Origin: Nonomuraea rubra | Lineage (GTDB): Bacteria; Actinomycetota; Actinomycetes; Streptosporangiales; Streptosporangiaceae | Reading direction: 5' to 3' | Assembly: GCF_014207985.1 (NCBI RefSeq) | Contig: NZ_JACHMI010000001.1 | Coordinates: 9,407,001 to 9,471,000, forward strand | DNA: 64,000 bases | Shown here: positions 1 to 64,000 of the stretch, piece after piece | How positions within the stretch are numbered: position 1 is the stretch's first letter | Layout: the number at the start of each line of letters is the position of its first letter | The notes under the pieces: generated by a model | Databases searched by the model: none | What the model was told of the DNA's origin: nothing | Seen by the model: the letters and a program-made list of their open reading frames with translations, nothing else | Translations under genes and position numbers: made by a program

Positions 1-515
1 GCCTGGCCTTCCGCGGCTCCGGCTGCACGCACGCGGGGTGCCAGGAAGTGGTCGAGCTGCAGCCACGCCAGCCCGCCGATGGCGACGACCAGCAGCAGCG
101 CCAGCACCGGGCCGACGCTCCGCAGCACGTAGTCCGTGGTGGTCATGCCCAGGACGCTGTCGTCGATGCCCAGCTCCAGGGCCTGGACCTCGCTGCGCTG
201 CCAGCCGAAGTACACGAGCAGGCCGGTCAGGACGGTCACGTTGGCCAGCACGCCGACAGCCCAGCGCAGCAACGGGTGCCCGGCGGGCCCGTCGCCCTCG
301 CCCTCCCCACCCGCCAACGAGTCCTCCCCGCCCGCCGGCAAGCCCTCCTCACCCGCCAACGGGTCACGCTCGGGCGCCGCCCCGGCCGGCGGGTGGGCGG
401 CGGCTGTCCCCGTCACCCTGCCCCGGTCATCGGCGCGGACCGAGGCCGATGGCTCCCCGGGAGGCCCCGGCCGGGTGGGCCTGCTCCCGATCTCCACGGT
501 CGGCTCGCCGCTCAC
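1..515 (-). CDS. Membrane protein, C-terminal part outside window
   Basis: An open frame on the minus strand runs off the left edge, so only the first 171 codons are visible. The first 80 or so residues are a Gly/Pro/Glu-rich, probably disordered segment with short repeats around Leu-Ala-Gly-Glu-Glu. Two hydrophobic helices follow, one after the motif HPLLRW and one around VGPVLALLLVVAIGGLAW. The GTG start at 515 has a GGGGGTGAG stretch just upstream and lies 17 bp after the stop of the lipoprotein gene, so the two are probably cotranscribed. I do not recognise the family; an integral membrane protein with a cytoplasmic low-complexity tail is all the sequence supports. Confidence 0.6.
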   Translation of the reverse strand, partial: MSGEPTVEIGSRPTRPGPPGEPSASVRADDRGRVTGTAAAHPPAGAAPERDPLAGEEGLPAGGEDSLAGGEGEGDGPAGHPLLRWAVGVLANVTVLTGLLVYFGWQRSEVQALELGIDDSVLGMTTTDYVLRSVGPVLALLLVVAIGGLAWLQLDHFLAPRVRAAGAAEGQ

Positions 516-531
516 GCACTCACCCCCACGG

Positions 532-1365
532 CTAGTCCGCCCCCGCACCGGGCGCGGGCTCCGAGACCGGGCCGGAACCGGAGCCGGACGTGGGCTCCGA
601 GTCCTGGCCGGCCCCTGTGCCGCTTGTGGGCTCCGAGCTTCCGCTCGGCTCCGAACCGGTCGTGGACTCCGTGCCAGGCGACGACCCGGCATCCGGCGAG
701 GACCCGGTTGAGGACTCGGTTGAGGACTCAGGCGAGGACTCGGCAGACGCTTCGGGTGAGGACTCGGGAGACGCCTCGGGTGACGATTCGGGAGACGCCT
801 CAGGTGAGGACTCAGGCTCCGGGGTGGAGGAGCGAGGGACGACCGGCGGGCACGCGCCCAGCGCCGACTTCGGCCGCCCCCGCACGACGCTGCCCACCGC
901 CCGATCCAATGCGCAGATGAACCAGACCCCTTCCTCGTTCGTGTAGACCGCCCGCGCGTACGCGGCCCTGGCAGCCGCGACATCCCCCCGGCACAGGTGC
1001 ACCCCGGCCTGGAACAGCGGCACGGTCAGCTCCGACCGGAAGCCTTGCCGGGACCCGTCGAGCAGGGCCTGAGCCTCGTCGCACCTCCCCATCGACAGCG
1101 CCTCGTAGACCTTCCCCTCGCTTTCGTCCACCGCGGTCTCCCCCACCGGCAGCGTGAAGTCGTACCGGGTCTTGCGCTTGCCCGGCGGCCGGCTGGAGGC
1201 GCGGGACTGATCCTCGCCGTCACCCGCCCCCACCACACGGCCGCCATCCTCTTCCGAGGAAGAGGACGAGGAGGAGGAGGAGCCGGGCGCGTTGAAGACG
1301 CCGCCGCCGCAGCCGGTCGCGGCGAGGCAGGACATGAGGGCGAGGGCGGCCGTCCAGGTCTTCAT
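532..1365 (-). CDS. Putative lipoprotein with Ser/Glu/Pro repeat tail
   Basis: The 277-residue protein starts with a lipoprotein signal peptide: MKTWTAALALMSCLAATGC, with the lipobox cysteine at residue 19. An in-frame start 54 bp further upstream is possible, but it would bury the signal. A run of nine serines follows, then a small globular part (about residues 60-165) with alternating Ala-rich helices and several cysteines that could be TPR-like. From about residue 175 the chain is a low-complexity stalk built from repeats of the type SSPEASPE, then Gly/Ser/Thr. Such a tail would act as a cell-wall spacer. The function is unknown, and the next gene downstream is the membrane protein at the window edge. 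Confidence 0.7.
   Translation of the reverse strand: MKTWTAALALMSCLAATGCGGGVFNAPGSSSSSSSSSEEDGGRVVGAGDGEDQSRASSRPPGKRKTRYDFTLPVGETAVDESEGKVYEALSMGRCDEAQALLDGSRQGFRSELTVPLFQAGVHLCRGDVAAARAAYARAVYTNEEGVWFICALDRAVGSVVRGRPKSALGACPPVVPRSSTPEPESSPEASPESSPEASPESSPEASAESSPESSTESSTGSSPDAGSSPGTESTTGSEPSGSSEPTSGTGAGQDSEPTSGSGSGPVSEPAPGAGAD
640..830. repeat. Low-complexity GAGGACTC-type coding repeat
   Basis: Degenerate direct repeats with a period of about 12 to 24 bp (variants of gaggactcgg and gacgcctcgg) encode the Ser-Pro-Glu-Ala repeats of the lipoprotein stalk. Copies differ at a few bases. The length of this tract is likely to vary between strains. Confidence 0.7.
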
Positions 1366-1425
1366 GGCTCGTGACGCTAGGAGGCGGGCCACGGCAGGGC
1401 ATGAGTATCCCCTACTCAATTCGGC

Positions 1426-3303
1426 TCAGCGGTAGGCGGTGGCCTGGAGGGTGTAGAGGTCGGCGTAGAGGCCGTTGAGGGACATGAGGGTGTCGTGGTC
1501 GCCCTGTTCGGTGATGGTGCCGTGGTCGAGGACGTAGATGCGGTCGGCGTAGCGGACGCTGGCCAGGCGGTGGGTGATGAGCAGGACGGTGCGGCCGTCG
1601 GCGTGGTGGCGGATGCGTTCGAAGAGGGCGTGTTCGGCGCGGGCGTCGAGGGCGGCGGTGGGTTCGTCGCAGATGAGCAGGTCGGCGTCGCGGTGGAAGC
1701 CGCGGGCGACGGCGATGCGCTGCCATTGGCCGCCCGATAGTTCGTGGCCGTCCTTGAAGCGGCGGTCGAGCAGGGTGCGGTAGCCGTGCGGGAGGGCGGC
1801 GATGACCTCGTCGGCGCCGGCGACCGCGGCGGCGGCGTGCAGGGCGGGTTCGCCCTTGCCGGTGCCCATGGTGATGTTGTAGCGGGCGGTCAGCGGCCAG
1901 CGGGTGTGGTCCTGGGCGATGACGGCGGTGCGGGAGCGGAGGGCTTCGGGGCTGACCTGGCGCAGGTCGGTGTCGTCCCAGTGGACGGTGCCGGTGTCGG
2001 GTTCGTACAGGCCGGACAGGATCTTGGCCAGGGTGGTCTTGCCGGAGCCGTTCTCGCCGACGAACGCGATCACCTCGCCCTGCTTGATCTCGATCGAGAC
2101 GCCCCGCAGGGCGGGGGCGGCGGCGCCGGGGTAGGTGAAGGTCACCTCGGACGCGGTGACGCACTCGAAGCCCTCGGGGACGGGGGCCGGGCGCGGGACG
2201 GTCAGGCGGCGCTCGGCCTCGGCGCAGAAGTCCAGGAAGTCGGTGAAGTAGAGGCCCTCCTCGTAGAGGCGGTTGGTGGCGTACATGAGGTTGCCGAGAG
2301 AGGTCTGGCCCGAGCGGATGGCCAGGACGGCGGTGCCGGCCACGGCCAGCGGGATGGCGGCGACGGCGAGCAGGATGCCGAGCGCGAGGTAGACGAGCGC
2401 CGTGCCGAGGCCGCCGAGCGCCTCCCCTACGAGCCTGGCCGCCATCTGGCGGCGGGCCAGGCCGAGCATGACGTCCTGCTCGGCCTTGGCCACCGCGTCG
2501 TACATGCGCAGCAGGAAGCCGCGCATGGTGAACGCGCGGACCTCGGCGGCCGGCTCCCGCTCGGCCAGCAGCTGGCCGATGATCCACTTGCGGCGGCGGG
2601 CCGGGATGAGCGCGTACATCGTGGAGTAGCGCATGCGGGCGCTGCGGACGGCGGCCCAGGCGTCGGGGAGCACGGCCAGGAGGAGGAGCGGGAGCAGGAC
2701 CGGGTGCAGGACGCCAAGCACGCCAGCGGCTGCCACAATGCCGACGGCGGCGGTGACCGTGTCGACGGCCGACGCCACCACCGAGCCGGCCATGGACACG
2801 CCGCGGCTGCCGGCACGTTCCATGGCGTCGTGGAAGTCGGGGTCGTCGTAGGCGGCGAGCTCGACCTGGCTGGTCAGGCCGTACAGGCGCTCCTCGGTGA
2901 GGCGGGCGATCTGCGGGGTGAGGCGTGACTGGGCCCAGCCCGCGCCGGCCTGCGTCGCCGTGCGCAGCACCGCGGCGCCGCCGACGAGGGCGAGGCCGGG
3001 CAGGGCGGCCATGACGCGGTCGGGCGTGGGGCCCTCGCTGAACAGGGCGGTCAGCACGCCGGTGGTGGCCAGCAGGCCGAACGCGGTGAAGACACCGCCG
3101 AGCAGGTTGAGCGCGACCGTGGCCAGGGCGTCGCGCGGGCTGGCCTGCCAGGCCATCCGCATCGCCTGGCCGACGAGCGAGGGGAGCCTTCTGGCGATGG
3201 TCAGGAAGCCGACCTCCGCCATCTTGTCGGTGTGGGCGTACCAGGAGGAGAAGGAGATCTCGCCGAGTTCGAGTGGCTCGTTCTGCATGCACTGAGTGTG
3301 CAC
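1426..3303 (-). CDS. ABC transporter, fused permease and ATPase (exporter type)
   Basis: This 625-residue half-transporter has a transmembrane domain in the first 350 residues and a nucleotide-binding domain after it. The ATPase part shows Walker A GENGSGKTT, a Q-loop at AQDHTRWP, the signature LSGGQWQRIAVAR, Walker B LLICDEPTAALD and the H-loop ITHRLAS, so it should be catalytically competent. It would work as a homodimer, or with a partner not seen here, in exporting a hydrophobic or peptide-like substrate. Start choice is uncertain: GTG at 3303 has a GGTGG upstream, and an ATG at 3288 is the alternative. The neighbours give no clue to the substrate. Confidence 0.9.
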   Translation of the reverse strand: MHTQCMQNEPLELGEISFSSWYAHTDKMAEVGFLTIARRLPSLVGQAMRMAWQASPRDALATVALNLLGGVFTAFGLLATTGVLTALFSEGPTPDRVMAALPGLALVGGAAVLRTATQAGAGWAQSRLTPQIARLTEERLYGLTSQVELAAYDDPDFHDAMERAGSRGVSMAGSVVASAVDTVTAAVGIVAAAGVLGVLHPVLLPLLLLAVLPDAWAAVRSARMRYSTMYALIPARRRKWIIGQLLAEREPAAEVRAFTMRGFLLRMYDAVAKAEQDVMLGLARRQMAARLVGEALGGLGTALVYLALGILLAVAAIPLAVAGTAVLAIRSGQTSLGNLMYATNRLYEEGLYFTDFLDFCAEAERRLTVPRPAPVPEGFECVTASEVTFTYPGAAAPALRGVSIEIKQGEVIAFVGENGSGKTTLAKILSGLYEPDTGTVHWDDTDLRQVSPEALRSRTAVIAQDHTRWPLTARYNITMGTGKGEPALHAAAAVAGADEVIAALPHGYRTLLDRRFKDGHELSGGQWQRIAVARGFHRDADLLICDEPTAALDARAEHALFERIRHHADGRTVLLITHRLASVRYADRIYVLDHGTITEQGDHDTLMSLNGLYADLYTLQATAYR

Positions 3304-3365
3304 GTGACCACCGACAGTTTCCGGAGCCGGGCCGGGGGCGGTGCCCGTGTAAGTTTCACGGCTTG

Positions 3366-3393
3366 TTGACTGCCGATTTGAACGTTGTAATAC
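3366..3393 (+). promoter_or_regulatory. Sigma-70-type promoter upstream of beta-helix gene
   Basis: A -35 hexamer TTGACT at 3366-3371 and a -10 hexamer TAATAC at 3388-3393 are 16 bp apart. They sit about 105 bp upstream of the start of the secreted beta-helix gene. Confidence 0.55.
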
Positions 3394-3498
3394 TCCCCAC
3401 GGTCAAGCCGCCGTTCCCACCCCACCCTCCTACATCAGAGCAGCTCAGAGGCTTGACAGATGATGAATCGATTCAGGGCCCGACCCCAGGAGCGGAGT

Positions 3499-4659
3499 AT
3501 GCGAAGCAGCAGCAAGCCCAGGAAACTCGGCCTGATGGCCGGCCTCACCGCGATGGCGCTCGTGGTGGCCCCGCTGCCGGCCCCGGCCGGCGCCGCGACG
3601 GCCGCGCTCGCGTGCGGCGACGGCTCGTACAACGCGGAGGCGGTGCTCAGCGGCGGCACCTGGACCGCGCGCAACGGCAGCAGGACGGTCTACACGGGAA
3701 GCAGCATGTTGTCCGCCATGCAGGCCGCGGTGGGCAGCCTCACCGCCGGCCGCACCTCGAAGCAGCGGGTCGTGGTGCGCGGCTCCGGCTCGATGAGCGC
3801 CGGCTCGCGGCTCTCCCTGCCGAGCTACACGGTGCTGGACGTCTGCGGCACCGTGAACGTGACCGGCTCGGGCTCCGGCGACCAGGCCGTCGTGTACGCC
3901 AGAGGAGTCACGGACGTCGAGGTCCAGCACCTCAACGTCACCGGCGCCCCGCTCTACGGCATCTTCGTGCGCAACGGCGTCAACGTCACGCTCGGCCAGA
4001 TCGACCTGCGCCTGTCCAGCGGCCTCGGCATCCGGATCGACAACCACGGCGACCGCAGCGTGCGCACCAGGAACGTGCGCATCGACAACGTCTACGTCTC
4101 CGGCACCAGCACCCACGGCGTGGAGACGTACGGCGTGGACGGCCTGACCGTCGGCACCGTCACGGCCCGCAACACCGGCCACTCCGGCCTGCTGCTGAAC
4201 GACACCATCAACGCCACGGTGAACACGGTCGACGCCCAGGGCGCCGGCACCGGCACCGGCTACGCCGCCTTCCGCATGGCCAACAGGAACGGCCGGATCG
4301 GCAGCTCGTACCCCACGAACGTCCGCGTCGGCCGGGTGATCGCGCGGGGCGGCGGGCGCGGCGTCTTCTGCGTCTCGGAGAGCGGCGGCGCGGTCATCGA
4401 CCGGGTGGACATCGCGCAGACCGGTAACAACTCCATCCTCATCGAGAACTGCTACAACGTGAACATCGCCGCCCAGGGCGGCACGGTGACGGGCCCCGGC
4501 GACATCCGGCTCGCGGCCCGCTCGGAGTTCCCCAACACCTCCGACATCGTCATCCAGAACCTGACGGTGACGAACTCCGCCATCACCGAGAACCCCTGCG
4601 GCGTCAACACGACCTTCAGGAACAACACGCTGGTCAACAGCCGGCAGACGATCTGCTGA
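3499..4659 (+). CDS. Secreted right-handed parallel beta-helix protein
   Basis: The 386-residue product has a signal peptide (KPRKLGLMAGLTAMALVVAP, cleavage after an AGA-like motif near residue 33). The rest is a string of short beta-strand repeats of the pattern V-x-I/V-x-N/D (for example DVEVQHLNVTGAPLYGIFV), typical of the pectate-lyase-like right-handed beta-helix fold. Start at ATG 3499 is favoured by AGGAGCGGAGT upstream; an earlier ATG at 3460 would put a charged stretch before the signal. No catalytic signature of a known PL or GH family could be placed. It is probably an extracellular polysaccharide-active or polysaccharide-binding protein, but the activity is unknown. Confidence 0.75.
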   Translation: MRSSSKPRKLGLMAGLTAMALVVAPLPAPAGAATAALACGDGSYNAEAVLSGGTWTARNGSRTVYTGSSMLSAMQAAVGSLTAGRTSKQRVVVRGSGSMSAGSRLSLPSYTVLDVCGTVNVTGSGSGDQAVVYARGVTDVEVQHLNVTGAPLYGIFVRNGVNVTLGQIDLRLSSGLGIRIDNHGDRSVRTRNVRIDNVYVSGTSTHGVETYGVDGLTVGTVTARNTGHSGLLLNDTINATVNTVDAQGAGTGTGYAAFRMANRNGRIGSSYPTNVRVGRVIARGGGRGVFCVSESGGAVIDRVDIAQTGNNSILIENCYNVNIAAQGGTVTGPGDIRLAARSEFPNTSDIVIQNLTVTNSAITENPCGVNTTFRNNTLVNSRQTIC

Positions 4660-4707
4660 GTGGCCATATCACCGCGATAGGGGCAAATTGCTACGTCTCC
4701 GGGACGA

Positions 4708-4736
4708 GGGGGTGCGCATACCGTCACAACACCCCC
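4708..4736 (+). other. Small hairpin in leader of snapalysin-like gene
   Basis: GGGGGTG at 4708-4714 pairs with CACCCCC at 4730-4736, and the Shine-Dalgarno sequence of the protease gene follows within 15 bp. It may be the terminator of the beta-helix gene or a leader hairpin; no U-tract follows. Confidence 0.3.
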
Positions 4737-4755
4737 AACTCCTGGAGGAGGCCCC

Positions 4756-5277
4756 GTGTCAAGACCTCTCCGCATCATGCTCTCCGTCGTCCTGAGCCTG
4801 GCGTTCCTGCTGGTCACCGCGCCCGCTCAGGCCACCGCCCTGGTCACCGTGCTCAGGTACGACGCGAGCCGGGCCGCCGAGTTCAGCGCCACGATCGACC
4901 AGGCGGCCCAGGTCTGGAACGCCAACGTGGTGAACGTCCGGCTCGTCCGCGGCACGCCCGCCCACTTCGTCGTGTACGCCGACAACGGCTGGCCCCGGGC
5001 CCTGCCCACCAGCCTGGGACGGGGCACGATCTGGATGGGCCGCCAGGCCGTCAACCAGGGCTACTACCCGCTGCGGATCGCCACCCACGAGATCGGGCAC
5101 ATCCTCGGCCTGCCGGACCGGCGCACCGGGCTCTGCTCCGATCTGATGTCGGGCTCCAGCGCGCCCGTGAGCTGCAGGAACGCGACACCCAGCGCTGCCG
5201 AGCGGGCCGCGGTCGATCGCAACTTCGCCGGTGGCACGCCGCAGGTGGAGTTCGGGCGGCTGTACGAGGAACGGTAG
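4756..5277 (+). CDS. Snapalysin-type small secreted zinc metalloprotease (M7-like)
   Basis: The 173-residue protein begins with a signal peptide (MSRPLRIMLSVVLSLAFLLV, cleavage near APAQA). It contains HEIGHILGLPD, with zinc ligands His111, His115 and Asp121 and catalytic Glu112. The HExxHxxGxxD arrangement in a protein of about 145 mature residues with paired cysteines (near LCSDLMSG and VSCRN) matches the snapalysin family of streptomycete small neutral proteases. GTG start 4756 is preceded by CTGGAGGAGG. No LysR activator, the usual partner of snpA, lies next to it. Confidence 0.88.
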   Translation: MSRPLRIMLSVVLSLAFLLVTAPAQATALVTVLRYDASRAAEFSATIDQAAQVWNANVVNVRLVRGTPAHFVVYADNGWPRALPTSLGRGTIWMGRQAVNQGYYPLRIATHEIGHILGLPDRRTGLCSDLMSGSSAPVSCRNATPSAAERAAVDRNFAGGTPQVEFGRLYEER

Positions 5278-5284
5278 GGAACCG

Positions 5285-5321
5285 CCCGGCCGGTGGTGCG
5301 GTGCCCGCGCCACCGGCCGGG
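5285..5321. terminator. Bidirectional hairpin between convergent genes
   Basis: CCCGGCCGGTGG (5285-5296) and CCACCGGCCGGG (5310-5321) form a perfect 12-bp stem with a 13-nt loop. It lies between the ends of the protease gene and the oppositely oriented GH3 gene. There is no T-tract, as is common in actinomycete terminators. Confidence 0.6.
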
Positions 5322-5328
5322 GCCGCGT

Positions 5329-7776
5329 TCAGGCGCAGGTGTATCCGGACGGCAGCGAGGTGTCGCCGTTCGGTCGGGTGCCCTGGAAGCCGAACGACGC
5401 GCTCGCGCCCGGCCCCAGCGAGCCGTTGTGCCCCACGTCGCGGACCGTGACGTTCTGGCCGGACGTGGAGAACGTGCCGTTCCAGCCACCGCTGATCGTG
5501 TGGCCGGGCGGCAGGGTGAAGGTGACGGTCCAGCCGGTGCGCGGCGCGGTGCCGGTGTTGGTCACCGTGACCTGGATGACGTACCCGGTGTTCCACTGGC
5601 TCTGCGTGGACGGGGTCGCCGTGCACCCTCCGCCCGTGCCGCCGCCGGTGGTGGTCAGCGTGACCGTGCCCGAGCGGGGCGAGCGGTTGCCGGCCGCGTC
5701 CCTGGCGTAGACGGCGAACGTGTAGGAGGTGTTCGCGGTCAGGCCGGTGAGCGAGGCGGAGGCGGTGGCGGAGGTGGTCGTCACCGTCTCGGCCGTGCCC
5801 TGTAAGCGGACCACGTCGTAGCCGGTCACGCCCACGTTGTCGGTGGCGGCCTGCCAGGTCAGGGTGGCCGAGGAGGAGGTGACGGCGGAGGCGGCGGGCG
5901 TGCCGGGCGCGGTGGGCGGGCTGGTGTCCTCCTCGCCGGACGGCTCGTACGTCAGGCCGTACCCCTGCGCGAACAGCGGCGTCTTGCCGTCACCCGCGTT
6001 GATCGGCTGCTGGGAGGCGCTGCTCATCCACGTCATCGGCAGCTTCCCCGTCGGCTGGGCGGCGCCGAACAGCACGTCGGCCACGCCCTGCCCCTCGGTG
6101 CCCGGCAGCCAGGCGGCCACCAGCGCGTTCCAGCCGGAGAGCTGGGAGGCGATGTCCATGGGGCGGCCGGAGACGAGCACCACGATGACCGGGACGCCGG
6201 AGGCGCGCAGGGTGGCGATGGTGTTCAGGTCGGCGGTGTCCAGGCCGAGGCCGCCGGGGCGGTCGCCCTGGGTCTCGGCGTACGGGGTCTCGCCGACGAC
6301 GGCGATGGCGGCCCGGTAGGAGCCGTCGATGCCGCTGCCGTCGCGGCTGTAGGTGACGGTGGTGCCGGAGCCCACGGTGTTCCTGATGCCCTGAAGGATG
6401 GTGGTGCCGGTCGTGATGTTGCCCGACGAGCCCTGCCAGGAGATCGTCCAGCCGCCGCTCTGGTTGCCGATGTCGTCCGCGCTCTTGCCGGCCACGAAGA
6501 GCTTGCCGCCGGTCCTGGCCAGCGGCAGCACGTTGCCCGCGTTCTTCAGCACGACCTGCGACTTGGCGACCGCCTCGCGGGCCAGCGCCCGGTGCGCCGC
6601 GCTGCCCACGGTCGAGGTGTACGACCGGTCCGTGCGCGGCTTCTCGAACAACCCGAGCTCGAACTTCTTGGTCAGCACGCGGCGTACGGCGTCGTCCACG
6701 CGCGTCGTGGTGACCCGCCCGGCCTGCACCTCGGCCCGCAGCAGGTCGAGGAAGCGCCGCCACTCGACGGGCACCATGAACATGTCGATGCCGGCGTTCA
6801 CGGCGGTGCGCACGTCCTGCGCCGAGGTGCCGGGGGCGCCGTCGATCTGGTCGATGCCGTTCCAGTCGGAGACCACGAACCCGTCGAAGCCCAGCTCGCC
6901 CTTGAGCACCGTGGTGATCAGGTGCTGGTGGCCGTGCAGCTTGGTGCCGTTCCAGCTGCTGAAGGAGATCATCACCGAGCCGACCCCGCGCTCCACGGCC
7001 TCCTCGAACGGCGGCAGGTGGATCGCCCGCAGGTCGCCCTCGGAGAGCTGCGTGTCGCCCTGGTCGGTGCCGTTCGTGGTGCCGCCGTCGCCGACGTAGT
7101 GCTTGGCGGTGGCCAGCACGGAGGCGGGGCCGTCGAGCGTGCTGCCCTGCATGCCGGTGATGATGGACGCCATCGACGAGGGCAGGTCGGGCGTCTCGCC
7201 GAACGACTCGTACGTGCGGCCCCACCGGTCGTTGCGGGCCACGCACAGGCAGGGCGCGAAGTTCCAGTCGATGCCGGTGCCGGACACCTCCTCGGCCACG
7301 GCCCGGCCGATCCGCTCGGCGAGGGCGGGGTCGCGGGTGGCGCCGAGGCCGATGTTGTGCGGGAAGATCGTGGCGCCGTGGACGTTGTTGTGCCCGTGCA
7401 CGGCGTCCACGCCGTAGATCATGGGGATGCCGAGGGGCGTGGCCAGTGCGGCGTTCTGGTACCTGTCGTACATGTCGGCCCAGCCCGTCGCCGTGTTCGG
7501 GGAGGGCGCGGAGCCACCGCCCGACAGCACCGAGCCCAGCCGGTACGTGGTGACGTCCGACTCACTGACCGAGCCGCGCTCGGCCTGGGTCATCTGGCCG
7601 AGCTTCTCGTCGAGCGACATCCGGGACATGAGGTCGGCGACCCGGGTGGGCACGGGGAGGGTGGGGTCCTGGTAGGGGAAGGCCGCGACGGCTGCCGCAG
7701 GGGGCGCCGCCACCAGACCGGCGGCGAGCACCAGCGCGGCGGCGGTGCTCGTCCATCTTCTGCTCGGGTTGCTCAT
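5329..7776 (-). CDS. Secreted GH3 beta-glucosidase with FN3 and CBM2
   Basis: The 815-residue enzyme has a signal peptide (about residues 1-32) and then the two GH3 domains. The nucleophile aspartate is in GFVVSDWNG (Asp304), and the substrate-binding KHYVGDGGT lies upstream. A fibronectin type III domain (about 620-708) is followed by a Gly/Thr linker and a C-terminal family 2 carbohydrate-binding module (about 718-815, ending CTATPSTQSQWNTGY to LPSGYTCA, with a Cys at each end). It would release glucose or other beta-linked sugars from cello-oligosaccharides or plant glucans while anchored to cellulose. A CebR-type operator directly upstream supports a cellulose-responsive gene. Confidence 0.93.
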   Translation of the reverse strand: MSNPSRRWTSTAAALVLAAGLVAAPPAAAVAAFPYQDPTLPVPTRVADLMSRMSLDEKLGQMTQAERGSVSESDVTTYRLGSVLSGGGSAPSPNTATGWADMYDRYQNAALATPLGIPMIYGVDAVHGHNNVHGATIFPHNIGLGATRDPALAERIGRAVAEEVSGTGIDWNFAPCLCVARNDRWGRTYESFGETPDLPSSMASIITGMQGSTLDGPASVLATAKHYVGDGGTTNGTDQGDTQLSEGDLRAIHLPPFEEAVERGVGSVMISFSSWNGTKLHGHQHLITTVLKGELGFDGFVVSDWNGIDQIDGAPGTSAQDVRTAVNAGIDMFMVPVEWRRFLDLLRAEVQAGRVTTTRVDDAVRRVLTKKFELGLFEKPRTDRSYTSTVGSAAHRALAREAVAKSQVVLKNAGNVLPLARTGGKLFVAGKSADDIGNQSGGWTISWQGSSGNITTGTTILQGIRNTVGSGTTVTYSRDGSGIDGSYRAAIAVVGETPYAETQGDRPGGLGLDTADLNTIATLRASGVPVIVVLVSGRPMDIASQLSGWNALVAAWLPGTEGQGVADVLFGAAQPTGKLPMTWMSSASQQPINAGDGKTPLFAQGYGLTYEPSGEEDTSPPTAPGTPAASAVTSSSATLTWQAATDNVGVTGYDVVRLQGTAETVTTTSATASASLTGLTANTSYTFAVYARDAAGNRSPRSGTVTLTTTGGGTGGGCTATPSTQSQWNTGYVIQVTVTNTGTAPRTGWTVTFTLPPGHTISGGWNGTFSTSGQNVTVRDVGHNGSLGPGASASFGFQGTRPNGDTSLPSGYTCA

Positions 7777-7809
7777 GGCACGCTGCTCCGCGCTCGGCTC
7801 GAAGGGTGT

Positions 7810-7827
7810 TTTGGGAGCGCTCCCAAA
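7810..7827. promoter_or_regulatory. CebR-type operator upstream of GH3 gene
   Basis: TTTGGGAGCGCTCCCAAA is a perfect 18-bp palindrome whose 14-bp core TGGGAGCGCTCCCA is identical to the known binding site of the LacI-family cellobiose-responsive repressor CebR of streptomycetes. It lies 34 bp upstream of the GH3 start codon, where a bound repressor would block transcription. No cebR gene is in the window. Confidence 0.85.
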
Positions 7828-8109
7828 CGCACTCTAGGTGACATCTGCCGAGTTTCCCGGGCCTGCACCGCCCGGCGCCCGCCCGATCCGCGAGCACCAG
7901 GGAAAACGGGCCGCGATCGGGTGAAAGTTTCAGCACCGCTTTACCGCCCCGCGAGGCGGTGCCGCTCTCCCCGTTTGGAGGGCGCTTACCCGACAGGGGC
8001 ATGAATCGGTCAGCATTCGATCAACCCCGCTGAAGTCATCCCGGTCACCGGCATGAGCGCCTATATCGTCCCCGATGTCCAAGCAGCACGATCGGCCTCG
8101 GGGGATCTC

Positions 8110-10611
8110 ATGTCGGGTGGATGGACACGGCGCGCCCTCCTGCGCGCCGCAGGCGGCGCAGCGCTGAGCACCGGGATCGCCACCGGTCCCGCCGGCCGCG
8201 CCGAGGCGGCTCCACGGCACGCGGACCTGCGGGCCCGATGGCGGGCGCTGCTGCTCGGCGAGGGCTTCGACCGGACGGCGGAGCCGTACAGGAGCAGGCT
8301 GGCGGAGCTGGGCCGGGCGGCGGCCAGGCACCGGGAGGCGATGAGCCCGCAGCGGGGCGCGCTCTGGCGCGGGCTGCGCTACGCGGACGCGAGCACGCGG
8401 CGCGCCGTCGCGTACGCGGGCCCGTCCGGGATCTCGATCACGCAGCACGGCCTCACCTGGACCGGGCCCGCCCGGCGCGGCCCCGCGCCCGCCGGCGACC
8501 CCGCCGCGCTCTCCGGGAACCTGCACGAGAGCTTCACCAGGCTCAGGGTGATGGCCGAGGCGTACGCGCAGCCGGGCACCGGCGTGACCGGCGACGCCGA
8601 GCTGGGCCGGGCCGTGCTGGCGGGCCTGGACCACCTGCTGGCCGACGTCTACCACCCGGGCACCACCCCGTACGGCAACTGGTGGCACTGGCGGATCGGC
8701 GGCCCGCAGGCGCTGCTGGACACGGCGCTGCTGATGTCCGGGCGGCTGACCGGGCGCAGGGCGGCGGCCTGCTGCGCGGCCGTGGACGCGTTCGTGCCGG
8801 GCTCGTCGGTGGCGCGGTACGCGGGCAGCAGCACCGGCGCGAACCGGGTGGACCTGTGCCGGGTGCTGGCAGTGCGCGGGGTGCTCGGCGGCCAGACGCA
8901 TCGGATCCAGCTCGCCAAGGACGCGCTGACCCCGGCGCTGCTCCCCGTCACCGCGGGCGACGGCTTCCACGCCGACGGCTCCTTCATCCAGCACGGCTGC
9001 GTGCCCTGCGTCGGGGGCTACGGCGCGGCGCTGTTCAGCGGGGTCGCGATGCTGGGCGCGCTGCTGCGCGGGACGACCTGGGACCTGGACGGGCCCGAGC
9101 TGCGGGCCTTCCTCGGCACGGTGGACCAGGCGGTGGCCCCGTTCGTCTACAACGGGCTGCTCATGGACAACGTGTCCGGGCGCGGCATCAGCCGGGGCGG
9201 GCAGGACGACCACCTGCGCGCCCAGGGCATGCTCGCCTCGATCGCGCTGCTGGCGGACGTGGCGGGCGGCGAGCACGCGGAACGCTGGCAGGCCATGGTG
9301 AAGGGCTGGCTGGAGCGCGGCCGTCCGGTGGCGGACAGCCCGTCGCTGGGCGTCGCCCGTACGGCCCGGCTCCTGGCCGTGTCCGGCTCGAAGGTGCGGG
9401 CGGCGGCCGAGCCGGTGGGGCACCGGCTGTTCGCCGGCATGGACCGCGCGGTCCACCGTCGGCCCGGCTGGGCGGCCTCGGTGAGCATGGCGTCGCGGCG
9501 GGTGGCGCACTACGAGTACGGCAACGGCGAGAACGCGCGGGGCTGGCACACGGGCGCCGGATGGTTGTCGTGGTGGGGCGACGGGTTCGGCGAGGAGCAG
9601 TACACCGACGCGTTCTGGGCGACGGCGGACCCGTACCGGCTGCCGGGGATCACGGTGTCCACCAAGCGGCTGGCGGACGGCGAGGGCGGCGCGTGGGCGC
9701 TGCCCCGGCCGGACGTGACGTGGGTGGGCGGCGCGACGGACGGCGAGTTCGCCGCGGTGGGGCAGGACCTGCGGGGGCTGGGCGGCACGATGGCGGCCAG
9801 GAAGGCGTGGTTCTTCCTGGACGACTGCGTGGTGTGCCTGGGGGCGGGCATCACCTCCGCCGACGGGGTGCCGGTGGAGACCGTGGTGGACAACCGCAAC
9901 CTGGGCGCGCGCGGCACGGCCACCGTCCGGGTGAACGGCGACCGGTGGAACGAACGGGACGGGAAGGAGGGCACGTGGGCGGAGGCCGCGCGGGAGCGGA
10001 AGGCCGACGTCTCCTGGATGCACGTGCCCGGCCACGCCGGCTACGTCTTCCCCTCCCCCACCGACGTGAACCTCCTGATGGAGGAGCGGACCGGCTCGTG
10101 GCGGGACGTCAACGCCGGCGGCTCGCCCGACCGGATCACCCGCCGCTACCTGACCATGTGGCTGGACCACGGCACCGACCCGGCCGGCGCGAGCTACGCG
10201 TACCTGCTCATGCCCGGCGCCACCGCCGAGGCCACCCGCGCCAGGGCTGCGGCCAAGGGCCGGGTGGAGATCCTCGCCAACACCCCGTACGCGCAGGCGA
10301 TCAGGGTGCCCGAGCTGGGCCTTACGGCGGCGAACCTGTGGGCGCCCACCCGCGTGGGCCCGCTCGCCGCCAGCGTCCCCGCCTGCGTGCTCATCCGCGA
10401 GCGCGCCGACGGCACCGCGCACGTGTGCGTCTCCGACCCGGCCCGCGCGGCGGCCGGGCTCTCGCTCACCTGGGACCGCCCGGTACGCGAGGTGATCTCC
10501 GCGGCCCCGTCCGTCACCGCCGCCGGCACGGGCGGCTCGCTCCGCCTGACGTTCGGCGACCTGCGAGGCGCGGCCGGGGCGACGCAGCGGATCGCCGTCT
10601 CCCTCGCGTAA
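8110..10611 (+). CDS. Polysaccharide lyase family 8 (hyaluronate/xanthan lyase-like)
   Basis: This 833-residue protein has a twin-arginine signal (WTRRALLRAAGGAAL) and the layout of PL8: an alpha/alpha-toroid N-terminal half and beta-sandwich C-terminal domains. The catalytic triad of the family can be placed: Asn190 in GNWWHWRIGGP, His295 in DGSFIQHG and Tyr304 in VGGYG, the last two nine residues apart as in characterised PL8 lyases. SGRGISR carries the substrate-binding arginine. Substrates in PL8 include hyaluronate, chondroitin, xanthan and glucuronan, so the target here is undecided. Start ATG 8110 is chosen because it begins the Tat signal; an ATG at 8053 is in frame. It is divergent from the GH3 gene. 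Confidence 0.9.
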   Translation: MSGGWTRRALLRAAGGAALSTGIATGPAGRAEAAPRHADLRARWRALLLGEGFDRTAEPYRSRLAELGRAAARHREAMSPQRGALWRGLRYADASTRRAVAYAGPSGISITQHGLTWTGPARRGPAPAGDPAALSGNLHESFTRLRVMAEAYAQPGTGVTGDAELGRAVLAGLDHLLADVYHPGTTPYGNWWHWRIGGPQALLDTALLMSGRLTGRRAAACCAAVDAFVPGSSVARYAGSSTGANRVDLCRVLAVRGVLGGQTHRIQLAKDALTPALLPVTAGDGFHADGSFIQHGCVPCVGGYGAALFSGVAMLGALLRGTTWDLDGPELRAFLGTVDQAVAPFVYNGLLMDNVSGRGISRGGQDDHLRAQGMLASIALLADVAGGEHAERWQAMVKGWLERGRPVADSPSLGVARTARLLAVSGSKVRAAAEPVGHRLFAGMDRAVHRRPGWAASVSMASRRVAHYEYGNGENARGWHTGAGWLSWWGDGFGEEQYTDAFWATADPYRLPGITVSTKRLADGEGGAWALPRPDVTWVGGATDGEFAAVGQDLRGLGGTMAARKAWFFLDDCVVCLGAGITSADGVPVETVVDNRNLGARGTATVRVNGDRWNERDGKEGTWAEAARERKADVSWMHVPGHAGYVFPSPTDVNLLMEERTGSWRDVNAGGSPDRITRRYLTMWLDHGTDPAGASYAYLLMPGATAEATRARAAAKGRVEILANTPYAQAIRVPELGLTAANLWAPTRVGPLAASVPACVLIRERADGTAHVCVSDPARAAAGLSLTWDRPVREVISAAPSVTAAGTGGSLRLTFGDLRGAAGATQRIAVSLA

Positions 10612-10623
10612 TCCAAACCGGAT

Positions 10624-11223
10624 TCAGCGTGGCGGTGTGACCAGCGCCGACAGCAGGCGGTCGGCCTCCGCGGCGATGCCGGGCAGGTCGGCCGCCGGTT
10701 CCTTCGACCGGGCCAGCAACATGCCGCCCTCGCACAGCGCGCCGAAGACGAGCTGCGCGCGGGCGTCCAGGTCGCCGTCCGGCGCCAGCCCGGCGGCCAC
10801 GGCCATGCGCAGCCCATCGCGCAGGATGCGCAGCATGTGGTCGTGCTCGATCTCGCGAACGGTCTCCCACCCGAGCACCGCCGGCGCGTCCAGCAGCACG
10901 ATCTGCCGGAACCCGGGATCCAGGCAGTGCTCCAGGAAGGTCCGGCAGCCGCGCCGCAGCGCCGCCCACACGTCGTCCTCCTCGGCGGCGATGGCCAGCA
11001 GCTTGGCGTCCACCGCCTCCAGCTCGGCCACGAAGGCCGCGCGGAACAGCTCCGCCTTGCCGCCGAAGTGGTGGTAGGCAGCCCCCTTGGTCACCCCGGC
11101 CGCGGCGGCGACGGCGTCGATCGAGGTCGGCGCGTATCCGGTGGCTCCGAACCGCTCCCGCGCGGCCTCCACCAGCCGCCCGGTGGTCTCGTCCGAGCGC
11201 TCTGCCTGGGTACGGCGGATCAT
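10624..11223 (-). CDS. TetR-family transcriptional regulator
   Basis: The 199-residue protein has an N-terminal helix-turn-helix (residues 10-55, with TSIDAVAAAAGVTKGAAYHHFGGKAELFRAAF, the canonical TetR recognition region) and an all-helical ligand-binding C-terminus. Start ATG 11223 has GGGAG at a good distance. It is transcribed away from the two NAD(P)-binding protein genes. The intergenic region between them carries a long inverted repeat that should be its operator, so it most likely represses itself and the 11306-13170 operon. Confidence 0.92.
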   Translation of the reverse strand: MIRRTQAERSDETTGRLVEAARERFGATGYAPTSIDAVAAAAGVTKGAAYHHFGGKAELFRAAFVAELEAVDAKLLAIAAEEDDVWAALRRGCRTFLEHCLDPGFRQIVLLDAPAVLGWETVREIEHDHMLRILRDGLRMAVAAGLAPDGDLDARAQLVFGALCEGGMLLARSKEPAADLPGIAAEADRLLSALVTPPR

Positions 11224-11233
11224 CGTGCTCCCA

Positions 11234-11262
11234 TTGACTTACATACTCGCGGTACGTAACTT
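11234..11262 (+). promoter_or_regulatory. Promoter of the reductase operon
   Basis: TTGACT (11234-11239) and TAACTT (11257-11262) are spaced 17 bp apart, about 44 bp upstream of the 11306 start. The -10 hexamer overlaps the left arm of the TetR operator. Confidence 0.5.
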
Positions 11263-11288
11263 CGAACACAGTTACGTACGCCGAGTAT
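11243..11288. promoter_or_regulatory. TetR operator, long inverted repeat
   Basis: ATACTCGCGGTACGTAACT (11243-11261) is repeated in inverted orientation at 11270-11288 with 17 of 19 positions matching and an 8-bp spacer. The inner 10 bp GTACGTAACT / AGTTACGTAC are perfect. It fills the divergent promoter region between the TetR gene and its target operon. Confidence 0.75.
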
Positions 11289-11305
11289 CCCAATGAGGAA
11301 CACTC

Positions 11306-12331
11306 ATGTCACCACCGCACATCGCCGTCTACGGCGCGACCGGGCACACCGGGCGCCTGGTGGTCGCCAACCTGCGCAGCCGGGGCCTGGAGGTCACCCT
11401 GGCCGGCCGCGACGGCAACAGGCTCAAGACCATGTCCGAGGAGCTGAGCGGGACCCTCGTGCACGAGGCCGCGCTCGACGAACCCGCCGCGCTGCGCGAC
11501 CTCGCGGGCTCGGCGGACGTGCTGATCCACTGCGCGGGCCCGTTCACGGACACCGGCAGGGCGCTGGCCACGGCCGCCGCCGAGGCCGGCTGCCACTACG
11601 TGGACCACGCCCTGGAGCAGCACCACACGAAGTGGATGTTCGACACGATGCAACGGCCCGCGCGCGAGGCGGGCCTCACCATGGTCACGGCCATGAGCTT
11701 CTACGGCGGGCTGGGCGACCTGCTCGCCGGGGCGGCGGCCTCCGGCATGACGGGGATCGACCGGGTGATCACCGCGTACTCGGTGACCGGCTGGCGCCTG
11801 ACCACGGGGGCCAGGAAGACCGCCGAGCTGCTGTTCGCCGACACCCGGCGGATCACCTACAGCGACGGGGCCGAGCACGTCGGCTACGTCGAGCCGCGCA
11901 ACGCCGTCTTCCCGTTCCCGCCGCCGCTGGGGCCGCGCACGATGATCGCGCCCGTGCCGTTCCCCGAGGTCGTCACGGTGCCCAGGCACGTCGCGGCACG
12001 GCAGGTCGAGGCGCAGCTCACGGCGCACACGTTCGAGGAGGAGCAGGCGTTCACCAGCGAGCACGTGGACGCGGCCACCAGAGCGGGCTCCCGCTTCACG
12101 GTCGCCGCACAGGTGATCACGCAGGACGGCAACCGGGCCGGCCAGGCGCGCGGGCACGACCTGTGGCGGATGAGCGCGCTGGCCTCCGTCGAGGCCGCCG
12201 TCCGGCTCGCGGACGGCAGGGGCCCCGGCCCCGGCGTCTTCGGCCCGGCCGAGGCGTTCCCCGCCGAGCCGTTCCTGCGCGACCTGGAGCGGCTCGGGCT
12301 GTTCAGGCTCACATTGCAGGAGGAGAGATGA
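11306..12331 (+). CDS. Saccharopine dehydrogenase-like NAD(P)-binding protein
   Basis: The 341-residue protein opens with a Rossmann fingerprint, IAVYGATGHTGRLV, and continues with LAGRDGNRLK and VLIHCAGPFTDTG, the pattern of the saccharopine dehydrogenase-like/trans-acting enoyl reductase superfamily. The Gly-Ala-Thr-Gly-His-Thr-Gly motif indicates NADP(H) or NAD(H) binding. The substrate is unknown. A GAGGA sequence precedes ATG 11306. The gene is first in a two-gene operon controlled by the divergent TetR regulator, overlapping the NmrA-like gene by an ATGA junction. Confidence 0.85.
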   Translation: MSPPHIAVYGATGHTGRLVVANLRSRGLEVTLAGRDGNRLKTMSEELSGTLVHEAALDEPAALRDLAGSADVLIHCAGPFTDTGRALATAAAEAGCHYVDHALEQHHTKWMFDTMQRPAREAGLTMVTAMSFYGGLGDLLAGAAASGMTGIDRVITAYSVTGWRLTTGARKTAELLFADTRRITYSDGAEHVGYVEPRNAVFPFPPPLGPRTMIAPVPFPEVVTVPRHVAARQVEAQLTAHTFEEEQAFTSEHVDAATRAGSRFTVAAQVITQDGNRAGQARGHDLWRMSALASVEAAVRLADGRGPGPGVFGPAEAFPAEPFLRDLERLGLFRLTLQEER

Positions 12332-13170
12332 TCCTGGTCACCGGAGCGGCCGGCGGGCAGCAGGGCTCGACCGGGCGGCGCGTCGTGGAGCTGCTGCTGG
12401 CTCGCGGCGAGAAGGTGCGCGCGTTCGTGCGCTCCGACGACCATCGGGCCGCCGAGCTGCGCAAGCTCGGCGTGGACGTGGTGGTGGGCGACCTGCGCGA
12501 GATCTCGGCGGTCCGGCCCGCCCTGCGCGGGATCAGGCGGGCGTTCTTCACCTACCCGGTGACGGCGGGCCTGCTGGACGCGACCGCCGCGTTCGCCGCC
12601 GCCGCCAGGGAGGAGGGGGTGGAGCGCGTCGTCGAGGTGTCGCAGCTCGACGCCCAGCCCGCGGCCGGCACGCCGCGGATGCGCCGGCACTGGCTGTCGG
12701 AGCAGGTCTTCGACTGGGCCGGAGTGGGCGCGGTGCACCTGCGGGCGGCGGTGTTCTTCGAGAACCTGGCCGTCGTCGCGGCCGCCGCGGGCCGGCTGGC
12801 GCTGCCGCTGGGCCCGCCCTCGACGCGGATCCCGCTGGTCGCGGCCGACGACGTGGCCGCGGTGGGCGCGGGGCTGCTGCTCGATCCGGCCCCGGTCGAT
12901 CCGGTGTGCCTGCTGACCGGGGAGATGTCCACCGCCGGGGAGGCGGCGCAGGCGCTCGGCGTCGAGTACGCGGACCTGCCGCCCGAGGAGTGGGAGGCGG
13001 GGGCGATGGACGTGTACGGGGACCCGTACGCGGTCGAGCACCTCACGAACCTGTGGGCGATCTTCCGCGCCATCGGCACCGGCGACCACCCGCTCTACCG
13101 GGTCACCGACACCATCGAGCGCCACGGCGGCCGGCCGCCCACGACGCTGCGGGAGTTCGCCGGGGGTTGA
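12328..13170 (+). CDS. NmrA-like NAD(P)-binding protein
   Basis: The 280-residue product begins MILVTGAAGGQQGSTGRRV, a glycine-rich dinucleotide-binding loop, and follows the NmrA/SDR-atypical layout (VRAFVRS, VVGDLRE, RRAFFTYPV, HLRAAVFFEN). Members act as NADPH sensors or as quinone, isoflavone or other reductases. The ATG overlaps the stop of the upstream gene (ATGA), with AGGAGGAGAG as ribosome-binding site inside that gene, so the two are translationally coupled under the TetR repressor. Substrate unknown. Confidence 0.87.
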   Translation: MILVTGAAGGQQGSTGRRVVELLLARGEKVRAFVRSDDHRAAELRKLGVDVVVGDLREISAVRPALRGIRRAFFTYPVTAGLLDATAAFAAAAREEGVERVVEVSQLDAQPAAGTPRMRRHWLSEQVFDWAGVGAVHLRAAVFFENLAVVAAAAGRLALPLGPPSTRIPLVAADDVAAVGAGLLLDPAPVDPVCLLTGEMSTAGEAAQALGVEYADLPPEEWEAGAMDVYGDPYAVEHLTNLWAIFRAIGTGDHPLYRVTDTIERHGGRPPTTLREFAGG

Positions 13171-13224
13171 GCCGGCCTGACGAGCACGTTCCAGGGCTCG
13201 GTGACCGACCCGCCCGGACAACGG

Positions 13225-13254
13225 AGAACCCCCGGCCGCGGGGCCGGGGGTTCT
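13225..13254. terminator. Strong bidirectional terminator hairpin
   Basis: GAACCCCCGGCC (13226-13237) and GGCCGGGGGTTC (13242-13253) form a perfect stem with a GCGG loop, extended by one A-T pair and flanked by an A-rich and a TTC-rich end. It separates the convergent NmrA-like gene and solute-binding protein gene. Confidence 0.85.
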
Positions 13255-13268
13255 TCATGTCACGGGGA

Positions 13269-14981
13269 TCAGCCGGTGTAGCCGACCGCCGTGTAGTCGT
13301 AGTACTTGTAACCGCGCGCGCCCCAGTTGGCGAGCGTCTTCTTCACGCCCCAGATGTCAGGACGCTGGTACAGCGGGATGGTGTGCACCATGTCCCAGAC
13401 GAGCTTGTCGGCGGCGTTGGCCTTCTCGATGGCCTTGGCCGGGTCCATCTCGCTCACGGCCTCCTCGATGGCGGCGTCCACGGCCGGGTCGCTGGCCTTG
13501 GGGAAGTTGCTCTCGGAGCCGGTCTTGTAGATCTGGGGCAGGCTGCCGATCGGCAGCGGCGTGCCGATCCAGGAGAACGGCACCAGGTCGAAGTCACCCT
13601 TGATGATGAAGTCGTTGAAGAACTTGTCATCGGGGACCGGGCGGATCGTGATCTTGATCCCGGCCTCCTTGAGCATCGCCTGGGTCAGCTCGCCCTCGGT
13701 CTTCGCGGTGGCGACGCTGGCCGGGATGACGAAGTCGAGCGCGAACTCCTTGCCGTCCTTCTTGCGGTACTCGCCTTCCTGCTTCCAGCCGGCCGCGTCG
13801 AGCAGCTGCTTGGCCTTCTCCAGGTTGTACTTGCCGAGGTCGCCGGAGTTGTCGACGTAGCCCTTGTGGTTGTTCATGAAGACGTGGTTGCCGAGCGTCT
13901 GCAGCGGCCACTCCATGTCCTTCAGGTCGGACTGCGTGATCACGTCACGGTTGATCGCGTACGCGATCGCGTGCCGGACCGACTTGTCCTTCAGGAACTC
14001 GCTGGAGTTGTTGACCGTGATGTGCCGCCAGTTCGGGCTGAGCGCCTTGCGGATCTCCGCGTTCGGCACCTGCTTGGCCCGCTGCAGGTTGGCCGGGTTC
14101 CCCGCCTCGATGTAGGCGGCGTCCAGCTCGCCGTTGGCGAAGGCGTTCACCTCGGCCGAGGCGTCGGCGATGGTCCGGAAGATGATCTTGTCGAGCTTGG
14201 CCTTCCGGCCCCACCACTTGTCGTCACGCACGAGGGTGAGGGTCTTGGTGCCCTCGTCGATGCTCTCGACCTTGAAGGGACCCGCGGTGGCGGGGATCTT
14301 CTGGTTGTAGTCCTTGTCGAACGCGTCGGGCGTCTCGAGGTGCGCGGCGGGGATGAGGTGCGCGGTGCCCCGGTTGAACAGGCCCTGCCACTCCGGGTAC
14401 GGCTTGGCGAAGGTGATGATGCCGACCTTGTCCGAGTCGCCCTTCTTCACCGACTCGATCCGGTCCCAGCCGTCGGTGGAGGCCGGCTTGTACTTCTTGT
14501 CCTTGCCGTTCATGGCCTTCCAGGAGGCCTCGAGGTCCTTCCAGGTCATCGGCGTGCCGTCGGACCAGGTGGCCTTCTCGTTGATGGTGTAGGTGACGAC
14601 CTGCTTGCCGTCCACCATCTCGTTCTTCACGTCCGTGACGTAGTCGGCGTTCGGCGTGAACTCGGCGTTCTCGTCGGCCATCATGAGCTGCGGCAGGACG
14701 GGGTCGAGCATGGTCGCCGTGTCCGCCTGGTTGCCGTCCACGTGGTACGGGTTCCACTGGGTCGGCCACTGGCCGATCGCCACGGTCAGCGTGCCGCCAT
14801 CCTTGACCTGCTCGTAAGGCACCTCGTTGATGGCGATGGCCGGGGTCTCCGCCATCTGCTGCTGCGCCTGCTGCGACTTCTCGGCGGTCGGCTGCTTGCT
14901 CTCGGAACCGCCACCGCCACACGCCGCCACGGCCATGGCCAGGACCGCCAGCCCAGCGGCCGCACGGTAATGAACCTTCAC
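13269..14981 (-). CDS. Family 5 ABC solute-binding lipoprotein
   Basis: The 570-residue lipoprotein (lipobox LAMAVAACGGGG at about residues 13-24) has the family 5 extracellular binding-protein fold: GGTLTVAIGQWPTQWNPY near the N-terminus and TYTINEKATWSDGTPMTWKDLEAS in the signature region. This family binds di- and oligopeptides, nickel or, in several actinomycetes and thermophiles, oligosaccharides. GTG start 14981 overlaps the stop of the ATPase gene (GTGA) and has AGGAGG upstream. It is the last gene of the operon, unlike most such systems, where the binding protein comes first. Its C-terminus is complete and the terminator follows directly. Confidence 0.9.
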   Translation of the reverse strand: MKVHYRAAAGLAVLAMAVAACGGGGSESKQPTAEKSQQAQQQMAETPAIAINEVPYEQVKDGGTLTVAIGQWPTQWNPYHVDGNQADTATMLDPVLPQLMMADENAEFTPNADYVTDVKNEMVDGKQVVTYTINEKATWSDGTPMTWKDLEASWKAMNGKDKKYKPASTDGWDRIESVKKGDSDKVGIITFAKPYPEWQGLFNRGTAHLIPAAHLETPDAFDKDYNQKIPATAGPFKVESIDEGTKTLTLVRDDKWWGRKAKLDKIIFRTIADASAEVNAFANGELDAAYIEAGNPANLQRAKQVPNAEIRKALSPNWRHITVNNSSEFLKDKSVRHAIAYAINRDVITQSDLKDMEWPLQTLGNHVFMNNHKGYVDNSGDLGKYNLEKAKQLLDAAGWKQEGEYRKKDGKEFALDFVIPASVATAKTEGELTQAMLKEAGIKITIRPVPDDKFFNDFIIKGDFDLVPFSWIGTPLPIGSLPQIYKTGSESNFPKASDPAVDAAIEEAVSEMDPAKAIEKANAADKLVWDMVHTIPLYQRPDIWGVKKTLANWGARGYKYYDYTAVGYTG

Positions 14982-17047
14982 TCTTCCTCCTGATTGTCCG
15001 AGGCCGTGATGACCTCGATCTCCTCCGCGTAGTGGCAGGCCGCGCCGTGGTCGACGGTGTTGGCCAGCCGGGCCACCGAGGGCTCCTCCTCCACACACAG
15101 CCGCCGCTCCGCCTCACTGAGCCGGGCGAACTTCGGGCAGCGGGTGCGGAACCTGCATCCGGACGGCGGGTCCGCCGGGCTGGGCAGGTCGCCTTCGAGC
15201 AGGATGCGCTTGCGGGTGCGCTCCATCTCGGGATCGGGCAGCGGGATCGCCGACAGCAATGCCTGCGTGTACGGATGCGCGGGGTGGTCGTAGACGCTCT
15301 CGACCGCCCCGATCTCCGCGATCCTGCCCAGGTACATGACGGCCACCCGGTCGGCCAGATGTCTGACGACGGCCAGGTCGTGCGCCACGAACAGATAGGA
15401 CAGGCCCAGCCTGTTCTTCAGCTCCTCCAGCAGGTTGATCACACCCGCCTGGATGGAGACGTCCAGCGCGGACACCGGCTCGTCCAGCACCAGCACCTTC
15501 GGTTCCAGCGCCAGCGCGCGGGCGATGCCGATGCGCTGCCGCTGGCCGCCGGAGAACTGCTGCGGGTAGCGCTCGGCGTGCTCCGGCGCCAGCCCGACCA
15601 GTTGCAGCAGCTCCGCGACCTTGTCCTTGACGTCCTTCTTGCCGTGCGCGCGCAGCGGCTCGGCGATGATGTCGCCGACCGGCATGCGCGGGTCGAGCGC
15701 GGCCATCGGGTCCTGGAAAACAATCTGCAGGTCCCCGCGCAGCGCCTTGCGCGCCGCCCTGTCCAGCTTGGCGCTGTCCTTGCCGAGCACGACCACGCGC
15801 CCGCCCTGCGGCGGCTCCAGCTGCATGATCTGCTGCAGCGTGGTGGTCTTGCCGCAGCCGGACTCGCCGACCAGGGCCAGGGTCTCGCCCTGGGCGATGT
15901 CGAGGGTGATGCCGTCCACCGCGTACACGGTGCCGACGCGGCGCTTGAAGATCGCGCCCTTCATCAGCGGGTAGTGCCGCTTCATGTCGTCGAGCTCCAG
16001 CACGGTGGCGCGCTCGGCGCGCGGCACCCGTACGACGTCGCTCGCCGGGATGACCGGCACCGGGAACACGTCCGCGCCGGACAGGCCCTTGTGCTCGATC
16101 TCGTGCGCGCGGATGCAGGCCACGTGCCGCCCGCCGGTGATGGGGATCAGCGGCGGCTCCTCGTCATCGCACATGTCCACCTTCATCGGGCAGCGCGGCG
16201 CGAACGGGCAGCCCGGCGGCAGCGCTGCCGGCGAGGGCGGGTTGCCCTCGATCGGCACCAGCGCGCCCTCCTCGCCGTCGATCCTCGGGATCGAGGCGAG
16301 CAGACCCATGGTGTACGGCATCCGCGGCCGGTAGTAGATGTCGTCCACGGGGCCCTGCTCGACGGGCCGGCCCGCGTACATGACGAGCACCCGGTCGGCC
16401 ATGCCCGCGATGACGCCCAGGTCATGGGTGATCATCACGATTCCGGCGCCGGTCTCCTGCTGCGCGGTCTTGAGCACCTCCAGGACCTGCGCCTGGATGG
16501 TCACGTCCAGCGCGGTGGTCGGCTCGTCGCAGATCAGCAGGTCGGGGTCGTTGGCGATGGCCATGGCGATCATCGCGCGCTGCCGCATGCCGCCGGAGAA
16601 CTCGTGCGGGAACGCCTTGGCCCGCAGGTTCGGGTTCGGGATGCCGACGAGGTCGAGCAGCTCGACGGCGCGCCTGGCCGCCTTGTCCTTGGCCAGCTTC
16701 TGGTGCACGCGCACGGCCTCGGCGATCTGGTCGCCGATGGTGTAGACGGGAGTGAAGGCCGACAGCGGATCCTGGAAGATCATGCTGATGGCCTTGCCGC
16801 GGACCTTGACCAGGTCCTCCTCGCGCCTGCCGAGCAGCTCCTGCCCGTGCAGCATGACCGAGCCGCTGACCACGGCGTTCTTCGGCAGCAGGCCCATGAC
16901 GGCCAGCGACGTCACGGACTTGCCCGAGCCGGACTCGCCCACGATGCCGAGCACCTCGCCGCGCTCGACCTCGTAGCTGACGCCGCGCACGGCCTCGATG
17001 CCGCCGGGGAAGGTGACGTTGAGGTCCCTGACCTCCAAGATGCTCAC
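14978..17047 (-). CDS. Dpp/Opp-type ABC ATPase with two fused nucleotide-binding domains
   Basis: The 689-residue protein carries two complete ATPase domains. The first has Walker A GESGSGKS at about residue 37, signature FSGGMRQRAMIAMA and Walker B LLICDEPTTALD. The second has Walker A GESGCGKTT, signature FSGGQRQRIGIARA and VLVLDEPVSALD. Each is followed by the oligopeptide transporter C-terminal region with its cysteine cluster (CPFAPRCPM; CRFRTRCPK), which in Opp/Dpp systems can bind an iron-sulphur cluster. It thus fuses the D and F subunits. It overlaps its neighbours on both sides by 4 bp (GTGA). Confidence 0.94.
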   Translation of the reverse strand: MSILEVRDLNVTFPGGIEAVRGVSYEVERGEVLGIVGESGSGKSVTSLAVMGLLPKNAVVSGSVMLHGQELLGRREEDLVKVRGKAISMIFQDPLSAFTPVYTIGDQIAEAVRVHQKLAKDKAARRAVELLDLVGIPNPNLRAKAFPHEFSGGMRQRAMIAMAIANDPDLLICDEPTTALDVTIQAQVLEVLKTAQQETGAGIVMITHDLGVIAGMADRVLVMYAGRPVEQGPVDDIYYRPRMPYTMGLLASIPRIDGEEGALVPIEGNPPSPAALPPGCPFAPRCPMKVDMCDDEEPPLIPITGGRHVACIRAHEIEHKGLSGADVFPVPVIPASDVVRVPRAERATVLELDDMKRHYPLMKGAIFKRRVGTVYAVDGITLDIAQGETLALVGESGCGKTTTLQQIMQLEPPQGGRVVVLGKDSAKLDRAARKALRGDLQIVFQDPMAALDPRMPVGDIIAEPLRAHGKKDVKDKVAELLQLVGLAPEHAERYPQQFSGGQRQRIGIARALALEPKVLVLDEPVSALDVSIQAGVINLLEELKNRLGLSYLFVAHDLAVVRHLADRVAVMYLGRIAEIGAVESVYDHPAHPYTQALLSAIPLPDPEMERTRKRILLEGDLPSPADPPSGCRFRTRCPKFARLSEAERRLCVEEEPSVARLANTVDHGAACHYAEEIEVITASDNQEEE

Positions 17048-17886
17048 GAGTTGCTCCCCGGGTCGAGTGCGTCACGCAGGCCGTCGCCGATCAGGTTCAC
17101 GCTGAGCACCAGGGCGACCAGCAGGCCCGCGGGGAAGGCGAACAGCCAGGGGTAGCCGGTGGCGTTGCGCGAGCCCTCCGCGATCAGCGTGCCGAGCGAG
17201 ACGTCCGGCGGCTGGATGCCGAAGCCGAAGAAGGACAGCGCCGCCTCGCCGATGATCGCGCCACTGACGTTGAGCGTGGCGTCGATGATCAGCAGGGAGG
17301 ACAGGTTCGGCACGATGTGCCGCAGGATGATCTTCCAGCGCGGGATGCCCATGTAGACGGCGGCCAGCACGTACTCCCGCTCGCGGAGCGAGAGCGTCAT
17401 GCTGCGCACCACCCTGGAGGTGATCATCCAGGAGAACGCGGCCAGCAGGGCCACGAACCACAACCACGACGCGCCCTCCCTGAGCCGGGGCGAGACGATC
17501 GCGATGATCAGGAAGCTCGGCAGGACGAGCAGCAGGTCCACGCCCCACATGAGCACCCGGTCCACCCATCCGCCGAAATATCCGGCGAACGCGCCGACGA
17601 TCGCGGCCAGGCCGGTGGAGATGAGGGCGACCAGCAGGCCGATCACGATCGACTTCTGCATGCCGCGCAGGGTGACCGCGTACATGTCCTGGCCGATGGC
17701 GGTCGTGCCCCACCAGTGGTCGGCGTCGGGGGCGGACATGAAGGCCATGAAGTCCTTGTCCGTCCAGTCGTACGCGCCGAAGAAGGGCCCCACGTACGCC
17801 AGCGCCACCAGCAGGATCAGGGCGACGAAGCCATAGCGGGCCTGCCTGTTGCGCACCAGGCGCCTGAAGACGACTTTCGATCGCAT
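17044..17886 (-). CDS. Dpp/Opp-type ABC permease, C subunit
   Basis: The 280-residue membrane protein has an N-terminal helix (YGFVALILLVALAYVGPFFG), a periplasmic stretch and then five helices. The EAA loop is at REREYVLAAVYMGIPRWKIILRH. The late segment GEAALSFFGFGIQPPDVSLGTLI is the hallmark of DppC/OppC subunits. It pairs with the B subunit encoded just upstream to form the channel of the family 5 transporter. Confidence 0.93.
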   Translation of the reverse strand: MRSKVVFRRLVRNRQARYGFVALILLVALAYVGPFFGAYDWTDKDFMAFMSAPDADHWWGTTAIGQDMYAVTLRGMQKSIVIGLLVALISTGLAAIVGAFAGYFGGWVDRVLMWGVDLLLVLPSFLIIAIVSPRLREGASWLWFVALLAAFSWMITSRVVRSMTLSLREREYVLAAVYMGIPRWKIILRHIVPNLSSLLIIDATLNVSGAIIGEAALSFFGFGIQPPDVSLGTLIAEGSRNATGYPWLFAFPAGLLVALVLSVNLIGDGLRDALDPGSNS

Positions 17887-17887
17887 C

Positions 17888-18865
17888 TCAGCTCACCCGC
17901 ACCCGAGGATCGAGGGCCGCCACCAGCACGTCGGACAGGAACGAGGCGACCAGGATGCACACGGCGGCGAAGAACGTCACCGCGGCGACCGAGTTCACGT
18001 CGTTCTGGTTGATCGAGTCCACGAGCCAGGCGCCCATGCCGTGCCAGGAGAAGATCTTCTCCGTGAACGTCGCGCCCGTGAACATCGTCCCGAACGCGAA
18101 GGCGAAGTACGTGGCCGAGGGGATCAGCGCGGTCCGCAGCGCGTGCTTGAACAGCGCCGTCCTGCGCCGCAGGCCCTTGGCCATCGCGGTCCGCACGAAG
18201 TCCTGGTTCAGCACGTCGAGCATCATGTTGCGCTGGATCCGGCTGTAGAAGGCGATCGAGCCGAGGCTGAGCGAGATCGTCGGCAGGATGAGGTGGTTCA
18301 GCCGGTTGACGAACTGGTCCCAGCCGGACAGCCGCGGGTTGTACTCGCCGGTGTACTCGATGAGCGTGAACCCCAAGCCTCTGTTCAGGTTGTACGTGCC
18401 GATCGCCAGCAGCGTGGCCAGCACGAACACGGGGATCGCCATGATCACGAAGGAGCTGACACCGATTAACCGGTCACTGAGCTTGTACTGCTTCACCGCG
18501 GAGAACGCGCCCAGCCCCACGCCCACGGCGAAACCGAGCAGCGTGCCGATGAGCAGGAGCCGCAGGCTCACCATGATCCGCCGGCCCATCTCCGCGTTGA
18601 CGGAGCCGCCGTTCCAGGTCTTGCCGAAGTCTCCGGTGACGACGCCCGAGGCCCAGGTCGCGTAGCGCTGGAGCACGGGAGTCTTGTCGTTCAGGTTGTA
18701 GTCATCAAGTGTGGCGTCGATGACCTCTTCGGCCACCGGGGGCTGGCGCCCCTCGTACGCGGCCCGCGGGTTCATGGTGGTGGCCGCGAGCATGTACGCC
18801 AAACTGGCCGCGATGGCGACCAAGATCACATTTATTGCCAACCTGCGGAGCAGGTACTTACCCAT
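17888..18865 (-). CDS. Dpp/Opp-type ABC permease, B subunit
   Basis: The 325-residue permease starts MGKYLLRRLAINVILVAIAAS, the usual N-terminal helix of DppB/OppB, and has the EAA loop at QDFVRTAMAKGLRRRTALFKHALR and a C-terminal GATFTEKIFSWHGMGAWLVDSI. ATG 18865 has GGAGAGTG immediately upstream; longer reading frames to 19042 lack an SD. It is the first gene of a four-gene operon (B, C, fused DF, binding protein). The sugar-acid neighbours leave open whether the cargo is a peptide or an oligosaccharide. Confidence 0.92.
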   Translation of the reverse strand: MGKYLLRRLAINVILVAIAASLAYMLAATTMNPRAAYEGRQPPVAEEVIDATLDDYNLNDKTPVLQRYATWASGVVTGDFGKTWNGGSVNAEMGRRIMVSLRLLLIGTLLGFAVGVGLGAFSAVKQYKLSDRLIGVSSFVIMAIPVFVLATLLAIGTYNLNRGLGFTLIEYTGEYNPRLSGWDQFVNRLNHLILPTISLSLGSIAFYSRIQRNMMLDVLNQDFVRTAMAKGLRRRTALFKHALRTALIPSATYFAFAFGTMFTGATFTEKIFSWHGMGAWLVDSINQNDVNSVAAVTFFAAVCILVASFLSDVLVAALDPRVRVS

Positions 18866-19222
18866 CACTCTCCGTTCGCGCTGACCGGGGGCGCAACCTT
18901 CCTGTGGCGGAGAGGCGCCCCCCGCAACGAAAACCCACCTCGCATCGTGAAATGGCAACACGATGTCGGGATGGCGATCAGGGCGCAATATATAAGCAAA
19001 AATATAACAGCAGGAAACGGGACTATATAACGGTAAGGTCACCTACAATAGATCGACATGAGGCTCTCGGCCTCCCGAAAACCGGGCTCGACCTGCGGAA
19101 ACGCCGCTTACCAGAGACCCATGAGACCGCTCCCATATGCCTCTGTGTCACAGAATCCGGACATAAATTGCGAGGCCGACAAAGCCCTCCATATCATATT
19201 GACTTGGTGACGTGTACGCGGG
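18866..19222. other. AT-richer leader/promoter region of the ABC operon
   Basis: This 357-bp gap holds no credible gene. It is clearly richer in A and T than its surroundings between about 18975 and 19060 (aatatataagcaaaaatata and actatataacgg occur there), so the promoter of the minus-strand transporter operon is probably here. I could not fix a single -35/-10 pair. Confidence 0.5.
18943..18965. promoter_or_regulatory. Inverted repeat upstream of the Dpp-type operon
   Basis: CATCGTG (18943-18949) and CACGATG (18959-18965) are perfect inverted 7-mers with a 9-bp spacer, about 80 bp upstream of the permease start. A regulator operator is likely; its regulator is unknown. Confidence 0.4.
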
Positions 19223-20455
19223 TCAGCCGTTCACCGGGGCCCGCGCCGATCCCGTGCCCAGGGCGGCGCGCAGGAAGAAGTCCTCGCCGCCCACCTGGCC
19301 GCCCTTGAGCGCCACCTCCAGCCCGTCGCAGGCGGGGTCGTCCGCGGCCAGCACGCACACCGGCCCGCCGACAGCCAGCGTGCCGGCCACGTCCAGGGCC
19401 CGGGCGCCGAGCGCCGCCACGACCTGGCCGGAGGTGTCGCCGCCCGCCACCACCAGCCGCCGCACCAGCCCGGCCCGCACCGCCGCCGCGGCCACCCGGC
19501 CGAGCAGCTCGCCGACGCCCGCCGGGTCGCGGGACGGGCCGCGCGTCGACTGCACGATGGTGTGCCGGCCCTCGCGCAGGCTCGCCTCGGCGTGCGCGAT
19601 CGCGTCGGGCCCGCCGGCGTCCAGCACGGCCCAGCCCGCCCGCTCGGCCGCGTCGATCTGCCGCGCGGTGACCGGCGAACGGCTCCCCGACACCACCAGC
19701 ACCGGCCCGGCCGCACCGAGCACCACGCTGCCCACGGGCAAGGGCCTGTTGGCGGCCAGAGCCGAGGCGAGGGCGTAGCTGAGGCCGCCTGAGCCGACGC
19801 AGTACAGGGGACTCAGGTCCCGCGCGTCCGCGATCATGAGGGCGCCGAGGGCGCGCAGGTGCTCCTCGGTCATGGCGTCCGCGACGAAGGCCGCGTCCCC
19901 GCCCCGCGCCCGGTACGCCTCCCGCGACGCCCCCGCCGGCAGCCACCCCGTGCGGCCCGCCCCCTGCTCGCCCAGCCGCACCCGCAGATCGGCCTCGGTG
20001 GCCGGGGTGACCGGATGGTCCCGGGCCGGCGGGTGGCGGTCGAGCCTGACCACCTCGTCCCCCGCCCGCACGAAGTGGTTGGCGAACCACGTGTACCGCC
20101 CGAACTCCGGCTGCGCGGCCAGCACGGGCACCGCGCTCCGGGCCAGCCCCTCGCGGTGCAGGGCGGCGACGACCGCCCCGATGCTGCCGGACGCGGGCGA
20201 GGAGTCGAACGTCGAGCAGACCTTGTACTGGACGGCCAGCGGCCCGAGCGCCGCCACGGCCCTGAGGGCGGGCAGCGCCGACGCCACCGGGTCGGCCGAC
20301 GCCCGGGCGGTGGTGGCGACGCCGATGACGTCGTCCCGATCGTGCAGGTACGCGACGTCCGTGACGAGCGACCCGCTCAGCCCGAACCGCCGGAACTGCC
20401 ACAACGCGTCCGTCGCGCCGGTGAAGTCGTCGGCCACGAAGGCGACCAGCGTCAC
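19223..20455 (-). CDS. Four-carbon acid sugar kinase family protein (DUF1537, OiaK/OtnK-like)
   Basis: The 410-residue protein has the two-domain DUF1537 layout: an N-terminal substrate domain beginning LVAFVADDFTGATDALWQF (the D-D-x-T-G-A-x-D motif) with YKVCSTFDSSPASGSIG, and a C-terminal ATP-binding domain with VVSGSRSPVTARQI, VVAGGDTSGQV and ALKGGQVGGEDFF. Known members phosphorylate erythronate, threonate, 3-oxo-tetronates or 3-oxo-isoapionate. GTG 20455 overlaps the stop of the RuBisCO-like gene (GTGA). This kinase plus RuBisCO-like pairing is the one described for 3-oxo-isoapionate kinase and its decarboxylase in D-apionate degradation; the substrate assignment is inference. Confidence 0.88.
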   Translation of the reverse strand: MTLVAFVADDFTGATDALWQFRRFGLSGSLVTDVAYLHDRDDVIGVATTARASADPVASALPALRAVAALGPLAVQYKVCSTFDSSPASGSIGAVVAALHREGLARSAVPVLAAQPEFGRYTWFANHFVRAGDEVVRLDRHPPARDHPVTPATEADLRVRLGEQGAGRTGWLPAGASREAYRARGGDAAFVADAMTEEHLRALGALMIADARDLSPLYCVGSGGLSYALASALAANRPLPVGSVVLGAAGPVLVVSGSRSPVTARQIDAAERAGWAVLDAGGPDAIAHAEASLREGRHTIVQSTRGPSRDPAGVGELLGRVAAAAVRAGLVRRLVVAGGDTSGQVVAALGARALDVAGTLAVGGPVCVLAADDPACDGLEVALKGGQVGGEDFFLRAALGTGSARAPVNG

Positions 20456-21699
20456 CGGGCCACCACCCCGCCGAAGTGCTCCAGCGCCCGGACCAGCTCC
20501 GGCGAGTCCACCTCGTGCAGCGGCACGCCCGCGGCCGTCGCCGCCCACGCCTGCCGGATGCTCGTGATCCCGGCCGCCGGCCCGTCCGGGTGGCCGAGCA
20601 CACCCCCGCCGGCCAGCACCAGCAGGTCCTCGGTCCCCGTACGCTCCAGCGTGACCGGCGCGGTCCCCGCCCACTGCGCCGACGACAGCACCGGCAGGCA
20701 GGGGAACCCGCCGAGCAGCGGCGTACGCACGGCCTCGACCATCGCCGCCACGTCGTCGTCGGTGACGTAGAACTTGCTGTGGAACCCCCCGCAGTGCAGG
20801 TGGTCGATCCCGGTGAGCCGGGCCAGCTTCTGGTAGGCGACGTGCCCGATCCCCAGCCCCGCGTGCCTGGCCAGCGCCCCGATGCCGGTGACGTGCGCGT
20901 GGATGGGCACCCTGGCGTGCCTGCGCAGCATGGCCACGGCCGGGAAGCCGACGACGTTGAGGTTGACCATGACGCAGGTCCCGCCGGCGGCCACGACCAG
21001 GTCGTGGTTGCGCAGCATGCGGTCGGGCTCGTCGCTGATGTTGAAGGCGTACATGGGCCGCCGCCCCGTACGCCGCTCCACCTCGTCGAGCGCGGCCGTC
21101 ACGGCCCGGACGCGCTGCGGCAGGGGCGCGGGCGGGCAGTCGGCGTTCACCTCGTCGTCCTTGATGAAGTCGGCCCCTGCCAGCCCCAGCTCCAGCACCA
21201 GGTCCACGTAGTCGGACGGGCGCAGGCCGACGTTGGGCTTGACGATCGTGCCGATCAGCACCCCGGACGGCCGCCCGACGAGCCGCCGGGTGCCGTCCAC
21301 GGCGAACCCCGCCGGCAGGTACGCGTCCCCGAACGCGGCGGGCAGCTCCAGGTCGACCAGCTTGAGCCCGGCCAGCTCGCGCAGCTCGTAGAGGTTGCCC
21401 GCGACCACGGGGAAGAGGTTGGTCAGCGACGGCCCGGTGTTGTCCAGCGGGAAGCCGATGCGGACGAGGGCGGCGTGCAGCGGCTGGTCGCCGCGCGAGC
21501 CCGGCAGGGCCTCGGTGATCGGGGCGGGGATCTCGGTCATGTCGAGCACGACCGCGCTGTGCCGGGCGCGCAGCTCGTCTGTCTCGCCGGCGACGCTGAC
21601 GAACGTGCCGGTGCTCTGCTCCCCCGCGATCGCGCTCACGGCCTGCTCCAGCGGCAGGCGGGTCACCACCTGGTACGTCGCCACGGTCAGGTCACGCAT
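20452..21699 (-). CDS. RuBisCO-like protein (OiaX/OiaT-like candidate)
   Basis: The 415-residue protein belongs to the RuBisCO large-subunit superfamily. The C-terminal TIM barrel shows GTIVKPNVGL (Lys154; true RuBisCO has KPK) and GADFIKDDEVN, which keeps the carbamylatable lysine and metal ligands Lys180, Asp182 and Glu183. A histidine in HAHVTGIGAL and the loop HCGGFHSKF also correspond to active-site segments. The KPN in place of KPK and the altered loop 6 argue against CO2 fixation. Related proteins act as enolase/isomerase in methionine salvage or as decarboxylase or transcarboxylase on 3-oxo-isoapionate 4-phosphate. The neighbouring DUF1537 kinase favours the latter. Confidence 0.9.
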   Translation of the reverse strand: MRDLTVATYQVVTRLPLEQAVSAIAGEQSTGTFVSVAGETDELRARHSAVVLDMTEIPAPITEALPGSRGDQPLHAALVRIGFPLDNTGPSLTNLFPVVAGNLYELRELAGLKLVDLELPAAFGDAYLPAGFAVDGTRRLVGRPSGVLIGTIVKPNVGLRPSDYVDLVLELGLAGADFIKDDEVNADCPPAPLPQRVRAVTAALDEVERRTGRRPMYAFNISDEPDRMLRNHDLVVAAGGTCVMVNLNVVGFPAVAMLRRHARVPIHAHVTGIGALARHAGLGIGHVAYQKLARLTGIDHLHCGGFHSKFYVTDDDVAAMVEAVRTPLLGGFPCLPVLSSAQWAGTAPVTLERTGTEDLLVLAGGGVLGHPDGPAAGITSIRQAWAATAAGVPLHEVDSPELVRALEHFGGVVAR

Positions 21700-22345
21700 G
21701 CAGCTCCTTCGCCAGGTGCTCCATGGCCAGGGGCGGGCTGGCCAGGACGGGGACGGGCACCTCGACCGTCCCGGCCACCCGCGCCATCGACGCCTGGGCC
21801 AGCACGATCACGTCCACCTGCCCGCCCAGCTCGCTCAGCGCCCCGGCCACGCGGGCGTCGTGGGTGGCGGCGTCGCCGCTCATCAGCGCCTCGAACGCCC
21901 CCTCGCACAGCCGGGCCTCCAGCGAGATCTCCGCCCCGGCGGCGAGGGCGCGCCGCCGTACGAGGTCGGCGGTCGGTTCGAGGGTGGTGGACAGGGTGGC
22001 GAGCACGCCGACGCGGCGGCCGAGCGCGACCGCGCTGTCGGCCATCGGCCGGTCGACGCGGAGCACGGGCACGCCGGTCAGCGGCTCGGCGGCCTCCACG
22101 GCAGGGCCGATCGAGGAGCAGGTGACGAGGATGTGCGAGGCGCCGGCGGCCTCGGCGGAGCCGATGTGGCCGGCGACGCGGCGGGCGGTGGCGGGGGTGA
22201 GCCGGCCCGCGGCGATGGTGTTCTTGATCAGGCTGTCGTCGACGATGTTGAACGTCTCGACGCCGGGCAGGTGTCGCGCGCACAGCTCGGCGAACACCGG
22301 CACCAGCGTGGCCGAGGTGTGGACGAGTCCGAGGGTTGCCGTCAA
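21692..22345 (-). CDS. Aspartate/glutamate racemase superfamily protein
   Basis: The 217-residue protein has the two-cysteine active-site architecture of the Asp/Glu/hydantoin racemase superfamily: the first Cys in ILVTCSSIGP and the second in EARLCEGAF. TTG at 22345 overlaps the GntR stop (TTGA) and is taken as start because no ATG or GTG with better position exists. It ends 8 bp inside the RuBisCO-like gene. Some relatives racemise amino acids, others isomerise maleate or cleave arylmalonates. In this operon a role in isomerising or decarboxylating a branched or keto acid is conceivable, but it is not determined. Confidence 0.8.
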   Translation of the reverse strand: MTATLGLVHTSATLVPVFAELCARHLPGVETFNIVDDSLIKNTIAAGRLTPATARRVAGHIGSAEAAGASHILVTCSSIGPAVEAAEPLTGVPVLRVDRPMADSAVALGRRVGVLATLSTTLEPTADLVRRRALAAGAEISLEARLCEGAFEALMSGDAATHDARVAGALSELGGQVDVIVLAQASMARVAGTVEVPVPVLASPPLAMEHLAKELHA

Positions 22346-23043
22346 GGCCGCTCCATCCGGGGTTGGGTGAACAGGTCGTGCCAGACCTGGAAGTGGTCGT
22401 CGCTGGCCTGCCCGGCGGCGTCCGCGTCGCCGGCGAGCAGCGCCTCGTACAGGGGCCGGTGGGCGGCCACCGACACCTCCTTGTCGCGGGGGTGGGTCTT
22501 CAGCCGGTCGCGGCGCTGGCGGACGGCGCGGAAGAGCACGCCGGTCATCGCGTCGGCGAAGAAGGTGAGCGCGGGGTTGCCGGTGGCGTGCAGCAGCGCC
22601 TGGTGGAAGGCGAAGTCGGCGCGGTCGATGTCCTCGGCCGTGGCGGCGGCCTCCATGTCGGCCAGGGCCCTGCCGACGTGGGCGACGGCGACCGGGTCGC
22701 CCTTGCGCGCGGCCTCCCTGGCGGCCTGGCGTTCGAGCGCGACGCGTACGGAGTGCAGGGACTCGATGCTCAGGTGGCTGGCCGACAGGGCCAGGTCGAG
22801 CGCCGCCTCCAGCCCTTGCGGGTCGAGCCGCTGGACGTACGTGCCGGAGCCCTGGCGCCTGCTCAGCACGCCGAACGCGTCGAGCAGCCGCAGGCGGTCG
22901 CGCAGCGCGGTGCGGCTGACGCCGAGGCGCTCGGCCAGCTCGCGCTCGGGCGGCAGCCTGGCGCCCTCGCCGAGGTCCCGGATCAGCCCGGACAGAGCGT
23001 CGGAGACGGGGTCGACGGCGATCACCTCGATTGGTCGTACCAT
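22342..23043 (-). CDS. GntR/FadR-type regulator of the RuBisCO-like operon
   Basis: The 233-residue regulator has a winged helix (about residues 10-70, with RLPPERELAERLGVSRTALRDRLRLLDAFGVLSRRQGSGTYV) and a helical FCD effector domain with the metal-binding pattern around DFAFHQALLHATGNPAL and a late histidine pair. FCD regulators of this group respond to organic or sugar acids. It is the first gene of its operon, and its start codon overlaps one arm of a perfect inverted repeat made of two TGGTnnnACCA sites, so it should be autoregulated. Confidence 0.93.
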   Translation of the reverse strand: MVRPIEVIAVDPVSDALSGLIRDLGEGARLPPERELAERLGVSRTALRDRLRLLDAFGVLSRRQGSGTYVQRLDPQGLEAALDLALSASHLSIESLHSVRVALERQAAREAARKGDPVAVAHVGRALADMEAAATAEDIDRADFAFHQALLHATGNPALTFFADAMTGVLFRAVRQRRDRLKTHPRDKEVSVAAHRPLYEALLAGDADAAGQASDDHFQVWHDLFTQPRMERP

Positions 23044-23064
23044 TCACCGGAATGGTACGACCAA
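23031..23064. promoter_or_regulatory. Double GntR (FCD) operator
   Basis: TTGGTCGTACCATTC (23031-23045) and GAATGGTACGACCAA (23050-23064) are perfect inverted 15-mers with a 4-bp spacer. Each arm contains its own TGGTnnnACCA palindrome, centred 21 bp apart, which is two helical turns. TGGTnnnACCA resembles UxuR/ExuR-type sites. It covers the start codon of the 23043 GntR gene. Confidence 0.8.
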
Positions 23065-23079
23065 AGTACCGAAATGTCA

Positions 23080-23094
23080 CTTCATCAGATGAAG
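23080..23094. promoter_or_regulatory. Second GntR-type palindrome
   Basis: CTTCATC-A-GATGAAG is a perfect 7-bp inverted repeat around a single A, a form typical of FCD-type GntR operators. It lies 42 bp upstream of the 23136 GntR gene and is probably that regulator's own site. Confidence 0.6.
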
Positions 23095-23135
23095 GGTCTA
23101 GGAAAACGGGCGCGCGCGGGATAGCGTGCGGAGCC

Positions 23136-23864
23136 GTGGCAACTGATCCCCAGAGGGACTCGGCCAGGAATGTCCAGGTCGTGCAGGCCCTCGGCGCCCG
23201 CATCGTCGGCGGCTCGCTCGCCCCCGGCACGTCCATCCCCATCGAGGAGGAGCTCGTCGGCGAGCTCGGCGTGGGCCGCTCCGCGGTGCGGGAGGGCGTC
23301 AAGGTGCTGGCCGGCAAGGGCCTGCTGGAGACCAGGAGGAGCGCGGGCACGATCGTGCGCCCCCGCGAGTCCTGGAACCTGCTCGACGCCGACGTGCTGA
23401 GCTGGCGCTTCGAGCCCGAGCCCCGGCCCGAGGACATCAGGGTGCTGGCCGATCTGCGGGTCGCGCTGGAGCCCGGGGCGGCCAGGGTGGCGGCCGAGCG
23501 GGCCGACGCCGCGGCCGTCCGGCGCATCGACGAGGCCCTGGCCGCGCTGTACGCCACCGCCGACGACCCCGAGCCGTTCATCGAGGCCGACCTGGCCTTC
23601 CACCAGGCGGTGTTCGCCGCCGCCGACAACGACCTCCTGCTCTACGTCTACGACATGATCAGCATCGCCCTGCGGTCCGTGCGCCAGGTGCACACCCGCT
23701 CGGTGGCGCACAACAAGGAAACGCTGCCCGGCCACGAACGCGTGGCCCAGGCGATCAGGCGCCGCCACCACCGCAAGGCCGAGGAGGCCATGCGCACGGT
23801 GGTCGAAGTGGCCCGCGCCGACGCCGAGCAGCATGCCAGTGATCTGGCACGTCTCTGCTGTTAG
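23136..23864 (+). CDS. GntR/FadR-type regulator (second)
   Basis: The 242-residue protein has a GntR winged helix (QALGARIVGGSLAPGTSIPIEEELVGELGVGRSAVREGVKVLAGKGLLETRRSAGTIV, given here in segments of the family consensus) and an FCD domain with DLAFHQAVFAAADNDLLLY and the downstream GHERVAQAI histidine. Its start is uncertain: GTG 23136 has GGAG only 2 bp away, so leaderless or altered initiation is possible. It precedes the crotonase and CoA-transferase genes on the same strand and is divergent from the other GntR, so it probably controls the 23880-28606 operon. Confidence 0.9.
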   Translation: MATDPQRDSARNVQVVQALGARIVGGSLAPGTSIPIEEELVGELGVGRSAVREGVKVLAGKGLLETRRSAGTIVRPRESWNLLDADVLSWRFEPEPRPEDIRVLADLRVALEPGAARVAAERADAAAVRRIDEALAALYATADDPEPFIEADLAFHQAVFAAADNDLLLYVYDMISIALRSVRQVHTRSVAHNKETLPGHERVAQAIRRRHHRKAEEAMRTVVEVARADAEQHASDLARLCC

Positions 23865-23879
23865 CTGGAAAGGCTCCCC

Positions 23880-24644
23880 TTGGACGTCCTCCTCGAGGTC
23901 GATGGCCCCGTGGCCGTCGTCACCCTCAACAGACCCGCCAAGCTGAACGCGATCACCCCCGACATGGCCGCCGCGCTGCGTGCCTGCCTGACCAGGGTGG
24001 ACGCCGACCCCGACCTCCGCGTGGCCGTGCTGACCGGCGCCGGTGAGCGCTCGTTCTGCGTGGGCAGCGACATCCGCGAGCTCGACGAGTACGCCACGCC
24101 GTGGGAGTTCCGCAACCGCGGCGACTACGGCGACGCCGTCCGCGCCCTGCGCAAGCCGATCATCGCGGCCGTCAACGGCTACGCCTACGGCGGCGGCCTG
24201 GAGCTGGCCATGGCCTGCGACATCCGGCTGGCCGCCGAGACGGCGACGTTCGCGGCACCGGAGATCAAGCTGGGCTGGATCGGCGGCAGCGGCCAGTCGG
24301 CGCTGCTGGCCCACGCCGTCGGGCCGGGCAACGCGGCCACCATGCTGCTCACCGGCGACCCCGTCGACGCCGCCCGCGCCCAGGCGTGGGGGCTCGTCAC
24401 CGACGTCCACCCGCAGGACGGGCTGCTGAAGGCGGCCAGGACGCTGGCGCACACCATCGCCAAGCGCCCGCCGATCGCCGCCCAGACCGCCAAGGCCAAC
24501 CTGAAGGCCGCCTACTCGATGCCGCTCGACCAGGCCATCCAGTACGAGCGCGACCTGCAGACCGTCTGCTTCGCCACCGCCGACGCCGCCGAGGGCAGGG
24601 CCGCCTTCGCCGCCCGCCGCGAGCCCGTCTTCGAAGGGCGCTGA
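23880..24644 (+). CDS. Enoyl-CoA hydratase/isomerase (crotonase) family protein
   Basis: The 254-residue protein carries the crotonase oxyanion-hole segments FCVGSDIREL and YAYGGGLELAMACDIRLAA. Both catalytic glutamates of true hydratases are present, the first in GGGLELAM and the second in FAAPEIKLGWIGG. It should hydrate, isomerise or cleave an acyl-CoA. TTG 23880 is taken as start with GGAAAGG six bases upstream. It is followed 2 bp later by a class III CoA-transferase gene, so the CoA thioester could be made by that enzyme. Confidence 0.9.
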   Translation: MDVLLEVDGPVAVVTLNRPAKLNAITPDMAAALRACLTRVDADPDLRVAVLTGAGERSFCVGSDIRELDEYATPWEFRNRGDYGDAVRALRKPIIAAVNGYAYGGGLELAMACDIRLAAETATFAAPEIKLGWIGGSGQSALLAHAVGPGNAATMLLTGDPVDAARAQAWGLVTDVHPQDGLLKAARTLAHTIAKRPPIAAQTAKANLKAAYSMPLDQAIQYERDLQTVCFATADAAEGRAAFAARREPVFEGR

Positions 24645-24646
24645 CC

Positions 24647-25837
24647 ATGGGAGTGCTCGACGGCTACCGCGTCGTGGACCTGTCCATCGCGATGGCGGGC
24701 CCGCTGGCCGCCATGCGGCTGGGCGACCTGGGCGCGGACGTGGTCAAGGTGGAGCCGGTGTCCGGCGAGTGGCAGCGGCACGCCCCGGCGGGCGGCGCCA
24801 GCGGCAACCGGGTCAACGCCTCGTTCCTGTCGCTGAACCGCAACAAGCGCAGCCTCGCCGTGAACCTCAAGTCGGACGAGGGCCGCGAGATCGTGCACAG
24901 GCTGGCGGCCACGGCCGACGTGTTCCTGCAGAACTACCGGCCCGGCGTGGCCGAGCGGCTCGGCATGGACTACGACACGATCAGCGGGCTGAACCCGTCC
25001 ATCGTGTACGTCTCGATGTCCGGCTACGGCGAGACCGGCCCGTACATCTCCCGGCCCGGCCAGGACCTGCTGCTGCAGGCCATGAGCGGGGCCATGCTGA
25101 GCACCGGCCGCGAGGGCGACCCGCCCGCGCCCGCCGGCTCGTACGCGATCGACGCCATCACCGCCTACAGCGCGTTCGAGGGCGCGCTGGCCGCGCTGCT
25201 GCACCGCGAGCGCACCGGCGAGGGCCAGCGGGTGAGCGTGAACATGCTGGACGCGGCCGTGGCCGTGCAGATGCAGGAGCTGTCGATCTTCACGGTCGGC
25301 AAGGTGCCGCAGCGGCGCGGGCGCGAGCCGCACGGCCACACCTACATCCGCGCCCCGTACGGCGTCTTCGCCACCAAGGACGGGTTCATCGCGCTCGGCA
25401 TGCCCCGCCTGGACGGCCTGGCTGTGGCGCTGGACCTGCCGGAGCTGGCCGCGATGGACGGCGACGCCGACGGCCACACCCGGCGCGACGAGATCACCGC
25501 GCTGGTGGCCGCCCGGCTGCCCGAGCGCACGACGGACGAGTGGCTGGAGATCCTGGCCCGCCACGACCTGTGGGCCGGCCCGGTGTACGGCTACGCGGAC
25601 CTGGTGAAGGATCCGCAGGTCGAGCACAACGGCTCGTTCGTCACCTACGAGCACCGCACCGAGGGCACGGTCACCACGCCCGGCTTCCCGTACCGGTTCA
25701 GCGCCACCCCGCCCGGGGTGCGCAGGGGCGCGCCGCTGGTGGGCGAGCACACCAGGGAGCTGCTGGAGGAGCTGGGCTACTCCGCCGAGCGCACGGCCGA
25801 GCTGGCGGCGGAGGGCGTGCTGGCATGCGAGGACTGA
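24647..25837 (+). CDS. CaiB/BaiF family (class III) CoA-transferase
   Basis: The 396-residue protein shows the family III CoA-transferase pattern: YRVVDLSIAMAGPLAAMRLGDLGADVVKVE at the N-terminus, SFLSLNRNKRSLAVNL, FLQNYRPGVAERLG, and the catalytic aspartate in the SYAIDAITAYSAFEGALAAL segment. Members move CoA between carboxylic acids such as formate/oxalate, carnitine or mesaconate. The gene starts 2 bp after the crotonase stop and ends 13 bp inside the next gene. The acid activated is unknown; the setting suggests a sugar-derived or branched hydroxy acid. Confidence 0.92.
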   Translation: MGVLDGYRVVDLSIAMAGPLAAMRLGDLGADVVKVEPVSGEWQRHAPAGGASGNRVNASFLSLNRNKRSLAVNLKSDEGREIVHRLAATADVFLQNYRPGVAERLGMDYDTISGLNPSIVYVSMSGYGETGPYISRPGQDLLLQAMSGAMLSTGREGDPPAPAGSYAIDAITAYSAFEGALAALLHRERTGEGQRVSVNMLDAAVAVQMQELSIFTVGKVPQRRGREPHGHTYIRAPYGVFATKDGFIALGMPRLDGLAVALDLPELAAMDGDADGHTRRDEITALVAARLPERTTDEWLEILARHDLWAGPVYGYADLVKDPQVEHNGSFVTYEHRTEGTVTTPGFPYRFSATPPGVRRGAPLVGEHTRELLEELGYSAERTAELAAEGVLACED

Positions 25838-26859
25838 CCTGGGACCATCCGCGCGGGTACGCGCCGCTGGACGAGCTGACGCGGCTCGACCGGGCGGGGG
25901 CGAACCCGTACGGGCAGGTCCCGGAGCCGATTGTGTGGGACCGGCAGCCGCTCGAAGGCTTCGAGTCGGAGCCGATCGCGCGGCTGTGCGAGACGTACGA
26001 CGTGATGGTGATCGATCACCCTGGGCTGGGCGCGGCGACGGGCGCGCTGGTGCCGATGGAGGAGTTGTTCGAGCCGGAGGAGCTGGCCGGGCTGCGCTTC
26101 GCCGGGCGTTCGCTGGAGAGCTACCACCTGGACGGGCGGCAGTGGGCGCTGCCGCTGGACGCCGCCACCCAGGTGGCCGCCGCCCGGCCGGGCGTGCACG
26201 TGCCGTCGTCCTGGCCGGAGGTTCGCGAGGCGGCGGTGTCCGGGCGGATGGCGCTGTGCCTGGGCGGGCCGCACGCGTTCCTCATGTTCTGCGCGGTGAC
26301 GTGCGGGGACTTCCTGGACGAGGAGGCCGGGGAGCGGGCGCTGGAGCTGATGGCGGAGCTGCTCGCGCTCGCCGACCCGGCGGTGTCGCTGCGCAACCCG
26401 ATCGGGGTGCTGGACGCGATGACGGCGGGCCGCGTGGACTTCTGCCCGCTCCTGTACGGGTACGTCACGTATCCGCTGGCCTTCACCGACGCGCCCGCCT
26501 GGCCGGGGCGGGAGCCCGGCAGCGTGCTCGGCGGCACGGGGCTGGTGGTCTCGCGGCGGCGCATCGGCGAGATCCGCGAGGCGGTGCGGGCGCACCTGCT
26601 GCGCCTGACGTCGCAACCGGTGCAGGCAGAGCTGTTCCCGGCCGTCGGTGGCCAGCCGGCCGCCCGGTCCGTGTGGGACACCCCGGGCTTCTACCGCGAC
26701 ACTCTCGCCACCATGGAGGCCGCCTGGGTCAGGCCGCGCTTCCCCGGCTACATCGCCTCGCAGGAGCGATCCTCGGCGCTGATCCGCGAGGGCCTGCTCG
26801 CGCGGACGCCCGCCCGCGACCTGCTCAAGACCCTGCACGAGGAATGGAGGACACCATGA
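25825..26859 (+). CDS. Solute-binding-protein-like protein without signal peptide
   Basis: The 344-residue protein has the look of a family 1 extracellular solute-binding protein (YDVMVIDHPGLG, WALPLDAATQVAAARP, SSWPEVREAAVSGRMAL, VLGGTGLVVSRRR), but it begins MRGLTWDHPRGYAPLD and has no signal peptide or lipobox. ATG 25825 lies 13 bp inside the CoA-transferase gene, and the end overlaps the SDR start (ATGA), so it is locked into this operon. It would be cytoplasmic. A role as a substrate carrier or as an enzyme that reuses the periplasmic-binding fold is possible. No transporter permease is adjacent. Confidence 0.75.
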   Translation: MRGLTWDHPRGYAPLDELTRLDRAGANPYGQVPEPIVWDRQPLEGFESEPIARLCETYDVMVIDHPGLGAATGALVPMEELFEPEELAGLRFAGRSLESYHLDGRQWALPLDAATQVAAARPGVHVPSSWPEVREAAVSGRMALCLGGPHAFLMFCAVTCGDFLDEEAGERALELMAELLALADPAVSLRNPIGVLDAMTAGRVDFCPLLYGYVTYPLAFTDAPAWPGREPGSVLGGTGLVVSRRRIGEIREAVRAHLLRLTSQPVQAELFPAVGGQPAARSVWDTPGFYRDTLATMEAAWVRPRFPGYIASQERSSALIREGLLARTPARDLLKTLHEEWRTP

Positions 26860-27560
26860 CCACGGCGCTCGTCACAGGCGCCGCCGGAGCCCTCGGCCGC
26901 GCGATCGTGCGCCGCCTGGCCGCCGACGGCCACCGGGTGGCGGCACTCGACGTCGACGCGGGCGGCCTGGAAGGCGCGCTCAACCTGAAGACCGACCTGC
27001 GCGACCCGGCGGCGATCGAGGCCGCGTTCGAGGAGACGGCCGCGCGGCTCGGCCCGGTCGGCGTCCTCGTCAACAACGCCGCCGTCTACCCGGCCCGCCC
27101 GTTCCTGGAGGTGCCGCTGGACGAGTACGACCACGTGGTCGCGGTCAACCAGCGTGCCTACTGGCTGTGCGCGCAGCACGCGGCCCGGCAGATGGCGGAG
27201 CTGGGCGGCGGGGCGATCGTCAACGTCGCCTCGATCACCATGCACGGCGGCTGGGCGGACCTGGCCGCGTACGTGTCCACGAAGGGCGCGGCGGCGGCCT
27301 TCACCAGGGCGCTGGCCCGCGAGCTCGGCCCCAGGGAGATCCGGGTCAACTGCGTCTCGCCGGGCGCGTTCCCGACGGCCGCCGAGGAGATCCACGAGGA
27401 CCTGGAGGCGTACAACCGGATGGTGCTGGAGCGGCAGGCGCTGCAGCGGCGCGGCACGCCCGACGAGCTGGCCGCCGTGGTGTCGTTCCTGACCGGCCCC
27501 GACGCCTCGTTCGTCACGGGCCAGACCATCGAAGTCAACGGAGGGTGGGTGATGGCATGA
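26856..27560 (+). CDS. Short-chain dehydrogenase/reductase
   Basis: The 234-residue classical SDR has the cofactor loop TGAAGALGRAI, NNAAVYP, the catalytic serine in VASITMHGG and the Tyr-x-x-x-Lys motif in YVSTKGAAAAF. An aspartate at ALDVDAGG after the second strand favours NAD(H). ATG 26856 is in an ATGA overlap with GGAGG upstream. With the fuconolactonase-like and DUF4432 genes next to it, it may oxidise a sugar to its lactone; alternatively it may act on a hydroxyacyl product of the crotonase. Confidence 0.92.
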   Translation: MTTALVTGAAGALGRAIVRRLAADGHRVAALDVDAGGLEGALNLKTDLRDPAAIEAAFEETAARLGPVGVLVNNAAVYPARPFLEVPLDEYDHVVAVNQRAYWLCAQHAARQMAELGGGAIVNVASITMHGGWADLAAYVSTKGAAAAFTRALARELGPREIRVNCVSPGAFPTAAEEIHEDLEAYNRMVLERQALQRRGTPDELAAVVSFLTGPDASFVTGQTIEVNGGWVMA

Positions 27561-28606
27561 GGCCGGACCGCAGGCGGCTGGCCGAGCTGACGGGTGACCT
27601 GAGCGCGGCCGGCGGAGTGCGCCTGGTCACGCTGGGCGACGGCGTCGAGCGCGGGATCAGGGCGCTGGAGTTCAGGACCGGCTCGGGGCTGGCGTTCGAG
27701 GTGCTGGTCGACCGGTGCATGGACCTCGGGCACGCCGAGCACGCCGGGCGCGCGTTCGGCTGGCGCTCCCCCACCGGGTTCCGCCATCCGGGGCTGCACG
27801 AGCACAACGACGAGGACGGGCTGTCGTGGCTGCGCTCGTTCTCCGGGCTGACCGTGACGGCCGGGCTGGACCACACGCTGTTCGGCGGGGAGGTGCCGGC
27901 CGACGGCTACCGGTATCCGCCGCGCGAGTCCGTACGGCACGGGCTGCACGGCCGCGCCGGCAACCTGCCCGCCCGGCTGACCGGCTACGGCGAGCGCTGG
28001 GACGGCGACACGTGCGTGCTCTGGGCGGAGGGCGAGGTACGGCAGGCCGCGGTCTTCGCCGAGAACCTGCGGCTGGTGCGGCGGATCGAGGCCGACCTGG
28101 GCGGCGACGAGATCCGGCTGGCCGACACGGTGACGAACGCCGGGTTCGAGCCGACGCCGCACATGTACCTCTACCACATCAACCTGGGCTGGCCGCTGCT
28201 CGACGAGGGCGCCAGGTTCGAGGCCGACATCCGGGAGACGCTGTGGCAGAGCGACAGCGTGGCCGAGCAGAAGGCCGACCACCTCACCTTCCCAGGGCCG
28301 ATCCCCGGGTTCGTGGAGCAGGTGTACGAGCACGCGCTCGTCCCCCGGCCCGACGGGCTGCACCGGGTGGCCGTGGTCAACGACCGCCTGGGCATGCGGG
28401 TGGCCGTGGAGTGGCGGGCCGCGGAGTTCCCGTACTTCTTCGAGTGGCTGAACCTGCGCTCGGGCAACTACGCGGTCGGCCTGGAGCCGTCCACGCACCA
28501 CGTGTCGGGCGACGCCGCGGCCCGGCAGGACGGCAGCATGATCTGGCTCGGGCCGCAGGAGTCGCGCACGTACCACACGACGTTCCGGGTGGAGTCAGCC
28601 TCCTAG
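27557..28606 (+). CDS. DUF4432 aldose-epimerase-like protein
   Basis: The 349-residue protein resembles the DUF4432/aldose 1-epimerase-like family: RGIRALEFRTGSGLAFEVLVDRCMDLG, PTGFRHPG, LTVTAGLDHTLFGG, HGLHGRAGNLPA and LYHINLGWPLL, rich in the histidine and acidic residues that line galactose-mutarotase-type sugar sites. It would be cytoplasmic and act on a sugar anomer or sugar acid. It overlaps the SDR gene by ATGA and converges on the lactonase gene with a 12-bp overlap. Confidence 0.85.
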   Translation: MRPDRRRLAELTGDLSAAGGVRLVTLGDGVERGIRALEFRTGSGLAFEVLVDRCMDLGHAEHAGRAFGWRSPTGFRHPGLHEHNDEDGLSWLRSFSGLTVTAGLDHTLFGGEVPADGYRYPPRESVRHGLHGRAGNLPARLTGYGERWDGDTCVLWAEGEVRQAAVFAENLRLVRRIEADLGGDEIRLADTVTNAGFEPTPHMYLYHINLGWPLLDEGARFEADIRETLWQSDSVAEQKADHLTFPGPIPGFVEQVYEHALVPRPDGLHRVAVVNDRLGMRVAVEWRAAEFPYFFEWLNLRSGNYAVGLEPSTHHVSGDAAARQDGSMIWLGPQESRTYHTTFRVESAS

Positions 28607-29428
28607 CCGGTACGCCCGCCGCGCCGTCCCGGCGAACACCTCCCCCCGCTCACTCTCCGACAGCCCGGCGACCAGCTCGTCCGCGGCCGAGACGACCTGG
28701 TCGTACCCGGCCGCGAGCAGGCACACCGGCCAGTCGGAGCCGAACATCACCCGCTCGGGGCCGAACGCCTCCAGCACCGTCTCGGCGTACGGCCGCAGAT
28801 CGGACGTACGCCACGAACCCCAGTCGGCCTCGGTGACCATCCCCGACAGCTTGCAGAAGACGTTGGGCCGCGCGGCCAGCTCCACGATCCGGCTGCGCCA
28901 CGGCTCCAGCTCCCCGGAGGCGATCGGCGGCTTGGACAGGTGGTCGAGCACGAACGTCAGCTCGGGCAGGGCGCTCACCGTGTCGATGGCGGCCGGGAGC
29001 TGGTGGGGCAGCGTCAGCAGGTCGTAGGCCAGCCCCGCCTCGGCCACGGCGGCCAGCCCCCGGCGCACGTCGGGGCGGTTGAGCCAGGCGGGGTCGGCCT
29101 CGGACTGCACGCCGTGGCGCACGCCCACCAGCCCTTCCGGCAGTGCGGCCAGCGTGTCGGCGGCGCCGGGCTCGGTCAGGTCGATCCATCCGACGACTCC
29201 TGACACAAGGCTTGACTCGGCGGCCAGCGTCAGGAAGTCTCTGGTCTCGTCGAGATCGGGCAGCACCTGCACCAGCACGGTACCTGTCACACCGCTGACA
29301 GCGGCCTGCTCCGCGAGGTCGTCGAGGGTGAACGTGCGGCGGACCGGGGCCATCCTGGCCGGGTCGAGCCAGGCGTGGGGGCGGGCGGACAGGTCCCAGA
29401 CGTGATGGTGAGCATCGATGCGATTCAC
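28595..29428 (-). CDS. Amidohydrolase, L-fuconolactonase/rhamnonolactonase-like
   Basis: The 277-residue TIM-barrel hydrolase has the COG3618 amidohydrolase features: RIDAHHHVWD at the N-terminus, VGWIDLTEP, FVLDHLSKPPI, VFCKLSGMVTEADW and the late catalytic aspartate in VMFGSDWPVC. This group includes L-fucono- and L-rhamnonolactonases and related sugar lactonases. I use GTG 29428, which has AGGA eight bases upstream; ATG 29437 is in frame. It is divergent from the GH95 gene with only 37 bp between starts, so a role in oxidising the sugar released by GH95 is attractive. Confidence 0.88.
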   Translation of the reverse strand: MNRIDAHHHVWDLSARPHAWLDPARMAPVRRTFTLDDLAEQAAVSGVTGTVLVQVLPDLDETRDFLTLAAESSLVSGVVGWIDLTEPGAADTLAALPEGLVGVRHGVQSEADPAWLNRPDVRRGLAAVAEAGLAYDLLTLPHQLPAAIDTVSALPELTFVLDHLSKPPIASGELEPWRSRIVELAARPNVFCKLSGMVTEADWGSWRTSDLRPYAETVLEAFGPERVMFGSDWPVCLLAAGYDQVVSAADELVAGLSESERGEVFAGTARRAYRLGG

Positions 29429-29465
29429 GGCAGACATCCTATGTATTCGACAGGAGTGATCAACA

Positions 29466-31883
29466 GTGACCAGCGATGGATACACCCGGCGCGGAGTGCT
29501 CGCCACCGGGTTAGGCGCGGCGGCCGGAACCCTGATCGTGAGCGGTGCCGACGCCCTCCCGGCATGGGCCGACGGCAGGAAGGCCGGCCCGCTGACCCTC
29601 TGGTACACCCGCCCGGCCGAGGTCTGGTTGGAGGCGCTGCCGGTGGGCTGCGGGCGGCTGGGCGCCATGGTGTTCGGCGGCGTGGCCACCGAACGGCTGC
29701 AGCTCAACGAGGACAGCATCTGGGCCGGCGGGCCGCACAACTACGACAACCCGGGCGCTCTGGAGGCGCTGCCGGAGATCAGGCGGCTGGTCTGGGAGGA
29801 CAAGTGGCAGGCCGCCCAGAACCTGGCGGATGAGAAGATGCTCGGCACGCCCAGCGAGCAGGCGTGGTACCAGGTGCTCGGCGACCTCACGCTGACCTAT
29901 CCCGGCTCGGCCGAGTTCACCGACTACCGGCGCGAGCTCGACCTGACGAACGCCGTCACCAGCGTGCGGTTCACCCGTGACGGCGTGCGGCACGAGCGCG
30001 AGGTCTTCGCCAGCAACCCCGACCAGGTCATCGTGCTGCGGCACACCGCGGACCAGCGCGGCTCGATCTCGTTCACGGCGGCCTTCTCCAGCCCGCAGCA
30101 GTCGAGCCCGGCCGGCGCCGGACCGGCCACGATCGCGCTGAACGGCGTCAGCGGCCAGACCGAGGGCATGCCCGGAGAGGTACGCTTCCAGGCGCTGGCC
30201 AGGGCCGAGGCCAAGGGCGGCACCGTGCGCGTCGAAGGCGGCACGCTGGTCGTCGAGGGCGTGGACGAGGTCACCCTGCTGATCTCCATGGGCAGCAGCT
30301 ACCGCAGCTACAAGGACGTCGGCGGCGATCCGGCGCAGGTCGCGGGCCGCCATCTGACGAAGGCGGGCGGGCGGCCGTACGAGGTGCTGAAGCGCAGGCA
30401 CGTCCAGGACTACCAGCGGCTGTTCGGGCGGGTCTCGATCGACCTGGGCACCTCGGAGGCGGTGGCGCTGCCCACGGACGAGCGCATCCAGCGCAAGCAG
30501 CTCGACACGGACCCGCAGCTCGCCGCCCTGTACTTCCAGTACGGCCGCTACCTGCTGATCTCCTGCTCCCGCGCCCCCGGCTACGCCGCCAACCTCCAGG
30601 GCATCTGGAACGACTCCCTCGAACCGGCGTGGCAGTCGAAGTACACCATCAACATCAACCTGGAGATGAACTACTGGCCGGCCGCGCCCGGCAACCTGAT
30701 CGAGTGCATGGACCCGCTCTTCGACCTGATCAAGGACCTGTCGGAGACCGGCGCCCGCACGGCGAAGGACACCTACGGGGCACCCGGCTGGGTCGCCCAC
30801 CACAACACCGACGGCTGGCGCGGCACGGCCCCCGTGGACTTCGCCTTCTACGGCGTGTGGCCGACCGGCGGGGCGTGGCTGTGCCTGACGCTCTGGGAGC
30901 ACTACCAGTACACCGGGGACGAGCGGCGCCTGCGCGAGCACTTCCCGCTGATCAAGGGCTCGGTGGAGTACTTCCTGGCCACCCTGCAGACCGATCCGAG
31001 GTCCGGCTACCTGGTGACCAACCCCTCGCACTCCCCCGAGGTCGGGCACCACGAGGACAACGGCGAGAACGTCAGCATCTGCGCCGGGCCCACCATGGAC
31101 ATGCAGATCCTGCGCGACCTGTTCACCGCCTTCGAGGAGGCGTCCGAGGTGCTCGGGGCGGAGCCGGAGCTGCGCCGGCAGGCCGTGGAGGCGCGGGCGC
31201 GCCTCGTCCCCAACCAGGTGGGGCATCTCGGACAGATCCAGGAGTGGCAGGAGGACTACCGGGGCGACGCCGCGCTGTCGCGCAGCCGGCACATCTCCCA
31301 CCTGTGGGGGCTGTTCCCCAGCCACCAGATCGACCCCCGGCTGTCGCCCGACCTGGCGGCGGCGGCCCGGCGCACGCTGGAGCTGCGGGGCGAGGCGGGT
31401 GCCGGGTGGTCGCTGGCCTGGAAGATCAATTTCTGGGCGCGGCTGCTGGACGCGGCCGAGGCGTACAAGCGGCTGAGCAACCTGCTGGTGCCCGCGCGTA
31501 CGGCGCCGAACATGTTCGACCTGCACCCGCCGTTCCAGATCGACGGCAACTTCGGCGGCACCTCGGGCATCACCGAGATGTTGCTGCAGAGCCACGGGGA
31601 CCAGGTACACCTGCTGCCCGCCCTGCCCCCCGCCTGGCCGGCGGGGTCGTACCGGGGGCTGCGGGCCCGGGGCGGGTTCGAGGTGGACGTGGAGTGGAGC
31701 GGTGGGGGGTTGCGGCGCGGGCGGGTACGCTCCGACCTGGGCCGCAGGCTCACCCTCCGCACCCCGTCGGCCGTGACGGTCACGGAACGCGGCCGGCCGG
31801 TGAAGGCCGAACGCCCGGAGCCGGGCGTGCTCGTCCTCGACACCCGCCGGGGCGCCACCTACGACCTCACCCCGTCCGTCTGA
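29466..31883 (+). CDS. Secreted GH95 alpha-L-fucosidase/alpha-L-galactosidase
   Basis: The 805-residue enzyme has a Tat signal ([16 protein letters not shown]) and starts its mature part with [40 protein letters not shown], the typical N-terminal beta domain of GH95. The catalytic alpha/alpha barrel has [46 protein letters not shown] and the C-terminal [15 protein letters not shown]. Known activities are alpha-1,2-L-fucosidase and alpha-L-galactosidase, the latter on rhamnogalacturonan II. Which one applies cannot be told from sequence alone. GTG 29466 has AGGAG nine bases upstream. Confidence 0.93.
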
Positions 31884-31891
31884 CGCCGCTC

Positions 31892-31921
31892 CCGCCCCCT
31901 GGCTACGGCGCCGGGGGGCGG
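31892..31921. terminator. Hairpin between GH95 gene and GntR gene
   Basis: CCGCCCCC (31892-31899) pairs with GGGGGCGG (31914-31921) around a 14-nt loop. It lies at the junction of two convergent genes and overlaps the end of the regulator gene. Confidence 0.4.
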
Positions 31922-32976
31922 TGGCGGGGACGGGTACGGGAGGCCTCGCCCCGGGCGTGGGCCGCGAAGAGGCGCGCCGCCTCCTCCGGGTCCCCCGAGG
32001 CGAGGGCCGCCACCAGGTCGTCGTGGTGACCCGCCATCACCGACCAGTCCCCGGAGTAGAGCGGGTTGCCCACCACGTGCAGGCTCCACAGGTTCGACTC
32101 GATCGTCCGCCACAACCGCAACAGGAAGGAGTTGCCACAAGCGGCGCACACCCGGCGATGGAAGGCCAGATCCGCATCCCGAAAGGCCCCGATGTCCCCG
32201 TCGCGGGCCGCCTTCCGCATGGCCAGCACGTCGGCGGAGAGCTGCCGCAACGTGTCGGGCTGGATGCGGACGGCGGCGCCGCGTGCGGCATACTCCTCCA
32301 GCAACACCCTGATGTCGCGTACCTCCCTGGCCTGCTCGTCCGAGATCTCCGCGACGTAGCTGCCCCGGTTGGGATAGGAGATGACCAGCCCCTCGTGCGC
32401 CAACCGTTTGATCGCCTCCCGGGCGGGGGCCTGGCTGGTGCCGACCCGGCGCGCGATCTCCGCCTCGACCAGCCGCTGCCCGGCCACCAGCTCGCCCGAG
32501 ACGATCCAGCCGCGCAGCAGCGCGTAGACGCGGTCCGACAGCAGCTCCCTGGGCAGCACGCGGGCCGCGTCCGGCGCGATCTGCTGCTCCTGCCAGATGC
32601 GGGCCACCGTCGACTGCGACAGCCCGAGCTGGGCGGCCATCGTCCGGGTGGACGGCACGGCGCCGCCCCCCGCCGCGGCGGCGATCACCCGCTCGGCCTC
32701 CTGCCGTTCGGCGCTGCGCGGGCGCCCCGGCCTGGGCGCGTCGGCCAGGCCGTCGAGGCCGCGCTCGACGAAGCGGGCGCGCCACTTCGCCACGGTCGCC
32801 GGGCTCACCGACAGCCGGCTCGCGATGTCCTTGCGGGGCAGCCCCTCGGCGCACGCCAGCACGATGCTGCTGCGCAGCGCCAGCCCGCCGCCGGGCTTGC
32901 GGCCGGCCCACTCGCGCAGGGTGGCGAGCTCCTCCGCGCCCAATACCAGCCGTTTGTCTTCCTCGTGTCCTGCCAC
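31903..32976 (-). CDS. GntR/FCD regulator with N-terminal IS630-transposase-like HTH
   Basis: The 357-residue protein has two DNA-binding parts. Residues 10-130 read like the N-terminus of an IS630-family transposase: LVLGAEELATLREWA, LALRSSIVLACAEGLPRKDIASRLSVSPATVAKWR, FVERGLDGLADAPRPGRPR and MAAQLGLSQSTVARIW. Residues 140-210 are a GntR winged helix (RLVEAEIARRVGTSQAPAREAIKRLAHEGLV), followed by an FCD domain with DLAFHRRVCAACGNSFLL. The transposase catalytic DDE domain is absent. The fusion suggests a domesticated DNA-binding domain. It is divergent from the sugar ABC operon at 33138 and is the likely regulator of that operon. Confidence 0.9.
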   Translation of the reverse strand: MAGHEEDKRLVLGAEELATLREWAGRKPGGGLALRSSIVLACAEGLPRKDIASRLSVSPATVAKWRARFVERGLDGLADAPRPGRPRSAERQEAERVIAAAAGGGAVPSTRTMAAQLGLSQSTVARIWQEQQIAPDAARVLPRELLSDRVYALLRGWIVSGELVAGQRLVEAEIARRVGTSQAPAREAIKRLAHEGLVISYPNRGSYVAEISDEQAREVRDIRVLLEEYAARGAAVRIQPDTLRQLSADVLAMRKAARDGDIGAFRDADLAFHRRVCAACGNSFLLRLWRTIESNLWSLHVVGNPLYSGDWSVMAGHHDDLVAALASGDPEEAARLFAAHARGEASRTRPRHRPPAP

Positions 32977-32988
32977 GCCGCAACTTTA

Positions 32989-33071
32989 ACGTATTTATGA
33001 CTCAGCTACCCACAGGACACGTATTTGTAGCGTCACGTTTGCCCTTGACGGTCCCCTGTGACCAACGTATT
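32989..33071. promoter_or_regulatory. Three ACGTATT direct repeats in divergent promoter region
   Basis: ACGTATT occurs at 32989-32995, 33019-33025 and 33065-33071, all in the same orientation. The third overlaps the -10 region of the ABC operon promoter. They may be half-sites for the divergent fused GntR regulator. Confidence 0.4.
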
Positions 33072-33073
33072 AA
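33045..33073 (+). promoter_or_regulatory. Sigma-70-type promoter of the sugar ABC operon
   Basis: TTGACG (33045-33050) and TATTAA (33068-33073) are separated by exactly 17 bp, 65 bp upstream of the binding-protein start. It is one of the best matches to the housekeeping consensus in the window. Confidence 0.7.
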
Positions 33074-33137
33074 ATAATCGCTAATCGAGTATCGACCCAT
33101 TAAAAGGCGTCGCAGATCTCGCCCCCTTGGAGGTGCG

Positions 33138-34409
33138 ATGCGTTCCCCCCGTCCATCCCTCGCCCTTTCAGCTCTCGGCTGCCTGTTCCTCGTCACCGGC
33201 TGCGGTGGGGGCGGCTTCGCCGGCGAGTCCCAGGCACAGCAGAGCGAGGGCGGCCCGGTCACCGTCCGGATGCTGGTCAACATCAGCCCGAACCTCACCC
33301 AGACGTACTGGGACGGCCTGGTCAAGCCGTTCGAGCAGGCCAACCCCGGCATCGACGTCAAGATCGAGGCCCCGACCGGCAAGGGCGTGGCCGACACGCT
33401 GCCGCAGCAACTCGCCGCGGGCAACGCGCCCGACGTGGTGGAGACGCTGATGGCGGACGAGACGCTGGCCAAGCAGATGCTCGACCTCACCGACCAGGCG
33501 TGGACCAAGGACACCCCGCTGGCCGAGCAGGCCAAGCTGGGCGGCAGGCTCTACCAGGTCGGCGTCGGCGTGCAGGCCCAGTCGCTGGTCTTCTACAACA
33601 AGGCGGCCTTCGACAAGGCGGGCATCGAGCAGCCGCCGCAGACGTTCGACGAGTTCGAGACCGCGATGGGCGAGCTCAAGAAGGCCGGCTACCTGCCGCT
33701 GCAGACCGGCGGCGACTTCCTGACCGGGCTGCAGCTCCTCCAGCTCTCCAACCCCAGCCGCGCCCAGACGCACCCGGCCTGGCAGCAGGACGTCAAGGCG
33801 GGCAAGACCAAGGCGGGCGAGTCGCTGCTGCCCTACCTGGAGCGCTACCAGGGCTGGATCGACAAGGGGTACGTCGACAAGAACGCGCTCGGCCTGAAGT
33901 ACGCCGACGCCGAGACCCAGTTCCTGACCGGCAAGTCGGCCATGTACGTCATGGGCAGCTGGTTCACCGCCACCGAGGCCAAGGCCGAGAAGGACTTCGA
34001 GGTCGGCGTCTTCCCCGCCCCGGTGGACAAGGGCCAGGCCTACCCGGGCCCGCAGGGCGCCACGCTCGCGGCCCCGTACATGATCCTCAAGTCCACCCCG
34101 AACAAGGACGCGGCGCTCAAGCTGGTCCAGTGGCTGGTCACCGACCCGGCGGCGGTCAAGAGCCAGCTCGCGCAGGACGGCAACTTCCGCACCGGCGTGG
34201 AGCGCGAGTTCACCCCGCTGGAGAAGCAGGTGCAGGAGATCCTCGACCAGGCTCCCTCCGGGGTGCCGCAGGGCGAGGGCTACGGCGACGCCACCCTGCC
34301 CAAGGGCTTCAACTCCGCGTGGAACACCGAGGTCCAGGGCCTGTACGTGGGCAAGTCGCCCAAGGAGGTCGCCGAGGGCGTGGACCGCTGGCTGGCCGGG
34401 CGGTCATGA
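33138..34409 (+). CDS. Family 1 ABC sugar-binding lipoprotein
   Basis: The 423-residue lipoprotein (lipobox LVTGCGGGG, cysteine near residue 22) has the CUT1-type binding-protein fold with LTQTYWDGLVKPFEQANPGI, LAAGNAPDVVETLMADE, VFYNKAAFDKAGIEQPPQTFDEFETAM and AMYVMGSWFT. It would capture a mono- or oligosaccharide at the membrane and deliver it to the two permeases encoded next. GGAGG lies nine bases before ATG 33138. No ATPase gene is in the operon, as is usual where a shared MsiK-type ATPase serves several CUT1 systems. Confidence 0.94.
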   Translation: MRSPRPSLALSALGCLFLVTGCGGGGFAGESQAQQSEGGPVTVRMLVNISPNLTQTYWDGLVKPFEQANPGIDVKIEAPTGKGVADTLPQQLAAGNAPDVVETLMADETLAKQMLDLTDQAWTKDTPLAEQAKLGGRLYQVGVGVQAQSLVFYNKAAFDKAGIEQPPQTFDEFETAMGELKKAGYLPLQTGGDFLTGLQLLQLSNPSRAQTHPAWQQDVKAGKTKAGESLLPYLERYQGWIDKGYVDKNALGLKYADAETQFLTGKSAMYVMGSWFTATEAKAEKDFEVGVFPAPVDKGQAYPGPQGATLAAPYMILKSTPNKDAALKLVQWLVTDPAAVKSQLAQDGNFRTGVEREFTPLEKQVQEILDQAPSGVPQGEGYGDATLPKGFNSAWNTEVQGLYVGKSPKEVAEGVDRWLAGRS

Positions 34410-35338
34410 CGCTCACCCGAGAAGCACCACCTGTGGTGAGACCGCCCGCTCCGGCACCCAGGAAGCGGCGCGGCGACGGGCTGGCCACCACCCTCATGGT
34501 GGCCCCCGCCACGATCCTCTACACCGTGATGCTGATCGTCCCGGTCGGCCTGGCCCTCTACCTGAGCCTGACCGACTGGGACGGCTTCAGCGCCAACCCC
34601 GCCTTCGTCGGCGCCGCCAACTACCTCGACCTGCTGGACGACCCCGAGCTGCGGCGCGCCTCCCTGGTCACGCTGCTGGTCGCGGTGGCCGGCACCGCCG
34701 GGCTGAACCTGCTCGGCCTCGGCTTCGCCCTCCTGGTCAACGGCAACTCCAGGGCCAACACGTTCTTCCGGATCGTGCTGTTCTACCCGCACGTGCTCAG
34801 CGCCCTGGTGGTCGGCTTCCTCTGGTCGGCCATCCTCGGCACCAGCGGCGCGGTCAACAATCTGGTCACGACCTGGGGCGGCGAGGTCATCCCGTTCCTG
34901 TCGGACCCGACCTGGGCCACGGTCACCATGATCGCGGTGCTGGTGTGGGCCGGGTTCGGCGTCAACGTGGTGCTGTACCTGGCCGGTCTCCAGGCGGTGC
35001 CGCACTCGCTGATCGAGGCGGCCCGCATCGACGGCGCCACCCGCTGGCAGGTGTTCAGGAACGTGACACTGCCCGCGCTGGGCCCGTCGGTGACCGTGAA
35101 CATCGTGCTGTCGCTGGTGACGCTGCTCAAGACGTACGACCTGGTGGTCTCGCTGACGGCGGGCGGCCCGGCCGGCCAGACGCAGACCGTCGCCTACCTC
35201 ATCCTGTGGAACTCCTTCCACGACGCCCGCCTCGGCTTCGGCTCCGCGCAGTCGGTGCTGCTCATGCTGGTGACGGCGGCGCTGGCGTTCGTGGTCACCA
35301 AGCTGCGCAGGCGCGGCGAGCTGGCGGTGCACCAATGA
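34406..35338 (+). CDS. CUT1-type sugar ABC permease (first)
   Basis: The 310-residue permease has a basic N-terminal tail (about residues 1-30), six predicted helices and the EAA loop at HSLIEAARIDGATRWQVFRNVTLPALGPS. The late LTAGGPAGQTQTVAYLIL is typical of MalF-type subunits. The gene begins in an ATGA overlap with the binding-protein gene and ends in an ATGA overlap with the second permease. Confidence 0.94.
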   Translation: MTLTREAPPVVRPPAPAPRKRRGDGLATTLMVAPATILYTVMLIVPVGLALYLSLTDWDGFSANPAFVGAANYLDLLDDPELRRASLVTLLVAVAGTAGLNLLGLGFALLVNGNSRANTFFRIVLFYPHVLSALVVGFLWSAILGTSGAVNNLVTTWGGEVIPFLSDPTWATVTMIAVLVWAGFGVNVVLYLAGLQAVPHSLIEAARIDGATRWQVFRNVTLPALGPSVTVNIVLSLVTLLKTYDLVVSLTAGGPAGQTQTVAYLILWNSFHDARLGFGSAQSVLLMLVTAALAFVVTKLRRRGELAVHQ

Positions 35339-36144
35339 CGAGGAAGACCTTCCTGTGGGCCACCGTCGCCTTCATGCTCATCCCCCTGTACGTGCTCACC
35401 GTCAACGCGTTCAAGGGCCAGCAGGACATCCTGTCCAACCCGTTCGGCCTGGGCGGCCTGACCCTCGAACCGCTCGGCAGGGCGCTGACGAACCCGAACT
35501 TCAACGTGTTCAAGGGCTACGCGATCACGCTGCTGTTCGTGGTGGCGGTCAACGTGCTGTCGGTGGGGCTGGCCGCGCCCGCGGCGTACGTGATCGCGCG
35601 CAGCCCCAAGCGCCGCTTCCGCGCCCTCATGCTGTTCTTCCTGGCCGGCACGTTCATCCCCGGCCAGGTGCTGGTCATCCCCGTCGTGTACGTGCTCAAG
35701 ACGCTCGGCCTGATGGGCACCATCCGCGGGTTCGTGCTGTTCGAGACCACGCTCACGCTCCCGTTCTCGATCTTCCTGTACGCGGGTTACATCGCCACCG
35801 TCCCGGCCGTGCTCGACCAGGCGGCGGCCGTGGACGGGGCGGGCAGGCTGCGCACGTTCTGGCAGATCGTCTTCCCGCTGATGCGGCCCGCGGTCGCCAC
35901 GATGGTCATCCTCAACACCTTCTCGGTGTGGAACGACTTCGTGAACCCGCAGATCATCCTGGGCCCCGGCAGCGGCCTCTACACGGTCACCACCGGCGTG
36001 TACGCGGCGGTCAGCCAGTACTCCACCGACTACACGGTGGTCTTCCCGACACTGCTGCTGGCCATCGCGCCCCTGCTCGTCTTCTTCGTCTTCATGCAAC
36101 GGCACATCATCAGCGGCCTCACGGCAGGAGCAACGAAAGGTTGA
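35335..36144 (+). CDS. CUT1-type sugar ABC permease (second)
   Basis: The 269-residue MalG-like permease shows six helices, with TFIPGQVLVIPVVYVLKTLGLM and the EAA loop VLDQAAAVDGAGRLRTFWQIVFPLMRPA. It closes with a MQRHIISGLTAGATKG tail, the common end of MalG-type subunits. It would form the heterodimeric channel with the preceding permease. Confidence 0.94.
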   Translation: MTRKTFLWATVAFMLIPLYVLTVNAFKGQQDILSNPFGLGGLTLEPLGRALTNPNFNVFKGYAITLLFVVAVNVLSVGLAAPAAYVIARSPKRRFRALMLFFLAGTFIPGQVLVIPVVYVLKTLGLMGTIRGFVLFETTLTLPFSIFLYAGYIATVPAVLDQAAAVDGAGRLRTFWQIVFPLMRPAVATMVILNTFSVWNDFVNPQIILGPGSGLYTVTTGVYAAVSQYSTDYTVVFPTLLLAIAPLLVFFVFMQRHIISGLTAGATKG

Positions 36145-36146
36145 CC

Positions 36147-38054
36147 ATGCGCGAGATCAAAGCCACGGTGCCGCTCGGCGAGCCACCGGCGTGGGCGGTG
36201 CTGGAGCGCAGGCTGTTCGACGCCCTCGACGAGGCGTGGCGCGGCTTCGCCGCCCGCTACTGCGGCCCCGACGGCCGGCTGATCTACCACGGCCCGGCAG
36301 CGGACCGCGACGGAGCCGACGACTTCTACGAGGCGTTCTTCAACTGGCCGACGCTCTACCAGCTCGGCGGCGCCGACGACCTGCTCGACGCCGCCAAGCA
36401 CCACTGGGAGGGCATCACCACGCAGCTCACCGAGCTGGGCTACCTGGTGGACGAGTACGAGCGCGGCTACGACTGGTTCCACCAGGGCGAGTCGATGCTG
36501 CTGTTCTACGGCATCTGCACGGCCGACCCGCGCGACGAGCGCTTCCGCGAGCGGGCCCGCCGCTTCGCCGACCTGTACCTGCCCGGCTCGGCCAACTACG
36601 ACGCCGAGCACGACATCATCCGCGCCCCGCACAACGGCGCCGTCGGCCCCCGCTACGGCCTGCAGTGGGAGTGGGCCTCCTACCACACGGACCTGACCAG
36701 CATGCGGCCGTTCGGCCTGCCGCTGCGCGACCTGCCCGGCATCGAACGCTGGGAGGACCTGGGCGACCCGAGCAACGCCGCCCGCATGGGCGCGGCGATG
36801 AGCGAGCGCATCGGCCGCGGCGACGTGGCCGTCAACCTGGCCGCGACCAGCCTGGCCGTCAACGCCTGGCTGTACGACGGCGACGACCGCTACCGCGACT
36901 GGGCGCTGCGCTACATCGGCGCCTGGCAGCGCAGGGCCGAGGCCAACGACGGGATCATCCCGGACAACGTGGGGCCGTCCGGCCTCGTGGGCGAGCTGCA
37001 CGGGGGTCGCTGGTACGGCGGCAACTACGGCTGGCAGTGGCCGCACGGCCTCTACAGCGTGGGCGCCGCCGCCGCGATCGCCGCGGTCAACGCGTACCTG
37101 CTGACCGGGGACGACGCCACGCTCGCCATCGGCCGCGACCCCCTCGAAACCGTGTACGGGCGCGCCGTCCAGGCCGCCGTCACCGAGACCGAGATGAGCA
37201 TCAGCGACCGCTGGCTGGCGGAGCTGGGCGACGAGGCCGGCAAGCCCACCATGCTGGTGCCGAACCGGCACGACGACAGCGGCTGGTTCGACTTCCAGCC
37301 GCCGCAGCTCGGCCTGCCCGTGTGGCTCTGGCACGTGTCGCGGGGCCGGAGTGACGCGGACCGGCTCGACCGGCTGCGCAAGGCGTCCGGCTACGACTGG
37401 GCGACGGTGCGGCCGTTCCGCAACAAGGAGGAGGCCGGGCACGAGGCCCCGTGGCTGGAGTACCTGCGCGGCGCCAACCCCGGCTTCCCCGAGCGGATGC
37501 TCTCCACCGCCCTCGGCCAGGTGCAGCGCCGCATGGCGCTCATCGACGCCGACGAGGCGGACCTGGCCACCATCCACGTGCACCACTGGCAGCGGCTCAA
37601 CCCCGTGCTCACCGAGGCGCTGCTGCAGCTCGTCACCGGCACCCCGCAGGTGCTCTACAACGGCGGCCTGCTGCCGACCCGGCTGGCCTACTTCGACGCC
37701 GACCGCGCCCGCCCCGGGCTGCCCCGCGACGTCGCCGCGCTGGTCGACTCCGTACGCCCCGGCGGCGCCGCCGTCGAGCTGGTCAACCTGAGCCTCGCCC
37801 ACACCCGGCGCGTCGTGATCCAGGCCGGCCAGTTCGGCGACGACCGCATCGACCACGCCACCGTCACCCGGAGTTCCGGCGACGACTACCCCGGTGACCC
37901 CCGCGCCTACACCTCACCCCCCATCCCGCAGAGCGAGCAGGAGGTGACGGTGAACGGCCCGCGCCTGCTCGTGGAGCTGCCCCCCGGCCGCCGCATCCGC
38001 CTCGACCTGCACACGACCGCGCGCGTCCGCACGCCGTCGCACCAGCACTACTGA
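36147..38054 (+). CDS. Unrecognised 635-aa cytoplasmic protein, probable alpha/alpha-toroid
   Basis: The protein has no signal peptide or membrane segment. Its first 500 residues are helical with repeated aromatic and acidic patches (FNWPTLYQLGG, YDWFHQGESMLLFYG, RYGLQWEWASYH, RWYGGNYGWQWPHGLYSVGAAAAIAAVN, DDSGWFDFQPPQLGLPVWLW), the appearance of an alpha/alpha-barrel carbohydrate enzyme. The last 100 residues look like a beta-sandwich. I cannot assign it to a GH or PL family. AAAGG precedes ATG 36147, 2 bp after the permease stop, so it is cotranscribed with the transporter and probably acts on the imported product. Confidence 0.8.
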   Translation: MREIKATVPLGEPPAWAVLERRLFDALDEAWRGFAARYCGPDGRLIYHGPAADRDGADDFYEAFFNWPTLYQLGGADDLLDAAKHHWEGITTQLTELGYLVDEYERGYDWFHQGESMLLFYGICTADPRDERFRERARRFADLYLPGSANYDAEHDIIRAPHNGAVGPRYGLQWEWASYHTDLTSMRPFGLPLRDLPGIERWEDLGDPSNAARMGAAMSERIGRGDVAVNLAATSLAVNAWLYDGDDRYRDWALRYIGAWQRRAEANDGIIPDNVGPSGLVGELHGGRWYGGNYGWQWPHGLYSVGAAAAIAAVNAYLLTGDDATLAIGRDPLETVYGRAVQAAVTETEMSISDRWLAELGDEAGKPTMLVPNRHDDSGWFDFQPPQLGLPVWLWHVSRGRSDADRLDRLRKASGYDWATVRPFRNKEEAGHEAPWLEYLRGANPGFPERMLSTALGQVQRRMALIDADEADLATIHVHHWQRLNPVLTEALLQLVTGTPQVLYNGGLLPTRLAYFDADRARPGLPRDVAALVDSVRPGGAAVELVNLSLAHTRRVVIQAGQFGDDRIDHATVTRSSGDDYPGDPRAYTSPPIPQSEQEVTVNGPRLLVELPPGRRIRLDLHTTARVRTPSHQHY

Positions 38055-38084
38055 GTCGCACCACTGAGTCGCAAGAGGAGTTTC

Positions 38085-38852
38085 ATGGACGACGCCATCT
38101 GGGATCTGCCGGTACGCGGGAAACTTCCCGCCGCACCCGATCCCGCCCTCGTGGAGGGGCTGTCCCGGATCAGCTCGGCCACCGCCTGCGCCAAGCTGCA
38201 CGCGCAGGGCATCCGGCGGACCTTCGTCGAGGGGCCGCGTCCCATCGCGCCGGGGCAGAAGATCGCCGGCCGGGTCCGCACGCTGCAGTTCATGCCGCAG
38301 CGCGAGGACATCGCCTCCGGCCTCGGCCAGGAGTACGTGGAGCGGCACACGGCCCTGTGGCACGTGCTGGAGGACATCGAGCCCGGCGACGTGCTGGTCG
38401 TGCAGGCGTACGGCAGCGCGTACACCGGCTGCTTCGGCGACATGCTGGTGCGCTACTTCAAGCGCAAGGGCGGCGCCGGCATCGTCGTCGACGGCCGGAT
38501 CAGGGACCTGCCCCGCGTGAGCGGCATCGGCCTGCCGATATGGTCCACCGGCGCCACCCCGCACTACGCCTCGCAGGCGGAGCTGTTCCCCTGGGCGTAC
38601 GACGTGCCGGTGGCCGTCGGCGGCGCGCTCGCGCTGCCCGGCGACCTGTGCGTGGCCGACGACGACGGCGCCGTGGTGGTGCCGCTGCGCCGGGCCGGCC
38701 AGGTGCTCGAGGCCGCCGCCGACCACGAGCAGTGGGAGCGCTACAGCCGCGCCCGCATCGAGGAGGGCGGGGCGCTTTCCGACTACTACCCACTCACCCC
38801 CGAGACCCGCGCCGAGTACGAGCGGTGGCGGGACGTGAAGGAGAGCCAGTGA
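38085..38852 (+). CDS. RraA-like / HMG-CHA aldolase family protein
   Basis: The 255-residue protein has the RraA fold motifs: GDVLVVQAYGSAYTGCFGDMLVRYFKRKGGAGIVVDGRIRDLPRV (cited in parts: the G-G-A-G-I-V-V-D-G-x-I-R-D core) and the later GDLCVADDDGAVVVPLRRA. In aldolase members the arginine and aspartate of the VVDGRIRD core bind the enol and the metal. Such proteins cleave 4-hydroxy-4-methyl-2-oxoglutarate-type substrates, decarboxylate oxaloacetate or, in RraA proper, bind RNase E. Placement in a sugar-uptake operon favours a retro-aldol or decarboxylase role on a branched oxo acid. It overlaps the next gene by GTGA. Confidence 0.88.
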   Translation: MDDAIWDLPVRGKLPAAPDPALVEGLSRISSATACAKLHAQGIRRTFVEGPRPIAPGQKIAGRVRTLQFMPQREDIASGLGQEYVERHTALWHVLEDIEPGDVLVVQAYGSAYTGCFGDMLVRYFKRKGGAGIVVDGRIRDLPRVSGIGLPIWSTGATPHYASQAELFPWAYDVPVAVGGALALPGDLCVADDDGAVVVPLRRAGQVLEAAADHEQWERYSRARIEEGGALSDYYPLTPETRAEYERWRDVKESQ

Positions 38853-40672
38853 TACTCAGGTCCGTGGGCGCGATCGTCTTACTCGTGGGCGGCTTGACCA
38901 CCCCCGCGCCGGCGACAGCGGCCAGACCCAACTGCGACTACTACGTGTCCGCCCAGGGCGGCGACCGGGGCGACGGCAGCGCCCGGAGCCCGTGGAAGAG
39001 CATCGAGCAGGCCCGCGACGCCCTCCGGGCGAAGAAGGGCAGGCAGACCTGCGACATCGTCGTCAACGTCAAGGCCGGCGACTACGTCGTGGACCAGACC
39101 ATCGAGTTCACCGAGGCCGACTCCGGCAGGGACGGCCACAGGATCACCTATCGCAGTGCGGACGGCCCGGGCAAGGCCCGCCTGCTGGGTGCCAAGCCGG
39201 TGACGGGATGGCAGCTCTACAAGGACAACATCTACAAGACCAAGGTCGATCGTACCTTCTACACGCTGTTCGAGGACGGCAAACGCGCCACGACCGCCCG
39301 CCACCCCAACCGGACCAGCGACGACCTGTGGTCGCCGTACCTGTTCTCGGTGCTCGGCGAGCCGGAGAAGGAGGCGGTGCGGCAGTGGCTGTACTTCAAG
39401 CCCGAGGACGTGCCCAAGGAGTGGGACGCCGACTTCGACCGGAACTCGCAGATCGTCGTCTGGTCCGGCGGCTCGTGGAGCTGGTTCACCGACACGGTGC
39501 CGCTGGGCGGGGCCGACTTCCGCAAGAACTTCTTCACGCTCAACCACTGGGCGCGCTACTCGTTCGTCAACAGCCGCAGCGGCTCGCGCTACTTCCTGCA
39601 GAACACGCTGCGCTTCCTCGACCAGCCCGGTGAGTACTACTTCGACTTCGCCAACAGCGAGGTCTACTACTGGCCGAAGGGCTCGATCGACAAGGTCATG
39701 GCCCCCACGGTCAGGACCATCCTGTCACTGAAGGGCAGCACGCCCGAGCAGCGGGTGCAGAACCTCGCCTTCGACGGCCTGGCCCTGCAGTACAGCGACT
39801 TCGTCGACTGGTACCGGGCCGGCTGGATCAGCGAGGGCGACTCCGGCTACGAGCACAAGTACCCCGTCTACGACCGGCAGATCGAGATGCCGCGCAACCG
39901 GTTCGGCATGGTCACGCTGACCAACACCCGCGACATCGACCTGACCAGGCTGCACCTGTCCGACAGCGGCTTCATGGGCGTCTACCTGCTCTTCGCCAAC
40001 GAGCGGGTCAAGGTCTCCGACAGCCTGCTGGAGAACATCGGCGCCGACGGCATCAAGGTCGAGGGCGGCTACCCCGGCGAGGGCGACATCTCCGGCCACC
40101 ACACGATCAGCAACAACTACATCTACCACGTCGGCGAGCTGGTGCCCGGTGACGCGGCCGGCATCGAGCTGCTGAGCACGGGCAACAACACCGTCAGCAA
40201 CATCAACGTCAAGCACAGCGCGCGGTACGGCATCAGCCTGGAGGTCCGCCCGGAGATCAAGCCGGAGGACAACTACGCCCGCAACAACACCTTCTCCTAC
40301 ATCAAGCTGGAGGAGACCGGCCTGGACAGCGGCGACATGGGCGCCTTCTACACCTACGGCGTCAGCAACGTCGAGCCGCACCCCATGGACAACCACGTCA
40401 AGCAGATGGTGATCACGGACGTCATCAACGACCCGGCGGGCGCGATGCCGGACAGCGGCACCCGCGGCGTGCACATGGACGCCGGCGGCTGCGGCTTCAC
40501 CTTCGACAACATCGAGGTGGGCAAGGTCAGCGACGACAAGTACCAGAGCTACCAGTGCAACCAGGTGACCAACGCCAACTGGGCCGACGGGTTCGACGCC
40601 TCGAAGATGGAGTACGACAAGATCGGCGTGACCGGCGCGTTCCCGTACCCGATCCCCGGAGCCGCGCAGTGA
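38849..40672 (+). CDS. Secreted beta-helix glycosidase, GH141-like (copy 1)
   Basis: The 607-residue protein has a signal peptide (ILRSVGAIVLLVGGLTTPAPATA) and begins its mature part with CDYYVSAQGGDRGDGSARSPWKSIEQARDALR, a common opening of right-handed beta-helix glycosidases. Later repeats such as NIGADGIKVEGGYPGEGD and NNYIYHVGELVPGDAAGIELLSTGNN form the helix rungs, and GDMGAFYTYGVSN is conserved in both copies. The layout is like GH141, which contains a fucosidase acting on rhamnogalacturonan II and a xylanase; the family call is by resemblance only. GTG 38849 overlaps the RraA-like stop (GTGA). Confidence 0.72.
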   Translation: MILRSVGAIVLLVGGLTTPAPATAARPNCDYYVSAQGGDRGDGSARSPWKSIEQARDALRAKKGRQTCDIVVNVKAGDYVVDQTIEFTEADSGRDGHRITYRSADGPGKARLLGAKPVTGWQLYKDNIYKTKVDRTFYTLFEDGKRATTARHPNRTSDDLWSPYLFSVLGEPEKEAVRQWLYFKPEDVPKEWDADFDRNSQIVVWSGGSWSWFTDTVPLGGADFRKNFFTLNHWARYSFVNSRSGSRYFLQNTLRFLDQPGEYYFDFANSEVYYWPKGSIDKVMAPTVRTILSLKGSTPEQRVQNLAFDGLALQYSDFVDWYRAGWISEGDSGYEHKYPVYDRQIEMPRNRFGMVTLTNTRDIDLTRLHLSDSGFMGVYLLFANERVKVSDSLLENIGADGIKVEGGYPGEGDISGHHTISNNYIYHVGELVPGDAAGIELLSTGNNTVSNINVKHSARYGISLEVRPEIKPEDNYARNNTFSYIKLEETGLDSGDMGAFYTYGVSNVEPHPMDNHVKQMVITDVINDPAGAMPDSGTRGVHMDAGGCGFTFDNIEVGKVSDDKYQSYQCNQVTNANWADGFDASKMEYDKIGVTGAFPYPIPGAAQ

Positions 40673-42468
40673 AGGCGATCATCACGGCGGCGGTGACGCT
40701 CGGCGCGCTCCTCGTCGCCCCCACCGCCTCCGCCCACGCGCCGTGCAAGCCGATCGACTTCTACGTCGCCCCCAATGGCGCCGACCGGGGCCCGGGCAAC
40801 AGCGCCCAGCGCCCCTGGAAGACCATCGAGCACGCCCGCGACCAGATCAGGGGCATCAGGCACCAGAGCTGCGACATCGTGGTGAACGTGAAGGCCGGCG
40901 ACTACGTCGTCGACAGGACCATCGAGTTCACCGAGGCCGACTCCGGCAGGAACGGCCACCGCGTGATCTACCGCAGCGCGGACGGCCCCGGCAAGGCCCG
41001 CCTGCTGGGCGCGCGGCCGGTGACCGGCTGGGAGAAGTACAAGGACAACATCTACAAGACGAAGGTCGACCGTACCTTCTACACGCTGTTCGAGGACGGC
41101 AAGCGGGCCACCACCGCCCGCTACCCGAACCGCCGCTCGGACGACGTGTGGGCGCCCTACCTCACCTCGGTGCTGAAGGAGCCGGAGAAGGAGGCCGTCT
41201 ACCAGTGGCTGTACTCCAAGCCCGGTGACTGGGACAAGAGCTGGAACCTCGACAACGCGCAGGTCATGGTCTGGTCGGGCGGCTCGTGGAGCTGGTTCAC
41301 CGACACCGTGCCGATCCAGAACCCGTCGTGGGACGACAACCAGCTCACCCTCGAACACTGGACGCGCTACGCCCTGGTCAACAGCCGCGGCGGCTCCCGC
41401 TACTACCTGCAGAACTCGCTGGACTTCCTCGACCAGGCCGGCGAGTACTACTTCGACTTCAAGAACAGCGAGGTCTACTACTGGCCCAAGTCCTCGATCG
41501 ACAAGGTCATGGCCCCCACGGTCAAGACGATCCTGTCGCTCAAGGGCAGCACGCCGGACAAGCGGGTGCGCAACCTGTCCTTCGACGGCCTGGCCCTGCA
41601 GTACAGCGACTTCGTGAGCTGGTACCGCAACGGCTGGATCAGCGCGGGCGACGCCGGCGAGCCGCACCGCTACCCCGAGTACGACCGGCAGATCGAGATG
41701 CCGCGCAACCGGTTCGGCGCGGTGACGCTCACCAACACCAGCGGCATCGACCTGACCAGGCTGCACCTGTCGGACACCGGGTTCACCGGCTTCTACCTGC
41801 TGTTCGCCAACGATCACGTACGGATCTCCGACAGCCTCCTGGAGAACCTCGGAGCCGACGGGATCAAGGTGGAGGGCCCGTATCCCGGTGAGGGCGACGT
41901 CGCCGGGCAGAACGTCTTCACCAACAACTACATCCACCACATCGGCGAGCTGGTGCCCGGGGACGCGTCCGGGGTCGAGCTCATGAACACCGGGAACAAC
42001 GAGGTCAGCCACACCGTCGTCAAGCACAGCGCGCGGTACGGGGTGAGCCTGGAGGTCCGGCCCGAGGTGAAGGACGGCGACGGGTACGCGCACGGGAACG
42101 TGTTCAAGTACCTGCGGCTGGAGGAGACGGGGCTGGACAGCGGCGACATGGGCGCCTTCTACACCTACGGCGTCTCCAACCTCGACCCGCACGAGATCAC
42201 CAACCACGTCTCCCAGGTCGTCATCGGGGACGTCATCCCCGACGCGTCCATGCCCGACAGCGGGACCCGCGGGGTGCACATGGACGCCGGCGGCTGCGGC
42301 TTCGCCTTCTCCGACATCCAGGTGGGGAAGACGACCGACCAGGAGTACCAGAGTTACCAGTGCAACGAGGTCGCGAACGCGAGCTGGGCCGACGGGTTCG
42401 ACGCCTCGAAGATGGAGTACGACAAGATCGGGGTCACGAGCGCGTTCCCGTACCCGATCCCGAGTTAG
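40669..42468 (+). CDS. Secreted beta-helix glycosidase, GH141-like (copy 2)
   Basis: The 599-residue product is a tandem paralogue of the preceding gene, about three quarters identical by eye, with its own signal peptide (VKAIITAAVTLGALLVAPTASA). Differences cluster in the loop around WSGGSWSWFTDTVP, where copy 1 has LGGADFRKNFF and copy 2 has IQNPSWDDNQL, and in a deletion near the KPGDWDKSW segment. Carboxylate-bearing rungs (ADGIKVEG, SGVELMNTGNN, DSGDMGAFY) are kept, so both may be active. GTG 40669 overlaps the stop of copy 1 (GTGA). A duplication with divergence towards a second linkage is likely. Confidence 0.72.
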   Translation: MKAIITAAVTLGALLVAPTASAHAPCKPIDFYVAPNGADRGPGNSAQRPWKTIEHARDQIRGIRHQSCDIVVNVKAGDYVVDRTIEFTEADSGRNGHRVIYRSADGPGKARLLGARPVTGWEKYKDNIYKTKVDRTFYTLFEDGKRATTARYPNRRSDDVWAPYLTSVLKEPEKEAVYQWLYSKPGDWDKSWNLDNAQVMVWSGGSWSWFTDTVPIQNPSWDDNQLTLEHWTRYALVNSRGGSRYYLQNSLDFLDQAGEYYFDFKNSEVYYWPKSSIDKVMAPTVKTILSLKGSTPDKRVRNLSFDGLALQYSDFVSWYRNGWISAGDAGEPHRYPEYDRQIEMPRNRFGAVTLTNTSGIDLTRLHLSDTGFTGFYLLFANDHVRISDSLLENLGADGIKVEGPYPGEGDVAGQNVFTNNYIHHIGELVPGDASGVELMNTGNNEVSHTVVKHSARYGVSLEVRPEVKDGDGYAHGNVFKYLRLEETGLDSGDMGAFYTYGVSNLDPHEITNHVSQVVIGDVIPDASMPDSGTRGVHMDAGGCGFAFSDIQVGKTTDQEYQSYQCNEVANASWADGFDASKMEYDKIGVTSAFPYPIPS

Positions 42469-42473
42469 CCGGC

Positions 42474-42515
42474 CCGGGCCGGGCTCGCCCCTTCCGCTCC
42501 GCGAGCCCGGCCCGG
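42474..42515 (+). terminator. Terminator hairpin after the sugar ABC operon
   Basis: CCGGGCCGGGCTCGC (42474-42488) and GCGAGCCCGGCCCGG (42501-42515) make a perfect 15-bp stem around a 12-nt pyrimidine-rich loop, 6 bp after the stop of the second beta-helix gene. Confidence 0.7.
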
Positions 42516-42609
42516 CCTACCGGCCCCACCGGCCGGGGCGCCGGGCCGGCCGGCCCGGCGCCCCATCCAACCGGCGAACCCCCCGCAGGACCGGCTTCCT
42601 GGAGCGCCC

Positions 42610-45594
42610 GTGAACGACCCGACCCAGCACGGCCTTCCTCCCTTCCCTACGCCCCGCCCCGGCGCCCGCCCGGCCCGGTTCGCGGTGACGCGGCGCGGGT
42701 TTCTCGTGCTCGGCGCCACGACCGCCGCCACGCTCGCCCTCGACGGCCTCCCCTCCTCCCCCGCCACGGCCACCGCAGCACCCTCGGCCGCCTGGTTCGC
42801 CAGGCCGCGGCGCGAGGTGCGCCCGATGGTGCGCTGGTGGTGGCCCGACGCCCACGTCGATCCCGCCGAGATCAGGCGGGAGGTGGACCAGCTCGCCGAC
42901 GCCGGCTTCGGCGGCGCGGAGATCGCGGCCGTGCACCACAGCATCCGCGACAAGTCCGTGCTCGACCCGGCGGGCCACGGCTGGGGCACCCCCGCCTGGA
43001 ACACCGCCGTCGAGGCCGCGCTCGACCAGGCGGCCCGGCGCGGCCTCACCATCGACCTCACGATCGGCCCGGCCTGGCCGGCCGCCATCCCCACCATCAC
43101 CCCCGCCGGCCCCGCGTCGGCCAAGGAACTGGCCCACGGCTCCGTGACCGTCCCCGCCGGAACCACCTACTCCGGCCCGGTGCCACCCCCCGTCATCCCC
43201 ACCGGCGAACCCGGCAGCGAGCTGCTGCTCGTCCAGGCGGCCAGGCTCGACCCCGCCCACTCGACCCGCGACGAGACCGGCCTCGACCCCGCCTCCCTCC
43301 GGACCGTCACCGCCACGGACGGGCAGACGATCACCTGGGCCGCCCCCGCCGACGGCGACTGGCTGCTCCTCTCCTACTGGCAACGCGGCTCCGGCCAGCG
43401 CCCCGAGTCGGGCCCGCACACCGCCCCCGAGGCGTACGTCGTGGACCACTTCAGCCGCGCCGGCACCCAGGCGGTGATCGACTACTGGGAGTCGGAGCTG
43501 CTCACCCCCGCCATCCGCAAGCTGCTCAGGCGCGCCGGCGGAGCGCTGTTCGAGGACTCCATCGAGATCGAGACCGACGCCCTGCCGTGGACCCCGGACC
43601 TGCCCTCCGAGTTCGAGCGGCGCCGCGGCTACCCGCTGGCGTCCATCCTCCCGGTGGTCATGCTCGCGAACGAGGACCCGGTCTTCGCCTACGACGCCGC
43701 CCGCACCCGGCACGCCCGCAAGGACTACTGGGACACGGTGTCCGAGCTGTTCAACGAGCACCACTTCACCGCGCTGCGCGAGTGGGCGCACTCGATCGGC
43801 CTGCGGTTGCGGGCGCAGCCGTACGGGCTGCAGACCGACGCCATCGAGGCCGCGGCCATCCTGGACGTGCCGGAAGGGGAGTCGCTGGGGTTCAAGAACC
43901 TCGACGACTACCGGTGCCTGGCCGGGGGCCGGGATCTGGCCGGGCGGGAGGTGCTGTCCTGCGAGGCGGGCGCGTACCAGGGCGGGGCGTACACGACGAC
44001 GTGGAAGAAGCTGCTGCGCACGCTGGGCGGGGCGTACGCGGCCGGGCTCAACCAGACGGTGCTGCACGGCTTCTCGTACGCGGACGCGCCCGGCGCCGCG
44101 TGGCCGGGGTTCGCGGCGTTCACGCCGTACGGCGGAACGGTGGGGTACGCGGAGTCGTGGGGCCCGCGCCAGCCCACCTGGGATCACATCACCGACATTT
44201 CCACCTATTTCGCGCGCCTCCATCTGGTCATGCGGCACGGCGAGCCTCGCGCTGACGTGGCCGTCCTCCGGCAGACCGGCTACACCAAGACCGGCATCGG
44301 GGCCTCCTGGTTCACCGCGAGCGGCATCCCGACCGGCTGGACCCACCAGTTCGTCAGCGGGCCCCTGCTCGACCTGCCCGCCGCGCGGGTCTCGGACGGG
44401 CGGCTGGGCCGGCCCGCGTACAAGGTGCTGTTCGTCGAGGGCGACAAGTTCTACTCGGGCGAGTGCACGATGACCGTCGGCGTGGCCCGGCGCCTGCTCG
44501 AGTACGCCGGCGCCGGCCTGCCCGTCATCCTGCTAGGCGACTGGCGTAACGCCTCGGTGCCGGGCCTGCCCCAGGACGGCGAGAACGAGCGGCTGCGCGC
44601 GATCCTGTCGGACCTGCTCGCACGTCCCACCACGCGGATGATCGCCACCGCCGCGGACGTGCCCGCCGCCCTCGCCTCCCTCGGCGTCCACCCCGATGTC
44701 CGGTACGCGGTCCCGTCCACCCTGCTCACCATGCGCCGCGTGGCCGGCGACGTGGACTACTACTACCTGTGCAACGGCAAACACCAGGAGAACGCCAAAC
44801 CGCCCGTGACCGCGATCGACCACGAGGTCACGCTGGCCCGCACCAGCCGGGACAGCGTCCCGTACGTGCTCGACCCCTGGACGGGCCGCGCCTCCCGCCT
44901 CGCCCGGTACGCGGAGGAGGAGGACGGCATCCGCCTGCGCGTGACCCTGCAGCCGGGCCAGGCGAGGATCGTGGCCCTCGGCCGGCCCGGCCTGTTCGGC
45001 GACCGCACGGGGCGCCGCGCGCACGCCACCAGCACGAACGCCGACCTGGTGAGGTACGCCGCGAGCCGCCTGCTGGTGCGGGCCGCCAAGGCGGGCGTCT
45101 ACACCACCACCCTCTCCGACGGCCGCACGCTCACCACCGAGATCGGCCCCGTCCCCGCCCCCGTCGAGCTGCACACCTGGCACCTCCGGGTGGAGGACCG
45201 GGGCCCCGCGCCGGCCGTGCACTCCCTGCGGCTCGACCGGCTCGCGCCCTGGCCGGAGATCCCCGGGCTGGCCGACGTGTCCGGCGTCGGCACGTACACG
45301 ACCACCGTCGACGCGGACGGTCCCGCCTACCTGGAGCTGGGAGAGGTGAGCGACACCTGCCGGGTGAGCGTCAACGGCCGGCGCCTGGACCCGGTGGACC
45401 AGATCCACCCCGTCCTCGACCTCGGCCCGCACCTCCGCCGCGGCTCGAACACCATCCAGGTGGAGGTGGCGACCCCGCTCGGCAACCGGCTCAGGGTGGC
45501 GGACCCGGCCGTGTACGGCGGGCTGGCGCGGCAGCCGTACGGGCTGGTCGGCCCGGTCAGGCTGGTCCCGTACCGCGAGGCGCCTGTCAGGTGA
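42610..45594 (+). CDS. Secreted GH106 alpha-L-rhamnosidase-like
   Basis: The 994-residue protein has a Tat signal (VTRRGFLVLGATTAATLAL, near residues 26-45). The mature part starts with RPMVRWWWPDAHVDPAEIRREVDQLADAGFGGAEIA, typical of the GH106 TIM-barrel N-terminus, followed by GALFEDSIEIE, which carries a conserved glutamate, and EVLSCEAGAYQGG. C-terminal beta-sandwich domains include the galactose-binding-like LADVSGVGTYTTTVD with YLELGEVSDTCRVSVNGRRL. Family members remove terminal alpha-L-rhamnose from rhamnogalacturonans. GTG 42610 has GGAG five bases upstream. It follows the terminator of the ABC operon, so it may have its own promoter or depend on read-through. Confidence 0.88.
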   Translation: MNDPTQHGLPPFPTPRPGARPARFAVTRRGFLVLGATTAATLALDGLPSSPATATAAPSAAWFARPRREVRPMVRWWWPDAHVDPAEIRREVDQLADAGFGGAEIAAVHHSIRDKSVLDPAGHGWGTPAWNTAVEAALDQAARRGLTIDLTIGPAWPAAIPTITPAGPASAKELAHGSVTVPAGTTYSGPVPPPVIPTGEPGSELLLVQAARLDPAHSTRDETGLDPASLRTVTATDGQTITWAAPADGDWLLLSYWQRGSGQRPESGPHTAPEAYVVDHFSRAGTQAVIDYWESELLTPAIRKLLRRAGGALFEDSIEIETDALPWTPDLPSEFERRRGYPLASILPVVMLANEDPVFAYDAARTRHARKDYWDTVSELFNEHHFTALREWAHSIGLRLRAQPYGLQTDAIEAAAILDVPEGESLGFKNLDDYRCLAGGRDLAGREVLSCEAGAYQGGAYTTTWKKLLRTLGGAYAAGLNQTVLHGFSYADAPGAAWPGFAAFTPYGGTVGYAESWGPRQPTWDHITDISTYFARLHLVMRHGEPRADVAVLRQTGYTKTGIGASWFTASGIPTGWTHQFVSGPLLDLPAARVSDGRLGRPAYKVLFVEGDKFYSGECTMTVGVARRLLEYAGAGLPVILLGDWRNASVPGLPQDGENERLRAILSDLLARPTTRMIATAADVPAALASLGVHPDVRYAVPSTLLTMRRVAGDVDYYYLCNGKHQENAKPPVTAIDHEVTLARTSRDSVPYVLDPWTGRASRLARYAEEEDGIRLRVTLQPGQARIVALGRPGLFGDRTGRRAHATSTNADLVRYAASRLLVRAAKAGVYTTTLSDGRTLTTEIGPVPAPVELHTWHLRVEDRGPAPAVHSLRLDRLAPWPEIPGLADVSGVGTYTTTVDADGPAYLELGEVSDTCRVSVNGRRLDPVDQIHPVLDLGPHLRRGSNTIQVEVATPLGNRLRVADPAVYGGLARQPYGLVGPVRLVPYREAPVR

Positions 45595-45596
45595 CG

Positions 45597-45656
45597 CCCT
45601 GGCCGGCGGTCATCGAGTCGCCGTCCCCCTGGCCGGCGGTCAGCGAGCCACCGTCC
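45597..45656. repeat. 30-bp tandem direct repeat
   Basis: Two adjacent 30-bp copies (45597-45626 and 45627-45656) begin CCCTGGCCGGCGGTCA and differ at three positions. They lie just after the GH106 stop codon in a non-coding gap. Confidence 0.7.
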
Positions 45657-45726
45657 GGCAGCGGGATGCGCACGTTCCCCGTCTCCCGGCCGCCGCCCGA
45701 ACGTTCGCCGCCACGACGCGCCACCG

Positions 45727-46623
45727 CTACGCCGGCAGGCCGATCAGGGCGGCGCTGTCCTGCCAGAGCGCCTCGCCCGCCGCGGGGTCGCAGGCCGTCT
45801 TCGACGGCTCCGGCCAGGTCAGCCGCCCCCGTACGAGCGAGGCGTACCGCTGGCCGGCGGGCGGGGTGATCGTGCCGAGGCAGAGGTCGGCCAGCGTGTG
45901 GCCGGCGGCGCGCCGGCTGTTCATGCGCGGGACCACGGCTCCCAGCCGGGTGCCGAGCAGGGACCAGATGAGCCGGATGGGCAGGCTGAAGTTGCGGGAC
46001 AGGCCGGTGCCCGGCGTCGGACCGGGGTCGTAGGCGAGCACGGTGAGCTGCTTGGCTAGGGCCTCGGGGCGGGTGGCGAGCGTCCGCGCGGTCATCAGGC
46101 CGCAGAGCTTGGACGCGGTGTACGCGTGACCGCCGGCCGCCCGCGGGTCGGTGTCCCGGTCGGGGTCGAGCTCCGGGTTGGCGAGCAGGGTCGCGGTGGC
46201 GTGCCGGGGTGGCGGCAGGGTCCCGCCGTGCTCGGGGTCGTGGACGGAGCTGCTGGTGATCACCACGCGGCCGCCGCGGGCGAGCTGGGGCAGGAGCCGG
46301 CGGAGCAGGAGATAGTGGGCCAGATGGTTGACGGCGAAGGTGGTCTCGTACCCGTCGGGGGTGCGCTGGTCGATGTCGTGGAAGGACACGCCGGCGTTCA
46401 GCACGAGCACGTCGATGGGGGTGGACCCGAGGTGGTCCCGCACCGCCGAGGCGAACCTGCGTACCGAATCGAGCCTGGCCAGGTCCAGGACCGGTAACCC
46501 GTCCTGGGTGTGCGGGCCGAGGCTGCGCGCGCCGATCAGCAGCCGGGCGCCCGCGGCGGTCATGCGGGCGGCGGCGAGCTCCCCCAGCCCGGAGGTGGCT
46601 CCGGTCATCACGATCGTGGTCAT
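45727..46623 (-). CDS. Short-chain dehydrogenase/reductase (oxidoreductase)
   Basis: The 298-residue SDR has TGATSGLGELAA as cofactor loop, VLVLNAGVSFHD, the catalytic serine in VVITSSSVHDPEHGG and the Tyr-x-x-x-Lys motif in HAYTASKLCGL. The Arg at LLIGARSLG after the second strand suggests NADP(H). It is the last gene of a three-gene unit headed by the TetR regulator at 47536, and ATG 46623 is 15 bp after the small membrane protein gene. Retinol/protochlorophyllide-type SDRs look like this; the substrate is unknown. Confidence 0.9.
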   Translation of the reverse strand: MTTIVMTGATSGLGELAAARMTAAGARLLIGARSLGPHTQDGLPVLDLARLDSVRRFASAVRDHLGSTPIDVLVLNAGVSFHDIDQRTPDGYETTFAVNHLAHYLLLRRLLPQLARGGRVVITSSSVHDPEHGGTLPPPRHATATLLANPELDPDRDTDPRAAGGHAYTASKLCGLMTARTLATRPEALAKQLTVLAYDPGPTPGTGLSRNFSLPIRLIWSLLGTRLGAVVPRMNSRRAAGHTLADLCLGTITPPAGQRYASLVRGRLTWPEPSKTACDPAAGEALWQDSAALIGLPA

Positions 46624-46637
46624 GGGAGGCGCTGCCC

Positions 46638-46952
46638 TCACGTCGTACGGCCGCGGGCGGCACGCGGCTGCCTGCCGAGGCCGGCGGCGCCGACGTGGGC
46701 ATGGAAGACGCCCATGCCCAGCACGCCGATGGCCCCCGCGGCGAGCGCGGCGATCGGATGGGCGGCGACGTCGGCCATGACCGTCAAGATGGCGGCCAGC
46801 ACGTACATGAACCATCCCGCCACCAGGTTGACCAGCGGGCTGGGGCCGAAGAGCGTGGGGAACTCCTCTTTCGTGATGCCCTTCACGAAGTGCGGCGTGG
46901 CGTTGCCGGCGAGTACGCCCGCCACGAACGTGAGCAGGATCGTCTGCGTCAT
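46638..46952 (-). CDS. Small membrane protein
   Basis: The 104-residue protein has three hydrophobic segments: TILLTFVAGVLAGNATPHFV, LVNLVAGWFMYVLAAILTVM and PIAALAAGAIGVLGMGVFHA. The segment NATPHFVKGITKEEFPTLFG looks conserved and exposed. AGGAGTCCCC precedes ATG 46952. Located between the TetR gene and the SDR gene on the same strand, it should be cotranscribed with both. I do not recognise a function. Confidence 0.8.
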   Translation of the reverse strand: MTQTILLTFVAGVLAGNATPHFVKGITKEEFPTLFGPSPLVNLVAGWFMYVLAAILTVMADVAAHPIAALAAGAIGVLGMGVFHAHVGAAGLGRQPRAARGRTT

Positions 46953-46966
46953 GGGGACTCCTGTGA

Positions 46967-47536
46967 TCAGGTGAGGCTTCGGACGGTGATGTCGACGAGC
47001 TGCCGCAGCCGGGTGCGCAGCACGTGCACCTCGTCCTCCTGCTGGGAGATGCCGGTCAGGGCCGCCAGCAGCAGTTCGGCGGCGTCGTGCGCCGACAGGA
47101 CGGTGCCGAGCCCCGGCAGCTCGTCCCCGGCGGCGAGCAGGACGGACGTGATGACGGCGGCGTGACGGTCCTTGAACGAGCGCGTCAGGTCGGGGGCGAG
47201 CACGCTCACCTCCGCGAGCATCTCGCCCCTGAACCCCGCCTCGACGCTGCCCGTGACGAACTCCAGCTTGAGGTTCAGGGCACGGAACACCCGGTCGGCG
47301 ACGTCGCCGTCCTCCCGGCCGATCTCCGCCGCCTGGCCGACGAGCCGGTCGATGGCCTGCTCCGCCACGGCCCGGAAGATCTCTTCCTTGCCCGTGTAGT
47401 GCTTGTAGAGGGCGGGACGGGACACCCCCGCGGCCTGCGCGATCAGCTCCATCGACGTCCGGCGGAAGCCGTAGCGGCCGAACACCTGGAGCGCTGCGTC
47501 AAGGATCTGCTGCTGCTTCTCAATGGTCTGTGACAT
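46967..47536 (-). CDS. TetR-family regulator, probably leaderless
   Basis: The 189-residue regulator has a TetR helix-turn-helix (KQQQILDAALQVFGRYGFRRTSMELIAQAAGVSRPALYKHYTGKEEIF) and a helical effector domain. I choose ATG 47536. A GTG at 47575 is in frame, but it would place the operator inside the coding region. There is no SD sequence, and a -10 hexamer TAAGAT sits 7 bp before the ATG, so the mRNA probably begins at or very near the start codon. The operator overlaps this promoter, indicating autoregulation of the three-gene unit 45727-47536. Confidence 0.9.
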   Translation of the reverse strand: MSQTIEKQQQILDAALQVFGRYGFRRTSMELIAQAAGVSRPALYKHYTGKEEIFRAVAEQAIDRLVGQAAEIGREDGDVADRVFRALNLKLEFVTGSVEAGFRGEMLAEVSVLAPDLTRSFKDRHAAVITSVLLAAGDELPGLGTVLSAHDAAELLLAALTGISQQEDEVHVLRTRLRQLVDITVRSLT

Positions 47537-47537
47537 C

Positions 47538-47563
47538 GTGACAATCTTATTCAAGATTGTCAC
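47538..47563. promoter_or_regulatory. TetR operator
   Basis: GTGACAATCTT (47538-47548) and AAGATTGTCAC (47553-47563) are perfect inverted 11-mers around ATTC. They overlap the -10 box and the start region of the TetR gene at 47536. Confidence 0.8.
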
Positions 47564-47571
47564 ACCGTCAA
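47544..47571 (-). promoter_or_regulatory. Promoter of the leaderless TetR gene
   Basis: On the minus strand TTGACG (47566-47571) and TAAGAT (47544-47549) are 16 bp apart. The -10 box ends 7 bp before the ATG at 47536, the spacing expected for leaderless transcription. Confidence 0.6.
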
Positions 47572-47593
47572 GCACCGGTTCGTCGCCGAGGCG

Positions 47594-47623
47594 TTGACGG
47601 TCTCCAACTTGATGTACTAGATA
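47594..47623 (+). promoter_or_regulatory. Promoter of the Rrf2-type gene
   Basis: TTGACG (47594-47599) and TAGATA (47618-47623) are 18 bp apart. The -10 box ends 7 bp before the ATG at 47631, again the spacing of a leaderless transcript. Confidence 0.5.
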
Positions 47624-47629
47624 TTGAGT
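47616..47629. promoter_or_regulatory. Rrf2 regulator candidate site 1
   Basis: ACTAGATATTGAGT is an imperfect palindrome centred on ATAT, overlapping the -10 of the Rrf2-type gene. It shares ACTAGATAT with the site in front of the SMP-30-like gene. Confidence 0.5.
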
Positions 47630-47630
47630 T

Positions 47631-48053
47631 ATGACCTACCCGCTCACCCTCACGCAGGCGATCGCCGTGGTCGTCTACATCGCCGTGAAGGTCGAGGAGG
47701 GCTTCACCGACTTCATCTCGACGAGAGAGCTGGCGGCGGCCCTGGGGATCGCGCCACCGACCGCGACGAAGATCGTTCAGAGCCTGACGCGCGCGGGGCT
47801 CGTCGAGACCAGGGAGGGCGCCAAGGGTGGCATCAGGCTGGCCAGGCCGTCCGAGAAGATCACGCTGCTCGACGTGCTGCACGCGGGCGAGCAGGACCGT
47901 CCGCTGTTCAGGACGGACCTCACCCACGCGCTGACCGGCGGGCGCCCCGACGTGATCCGCCGGCGCGTCGCGGAGAACCTGCGGCAGGCCGAGGACGCGA
48001 TGAAGGCCAGCCTGGCCGGCACCACGATCGCCGACCTCCACCGGAACACCTGA
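47631..48053 (+). CDS. Rrf2-family regulator without Fe-S cysteines
   Basis: The 140-residue protein has the Rrf2 winged helix (FISTRELAAALGIAPPTATKIVQSLTRAGLVETREGAKGGIRLARP, in part) including the G-G-I-R-L-A wing. No cysteine is present anywhere, so unlike IscR or NsrR it cannot bind an iron-sulphur cluster through the usual triad; it belongs with the cluster-free members such as CymR or YwnA types. ATG 47631 has no SD and is probably leaderless. Matching motifs in front of it and in front of the next gene suggest it regulates both. Confidence 0.87.
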   Translation: MTYPLTLTQAIAVVVYIAVKVEEGFTDFISTRELAAALGIAPPTATKIVQSLTRAGLVETREGAKGGIRLARPSEKITLLDVLHAGEQDRPLFRTDLTHALTGGRPDVIRRRVAENLRQAEDAMKASLAGTTIADLHRNT

Positions 48054-48067
48054 TTTTTTTTCACTTT

Positions 48068-48092
48068 AACTAGATATAACACATATCGAGTT
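48068..48092. promoter_or_regulatory. Rrf2 regulator candidate site 2
   Basis: AACTAGATAT (48068-48077) and ATATCGAGTT (48083-48092) form an inverted repeat with 9 of 10 positions paired and a 5-bp spacer, directly before the SD of the SMP-30-like gene. Confidence 0.6.
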
Positions 48093-48106
48093 CAAGGAGT
48101 TTGGGG

Positions 48107-49174
48107 ATGCGCAGATTCTTGCAGGCGGGGCTGGCACTGGTGGTGCTGCTGGCCGGCTACCTGATGTTCTGGCCCACGCCGGTCGATCCGGTCGCGTGGG
48201 ATCCGCCCGCAGACCACGGCCTGACCGGTGCGTACTCACCCAACGACCGCCTGGCGGGCGTGACCCGCTTGGCACGGGGCCACGTGCGCGCCCCCGACGC
48301 CGTGACCTTCGACCGCGAAGGCAGGATGTACACGAGCTCGGCCGACGGCAAGATCTACCGCATGGCGCCCGACGGGACGGGTGCCGAGGTGTTCTCCGAC
48401 GTCGGCGGCCGGCCGACCGGAATGGCCTTCGCCCCCGACGGCGCACTGATCGCGGCCAACGAGCCGCTCGGCGCCCTCATGCGGATCCCGCCCGGCGGCG
48501 GACCTCCTCGAACGCTCACCGACAGCGTGAACGGGCGGCGGCTGAGCCTGGTCAACGACGTGACGGTGGCGGCCGACGGGACCGTCTACTTCACCGAGTC
48601 CTCCTCCCGCTTCCACTACGACCGCTCCCGCTGGATCGTGCTGGAACACGCGGGCGACGGCGCGGTGCACGCCTACGACCCGCGCACCCGCCGCACGCGC
48701 GTCGTGCGCGACGGGCTGCAACTGCCGAACGGCATCACGCTGTCGGCCGACGGCACGCATCTGCTGGTGTCGGAGACCGGGGCCTACCAGGTCATCCGGC
48801 ACTGGTTGTCGGGGCCACGGGCGGGGGCCACCGACACTCTCGCCGGGAACCTGCCCGGATACCCGAACGACATCTCCCCGGCGGCGGGCGGTGGTCACTG
48901 GGTGGCGCTGATGTCGCTGCGCTCGCCGCTGCTCGACGGGCTCGGCGGGTGGCCGGGGGTGCGGAGGACGATCACGCGGCTGCCGTACACGTGGCTGCCC
49001 GAGCCGGCGCCGATCGGCTTCGTGATCAGGCTCGACGCGCAGGGCACGGTGACCGCGAACCTGCAGGACTCGGGTGAGGGGGCGTTCACGGCGGTGAGCG
49101 CGGTCACCGAGCGGGACGGCGCCCTCTACCTCGGCACGGAGACCGGCGACGCCGTGGGGCGGGTGACCTACTGA
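48107..49174 (+). CDS. SMP-30/strictosidine-synthase-like beta-propeller hydrolase
   Basis: The 355-residue protein has an N-terminal membrane anchor or signal (FLQAGLALVVLLAGYLMFW, residues 4-22) and a six-bladed propeller with repeats such as PDAVTFDREGRMYTSSADGKIYRM, PTGMAFAPDGALIAANE, VNDVTVAADGTVYFTESS, LPNGITLSADGTHLLVSETG and PGYPNDISPAAGG. The aspartate/asparagine metal site pattern of SMP-30/gluconolactonase and strictosidine synthase-like (APMAP) proteins is kept. It may hydrolyse a lactone or ester at the cell surface. AAGGAG precedes ATG 48107; TTG 48101 is a weaker start. Confidence 0.85.
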   Translation: MRRFLQAGLALVVLLAGYLMFWPTPVDPVAWDPPADHGLTGAYSPNDRLAGVTRLARGHVRAPDAVTFDREGRMYTSSADGKIYRMAPDGTGAEVFSDVGGRPTGMAFAPDGALIAANEPLGALMRIPPGGGPPRTLTDSVNGRRLSLVNDVTVAADGTVYFTESSSRFHYDRSRWIVLEHAGDGAVHAYDPRTRRTRVVRDGLQLPNGITLSADGTHLLVSETGAYQVIRHWLSGPRAGATDTLAGNLPGYPNDISPAAGGGHWVALMSLRSPLLDGLGGWPGVRRTITRLPYTWLPEPAPIGFVIRLDAQGTVTANLQDSGEGAFTAVSAVTERDGALYLGTETGDAVGRVTY

Positions 49175-49345
49175 GCCGGGCGGCGCCATGCCGCGCCACC
49201 GCCAGCACCACTCAACGCCACGCCAAACCACCGCCCCCCCGGACATCCGCCAGCGACTTGGGGCTGAGGGACCGACAACCCAGGATTCCGGACCGTCCGC
49301 CCGTGAGATGCTGATGCGCCGGGCGGGCCGGACCACAGTGTGGCC

Positions 49346-49969
49346 ATGACCGACTCCGCTACCCCCGCTCCCGGCACGCCCGACGACCCGGCCGGCACCC
49401 GGGAGGCCGCACCCCGTCCCGCGTGGCTGCGCGCGCTGATCGCCGTAGGCCGCCGCTGGCCCAGCCTGCTGGCACTCGCCTGGGCCGCCTACAGCCTCTC
49501 CGACGTCGGCGACGGCCTCGAGTACGTGATCCTGTTCGTCCTACCGGCCGCGGGCTACCTGTTCATCGCGGTGGCCGACCGCCCCCGCATCACCTGGGCG
49601 GCGGTGATCGCCCTGCTGGCGACGGTCGTGGTCCTGCGCGCACTCGACATAGACCCGTGGCCGCCGCTCGCCCTCGTCGTGATCGCCCTCGCCGCGCTGG
49701 GCCTGGTCAACGGCCGGCTGCGCAGACCGCGCATCTTCGCCCTGCAGGCACCGGGCGCGCTCGCCTTCATGGCGTCCGGCATCCTGGCACTGTCGGTTCC
49801 TCCTGCGACCGGAGGCTATCTGGTGGCGGCGGGGCTGGTGGGTCACGCCGTGTGGGACGGCTTCCACTGGCGGGCCAACAAGATCGTCGCCCGTTCGTAC
49901 GCCGAGTGGTGCGGCGTGCTCGACCTGGTGCTCGGCCTGGGCCTGCTGATCCTGCTCCTGACGCGCTGA
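49346..49969 (+). CDS. Hypothetical polytopic membrane protein
   Basis: The 207-residue protein has a charged, Pro-rich N-terminus (about 35 residues) and then six hydrophobic helices, among them SLLALAWAAYSLSDV, YVILFVLPAAGYLFIAVA, AAVIALLATVVVLRAL, LALVVIALAALGLV and LDLVLGLGLLILLL. The loop VGHAVWDGFHWRANKIVARSYAEWCGVLD carries conserved-looking histidine, tryptophan and aspartate residues. No SD is evident before ATG 49346, and a GTG two codons earlier is possible. I cannot assign a function; nothing in the neighbourhood explains it. Confidence 0.75.
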   Translation: MTDSATPAPGTPDDPAGTREAAPRPAWLRALIAVGRRWPSLLALAWAAYSLSDVGDGLEYVILFVLPAAGYLFIAVADRPRITWAAVIALLATVVVLRALDIDPWPPLALVVIALAALGLVNGRLRRPRIFALQAPGALAFMASGILALSVPPATGGYLVAAGLVGHAVWDGFHWRANKIVARSYAEWCGVLDLVLGLGLLILLLTR

Positions 49970-50040
49970 CCGACACTTCTGGGCGGCGTCTTTCACGGAT
50001 TATCGTCACACTAGGTAAACGTAACGATACGCTAAGCGCC

Positions 50041-50931
50041 ATGCCCTCCCCCTCACATGACGCTCTCGTCCAGCTGTTCTCCGACCGCCCCCAGCTGGTG
50101 ACGGAGATCCTGCGCGACCTCATCCACGCGCAGCTTCCCGACACCGCGATCATCCAGGAGGAGGAACGCACCTTCAACACCCGGATCTCCGAGGACATCG
50201 AGCCCGACCTGGTCTTCACCATGGGACCGAAGCAGAGCCCGGTGCATGTGATCATCGGGGAAGTTCAGCAGGACAACAGGAAGGACGCCAAGCAGCTTGC
50301 GCGTTACGCCGCCGCCGCGTGGCTGATGTTGAAGTGCGACGTCACGGTCCTGGTCGTCTGTCCCCATCAATCGGTCGCCGACCACTACGCGAAACCAGTG
50401 CAGTCAGGATTGAACGGCTACCGCTTCCAGGCCCGGGTGGCGGGACCGAGGGACATCCCGGCCATCATCGACCCCCAGGAGGCCGCGGCCGATCTCCCGC
50501 TCGCGGTCATGTCCGTCATGACTCAGGGCAACGACCGCAAGGTCGTCGAAGCTTTCGCCGCAGCTCTCAACACCGCCTCCGATGAACACGCTACGAAGTA
50601 CTATGAATACGCGTACAGCATGTCCGGGCCTGAAACCCAAAAGCTCCTGGAGGAGATCATGGCGTCCACCGCCTGGCCGGTCCACAGCCCCTTCGCCCGC
50701 GAACACTTCGGCCGCGGCCGAGAGGAGGGCAAGGCGGAAGAGGCCGCCAAGTCGGTTCTGCTGGTACTCCAGGCCCGCGGCTTCGACATCCCGGACGACA
50801 CCCGCACCATGATCACCACCTGCACAGACCTCACACAACTCCACACCTGGCTCACCCGCGCAGCCACCGCTCACACCCCCCAAGACCTGTTCACCGAACC
50901 AAACCAACAGCACCACCAAGGCGACCATTAG
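50041..50931 (+). CDS. Rpn/PD-(D/E)XK nuclease-like protein
   Basis: The 296-residue protein begins with a helical segment (HDALVQLFSDRPQLVTEILRDLI) and has a PD-(D/E)XK-like core: EPDLVFTMGPKQSPVHVIIGEVQQDNRKDAKQLARYAAAAW in overview, with the acidic D of PDLVF, the E of GEVQQ and a Gln in place of the usual Lys. That E-x-Q form is typical of Rpn-type recombination-promoting nucleases (transposase_31 relatives). The C-terminus has a helical ARGFDIPDDTRTMITTCTDLTQLHTWLTRA module, often seen in this family. It may act as a DNA endonuclease; it is a single, isolated gene. Confidence 0.72.
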   Translation: MPSPSHDALVQLFSDRPQLVTEILRDLIHAQLPDTAIIQEEERTFNTRISEDIEPDLVFTMGPKQSPVHVIIGEVQQDNRKDAKQLARYAAAAWLMLKCDVTVLVVCPHQSVADHYAKPVQSGLNGYRFQARVAGPRDIPAIIDPQEAAADLPLAVMSVMTQGNDRKVVEAFAAALNTASDEHATKYYEYAYSMSGPETQKLLEEIMASTAWPVHSPFAREHFGRGREEGKAEEAAKSVLLVLQARGFDIPDDTRTMITTCTDLTQLHTWLTRAATAHTPQDLFTEPNQQHHQGDH

Positions 50932-50986
50932 GCGAGCGCAAACCACGCCCGGCCCGATTGCAGACAACCAGCTCCAGATCAGTGGT

Positions 50987-52270
50987 TCATGACGAGCTGG
51001 CAGGAGGCGAACCCTGGTCGAGCCCGGCAGCCCGCTGCTGGAACAGTTCGCGCTCACGGGTGTTACGGGTGAGCCCGGCCGCGCGGCGGAACTCGGCGGC
51101 GGCCTCCGCCGTCCGGCCGAGCCGGGCCAGCAGGTCGCCGCGGACGGCCGGCAGGTGCGCGTAGTCGCGTAGCGTGCGCTCGTCCAGGAGGGCGTCGGCG
51201 ATCTCCAGCCCGCGCTCCGGGCCGTGGGCCATGCCGACCGCGACCGCGCGGTTCAGCTCGACGACGGATGAGGGCGTGAGGTGGGCCAGGAGCCGGTACA
51301 GGGCGGCGATGCGGGCCCAGTCGGTGGCCTGCGGGGTGAGGGCGCGGGCGTGGCAGGCGGCGATGGCGGCCTGGAGGCCGTACGGGCCGAGCGTGCCCAG
51401 TTCTTCGGCGCGGCGCAGGCCGTCCAGGCCGCGGCGGACGAGCAGCCGGTCCCAGCGGCTGCGGTCCTGGTCCGGGAGAAGGATCGGGGTGCCGTCGGCG
51501 GCGGTTCTGGCCGGGATGCGCGACGCCTGGATCTCCATGAGCGCCAGCAGGCCGTGCACCTCGGGTTCGGACGGCATGAGCCCGGCGAGCACCCGGCCGA
51601 GCCGCATCGCCTCCTGGCAGAGCGCCGGGCGGATCCAGTCCTCGCCGGCGCTGGCCGCGTACCCCTCGTTGAAGATCAGGTAGATGACTTCGAGGACGGA
51701 GGCCAGCCGGGCGGGCAGTTCGGCGGGCGGCGGCAGCTCGATGGGGATCTGCTTGTCGGCGAGCGTGCGCTTGGCGCGGGAGATGCGCTGGCCGACGGTG
51801 GGTTCGGGGGCGAGGAACGCCCGCGCGATCTCGGCGGTGGACAGGCCGCCGAGCAGGCGGAGGGTGAGCGCGAGCCGCCCCTCGACCGGGAGTTCCGGGT
51901 GGCAGGCGGTGAAGATCAGGCGTAGCAGGTCGTCACCGATGTGGTCGTCGAGGGCGTCGTCGAGTTCGGCTTCTGCCCATTCCTGGCGGAGTTCCATGTC
52001 GCGGCCGATCTCTTGCAGCTTGCGCTGGTAGGTATCGCGGCGGCGGAACTGGTCGATGGCGCGGTGCTTGGCGGTCAGCGTCAGCCAGGCGCCCGGATTG
52101 TCCGGTACGCCGTTACGCGGCCATTCTTCGAGCGCCGCCACCAGGGCGTCCTGGGCCAGCTCCTCCGCCAGCCCGATGTCATTGACCATGCGGGCCAGCG
52201 CGGCGATGACCCGGGCGGATTCGATGCGCCAGACCGCCTCGACCGCCCGGTGGGAATCGGCTACCGTCAT
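50987..52270 (-). CDS. ECF42-type RNA polymerase sigma factor with C-terminal extension
   Basis: The 427-residue protein has a sigma region 2 (AVEAVWRIESARVIAALARMVNDIGLAEELAQDALVAAL, in part), a region 4 (LALTLRLLGGLSTAEIARAFLAPEPTVGQRISRAKRTLAD) and a 240-residue extension with VIYLIFNEGYAAS and TPR-like helices at the end. This is the organisation of the ECF42 group, where the extension replaces an anti-sigma factor in control. The DGPF protein gene directly upstream on the same strand is the group's characteristic partner. The SD lies unusually close to ATG 52270. Confidence 0.92.
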   Translation of the reverse strand: MTVADSHRAVEAVWRIESARVIAALARMVNDIGLAEELAQDALVAALEEWPRNGVPDNPGAWLTLTAKHRAIDQFRRRDTYQRKLQEIGRDMELRQEWAEAELDDALDDHIGDDLLRLIFTACHPELPVEGRLALTLRLLGGLSTAEIARAFLAPEPTVGQRISRAKRTLADKQIPIELPPPAELPARLASVLEVIYLIFNEGYAASAGEDWIRPALCQEAMRLGRVLAGLMPSEPEVHGLLALMEIQASRIPARTAADGTPILLPDQDRSRWDRLLVRRGLDGLRRAEELGTLGPYGLQAAIAACHARALTPQATDWARIAALYRLLAHLTPSSVVELNRAVAVGMAHGPERGLEIADALLDERTLRDYAHLPAVRGDLLARLGRTAEAAAEFRRAAGLTRNTRERELFQQRAAGLDQGSPPASSS

Positions 52271-52288
52271 GCCTCCCGATTATCGCGA

Positions 52289-52663
52289 TCACGCAGGAGG
52301 CGCGAAGTCCGCGGGGCCGAACAGCCGGAGCACGTCGGCCTCGCCCTCCCAGCCGGGCCACAGGTCGCGGTGCAGCTTGACGAAGCGGGAGGCCCATTCC
52401 ACGGCCTCCTCCTTGGTCCTGACCTCGTACAGGGCGTAGCTGATCATCTCCTTGGCCTCGGCGAACGGGCCGTCACTGACGATCAGCCGGCCTCCGCCGA
52501 CCTCGACGCGCGCGCCCTCCGAGCTGGGGGCCAGGCCGCTGGTGTCGAGCAGGGCGCCGGACTCGGTGGCCTCCTGGCCGAGCTTCATGATGGCTTCCAT
52601 GAGGTCGGCCGGGGGCGGGCCGGCGGGCTGGGTGACGACTTTGAGGGTGACGAGGTAGCGCAT
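52289..52663 (-). CDS. DGPF-domain (YCII-related) protein, partner of ECF42
   Basis: The 124-residue protein belongs to the YCII-related DGPF family: it opens MRYLVTLKV and has the diagnostic DGPFAEAKEMISYALYEV. It ends 19 bp before the sigma factor gene and is cotranscribed with it. In the ECF42 group such proteins are both neighbours and regulated targets of the sigma factor; their biochemical role is unknown, possibly related to stress or secondary metabolism. Confidence 0.92.
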   Translation of the reverse strand: MRYLVTLKVVTQPAGPPPADLMEAIMKLGQEATESGALLDTSGLAPSSEGARVEVGGGRLIVSDGPFAEAKEMISYALYEVRTKEEAVEWASRFVKLHRDLWPGWEGEADVLRLFGPADFAPPA

Positions 52664-52696
52664 GGTCGCGATGCCTTTCGGTGTGAGAGAGAGGAT

Positions 52697-53368
52697 TCAG
52701 GCGGAGCGGGACAGGTTCAGCGACACTAGCGACATCCAGATCCAGAGGGCCAGGATGCCGGCGACGAACGCGAGGTTGGACCAGGCGATCCCGCCGCCAC
52801 TGGCGATGCCGATGAACGAGCCGAGGAAGAGGGTCCCGGTGACGCGGGAGTACCAGGCCCAGCCCTTGCGGCCGTCGCGGGCGAAGCGGGAGGCGAGGAC
52901 GTAGCAGGCCGCGACCGCGCAGAGGAAGCCCACGCCGCCGACGGCCATGTGCAGGGTGCCGGAGAGGGTGATGGCGCCGGGGCCTTCCGGGGTTCCGGCG
53001 GGGAAGCCCATGGCGGGGTCGGCGGGGAAGAGGGCGGCGCCGATCATGCCGGCGCCGAACGCTCCGATGAGGACGGGGGCCCACTGGGCGCCGCGTCCCG
53101 GCGCCAGGGCCCGCCGCATGCCGGCCGCCGCGGCGATGGTCGCCAGGGCGGTGAGGACGAAGTTGAGGGTCTGGATCCAGCCGAGGTCGCCGTTGGCCAG
53201 GAAGCTCCAGGGGTGGCGGAGCAGGTCGAAGCCCTCCCTGGTGAACGCCTGGGCCAGGGCGACGGTCACGTACATCGGGCCTGCCAGGACGCCGAATCCG
53301 AGCAGCAGGCGGGGGCGGGAGATCACGCGGGAGATCGGGCCGGAGGAGGTCTGGGCGAGCTGAGCCAT
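52697..53368 (-). CDS. DUF998 family membrane protein
   Basis: The 223-residue protein has six to seven hydrophobic helices, starting LLLGFGVLAGPMYVTVALAQA, and contains FDLLRHPWSFLANGDLGWIQTLNFVLTAL, a feature of the DUF998 family of unknown function. The motif FPADPAMGFPAGTPEG lies in an external loop. AGGTGG precedes ATG 53368. It is transcribed in the same direction as the DGPF and sigma factor genes, 33 bp upstream of the former, so the three probably form an operon. Confidence 0.87.
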   Translation of the reverse strand: MAQLAQTSSGPISRVISRPRLLLGFGVLAGPMYVTVALAQAFTREGFDLLRHPWSFLANGDLGWIQTLNFVLTALATIAAAAGMRRALAPGRGAQWAPVLIGAFGAGMIGAALFPADPAMGFPAGTPEGPGAITLSGTLHMAVGGVGFLCAVAACYVLASRFARDGRKGWAWYSRVTGTLFLGSFIGIASGGGIAWSNLAFVAGILALWIWMSLVSLNLSRSA

Positions 53369-53522
53369 GGTGGTCCACCTTGCGTCGCGGGGGCCGGCCG
53401 GTCCGGCCCTCTGGCTAGGCAGCGAACGAGCCGGGCCGGTTTCGACACGGCCAAAGGATTTCTTCCAACTTTTTTCTGGACCGCCAGCGATCGCGGGGCG
53501 GCAGGTGTCGGGCTCACAGCTC

Positions 53523-53551
53523 TTGACCGGACCTGTTAAGAGGTCTACATA
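53523..53551 (+). promoter_or_regulatory. Promoter of the pectinesterase operon with internal inverted repeat
   Basis: TTGACC (53523-53528) and TACATA (53546-53551) are 17 bp apart. The spacer contains GACCT and AGGTC in inverted orientation (53530-53534 and 53541-53545), a possible repressor half-site pair. Confidence 0.55.
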
Positions 53552-53595
53552 TATATTCACCGCCAACTATCCATTCGCGCGTAGAGAGGCCGAAT

Positions 53596-55017
53596 GTGAA
53601 GGCATCGATCCCCGTTCTCGTCACAGCGCTCGTCTTAGTCACCACCCCGGCCGCCGCGGAGACCGGTCCCCGGTTCTCGGCGCCGGGACGTGGCGGGACC
53701 TGCGTGGACGCCCCCCTGACGATCACCTTCCCCGAGCCCGTCACCCTGGGTTCCTCGGGGGCGATCGAGATCCGGCGTGCGGACGGCACGCTCGCCGACC
53801 GCATCGAGGCGGCCACCGCCAAGACGGACAAGAAGAACATCGGACAGGCGATCTCGGACACGGGGCTGCCGCACGACTTCTCGTACGAATCGATCATGGT
53901 GGAGGGCGGCACCGCCACCGTCCATCCGCACCGCCAGTTCGAGTACGGCCAGACGTACACCGTCACCGTCGAGGCCGGCGTCTTCCCCGGGCACGGCGCG
54001 GCGAGCTGGCGGTTCTCGACCAGGAAGCATCCGCCGCGCAACCTGCGCCACCTGACCGTCTCCGCCGCCGGGGCCGGTGACTTCTGCACCGTGCAGGGCG
54101 CCATCGACGCCGTGCCCACCGGCAACACGCGGCCGGTCACCATCGACGTCAAGCGCGGCGTCTACACCGAGATGGTGTACGTCCGCGAGGACCGGCCGTA
54201 CCTGACCGTCAAGGGCGCGGGCCAGGGCCGCACCGTGATCCGGTACCCCAACAACGACCTGCGCAACGGCGACAAGGCGCTGGTCGACGGCGGGCCGGCG
54301 GACGTGTGCCCGCGCCGCGTGCTGGAGACCTCCGACCTGCACAACTGCTGGCGGCAGACGTTCGGCGTGGACGCGGCCGACTTCCGGCTCGCCGACCTCA
54401 CCGTGCACAACACGACCCCGGACGGGGGCTCGCAGGCCGAGGCGTTCCGCGGCAACAACGACCGCATCCTGCTGGAACGGGTGAACCTGTTCAGCAACCA
54501 GGACACGCTGCGGCTGCAGGGCAAGGGCTTCGTGACCGACAGCCACATCCGCGGGGACACCGACTTCGTCTGGGGCACGGGGACGGTGTTCATCCAGGAC
54601 TCGGTGCTGGAGTCGACCGACCGCGGTTACATCTCGCAGAGCCGCAGCGACCACACGCGGCCGGGCTACGTGTTCGTGCGCACCAAGCTGACCAGGGCGC
54701 CGGGGGTGCCGGACGCGTCCGTGGTGCTGGGGCGCACCGCGGTGTGGCGGTTCACGCACAGCCAGGCGGTGTTCATCGACACGAAGATGGACGCCCACGT
54801 GGCGCCGGTGGGCTGGCAGATCGATCCGAACGACTGCGCGCAGGCCGGGTCGGCCTCGTTCTGGGAGTACGGCAGCACCGATCTGGACGGCCGCCCGATC
54901 GACACCTCGCAGCGGCTGGCCTGCTCGCGGCAGCTCACGCCCGAGGAGGCGAAGCGGTGGAGCGACCCCTCGTTCGTGCTGGGCGGCTGGAATCCCCTGG
55001 ATGGAGTGACGCGATGA
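53596..55017 (+). CDS. Secreted pectin methylesterase (CE8) with N-terminal Ig-like domain
   Basis: The 473-residue enzyme has a signal peptide (KASIPVLVTALVLVTTPAAA), then an Ig-like domain (about residues 25-145), then a beta-helix pectinesterase. Recognisable CE8 motifs are GDFCTVQGAIDAVP, RGVYTEMVYV, NQDTLRLQGKGFVTDSHIRGDTDFVWGTG and VVLGRTAVWRF. The catalytic aspartates fall in QDTL and DFVWG and the substrate arginine in LGR; the usual LGRPW is replaced by LGRTAVW, shifting the tryptophan. It de-esterifies homogalacturonan outside the cell. GTG 53596 has AGAGAGG upstream. It is coupled by ATGA to the hydrolase gene. Confidence 0.92.
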   Translation: MKASIPVLVTALVLVTTPAAAETGPRFSAPGRGGTCVDAPLTITFPEPVTLGSSGAIEIRRADGTLADRIEAATAKTDKKNIGQAISDTGLPHDFSYESIMVEGGTATVHPHRQFEYGQTYTVTVEAGVFPGHGAASWRFSTRKHPPRNLRHLTVSAAGAGDFCTVQGAIDAVPTGNTRPVTIDVKRGVYTEMVYVREDRPYLTVKGAGQGRTVIRYPNNDLRNGDKALVDGGPADVCPRRVLETSDLHNCWRQTFGVDAADFRLADLTVHNTTPDGGSQAEAFRGNNDRILLERVNLFSNQDTLRLQGKGFVTDSHIRGDTDFVWGTGTVFIQDSVLESTDRGYISQSRSDHTRPGYVFVRTKLTRAPGVPDASVVLGRTAVWRFTHSQAVFIDTKMDAHVAPVGWQIDPNDCAQAGSASFWEYGSTDLDGRPIDTSQRLACSRQLTPEEAKRWSDPSFVLGGWNPLDGVTR

Positions 55018-56375
55018 CGACGCCGGATATGTCGGGAATGCCCAGTCCGAGCAAGGGTGAGGGTAGGGGCGCAGGTGCGGGGGCGAGCAGGCGCAGGATG
55101 CTCGGGGGCGTGCTGGGCGGGATCGGCGTCGCGCTGGCGGCGGGCGTCCCGGCGGGCGCCGCGCACGCAGGCGTCCCCCACGGGAGCGCGGCGACAGGGA
55201 GCGGAGCGGCAGGGACGGCGGGCGGGCCCGGGACCGCGGCGGCCGGGCACGGTGGCAAGCGGGCGCCGCGCCCGGTGGCGCCGGTGAACCAGGAGGCGGC
55301 GGCCAGGTTCGGCCCCGAGTACAAGACCCTTCCCCCAGCCGTCGCCGGCGTCGACATCGAGCCGCTGATCGGCATCACCGACCCCGAGGACATCACGGCC
55401 CGCCGCCGCAAGATGACCGACTTCATCTGGAAGGGCGCCGGCCTCCCCACGACGACCCCCACCGTGGAAACGGGAGTGACCGCCCCGGACTTCGCCTCGC
55501 TCACCGGCGTACGCAGGATCGACCTGCTGACCGTCCCCCTCAAGTACCGGATCACCGCCAAGGTGTACGACCTCCTCCCCCGCAAGCCCTGGAACCGCCG
55601 CCTGGCCCTGTACCACAACGGCCACGGCGAGCCCTTCGACACCATGCTCCGCACCATCCAGGCGCTCCTCGACCGCGGCTACCGCGTGATGGCGTACGCG
55701 ATGCCCTTCCACCACTGGAACGGCGGCCAGCAGATCGAGGACCCGAAGAACCCGGGCACAATGTTGCCCAGCCCCTCCCACCGCGAGCTGGTGCCCTGGG
55801 AGAGCGACACGTTCTCCACGCTGACGTTCTTCCTGGAGCCGCTCGTCGTCACGCTGAACCACGCGCAGGCGACCTACCGCCCGGCGTCGGTGGAGATGCT
55901 GGGCCTGTCCGGCGGCGGCTGGACGACCACGGTGTACGCGGCGCTGGACCCCCGGATCAACCACAGCTACCCGACGGCCGGCTCGCTGCCGTTCTTCCTG
56001 CGGGCCGCCTCCCCCAAGCCCAGCCCGACCACCGGCGACTGGGAGCAGACGAGGGCGTCGTTCCCCGGCTTCTACTCCTCGATCACGGCGGGCACGGCCG
56101 ACGACTACCTCGAGATGTACGTGATGGCCTCGGTCGGCGAGAACCGGGGGCAGTTGCAGGTGCTCAACCGCTTCGACGACTGCTGTTTCAACGGCGTGAG
56201 CCACCGCGTCTACCAGGCTCCGGTGCGCGACCGGGTGGCGCTGCTCGCCGGCGGGCGGCCCGAGCGGGGGCGGTGGGACCTGCTGGAGGACGCCACGCAC
56301 GACGACCACACCATCTCGCCGCACGCGCTTTCCGTGATCCTCTGGGACCTTGACACCGCAAATGTCACAACATAA
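55014..56375 (+). CDS. Secreted alpha/beta-hydrolase, possible pectin side-group esterase
   Basis: The 453-residue protein has a Tat-like signal (ASRRRMLGGVLGGIGVALAAG) and a 60-residue Gly/Ala linker. The alpha/beta-hydrolase part has ALYHNGHGEPFDTMLRTIQALLDRGYRVMAYAMPFH (N-terminal sheet and oxyanion region), the nucleophile elbow GLSGGGWTT and a histidine-rich end, DATHDDHTIS. The pair CC in NRFDDCCFNGV is unusual. It overlaps the pectinesterase gene by ATGA, so it is probably an esterase removing acetyl or other groups from pectin; no closer family is recognised. Confidence 0.8.
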   Translation: MTTPDMSGMPSPSKGEGRGAGAGASRRRMLGGVLGGIGVALAAGVPAGAAHAGVPHGSAATGSGAAGTAGGPGTAAAGHGGKRAPRPVAPVNQEAAARFGPEYKTLPPAVAGVDIEPLIGITDPEDITARRRKMTDFIWKGAGLPTTTPTVETGVTAPDFASLTGVRRIDLLTVPLKYRITAKVYDLLPRKPWNRRLALYHNGHGEPFDTMLRTIQALLDRGYRVMAYAMPFHHWNGGQQIEDPKNPGTMLPSPSHRELVPWESDTFSTLTFFLEPLVVTLNHAQATYRPASVEMLGLSGGGWTTTVYAALDPRINHSYPTAGSLPFFLRAASPKPSPTTGDWEQTRASFPGFYSSITAGTADDYLEMYVMASVGENRGQLQVLNRFDDCCFNGVSHRVYQAPVRDRVALLAGGRPERGRWDLLEDATHDDHTISPHALSVILWDLDTANVTT

Positions 56376-56396
56376 TATCGGAATATAGATACACTG

Positions 56397-56412
56397 CTGA
56401 ATAGATATTCAG
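56397..56412. promoter_or_regulatory. Candidate SorC operator, CTGAATA palindrome
   Basis: CTGAATAGATATTCAG is an inverted repeat of 7-bp arms with a GA spacer, 3 bp before the GGAGG of the nucleoside-hydrolase-like gene. A related sequence, CTGAATAAAAATTCTC, lies upstream of the pectate lyase gene. Confidence 0.55.
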
Positions 56413-56423
56413 ACGGAGGTCGC

Positions 56424-57332
56424 ATGGCGGACAGGACTTTTTCCCATCGGCGCCGGGTGATCATCAACACCGATGCGAAAAACGAGGCGGACGACCAATT
56501 CGCCATCGTGCACGCCCTGCTCTCCCCCAGCCTGGATATCCGCGGTCTGGTGGCCGCGCATTTCGGCAACCGGCGCACCCGGTCGAGCCTGGAGGAAAGC
56601 CGGGCGGAGATCGAGCTGCTGCTGCGGCTCATGAAGCTCGACGGCCGGGTGCCGGTGGCGGACGGCGCGCCGTACGCGCTGCCCGACGCCGGCACCCCGG
56701 TCCCGGCCCCGGGCGTCGAGCTGATCGTCGAGGAGGCCATGCGCGACGTGGCCGAGCCGCTCTACGTGGCCTTCCTCGGCCCGCTGACCGACATGGCCTC
56801 GGCCCTGATGCTGGAGCCGCGCATCGCCGAGCGGGACGTGACCGTGATCTGGATCGGCGGCGGCGGGTACGACGGCGTCGGGCCGCAGAACGGCAGGCCG
56901 GAGTTCAACCTGTCCAACGACATCGTGGCGGCCAACCTCGTCTTCTCCTCGGCGCTCAAGGTGTGGCAGGTCCCGGCGCCGACGTACCGGATGATGGCCG
57001 TCGGCTACGCCGAGCTCGACGCGAAGGTCGCGCCGTGCGGCGAGGTCGGCGAGTACCTCGTGCGCCAGCTCGTGGAGTGGAACGAGCGGCAGCACGGCGG
57101 GTCGATCGAGTTCCGCGTGCTCGGCGACTCCCCCGCGATCGGGCTGATGCTGCACCCCGACTGCGGGACCTGGGTGGAGCGGCCGGCACCGGCCTTCCGT
57201 TACGACGGCACGTACGACTTCTCCGCCGCCGAAGACGCCAGCAGGCCGATCCGCGTCTACGGCTCGATCGACGCGCGCTTCATCCATGAGGACTTCTTCG
57301 CGAAGCTACGCGCCTTCGCGGATCACCGCTGA
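56424..57332 (+). CDS. Nucleoside-hydrolase-like protein (DUF1593-like)
   Basis: The 302-residue protein starts with RVIINTDAKNEADDQFAIVHALLSPSLDIRGLVAAHFG, a variant of the calcium-binding Asp motif of nucleoside hydrolases in which NTDAKNEADD replaces DTDPGxDD, as in the DUF1593/Sde182 subgroup. Later motifs VAFLGPLTDMASAL and PEFNLSNDIVAAN are kept. No signal peptide is present. GGAGG precedes ATG 56424, and the isomerase gene follows after 18 bp. It probably cleaves a furanosyl bond in the cytoplasm; the sugar is unknown. Confidence 0.82.
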   Translation: MADRTFSHRRRVIINTDAKNEADDQFAIVHALLSPSLDIRGLVAAHFGNRRTRSSLEESRAEIELLLRLMKLDGRVPVADGAPYALPDAGTPVPAPGVELIVEEAMRDVAEPLYVAFLGPLTDMASALMLEPRIAERDVTVIWIGGGGYDGVGPQNGRPEFNLSNDIVAANLVFSSALKVWQVPAPTYRMMAVGYAELDAKVAPCGEVGEYLVRQLVEWNERQHGGSIEFRVLGDSPAIGLMLHPDCGTWVERPAPAFRYDGTYDFSAAEDASRPIRVYGSIDARFIHEDFFAKLRAFADHR

Positions 57333-57350
57333 CAGGGAGGGACGAGGACC

Positions 57351-58331
57351 ATGCTGACGTTCGGCGCCGGGATATGGGCGTTCGGGCAGATCGTCGACCG
57401 GTACGCCACCGACGGTTACGGCCCGGCCAGGACGATGACGGAGATGCTGGACCTGGCGGCGGCCGTGGACGGGCTGGAGTGCCTGGACATCAACGTGCCG
57501 TTCGCCGAGGGGATCTCCAAGGCGTCCGAGCTGGCGCAGGCGCTGGCCGAGCGCGGGCTGCGGGCCAGGGCGATCACGCCGCACCTCTACACCAGGGAGT
57601 TCGCCAGAGGGGCGTTCACCAACCCCGAGCCCGAGGTGCGCCGCCGCGCCGCCGAGCGCGTGCACGAGGCCGTCGCCGTGGCCAGGGAGCTGGGCGCCGA
57701 CTACGTGAAGTTCTGGCCTGGCCAGGACGGGTTCGACCTGCCGGGGCAGGCCGACTACGCGCGGCTGTGGGAGCTGACGGTGGGCGCGATCGGCGATCTC
57801 GCCTCGGCGCATCCCGACGTGCAGTTCGCGATCGAGTACAAGGCCAAGGAGCCGCGGGTGCGCATCACGCTCGCCGACGCGGCCCGTACGCTGCTGGCCA
57901 TCGACGAGGCGGGGCAGCCGAACGTCGGCATCGTCATGGACTTCGGTCACTCGCTGCTGGCCGGCGAGACGCCGGCCGAGGCGGTGCAGCTCGTGCACCG
58001 GCGCGGCAGGCTCGTCTCGGTCGAGCTGAACGACAACTGGCGCGGCTGGGACGACGACCTGCCGGTGGCCTCGGTGCACCTGTTCGAGACCGTCGAGTAC
58101 CTGCTGGCCGTGCGCCGGATCGGCTGGGACAGGCCGGTCCTGCTCGACCAGTTCCCGTTCAGGGAGGACCCGGTACGCGCGCTGTCCGAGAGCATCAGGA
58201 CCATCCGCGCACTGGAGCAGGTGTGCGACCGGATCGACCTGGAAGAGCTGGCGGACGCGCAGGAGCGGCAGGACGCGCTCGCGGCGCAGGCGATCCTCTG
58301 GTCGGCGATCGGGATGGCACGTGCGACCTAG
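57351..58331 (+). CDS. Xylose-isomerase-like TIM-barrel protein, candidate apiose isomerase
   Basis: The 326-residue protein has the sugar-isomerase/AP-endonuclease type TIM barrel. Metal ligands can be placed at Glu162 (QFAIEYKAKEP), Asp197 and His200 (VMDFGHS), with VSVELNDN (Glu225) and a late glutamate in VLLDQFPFRE. It would interconvert an aldose and a ketose. Together with the split transketolase and FGGY kinase that follow, it matches the gene content of the published D-apiose transketolase pathway (isomerisation of apiose to apulose); ribose, xylose or another pentose remain possible. It ends 11 bp inside the next gene. Confidence 0.82.
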   Translation: MLTFGAGIWAFGQIVDRYATDGYGPARTMTEMLDLAAAVDGLECLDINVPFAEGISKASELAQALAERGLRARAITPHLYTREFARGAFTNPEPEVRRRAAERVHEAVAVARELGADYVKFWPGQDGFDLPGQADYARLWELTVGAIGDLASAHPDVQFAIEYKAKEPRVRITLADAARTLLAIDEAGQPNVGIVMDFGHSLLAGETPAEAVQLVHRRGRLVSVELNDNWRGWDDDLPVASVHLFETVEYLLAVRRIGWDRPVLLDQFPFREDPVRALSESIRTIRALEQVCDRIDLEELADAQERQDALAAQAILWSAIGMARAT

Positions 58332-59256
58332 CCCGACGACCATCACGGCCGCCCCGCCCGGCCACGACGTCACCGATCTCCTCCCCGACCACGACGCGAT
58401 CGCCGAGTGGCGCGGGCTGCGCGAGCGGCTGGCACGCGCCGACAGGGACGCCGCGGCCGCCGCGCTGGCGGCCCTGGCCGGCGGGATCCGCCGCACCGTG
58501 ATCAGCACGATCGCGGGGGCGGGCCTCGGCCACGCGGGCGGCGACCTGTCGGTGACGGACATCCTCGCCACCCTGTACGGCGCGGTGCTCCGCGTCGACC
58601 CGGCCGACCCCGGCTGGCCGGACCGCGACCGGCTGGTCCTGAGCAAGGGTCACTGCTCGGTCGCCCTCTACACCACGCTCTCCACCTGCGGTTTCTTCCC
58701 GGCGGAGCGTTTGAGCACGTTCGCGGCCCCGATGTCGCCGCTCAACGGCCACCCGAGCCGCAGGTCGGTGCCCGGCGTCGAGACCAGCACCGGCCCGCTC
58801 GGGCACGGCCTGCCGGTGGGCGTCGGCATCGCGGTCGGCCTGCGCCTGCGCGGCTCGGCGGCCAGGACCGTGGTGGTGCTGGGCGACGGCGAGCTGCAGG
58901 AGGGCAGCAACTGGGAGGCCGCGATGACGGCGGGGCATCGGGGGCTCACGTCGCTGACGGCCGTGATCGACAGGAACGGCCTGCAGCAGGGCGCCAGGAC
59001 CAGCGCGACCAACGAGCTGGAGCCGCTGGCCGACAAGTGGCGCGCGTTCGGCTGGGAGGCGGTCGAGGTGGACGGCCACGACCACCTGGCGCTGCTGGAC
59101 GCCCTGACCGCGCCGCACGACGCGGGCCGGCCGCGCTGCGTGATCGCCAGGACCGTCAAGGGTCGGGGGGTTTCTTTCATGGAGGACCGGGTGGAGTGGC
59201 ATCACAAGGTGCCGGACGCCGAGCAGGCCCGCTCGGCACTCGAGGAACTGCGTTGA
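58321..59256 (+). CDS. Transketolase, N-terminal subunit (TPP-binding)
   Basis: The 311-residue subunit covers the thiamine-diphosphate domain of transketolase. LSKGHCSVALYTTLSTCGF has the conserved SKGH histidine (His111), and VVLGDGELQEGSNWEAAM with IDRN carries the G-D-G to N metal/TPP motif (Asp189, Asn219). The second half of the enzyme is a separate gene immediately after, overlapping by TTGA, so the active enzyme is a heterotetramer. Split transketolases next to a kinase and a sugar isomerase include the apulose-4-phosphate transketolase. GTG 58321 lies inside the isomerase gene. Confidence 0.9.
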   Translation: MRPSPTTITAAPPGHDVTDLLPDHDAIAEWRGLRERLARADRDAAAAALAALAGGIRRTVISTIAGAGLGHAGGDLSVTDILATLYGAVLRVDPADPGWPDRDRLVLSKGHCSVALYTTLSTCGFFPAERLSTFAAPMSPLNGHPSRRSVPGVETSTGPLGHGLPVGVGIAVGLRLRGSAARTVVVLGDGELQEGSNWEAAMTAGHRGLTSLTAVIDRNGLQQGARTSATNELEPLADKWRAFGWEAVEVDGHDHLALLDALTAPHDAGRPRCVIARTVKGRGVSFMEDRVEWHHKVPDAEQARSALEELR

Positions 59257-60227
59257 TCCTCCGGCAGACGCGCGAAGAGACGCACGAGGAGACGTACGAC
59301 TGCAGGGACGCCTTCGCGGACGAGCTGGTCAGGCTGGCGCGCGCGGACAGCCGCGTCGTGGCCGTCTGCAACGACTCGGTGGGCTCCAGCAAGCTGGGCG
59401 CGTTCGCCGCCGAGTTCCCCGACCGGCTGGTCAACGTGGGCATCGCCGAGCAGGACATGGTCGGCATCGGCGCCGGGCTGGCCAACGCGGGGCTGGTGCC
59501 GTTCGTGTGCGGGGCGGCGACGTTCCTGACGGCCAGGGCATTGGAGCAGATCAAGGCCGACGTGGCCTACAGCCTGGCGAACGTCAAGCTGTGCGGGATG
59601 AGCCCCGGGCTGGCGTACGGGGCGCTGGGGCCGACGCACCACTCGACGGAGGACCTGTCGTGGTTGCGGGCCATCGCCGACCTGCCGGTCGTCGTGCCCG
59701 CCGACCCCGCGCAGACCCGCGCGGCGATCAGGTGGGCGGCGGAGACGGAGGGGCCGGTGTTCCTGCGGATCGGCAGGTTCCCCGTGCCGGACGTGTCGCC
59801 GCCGGGTGTCCCCGCCTTCACGTACGGGCGGGCGGTGCGGCTGCGCGAGGGCGTGGACGCGACGGTCGTGGCGACGGGCACGATGGTGAGCCGGGCGATG
59901 CGCGCCGCGGCGCTGCTGGAGGAGCGCGGGGTGCAGGCCCGGGTGGTGAACGTGTCCACGATCTCCCCCCTCGACCGGGAGGAGATCGTGGCGGCGGCCC
60001 GGCAGACGGGCGCGGTCGTGACGGCCGAGGAGGCGGTGCCCACCGGCGGGCTCGGGGCGGCGGTGGCGGAGGTCGTGCTGGAGACGCGGCCGGTGCCGAT
60101 GCGGCTGCTCGGCACCCGCGCGTTCGCGCCGACCGGGGAGCCGGGCTTCCTGCTGGAGCACTTCGGGCTCACCGCTGACGGGATCGCCCGGGCCGTGCTG
60201 GAGGTGCTGGGCCTTGACCACGTCTGA
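59253..60227 (+). CDS. Transketolase, C-terminal subunit (pyrimidine-binding)
   Basis: The 324-residue subunit has the pyrimidine domain with FPDRLVNVGIAEQDMVGIGAGLANAG, in which the conserved glutamate of IAEQDM activates the TPP ring, and the C-terminal transketolase domain with VVATGTMVSRAM and AEEAVPTGGLG. TTG 59253 is read as start because it overlaps the stop of the first subunit (TTGA); no ATG precedes the conserved region. It overlaps the kinase gene by 14 bp. Confidence 0.9.
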   Translation: MILRQTREETHEETYDCRDAFADELVRLARADSRVVAVCNDSVGSSKLGAFAAEFPDRLVNVGIAEQDMVGIGAGLANAGLVPFVCGAATFLTARALEQIKADVAYSLANVKLCGMSPGLAYGALGPTHHSTEDLSWLRAIADLPVVVPADPAQTRAAIRWAAETEGPVFLRIGRFPVPDVSPPGVPAFTYGRAVRLREGVDATVVATGTMVSRAMRAAALLEERGVQARVVNVSTISPLDREEIVAAARQTGAVVTAEEAVPTGGLGAAVAEVVLETRPVPMRLLGTRAFAPTGEPGFLLEHFGLTADGIARAVLEVLGLDHV

Positions 60228-61731
60228 ACGGCGGTTCGTCCTGGGGGTCGATCAGGGCACGAGCGCGACCAAGGCGATCCTGATGGACGCGGCGGGTGAG
60301 ATCGTGGCGCGGGCCTCGGCGCCGCTGTCCAGCCGGCATCCCGGGCCGGGGCTGGTCGAGCAGGACGGCGAGGAGCTGTGGCGCGGCGTCCTGGAGGCCG
60401 TGGCCGGCTGTCTCGCGCAGGCGCCCCCCGGGCTGGTCATCGCCGTGGGCCTGAGCGTGCAGCGCGAGTCGGTGATCCTCTGGGACCGGGCCACGGGCGC
60501 CCCGCTCGGGCCGCTGGTGAGCTGGCAGGACCGCCGGGGCACCGGCCTGTGCGCCCGCCTGGCCGCCGACGGCGCCGCCTCCCTGGTACGCCGCACCAGC
60601 GGCCTCCCCCTGGACCCGATGTTCTCCGCCGCCAAGGCGGCCTGGCTGCTCGACCACCACGACCCCGGGCGGGTGCGATCCGGCAGGGGCGAGCTGTGCC
60701 TGGGCACGGTGGACTCGTGGCTGCTGCACCGGCTGGGCGGCGGCCACGTGATCGAGGTGGGGTGCGCCTCCCGTACGCAGTTGCTGGACGTGCGGCGGCG
60801 GGCGTGGAGCCCGGAGCTGCTCGGCCTGTTCGGCGTGCCGGTGGAGGCGCTGCCGCGCGTGGTGGCCTCCACCGGGACGCACGCCGACGCGAAGGCGCTG
60901 CATCCCGCGCTGGCCGGGGTACCGGTCGCGGCGGTGCTGGGCGACTCGCACGCCGCCCTGTTCGCGCACGCCGCGGGGCAGGCGGGGCGAGTCAAGGTCA
61001 CGTACGGCACGGGCTCGTCGGTGATGGCGCCGGTCCCGGGGCCGCAGGAGGTGGACGACGAGGGGCTGTGCCTGACGGTCGGCTGGGACGACGGCGTGCC
61101 CGCGTACGCGCTGGAGGGCAACATCCTGTCCACCGGCGCCACGGTCGCCTGGCTGGCCGGGGTCCTGGGGACGGAGGCCGGGGAGCTGGCGCGGCTCGCG
61201 ACCGCCGGCCGCCGGGGTAGGCTGCAGATCGTGCCGGCGTTCGGCGGCCTCGGGGCGCCGTGGTGGGACGACCGGGCAGAGGCGATCATGACGGGTTTCG
61301 GCCTGGACAGCCGGCGGGAGGACATGGCGAGGGCGGCGGTCGACTCGATCGGCCTGCAGGTCGGCGATGTCGTGTCGGCCGTGGAGCGCGCGGCGGGGCC
61401 GGTGGCGGAGCTGCTGGCCGACGGCGGGCCCACCGCCAACGCCGACCTCATGCAGTGGCAGGCCGACGTGACCGGTCACGCGGTGCGCGTCGCGCGCCGC
61501 CCCGAGCTGTCGGCCCTCGGGGCCGCGCACCTCGCCGGGGCCGCATCCGGTGTATGGTCCCGCCGGGAGCTGTCCGGGCTGCCCCGCCATGGCCGGCGCT
61601 ACACCCCCGTTCTGCCGGTGTGCGAACGGCGTCGCGCCCTAGCAGAATGGCACTCGGCAGTGGCCCGGGCTCGCCACCGGACCAGCAGGAGCGGCGGAGC
61701 CGAAGCGGAGGCCAGCGATCGTGGGAGCTGA
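60214..61731 (+). CDS. FGGY-family sugar kinase, candidate apulose kinase
   Basis: The 505-residue kinase has the phosphate-binding VLGVDQGTSATKAILMD at the N-terminus, VSWQDRRG, VTYGTGSSVMAP, YALEGNILSTGATVAWLAG, VPAFGGLGAPWWDDRAEA and LLADGGPTANADLMQWQADVTG, typical of glycerol/xylulose-type FGGY kinases. The catalytic aspartate is in the LGDSHAALF segment or its neighbour. In the transketolase pathway for apiose the kinase makes apulose 4-phosphate; xylulose or ribulose are alternatives. TTG 60214 starts inside the upstream gene. A basic tail of about 40 residues is unusual. Confidence 0.88.
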   Translation: MTTSERRFVLGVDQGTSATKAILMDAAGEIVARASAPLSSRHPGPGLVEQDGEELWRGVLEAVAGCLAQAPPGLVIAVGLSVQRESVILWDRATGAPLGPLVSWQDRRGTGLCARLAADGAASLVRRTSGLPLDPMFSAAKAAWLLDHHDPGRVRSGRGELCLGTVDSWLLHRLGGGHVIEVGCASRTQLLDVRRRAWSPELLGLFGVPVEALPRVVASTGTHADAKALHPALAGVPVAAVLGDSHAALFAHAAGQAGRVKVTYGTGSSVMAPVPGPQEVDDEGLCLTVGWDDGVPAYALEGNILSTGATVAWLAGVLGTEAGELARLATAGRRGRLQIVPAFGGLGAPWWDDRAEAIMTGFGLDSRREDMARAAVDSIGLQVGDVVSAVERAAGPVAELLADGGPTANADLMQWQADVTGHAVRVARRPELSALGAAHLAGAASGVWSRRELSGLPRHGRRYTPVLPVCERRRALAEWHSAVARARHRTSRSGGAEAEASDRGS

Positions 61732-62737
61732 CAGTCAGTTCGAGAAGGGCCGCGCGGAGCCCGTGCGGTTCGGCGGGCGCCGGCTCAGCCAGGAGTCCGA
61801 GCGCATGCGGCTGCTCGTCCGCGTGGCCCGGCTCTACCACGAGCACGGCGTGCGGCAGCCGCAGATCGCCGCCCAGCTGCGCATCTCGCAGCCGCGCGTG
61901 TCCCGGCTGCTGAAGGAGGCCGCGGAGATCGGCATCGTGCGCACGGTGGTCGTGGTGCCCAGCGGCGTGCACGCGCTGCTGGAGGAGGACCTGGAGCGCA
62001 AGTACGGCGTGGAGCAGATCATCGTCGTGGACGCCTCCGGCGACAGCCACGACGTGGTGGCCGCGCTGGGCTCGGCGGGTGCGACGTACCTCGACGCCAC
62101 GCTGATCGGCGGCGAGCACCTGGGCATCTCCTCGTGGAGCGCGAGCCTGCTGGCCACGGTGGAGGCCATGCAGCGCCGCCCGGTGCGGGTGGCCGAGGAG
62201 GTCGTGCAGCTCATCGGCGGCGTGGGCAAGGGCTCGGCGCAGGTGCAGGCCACCCGGCTGGCCGCCCACCTGGCCGACCTGACCGGCGCCGAGCCGGTGT
62301 TCCTGCCCGCGCCGGGGCTGGTCGGCTCGGCGGTGGCGCGGCAGGCGCTGTCCGACGACCACGTGGTGCGGCAGGTGGTGGACGCCTGGTCGCGGCTGAC
62401 GACGGTGCTGGTCGGGATCGGCAGCCTCAACCCGTCGCCATTGCTGCAGGAGAGCGGCAACGCGATCGGCGAGGAGGAGATGGAGACGCTGCGCGGGCTC
62501 GGCGCCGTGGGTGACGTGTGCCTGCGCTTCTTCGACGCCGAAGGACGGCTGGTCGACTCGCCGCTGGAGGAGCGCATCCTCGGCATCCCGGCCGCCGACC
62601 TGCTGCGCGTGCCGCGGCGCATCGCGATCGCCGGCGGGCGGCGCAAGACCGCCGCCATCAGGGCCGCGCTCAAGGGCGGCTGGGTCAACACGCTCATCAC
62701 GGACGTGGGCGTGGCCGAGGAGCTGCTCAAGGACTAG
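61721..62737 (+). CDS. SorC/DeoR-type sugar-binding transcriptional regulator
   Basis: The 338-residue regulator has an N-terminal helix-turn-helix (VRQPQIAAQLRISQPRVSRLLKEAAEIGIVRT) and the SorC sugar-phosphate-binding domain with VQLIGGVGKGSAQVQATRLA, VLVGIGSL and the late RRIAIAGGRRKTAAIRAALKGGWVNTLITD, the phosphosugar site. GTG 61721 lies 11 bp inside the kinase gene, so it is the last gene of the isomerase-transketolase-kinase operon. It should respond to a phosphorylated pathway intermediate and control this operon. Confidence 0.93.
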   Translation: MGADSQFEKGRAEPVRFGGRRLSQESERMRLLVRVARLYHEHGVRQPQIAAQLRISQPRVSRLLKEAAEIGIVRTVVVVPSGVHALLEEDLERKYGVEQIIVVDASGDSHDVVAALGSAGATYLDATLIGGEHLGISSWSASLLATVEAMQRRPVRVAEEVVQLIGGVGKGSAQVQATRLAAHLADLTGAEPVFLPAPGLVGSAVARQALSDDHVVRQVVDAWSRLTTVLVGIGSLNPSPLLQESGNAIGEEEMETLRGLGAVGDVCLRFFDAEGRLVDSPLEERILGIPAADLLRVPRRIAIAGGRRKTAAIRAALKGGWVNTLITDVGVAEELLKD

Positions 62738-62755
62738 CTCCCGCCCCCAGGACAG

Positions 62756-62784
62756 GGCCGCCGTGCGCACGCCGCACGGCGGCC
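62756..62784 (+). terminator. Terminator after the SorC gene
   Basis: GGCCGCCGTGC (62756-62766) and GCACGGCGGCC (62774-62784) form a perfect 11-bp stem with a 7-nt loop, followed by TT, 18 bp after the stop codon. Confidence 0.8.
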
Positions 62785-62846
62785 TTCGCCGTTCCTGGAC
62801 GGGTCCTGAGAATTTACCGGCGCGTCATCTGGCCGAGAAACCGCTC

Positions 62847-62878
62847 TTGACAGTCACATCCGTGTCGTTCACGATGTG
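62847..62878 (+). promoter_or_regulatory. Promoter and operator upstream of pectate lyase gene
   Basis: TTGACA (62847-62852) and CACGAT (62870-62875) are 17 bp apart. The region also contains CACATC (62855-62860) and GATGTG (62873-62878) as inverted repeats, so a regulator could bind across the promoter. Confidence 0.5.
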
Positions 62879-62900
62879 ATGCAATCCACTCCATTCATGG

Positions 62901-62916
62901 CTGAATAAAAATTCTC
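62901..62916. promoter_or_regulatory. CTGAATA-type site upstream of pectate lyase gene
   Basis: CTGAATAAAAATTCTC resembles the palindrome at 56397-56412 (CTGAATAGATATTCAG) at most positions. If the SorC regulator binds both, the lyase and the sugar-catabolic operon are co-regulated. Confidence 0.4.
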
Positions 62917-62996
62917 ACCTAGCGACAGCGTGGTCCGGAGTGTGCCGATGCACGGCACAGCCCTGCCTATTCCCGGGGCGGAAAGAGAGCGTTTCG

Positions 62997-64000
62997 ATGA
63001 CCGAGGCCCCTGGCTTCGATCCCCAGCAATCAGAATTCAGCCGCCGCGCGTTCGTGCGCTCGGCGGCGCTGGCCACGCCGGCCGTGGCCCTGGCCGGTCA
63101 GGCCGGCACGGCCGCCGCCTCGGCGCCCACGCCGTCACCGTCGCCGAGCCCGAGCACGCAGGCGACCACAGCGGCGAAGCCGAAGATCCCGGCCTTCCCC
63201 GGCGCCGAGGGTGCCGGCAAGTACACGACCGGCGGCCGGGGCGGCGCCGTGTACGAGGTGACCACCCTGGCCGACGACGGCCCCGGCTCGCTGCGCGAGG
63301 CGGCCGCCAAGTCGGACGGCACGATCGTCTTCCGGGTCGCCGGCACCATCAGGATCAAGGGCGGGCTCGACATCACCGGGTCCAACCTCACGATCGCCGG
63401 GCAGACCGCCCCCGGTCACGGCATCACCGTCGCCGGCAACGAGACGGCGATCAAGGGCGACAACATCATCCTGCGCCACCTGCGCTTCCGCGGCGGTGAC
63501 GAGATGGGCACCCCGATCGACACGTTCGCCGCCCGCGGCGTGAAGGATCTGATCATCGACCACTGCTCCTTCTCCTGGGGCGTGGACGAGTGCTTCTCGG
63601 TCTACGGCAACACCAACGTGACCGTGCAGTGGTGCATCATCTCCGAGGGCCTGACGAACTCGGTGCACGACAAGGGCCGGCACGGCATGGGCGGGCTGTG
63701 GGGCGGCGACACGGTCACCTACCACCACAACCTGCTGATCCACGAGAACGCCCGCAACCCGCGCTTCAGCTTCGAGGAGGGCATGGCCCTGACGGTGGAT
63801 CACCGCAACAACGTGATCTACAACCACGGCATCACCTCCTGCTACGGCGGCGAGTGGTCCAACGGCATCAACCTGGTCGGCAACTACTACAAGCCGGGCC
63901 CCAACACGCTGCCGAAGACCGCCAGGGAGATCGTCGCCCCCGGCCGGTTCGGCCAGTGGCACGTCAGCGGCAACGAGATCGAGGGCCACGCCGACGTCAC
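62997..64000 (+). CDS. Secreted pectate lyase, PL1 family (C-terminus outside window)
   Basis: The frame is open to the right edge; 334 codons are visible. A Tat signal (FSRRAFVRSAALATPAVALA) and a Pro/Ser linker (TPSPSPSPST) precede the catalytic beta-helix. FPGAEGAGKYTTGGRGG, GDNIILRHLRFRGGDE, IDHCSFSWGVDE and HENARNPRFSFEEG match PL1; the aspartates and glutamate of DHCSFSWGVDE bind calcium. It cleaves de-esterified polygalacturonate by beta-elimination, following on from the pectin methylesterase. GAAAGAGAG precedes ATG 62997. Confidence 0.92.
   Translation, partial: MTEAPGFDPQQSEFSRRAFVRSAALATPAVALAGQAGTAAASAPTPSPSPSPSTQATTAAKPKIPAFPGAEGAGKYTTGGRGGAVYEVTTLADDGPGSLREAAAKSDGTIVFRVAGTIRIKGGLDITGSNLTIAGQTAPGHGITVAGNETAIKGDNIILRHLRFRGGDEMGTPIDTFAARGVKDLIIDHCSFSWGVDECFSVYGNTNVTVQWCIISEGLTNSVHDKGRHGMGGLWGGDTVTYHHNLLIHENARNPRFSFEEGMALTVDHRNNVIYNHGITSCYGGEWSNGINLVGNYYKPGPNTLPKTAREIVAPGRFGQWHVSGNEIEGHADV

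Follow-up and report, generated by a model that had tools for sequence, protein, structure and literature searches.

The locus raises the question of why an Asp/Glu racemase-like gene shares an operon of Nonomuraea rubra with the genes of a RuBisCO-like protein (RLP) and a DUF1537 kinase, and on which substrate the three proteins would act. The operon lies on the minus strand of the window, the whole stretch of 64,000 nucleotides that was analysed (Table 1). The four genes of the initial annotation were all located as claimed, with a TTGA junction between the GntR and racemase-like genes, an 8-bp overlap between the racemase-like and RLP genes and a GTGA junction between the RLP and kinase genes, and the Pfam domains of all four proteins exceeded the curated cut-offs. 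The comparisons given below suggest that this soil bacterium probably uses the operon to degrade a rare acidic sugar with a branched chain, aceric acid being the most likely one.

Table 1. Features of the N. rubra window discussed in the text
Feature	Position	Strand	Basis or remark
ABC solute-binding protein	inside ORF 13269-15098	- (same as operon)	by eye
Dpp/Opp-type ABC transporter, candidate importer, downstream of operon	14978..19042	-	Pfam
ABC transporter, fused ATPases	14978-17047	-	
ABC transporter, permeases	17044-17886, 17888-19042	-	
DUF1537 acid-sugar kinase, 410 aa, OiaK-like	19223..20455	-	GTG start; SBD_N 140 bits, NBD_C 85 bits
RLP, 415 aa, OiaX/OiaT group	20452..21699	-	models, tree, active-site columns
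Asp/Glu racemase-like protein, 217 aa, proposed acid-sugar isomerase	21692..22345	-	TTG start; Asp_Glu_race 85 bits
GntR/FCD regulator, FadR-type, first operon gene	22342..23043	-	Pfam GntR 50 bits, FCD 88 bits
Second, divergent GntR/FCD regulator	23031..23864	+	Pfam; true start probably inside ORF
Paired TGGTNNNACCA sites, putative GntR operator	23032-23042, 23053-23063		overlap proposed start codon
GH95, surrounding pectin region	29466..31883	+	
GH106-type alpha-L-rhamnosidase	42610..45594	+	Pfam; PDB best 74 bits, distant from solved ones
TIM-barrel isomerase-like protein, split transketolase and FGGY kinase of an apiose-type route that is not part of the operon	57351..61731	+	

The RLP contains both large-chain domains of the RuBisCO-like superfamily (RuBisCO_large PF00016, 194 bits; PF02788, 34 bits) together with the Lys/Asp/Glu metal site, so the carbamate/metal site was rightly called intact. 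Its active-site residues are K154-P155-N156, K180/D182/E183, H302 and K309. The KPN noticed in place of KPK is present at positions 154-156, and because KPN, KPS, KPG or KPA occupies them in 55 aligned RLP rows, the missing second Lys is a rule of the group and not a peculiarity of this protein. The RLP scored 379 bits against the OiaX model NF042437 (curated cut-off 700) and 108 and 137 bits against models of the methionine-salvage enolase MtnW (cut-offs 513.6 or 409), and the MtnW identity that the initial annotation had named as the opposing outcome was thus rejected. The kinase, in which both DUF1537 domains are over cut-off, scored 211 bits against the OiaK model NF042436 (cut-off 700), and the NCBIfam matches include no OiaT model. 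The low OiaX and OiaK scores are not decisive by themselves, because the RLP (453 bits) and kinase (575 bits) of a Microvirga apionate locus also fall below the cut-offs, though they lie beside an ApnL over its cut-off. Judged by sequence, the two N. rubra proteins belong with the enzymes of 3-oxo-isoapionate (the RLP with OiaX/OiaT, the kinase with OiaK) and not with those of methionine salvage. In the tree, the five named OiaX proteins formed a clade (100/100) with the window RLP outside it, the module RLPs of Bacteroidota and Verrucomicrobiota were sister to OiaX (97/95), and the Nonomuraea RLP fell in an actinobacterial clade. The metal-site and H/K active-site residues are shared by OiaX/OiaT RLPs and the window RLP, but the five named OiaX proteins have Gln where the window RLP keeps H302.

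Carter et al. reportedly described in 2018 the OiaK/OiaX and OiaK/OiaT pathways for 3-oxo-isoapionate, in the context of D-apiose. In these systems, as here, the RLP adjoins a DUF1537 kinase, and a GntR-type (NanR) regulator lies nearby in several of them. The apionate route comprises ApsD, ApnL and ApnO, of which ApnO produces 3-oxo-isoapionate. Unlike in these systems, the N. rubra operon contains a racemase-like gene and the genomes lack ApnO and ApnL; the sub-cut-off scores are a weak contrast, since the Microvirga locus shares them. Passages of PMC6302742 also cover the Oia pathways. Of 36 genomes that carry the racemase gene, 35 lacked both ApnO and ApnL, and a search of the whole N. rubra genome for them gave no match, with search controls over cut-off for ApnO (5/5) and ApnL (3/4). 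Apionate genes lay near 11 of 19 RLP loci without the racemase gene, and near 80 racemase loci (the best 80 of 268) nothing exceeded 45 bits. ApnO together with a protein resembling ApnL is encoded in one module-bearing genome, Spirosoma (G481). That the operon is a branch of D-apiose/D-apionate catabolism, in which 3-oxo-isoapionate and its 4-phosphate would be the substrates of an OiaK-like kinase and an RLP and the racemase-like protein would be an accessory, agrees with OiaX and OiaK being the nearest curated models, with the Microvirga scores and with apiosidase-like genes near the module in some loci, also beyond the N. rubra window. Against it stand the missing ApnO and ApnL, a gene core without dehydrogenase or lactonase, and transketolase and FGGY kinase genes of an apiose-type route, which were found elsewhere in the N. 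rubra window and next to several modules; a transketolase and an FGGY kinase are the kind used for apiose in the relevant passages of PMC13001218. The D-apionate branch is thus decidedly improbable, and the lack of ApnO and ApnL led to the rejection of apiose or 3-oxo-isoapionate as the main reading. Consequently, the pairing drawn by the initial annotation with 3-oxo-isoapionate kinase and its decarboxylase or transcarboxylase partner holds for the protein families and fails for the substrate, and the evidence points towards its other suggestion, namely that the pathway is a variant one or that the acid sugar is a different one.

Among the best 80 of 268 racemase-like loci, from Nonomuraea, Bacteroidota and Verrucomicrobiota, an RLP gene was found in 75, a DUF1537 kinase gene in 77 and both in 74, and three of the five RLP-less loci end at a contig edge. 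The racemase-like, RLP and kinase genes thus recur together in three phyla, as expected of the conserved unit first proposed. A chance neighbourhood of the racemase-like gene was rejected because of these 74 loci, and also because of the separate RLP lineages and the near-perfect profile in the genus Nonomuraea. By sequence comparison, the gene, for which the initial annotation knew no place in the pathway, is a constant partner in an RLP module of a distinct type, present in three phyla; it has apparently been joined to RLPs of at least two separate lineages and is no incidental member of the set. All 71 non-Nonomuraea loci among the best 80 of 268 carry an SBF Na+/organic-acid-type transporter, the best curated match of which is the pantoate transporter PanS (210 bits; cut-off 400). 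One locus (L112) has the racemase and SBF genes and lacks both RLP and kinase. Furthermore, 7,906 of 7,999 scored racemase-like candidates had E <= 1e-5, of which only part can be module members. No description of aceric acid catabolism or of this gene module was found among the open-licence PMC papers listed by literature searches.

The racemase-like protein belongs to the PF01177 family by its domain, over cut-off, and by its fold as compared with PDB structures. C76 is kept and aligns with a Cys of 2eq5, and the second catalytic Cys of a two-base racemase is replaced by Gln184, in a stretch that aligns weakly (4.7 bits), although Gln at this site is invariant across a 43-row alignment of racemase-like proteins. 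C147, which hardly varies either, might act as a second catalytic residue. This Gln184 distinguishes the protein from Asp/Glu/hydantoin racemases and arylmalonate decarboxylase, as do its genomic partners, a sugar-acid kinase and an RLP, and its paralogues, which adjoin an FGGY-type sugar kinase in all four Nonomuraea loci examined (nine found). We know of no sugar isomerase in the Asp/Glu racemase fold. The module might instead act on another pectin-derived acid sugar, with the racemase-like protein a true epimerase or decarboxylase and not an aldose-ketose isomerase. Arylmalonate decarboxylase works with a single Cys, keeping the second one, whereas the Cys kept here is the first, and we regard this alternative as somewhat unlikely, also on grounds of the GH127 adjacency and the RLP chemistry described below for rhamnogalacturonan II (RG-II).

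Aceric acid is 3-C-carboxy-5-deoxy-L-xylose and, to our knowledge, the only RG-II acid in which a tertiary carbinol bears the carboxylate, as RLP chemistry requires, which speaks against another acid sugar. Ndeh et al. are said to have described RG-II degradation by Bacteroides in 2017, covering sugar release, unlike the catabolic route proposed here. Structure 5mqo is that of BT1003 and 5mqm that of BT0986. As in that system, the module of Bacteroidota and Verrucomicrobiota has a BT1003-like GH127 in its flank, and the module-adjacent GH106 is nearest to 5mqm. A GH127 gene was present in 40 of 71 non-Nonomuraea module loci, with none within the fetched flank in 31, and it is the gene directly upstream of the RLP in 27 of 64 loci scored, an adjacency of the BT1003 cluster that again argues against another acid sugar. 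All 34 full-length GH127s resemble BT1003 (47-58% identity to 5mqo against 32-36% to an arabinofuranosidase), and three copies contain stops. A BT1003-like GH127 occurred in 33 of 33 tested Bacteroidota genomes with the racemase gene; among 395 Bacteroidota genomes, it occurred in 8/8 with that gene versus 17/387 without it. BT1003 is an aceric acid hydrolase according to passages of PMC10850190 and PMC5698469. Because bacteria that degrade RG-II possess large sets of enzymes for it, co-occurrence does not single out aceric acid, and only the GH127 adjacency pinpoints it.

Comparison thus established the gene set, its conservation in three phyla, its RG-II enzyme context and the absence of apionate enzymes; aceric acid as the substrate and an isomerase role for the racemase-like protein are what we infer. 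In our view there is an even chance that the operon specifies a short pathway for the breakdown of an acidic sugar with a branched chain, released from RG-II and most probably L-aceric acid. Drawing on the known chemistry of the OiaK, OiaX and OiaT pathway, we propose the following scenario. The racemase-like protein, with its single catalytic Cys (C76), would convert the aldose aceric acid into its 2-ketose, a presumed methyl homologue of 3-oxo-isoapionate, and the DUF1537 kinase would therefore phosphorylate its terminal hydroxyl as OiaK does. The RLP, if OiaT-like, would move the carboxylate and hydrolyse the product to 3-phosphoglycerate and lactate; if OiaX-like, it would only decarboxylate, giving a 5-deoxypentulose 1-phosphate. 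The GntR repressor may control the operon and be freed by the substrate. Such a route would need no oxidation, matching a core of RLP, kinase, racemase-like protein and transporter without an oxidoreductase; 23 of 72 module loci have a Gfo/Idh/MocA oxidoreductase gene a few genes further upstream, so an oxidation step is possible at these. The full version, a complete and previously undescribed L-aceric acid route in which a racemase-fold enzyme, turned into a single-base aldose-ketose isomerase by the loss of one of its two catalytic cysteines and joined to at least two RLP lineages, acts with the DUF1537 kinase, which phosphorylates the branched keto-acid, and an RLP that decarboxylates, recarboxylates and hydrolyses to 3-phosphoglycerate and lactate, is more tentative, a possibility on the doubtful side. 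The sister position of the Bacteroidota RLPs to the decarboxylase OiaX was counted against settling on the OiaT-type outcome. The absence of TPI and RpiB is weak evidence, because they are present at only one of five named OiaX loci. Few plant polysaccharides are as complex as RG-II, and little is known of what becomes of its rarest sugars once they are released. If the aceric acid reading is true, a three-enzyme route would fill a gap in RG-II sugar catabolism, the RuBisCO superfamily would gain a substrate and the Asp/Glu racemase fold a new reaction type, and a role would be found for many proteins whose sole annotation is 'aspartate/glutamate racemase family protein'.

In Nonomuraea, the operon goes together with a pectin region that includes genes for GH127, GH28 and apiosidase-like proteins, and one GH127 clade occurs in 10/10 RLP genomes of the genus versus 1/37 others. 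A Niabella GH127 query found no match above 339 bits in 30 Nonomuraea genomes, against 724-1181 bits in Bacteroidota genomes, and the operon-linked Nonomuraea GH127s share 32-34% identity with BT1003 and 35-37% with the arabinofuranosidase, so no BT1003-like GH127 was found there. This is the main weak point of the aceric acid reading, the strongest argument for which consequently rests on the other phyla. The Nonomuraea operon may have diverged, the racemase gene having joined a resident RLP-kinase pair that now serves a different substrate. Such a divergence would suit the GH127 result, the distinct RLP lineages, an ABC transporter in place of SBF and Val270 in the Nonomuraea RLP versus Arg in Bacteroidota RLPs. 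However, the racemase-like proteins of Nonomuraea and of the Bacteroidota/Verrucomicrobiota groups are 64-75% identical, and here too the operon tracks the pectin region; we consider divergence improbable. Position 270 holds Val, Leu or Met in the RLP of Nonomuraea and the RLPs closest to it but Arg in all remaining aligned members of the group, and this was also counted against the proposed route. The first ABC permease gene lies downstream of the racemase gene in seven of nine other Nonomuraea loci, and the other two end at a contig edge; in one locus (L062) it is about 6 kb away, at the locus edge.

The TGGTNNNACCA motif had three matches in the window versus 0.43 expected, and 2 of 100 shuffles reached three. 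The operon GntR is kept in four of the nine other Nonomuraea loci, and the motif occurred only in these four; the GntR control first proposed thus fits this locus and is not general. The divergent GntR gene is conserved in all nine.

The four operon genes read from the window in the initial annotation were confirmed by gene calls and domains, and their overlapping arrangement was borne out on re-reading (see the table). Two TGGTNNNACCA sites, spaced 21 bp apart, lie where the operon GntR gene begins. Of nine further Nonomuraea loci, the four with the operon GntR all have the motif, and the five that lack this regulator do not. The genome carrying the window is 12.9 Mb, and Nonomuraea proteins are the nearest named homologues of the window RuBisCO-like protein (RLP). 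The KPN in place of KPK and the intact carbamate/metal site described earlier were both present (K154-P155-N156; K180/D182/E183). Because KPN, KPS, KPG or KPA stood at the KPN position in all aligned RLP rows, KPN is no special mark of the window RLP. At position 270, which we take to be the RuBisCO R295 position, the aligned RLPs of the group have Arg, except for the window RLP and those nearest to it (Nonomuraea and Mycobacterium type), which have Val, Leu or Met.

Features of the operon and the pectin region, in window coordinates
Feature	Position	Strand	Remark
FadR-type GntR regulator, Asp/Glu racemase-like, RLP, DUF1537 kinase, in order	23043 to 19223	minus	
HTH_29/HTH_32 N-terminal part joined to GntR/FCD regulator	31903-32976		one protein
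Long protein between ABC permeases and RraA	36174-38054		start by eye; ORF 35355-38054, no Pfam match
RraA-like aldolase	38085-38852		
Second GH141-like protein	within ORF 38357-40672		ahead of the 40555-42468 protein; likeness by eye
GH141-type parallel beta-helix protein	40555-42468		after RraA-like aldolase, within 38850-42468
TIM-barrel isomerase-like gene, split transketolase, FGGY kinase	57351-61731		consecutive
Sugar-binding regulator	61721-62737		after FGGY kinase

Against the OiaX model (cut-off 700) the RLP reached 379 bits, and against methionine-salvage models only 108-137 bits, which speaks against a role in methionine salvage; the kinase reached 211 bits against the OiaK model (cut-off 700). 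The sub-cut-off OiaX and OiaK scores are not decisive, because a Microvirga RLP and kinase adjoining an ApnL above its cut-off also fell below (453 and 575 bits, respectively). A tree of 55 rows grouped the window RLP with Mycobacterium-type proteins in a clade of actinobacterial RLPs, and the five named OiaX proteins formed their own clade, sister to the RLPs of Bacteroidota and Verrucomicrobiota modules (support 97/95). The five named OiaX proteins have Gln at the H302 position, whereas the window and module RLPs retain His.

Searching bacterial genomes with a racemase-family alignment yielded 268 loci, and we retained the best 80. Among these 80, RLP occurred in 75, the DUF1537 kinase in 77 and the two together in 74. 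Of the five loci without RLP, three stop at a contig end; the other two lack both genes beside the racemase-like gene and are those of Nonomuraea terrae, where the flanks are intact and RLP and kinase are gone between that gene and an ABC permease, and of Draconibacterium. Locus L138 has RLP and no kinase. An SBF-type Na+ symporter gene, whose closest match was the pantoate transporter PanS with a score under the PanS cut-off, was present in all 71 non-Nonomuraea loci of the best 80, 54 of which showed the strict order RLP-kinase-racemase-SBF. The same order was found on a Rufibacter tibetensis plasmid, with pectinesterase and GH28 within the same 24.6-kb stretch, and in a third actinobacterial locus (L216), RLP and kinase stand in a row with a racemase-like gene that is more distant. 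Across these neighbourhoods the racemase-like gene is a constant companion of RLP and kinase. The racemase-like proteins of Nonomuraea and other phyla are 64-75% identical and the RLPs belong to different clades; the racemase gene has therefore become linked to separate RLP lineages. The racemase-like protein tree had poor internal support.

The Draconibacterium locus has the racemase-like gene and an SBF transporter, with no RLP or kinase within 10 kb. On a circular Croceibacterium plasmid, an RLP-kinase pair follows a distant GH127-like gene, and a racemase-like gene lies about 32 kb away beside an MFS transporter. At four loci (L219-L221, L223), racemase-like paralogues adjoin a DeoR-like gene and an FGGY-type kinase, with which they may form a further isomerase-kinase pair.

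The RLP/kinase pairing had been read as acting on 3-oxo-isoapionate, which ApnO makes in the apiose pathway, or on another acid sugar. Searches with the ApnO of a Rhizobium OiaX operon found a homologue in all five control plasmids but no homologue in 35 of the 36 racemase-gene genomes (10 Nonomuraea and 26 Bacteroidota, including Draconibacterium); ApnL gave no match above its cut-off in the 36, and three of four control records lay above it. The exception was a Spirosoma with an ApnO homologue and an ApnL-like protein under the cut-off. Apionate genes were near 11 of 19 RLP loci without the racemase (short fragment L218 excluded) and near none of the best 80 racemase loci of 268, two of which showed a 42-45-bit match to an ApsD-type oxidoreductase. 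In 23 of 72 loci, an oxidoreductase of a different kind (Gfo/Idh/MocA) is encoded a few genes upstream. TPI and RpiB were absent from the module loci, which is weak evidence because, within the stretches fetched, they appear at only one of five loci with a named OiaX. Since ApnO and ApnL are missing from 35 of 36 genomes, we rejected 3-oxo-isoapionate as the main reading; the evidence supports the alternative of another acid sugar.

In Bacteroidota and Verrucomicrobiota, GH127, GH106, GH78-like and GH2 genes surround the module. Among the best 80 of 268 loci, GH127 occurred in 40 of 71 outside Nonomuraea, and in 27 of the 64 whose gene call retained RLP it was the immediate upstream neighbour of RLP, with both on one strand. 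Of the 40 GH127s, 34 exceed 500 aa; each of these shares 47-58% identity with 5mqo versus 32-36% with a GH127 arabinofuranosidase. We take 5mqo to be BT1003; the neighbouring entry 5mqp carries the name BT_1002. All 33 Bacteroidota genomes tested that have the racemase gene encode a GH127 with 52% or more identity to that of Niabella (seven, from a phylum draw, scored for these two genes only), with stops within the copy in three (G469, G471, G473). Portions of two articles describe BT1003 as an aceric acid hydrolase (PMC10850190, PMC5698469). Among 395 Bacteroidota genomes drawn evenly, the racemase occurred in eight (one the centre of the draw) and GH127 in 25, comprising 8/8 racemase-positive and 17/387 racemase-negative genomes (p 8e-11 by Fisher's test and 1e-9 with the centre genome left out, values that are too small because the genomes are related). 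The dependence is one-way among the Bacteroidota genomes tested: GH127 without racemase exists, and racemase without GH127 was not seen. Judged by gene content, the module's setting in these two phyla is that of rhamnogalacturonan II. The operon would act on another acid sugar, and the leading candidate, to which we give an even chance, is L-aceric acid.

Within Nonomuraea, RLP was found in 10 of 47 genomes, each of which also carries the racemase orthologue; G407, an eleventh genome, has the racemase and lacks RLP. A particular GH127 clade was present in all 10 RLP-positive genomes versus one of 37 others (G436); it had been predicted beforehand for G430, G435 and G440 and was then found, and the occurrence in G436 was unpredicted. 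The distance between this GH127 and RLP is about 62 kb in the genome of the window and 55-89 kb in four others; in the other five the two are on different contigs. BT1003-type GH127 scores were found in none of 30 Nonomuraea genomes (best match 339 bits), and a BT1003-like identity for the clade was rejected, the seven proteins compared being only 32-34% identical to BT1003 versus 35-37% to arabinofuranosidase. The window is part of a pectin region with GH95, a sugar ABC transporter, a GH141-type protein and GH106, and an apiosidase-like protein, GH28 and GH127 follow further along, beyond the window. The consecutive isomerase-like, transketolase and FGGY kinase genes also belong to this region and have the make-up of an apiose isomerase/kinase/transketolase route.
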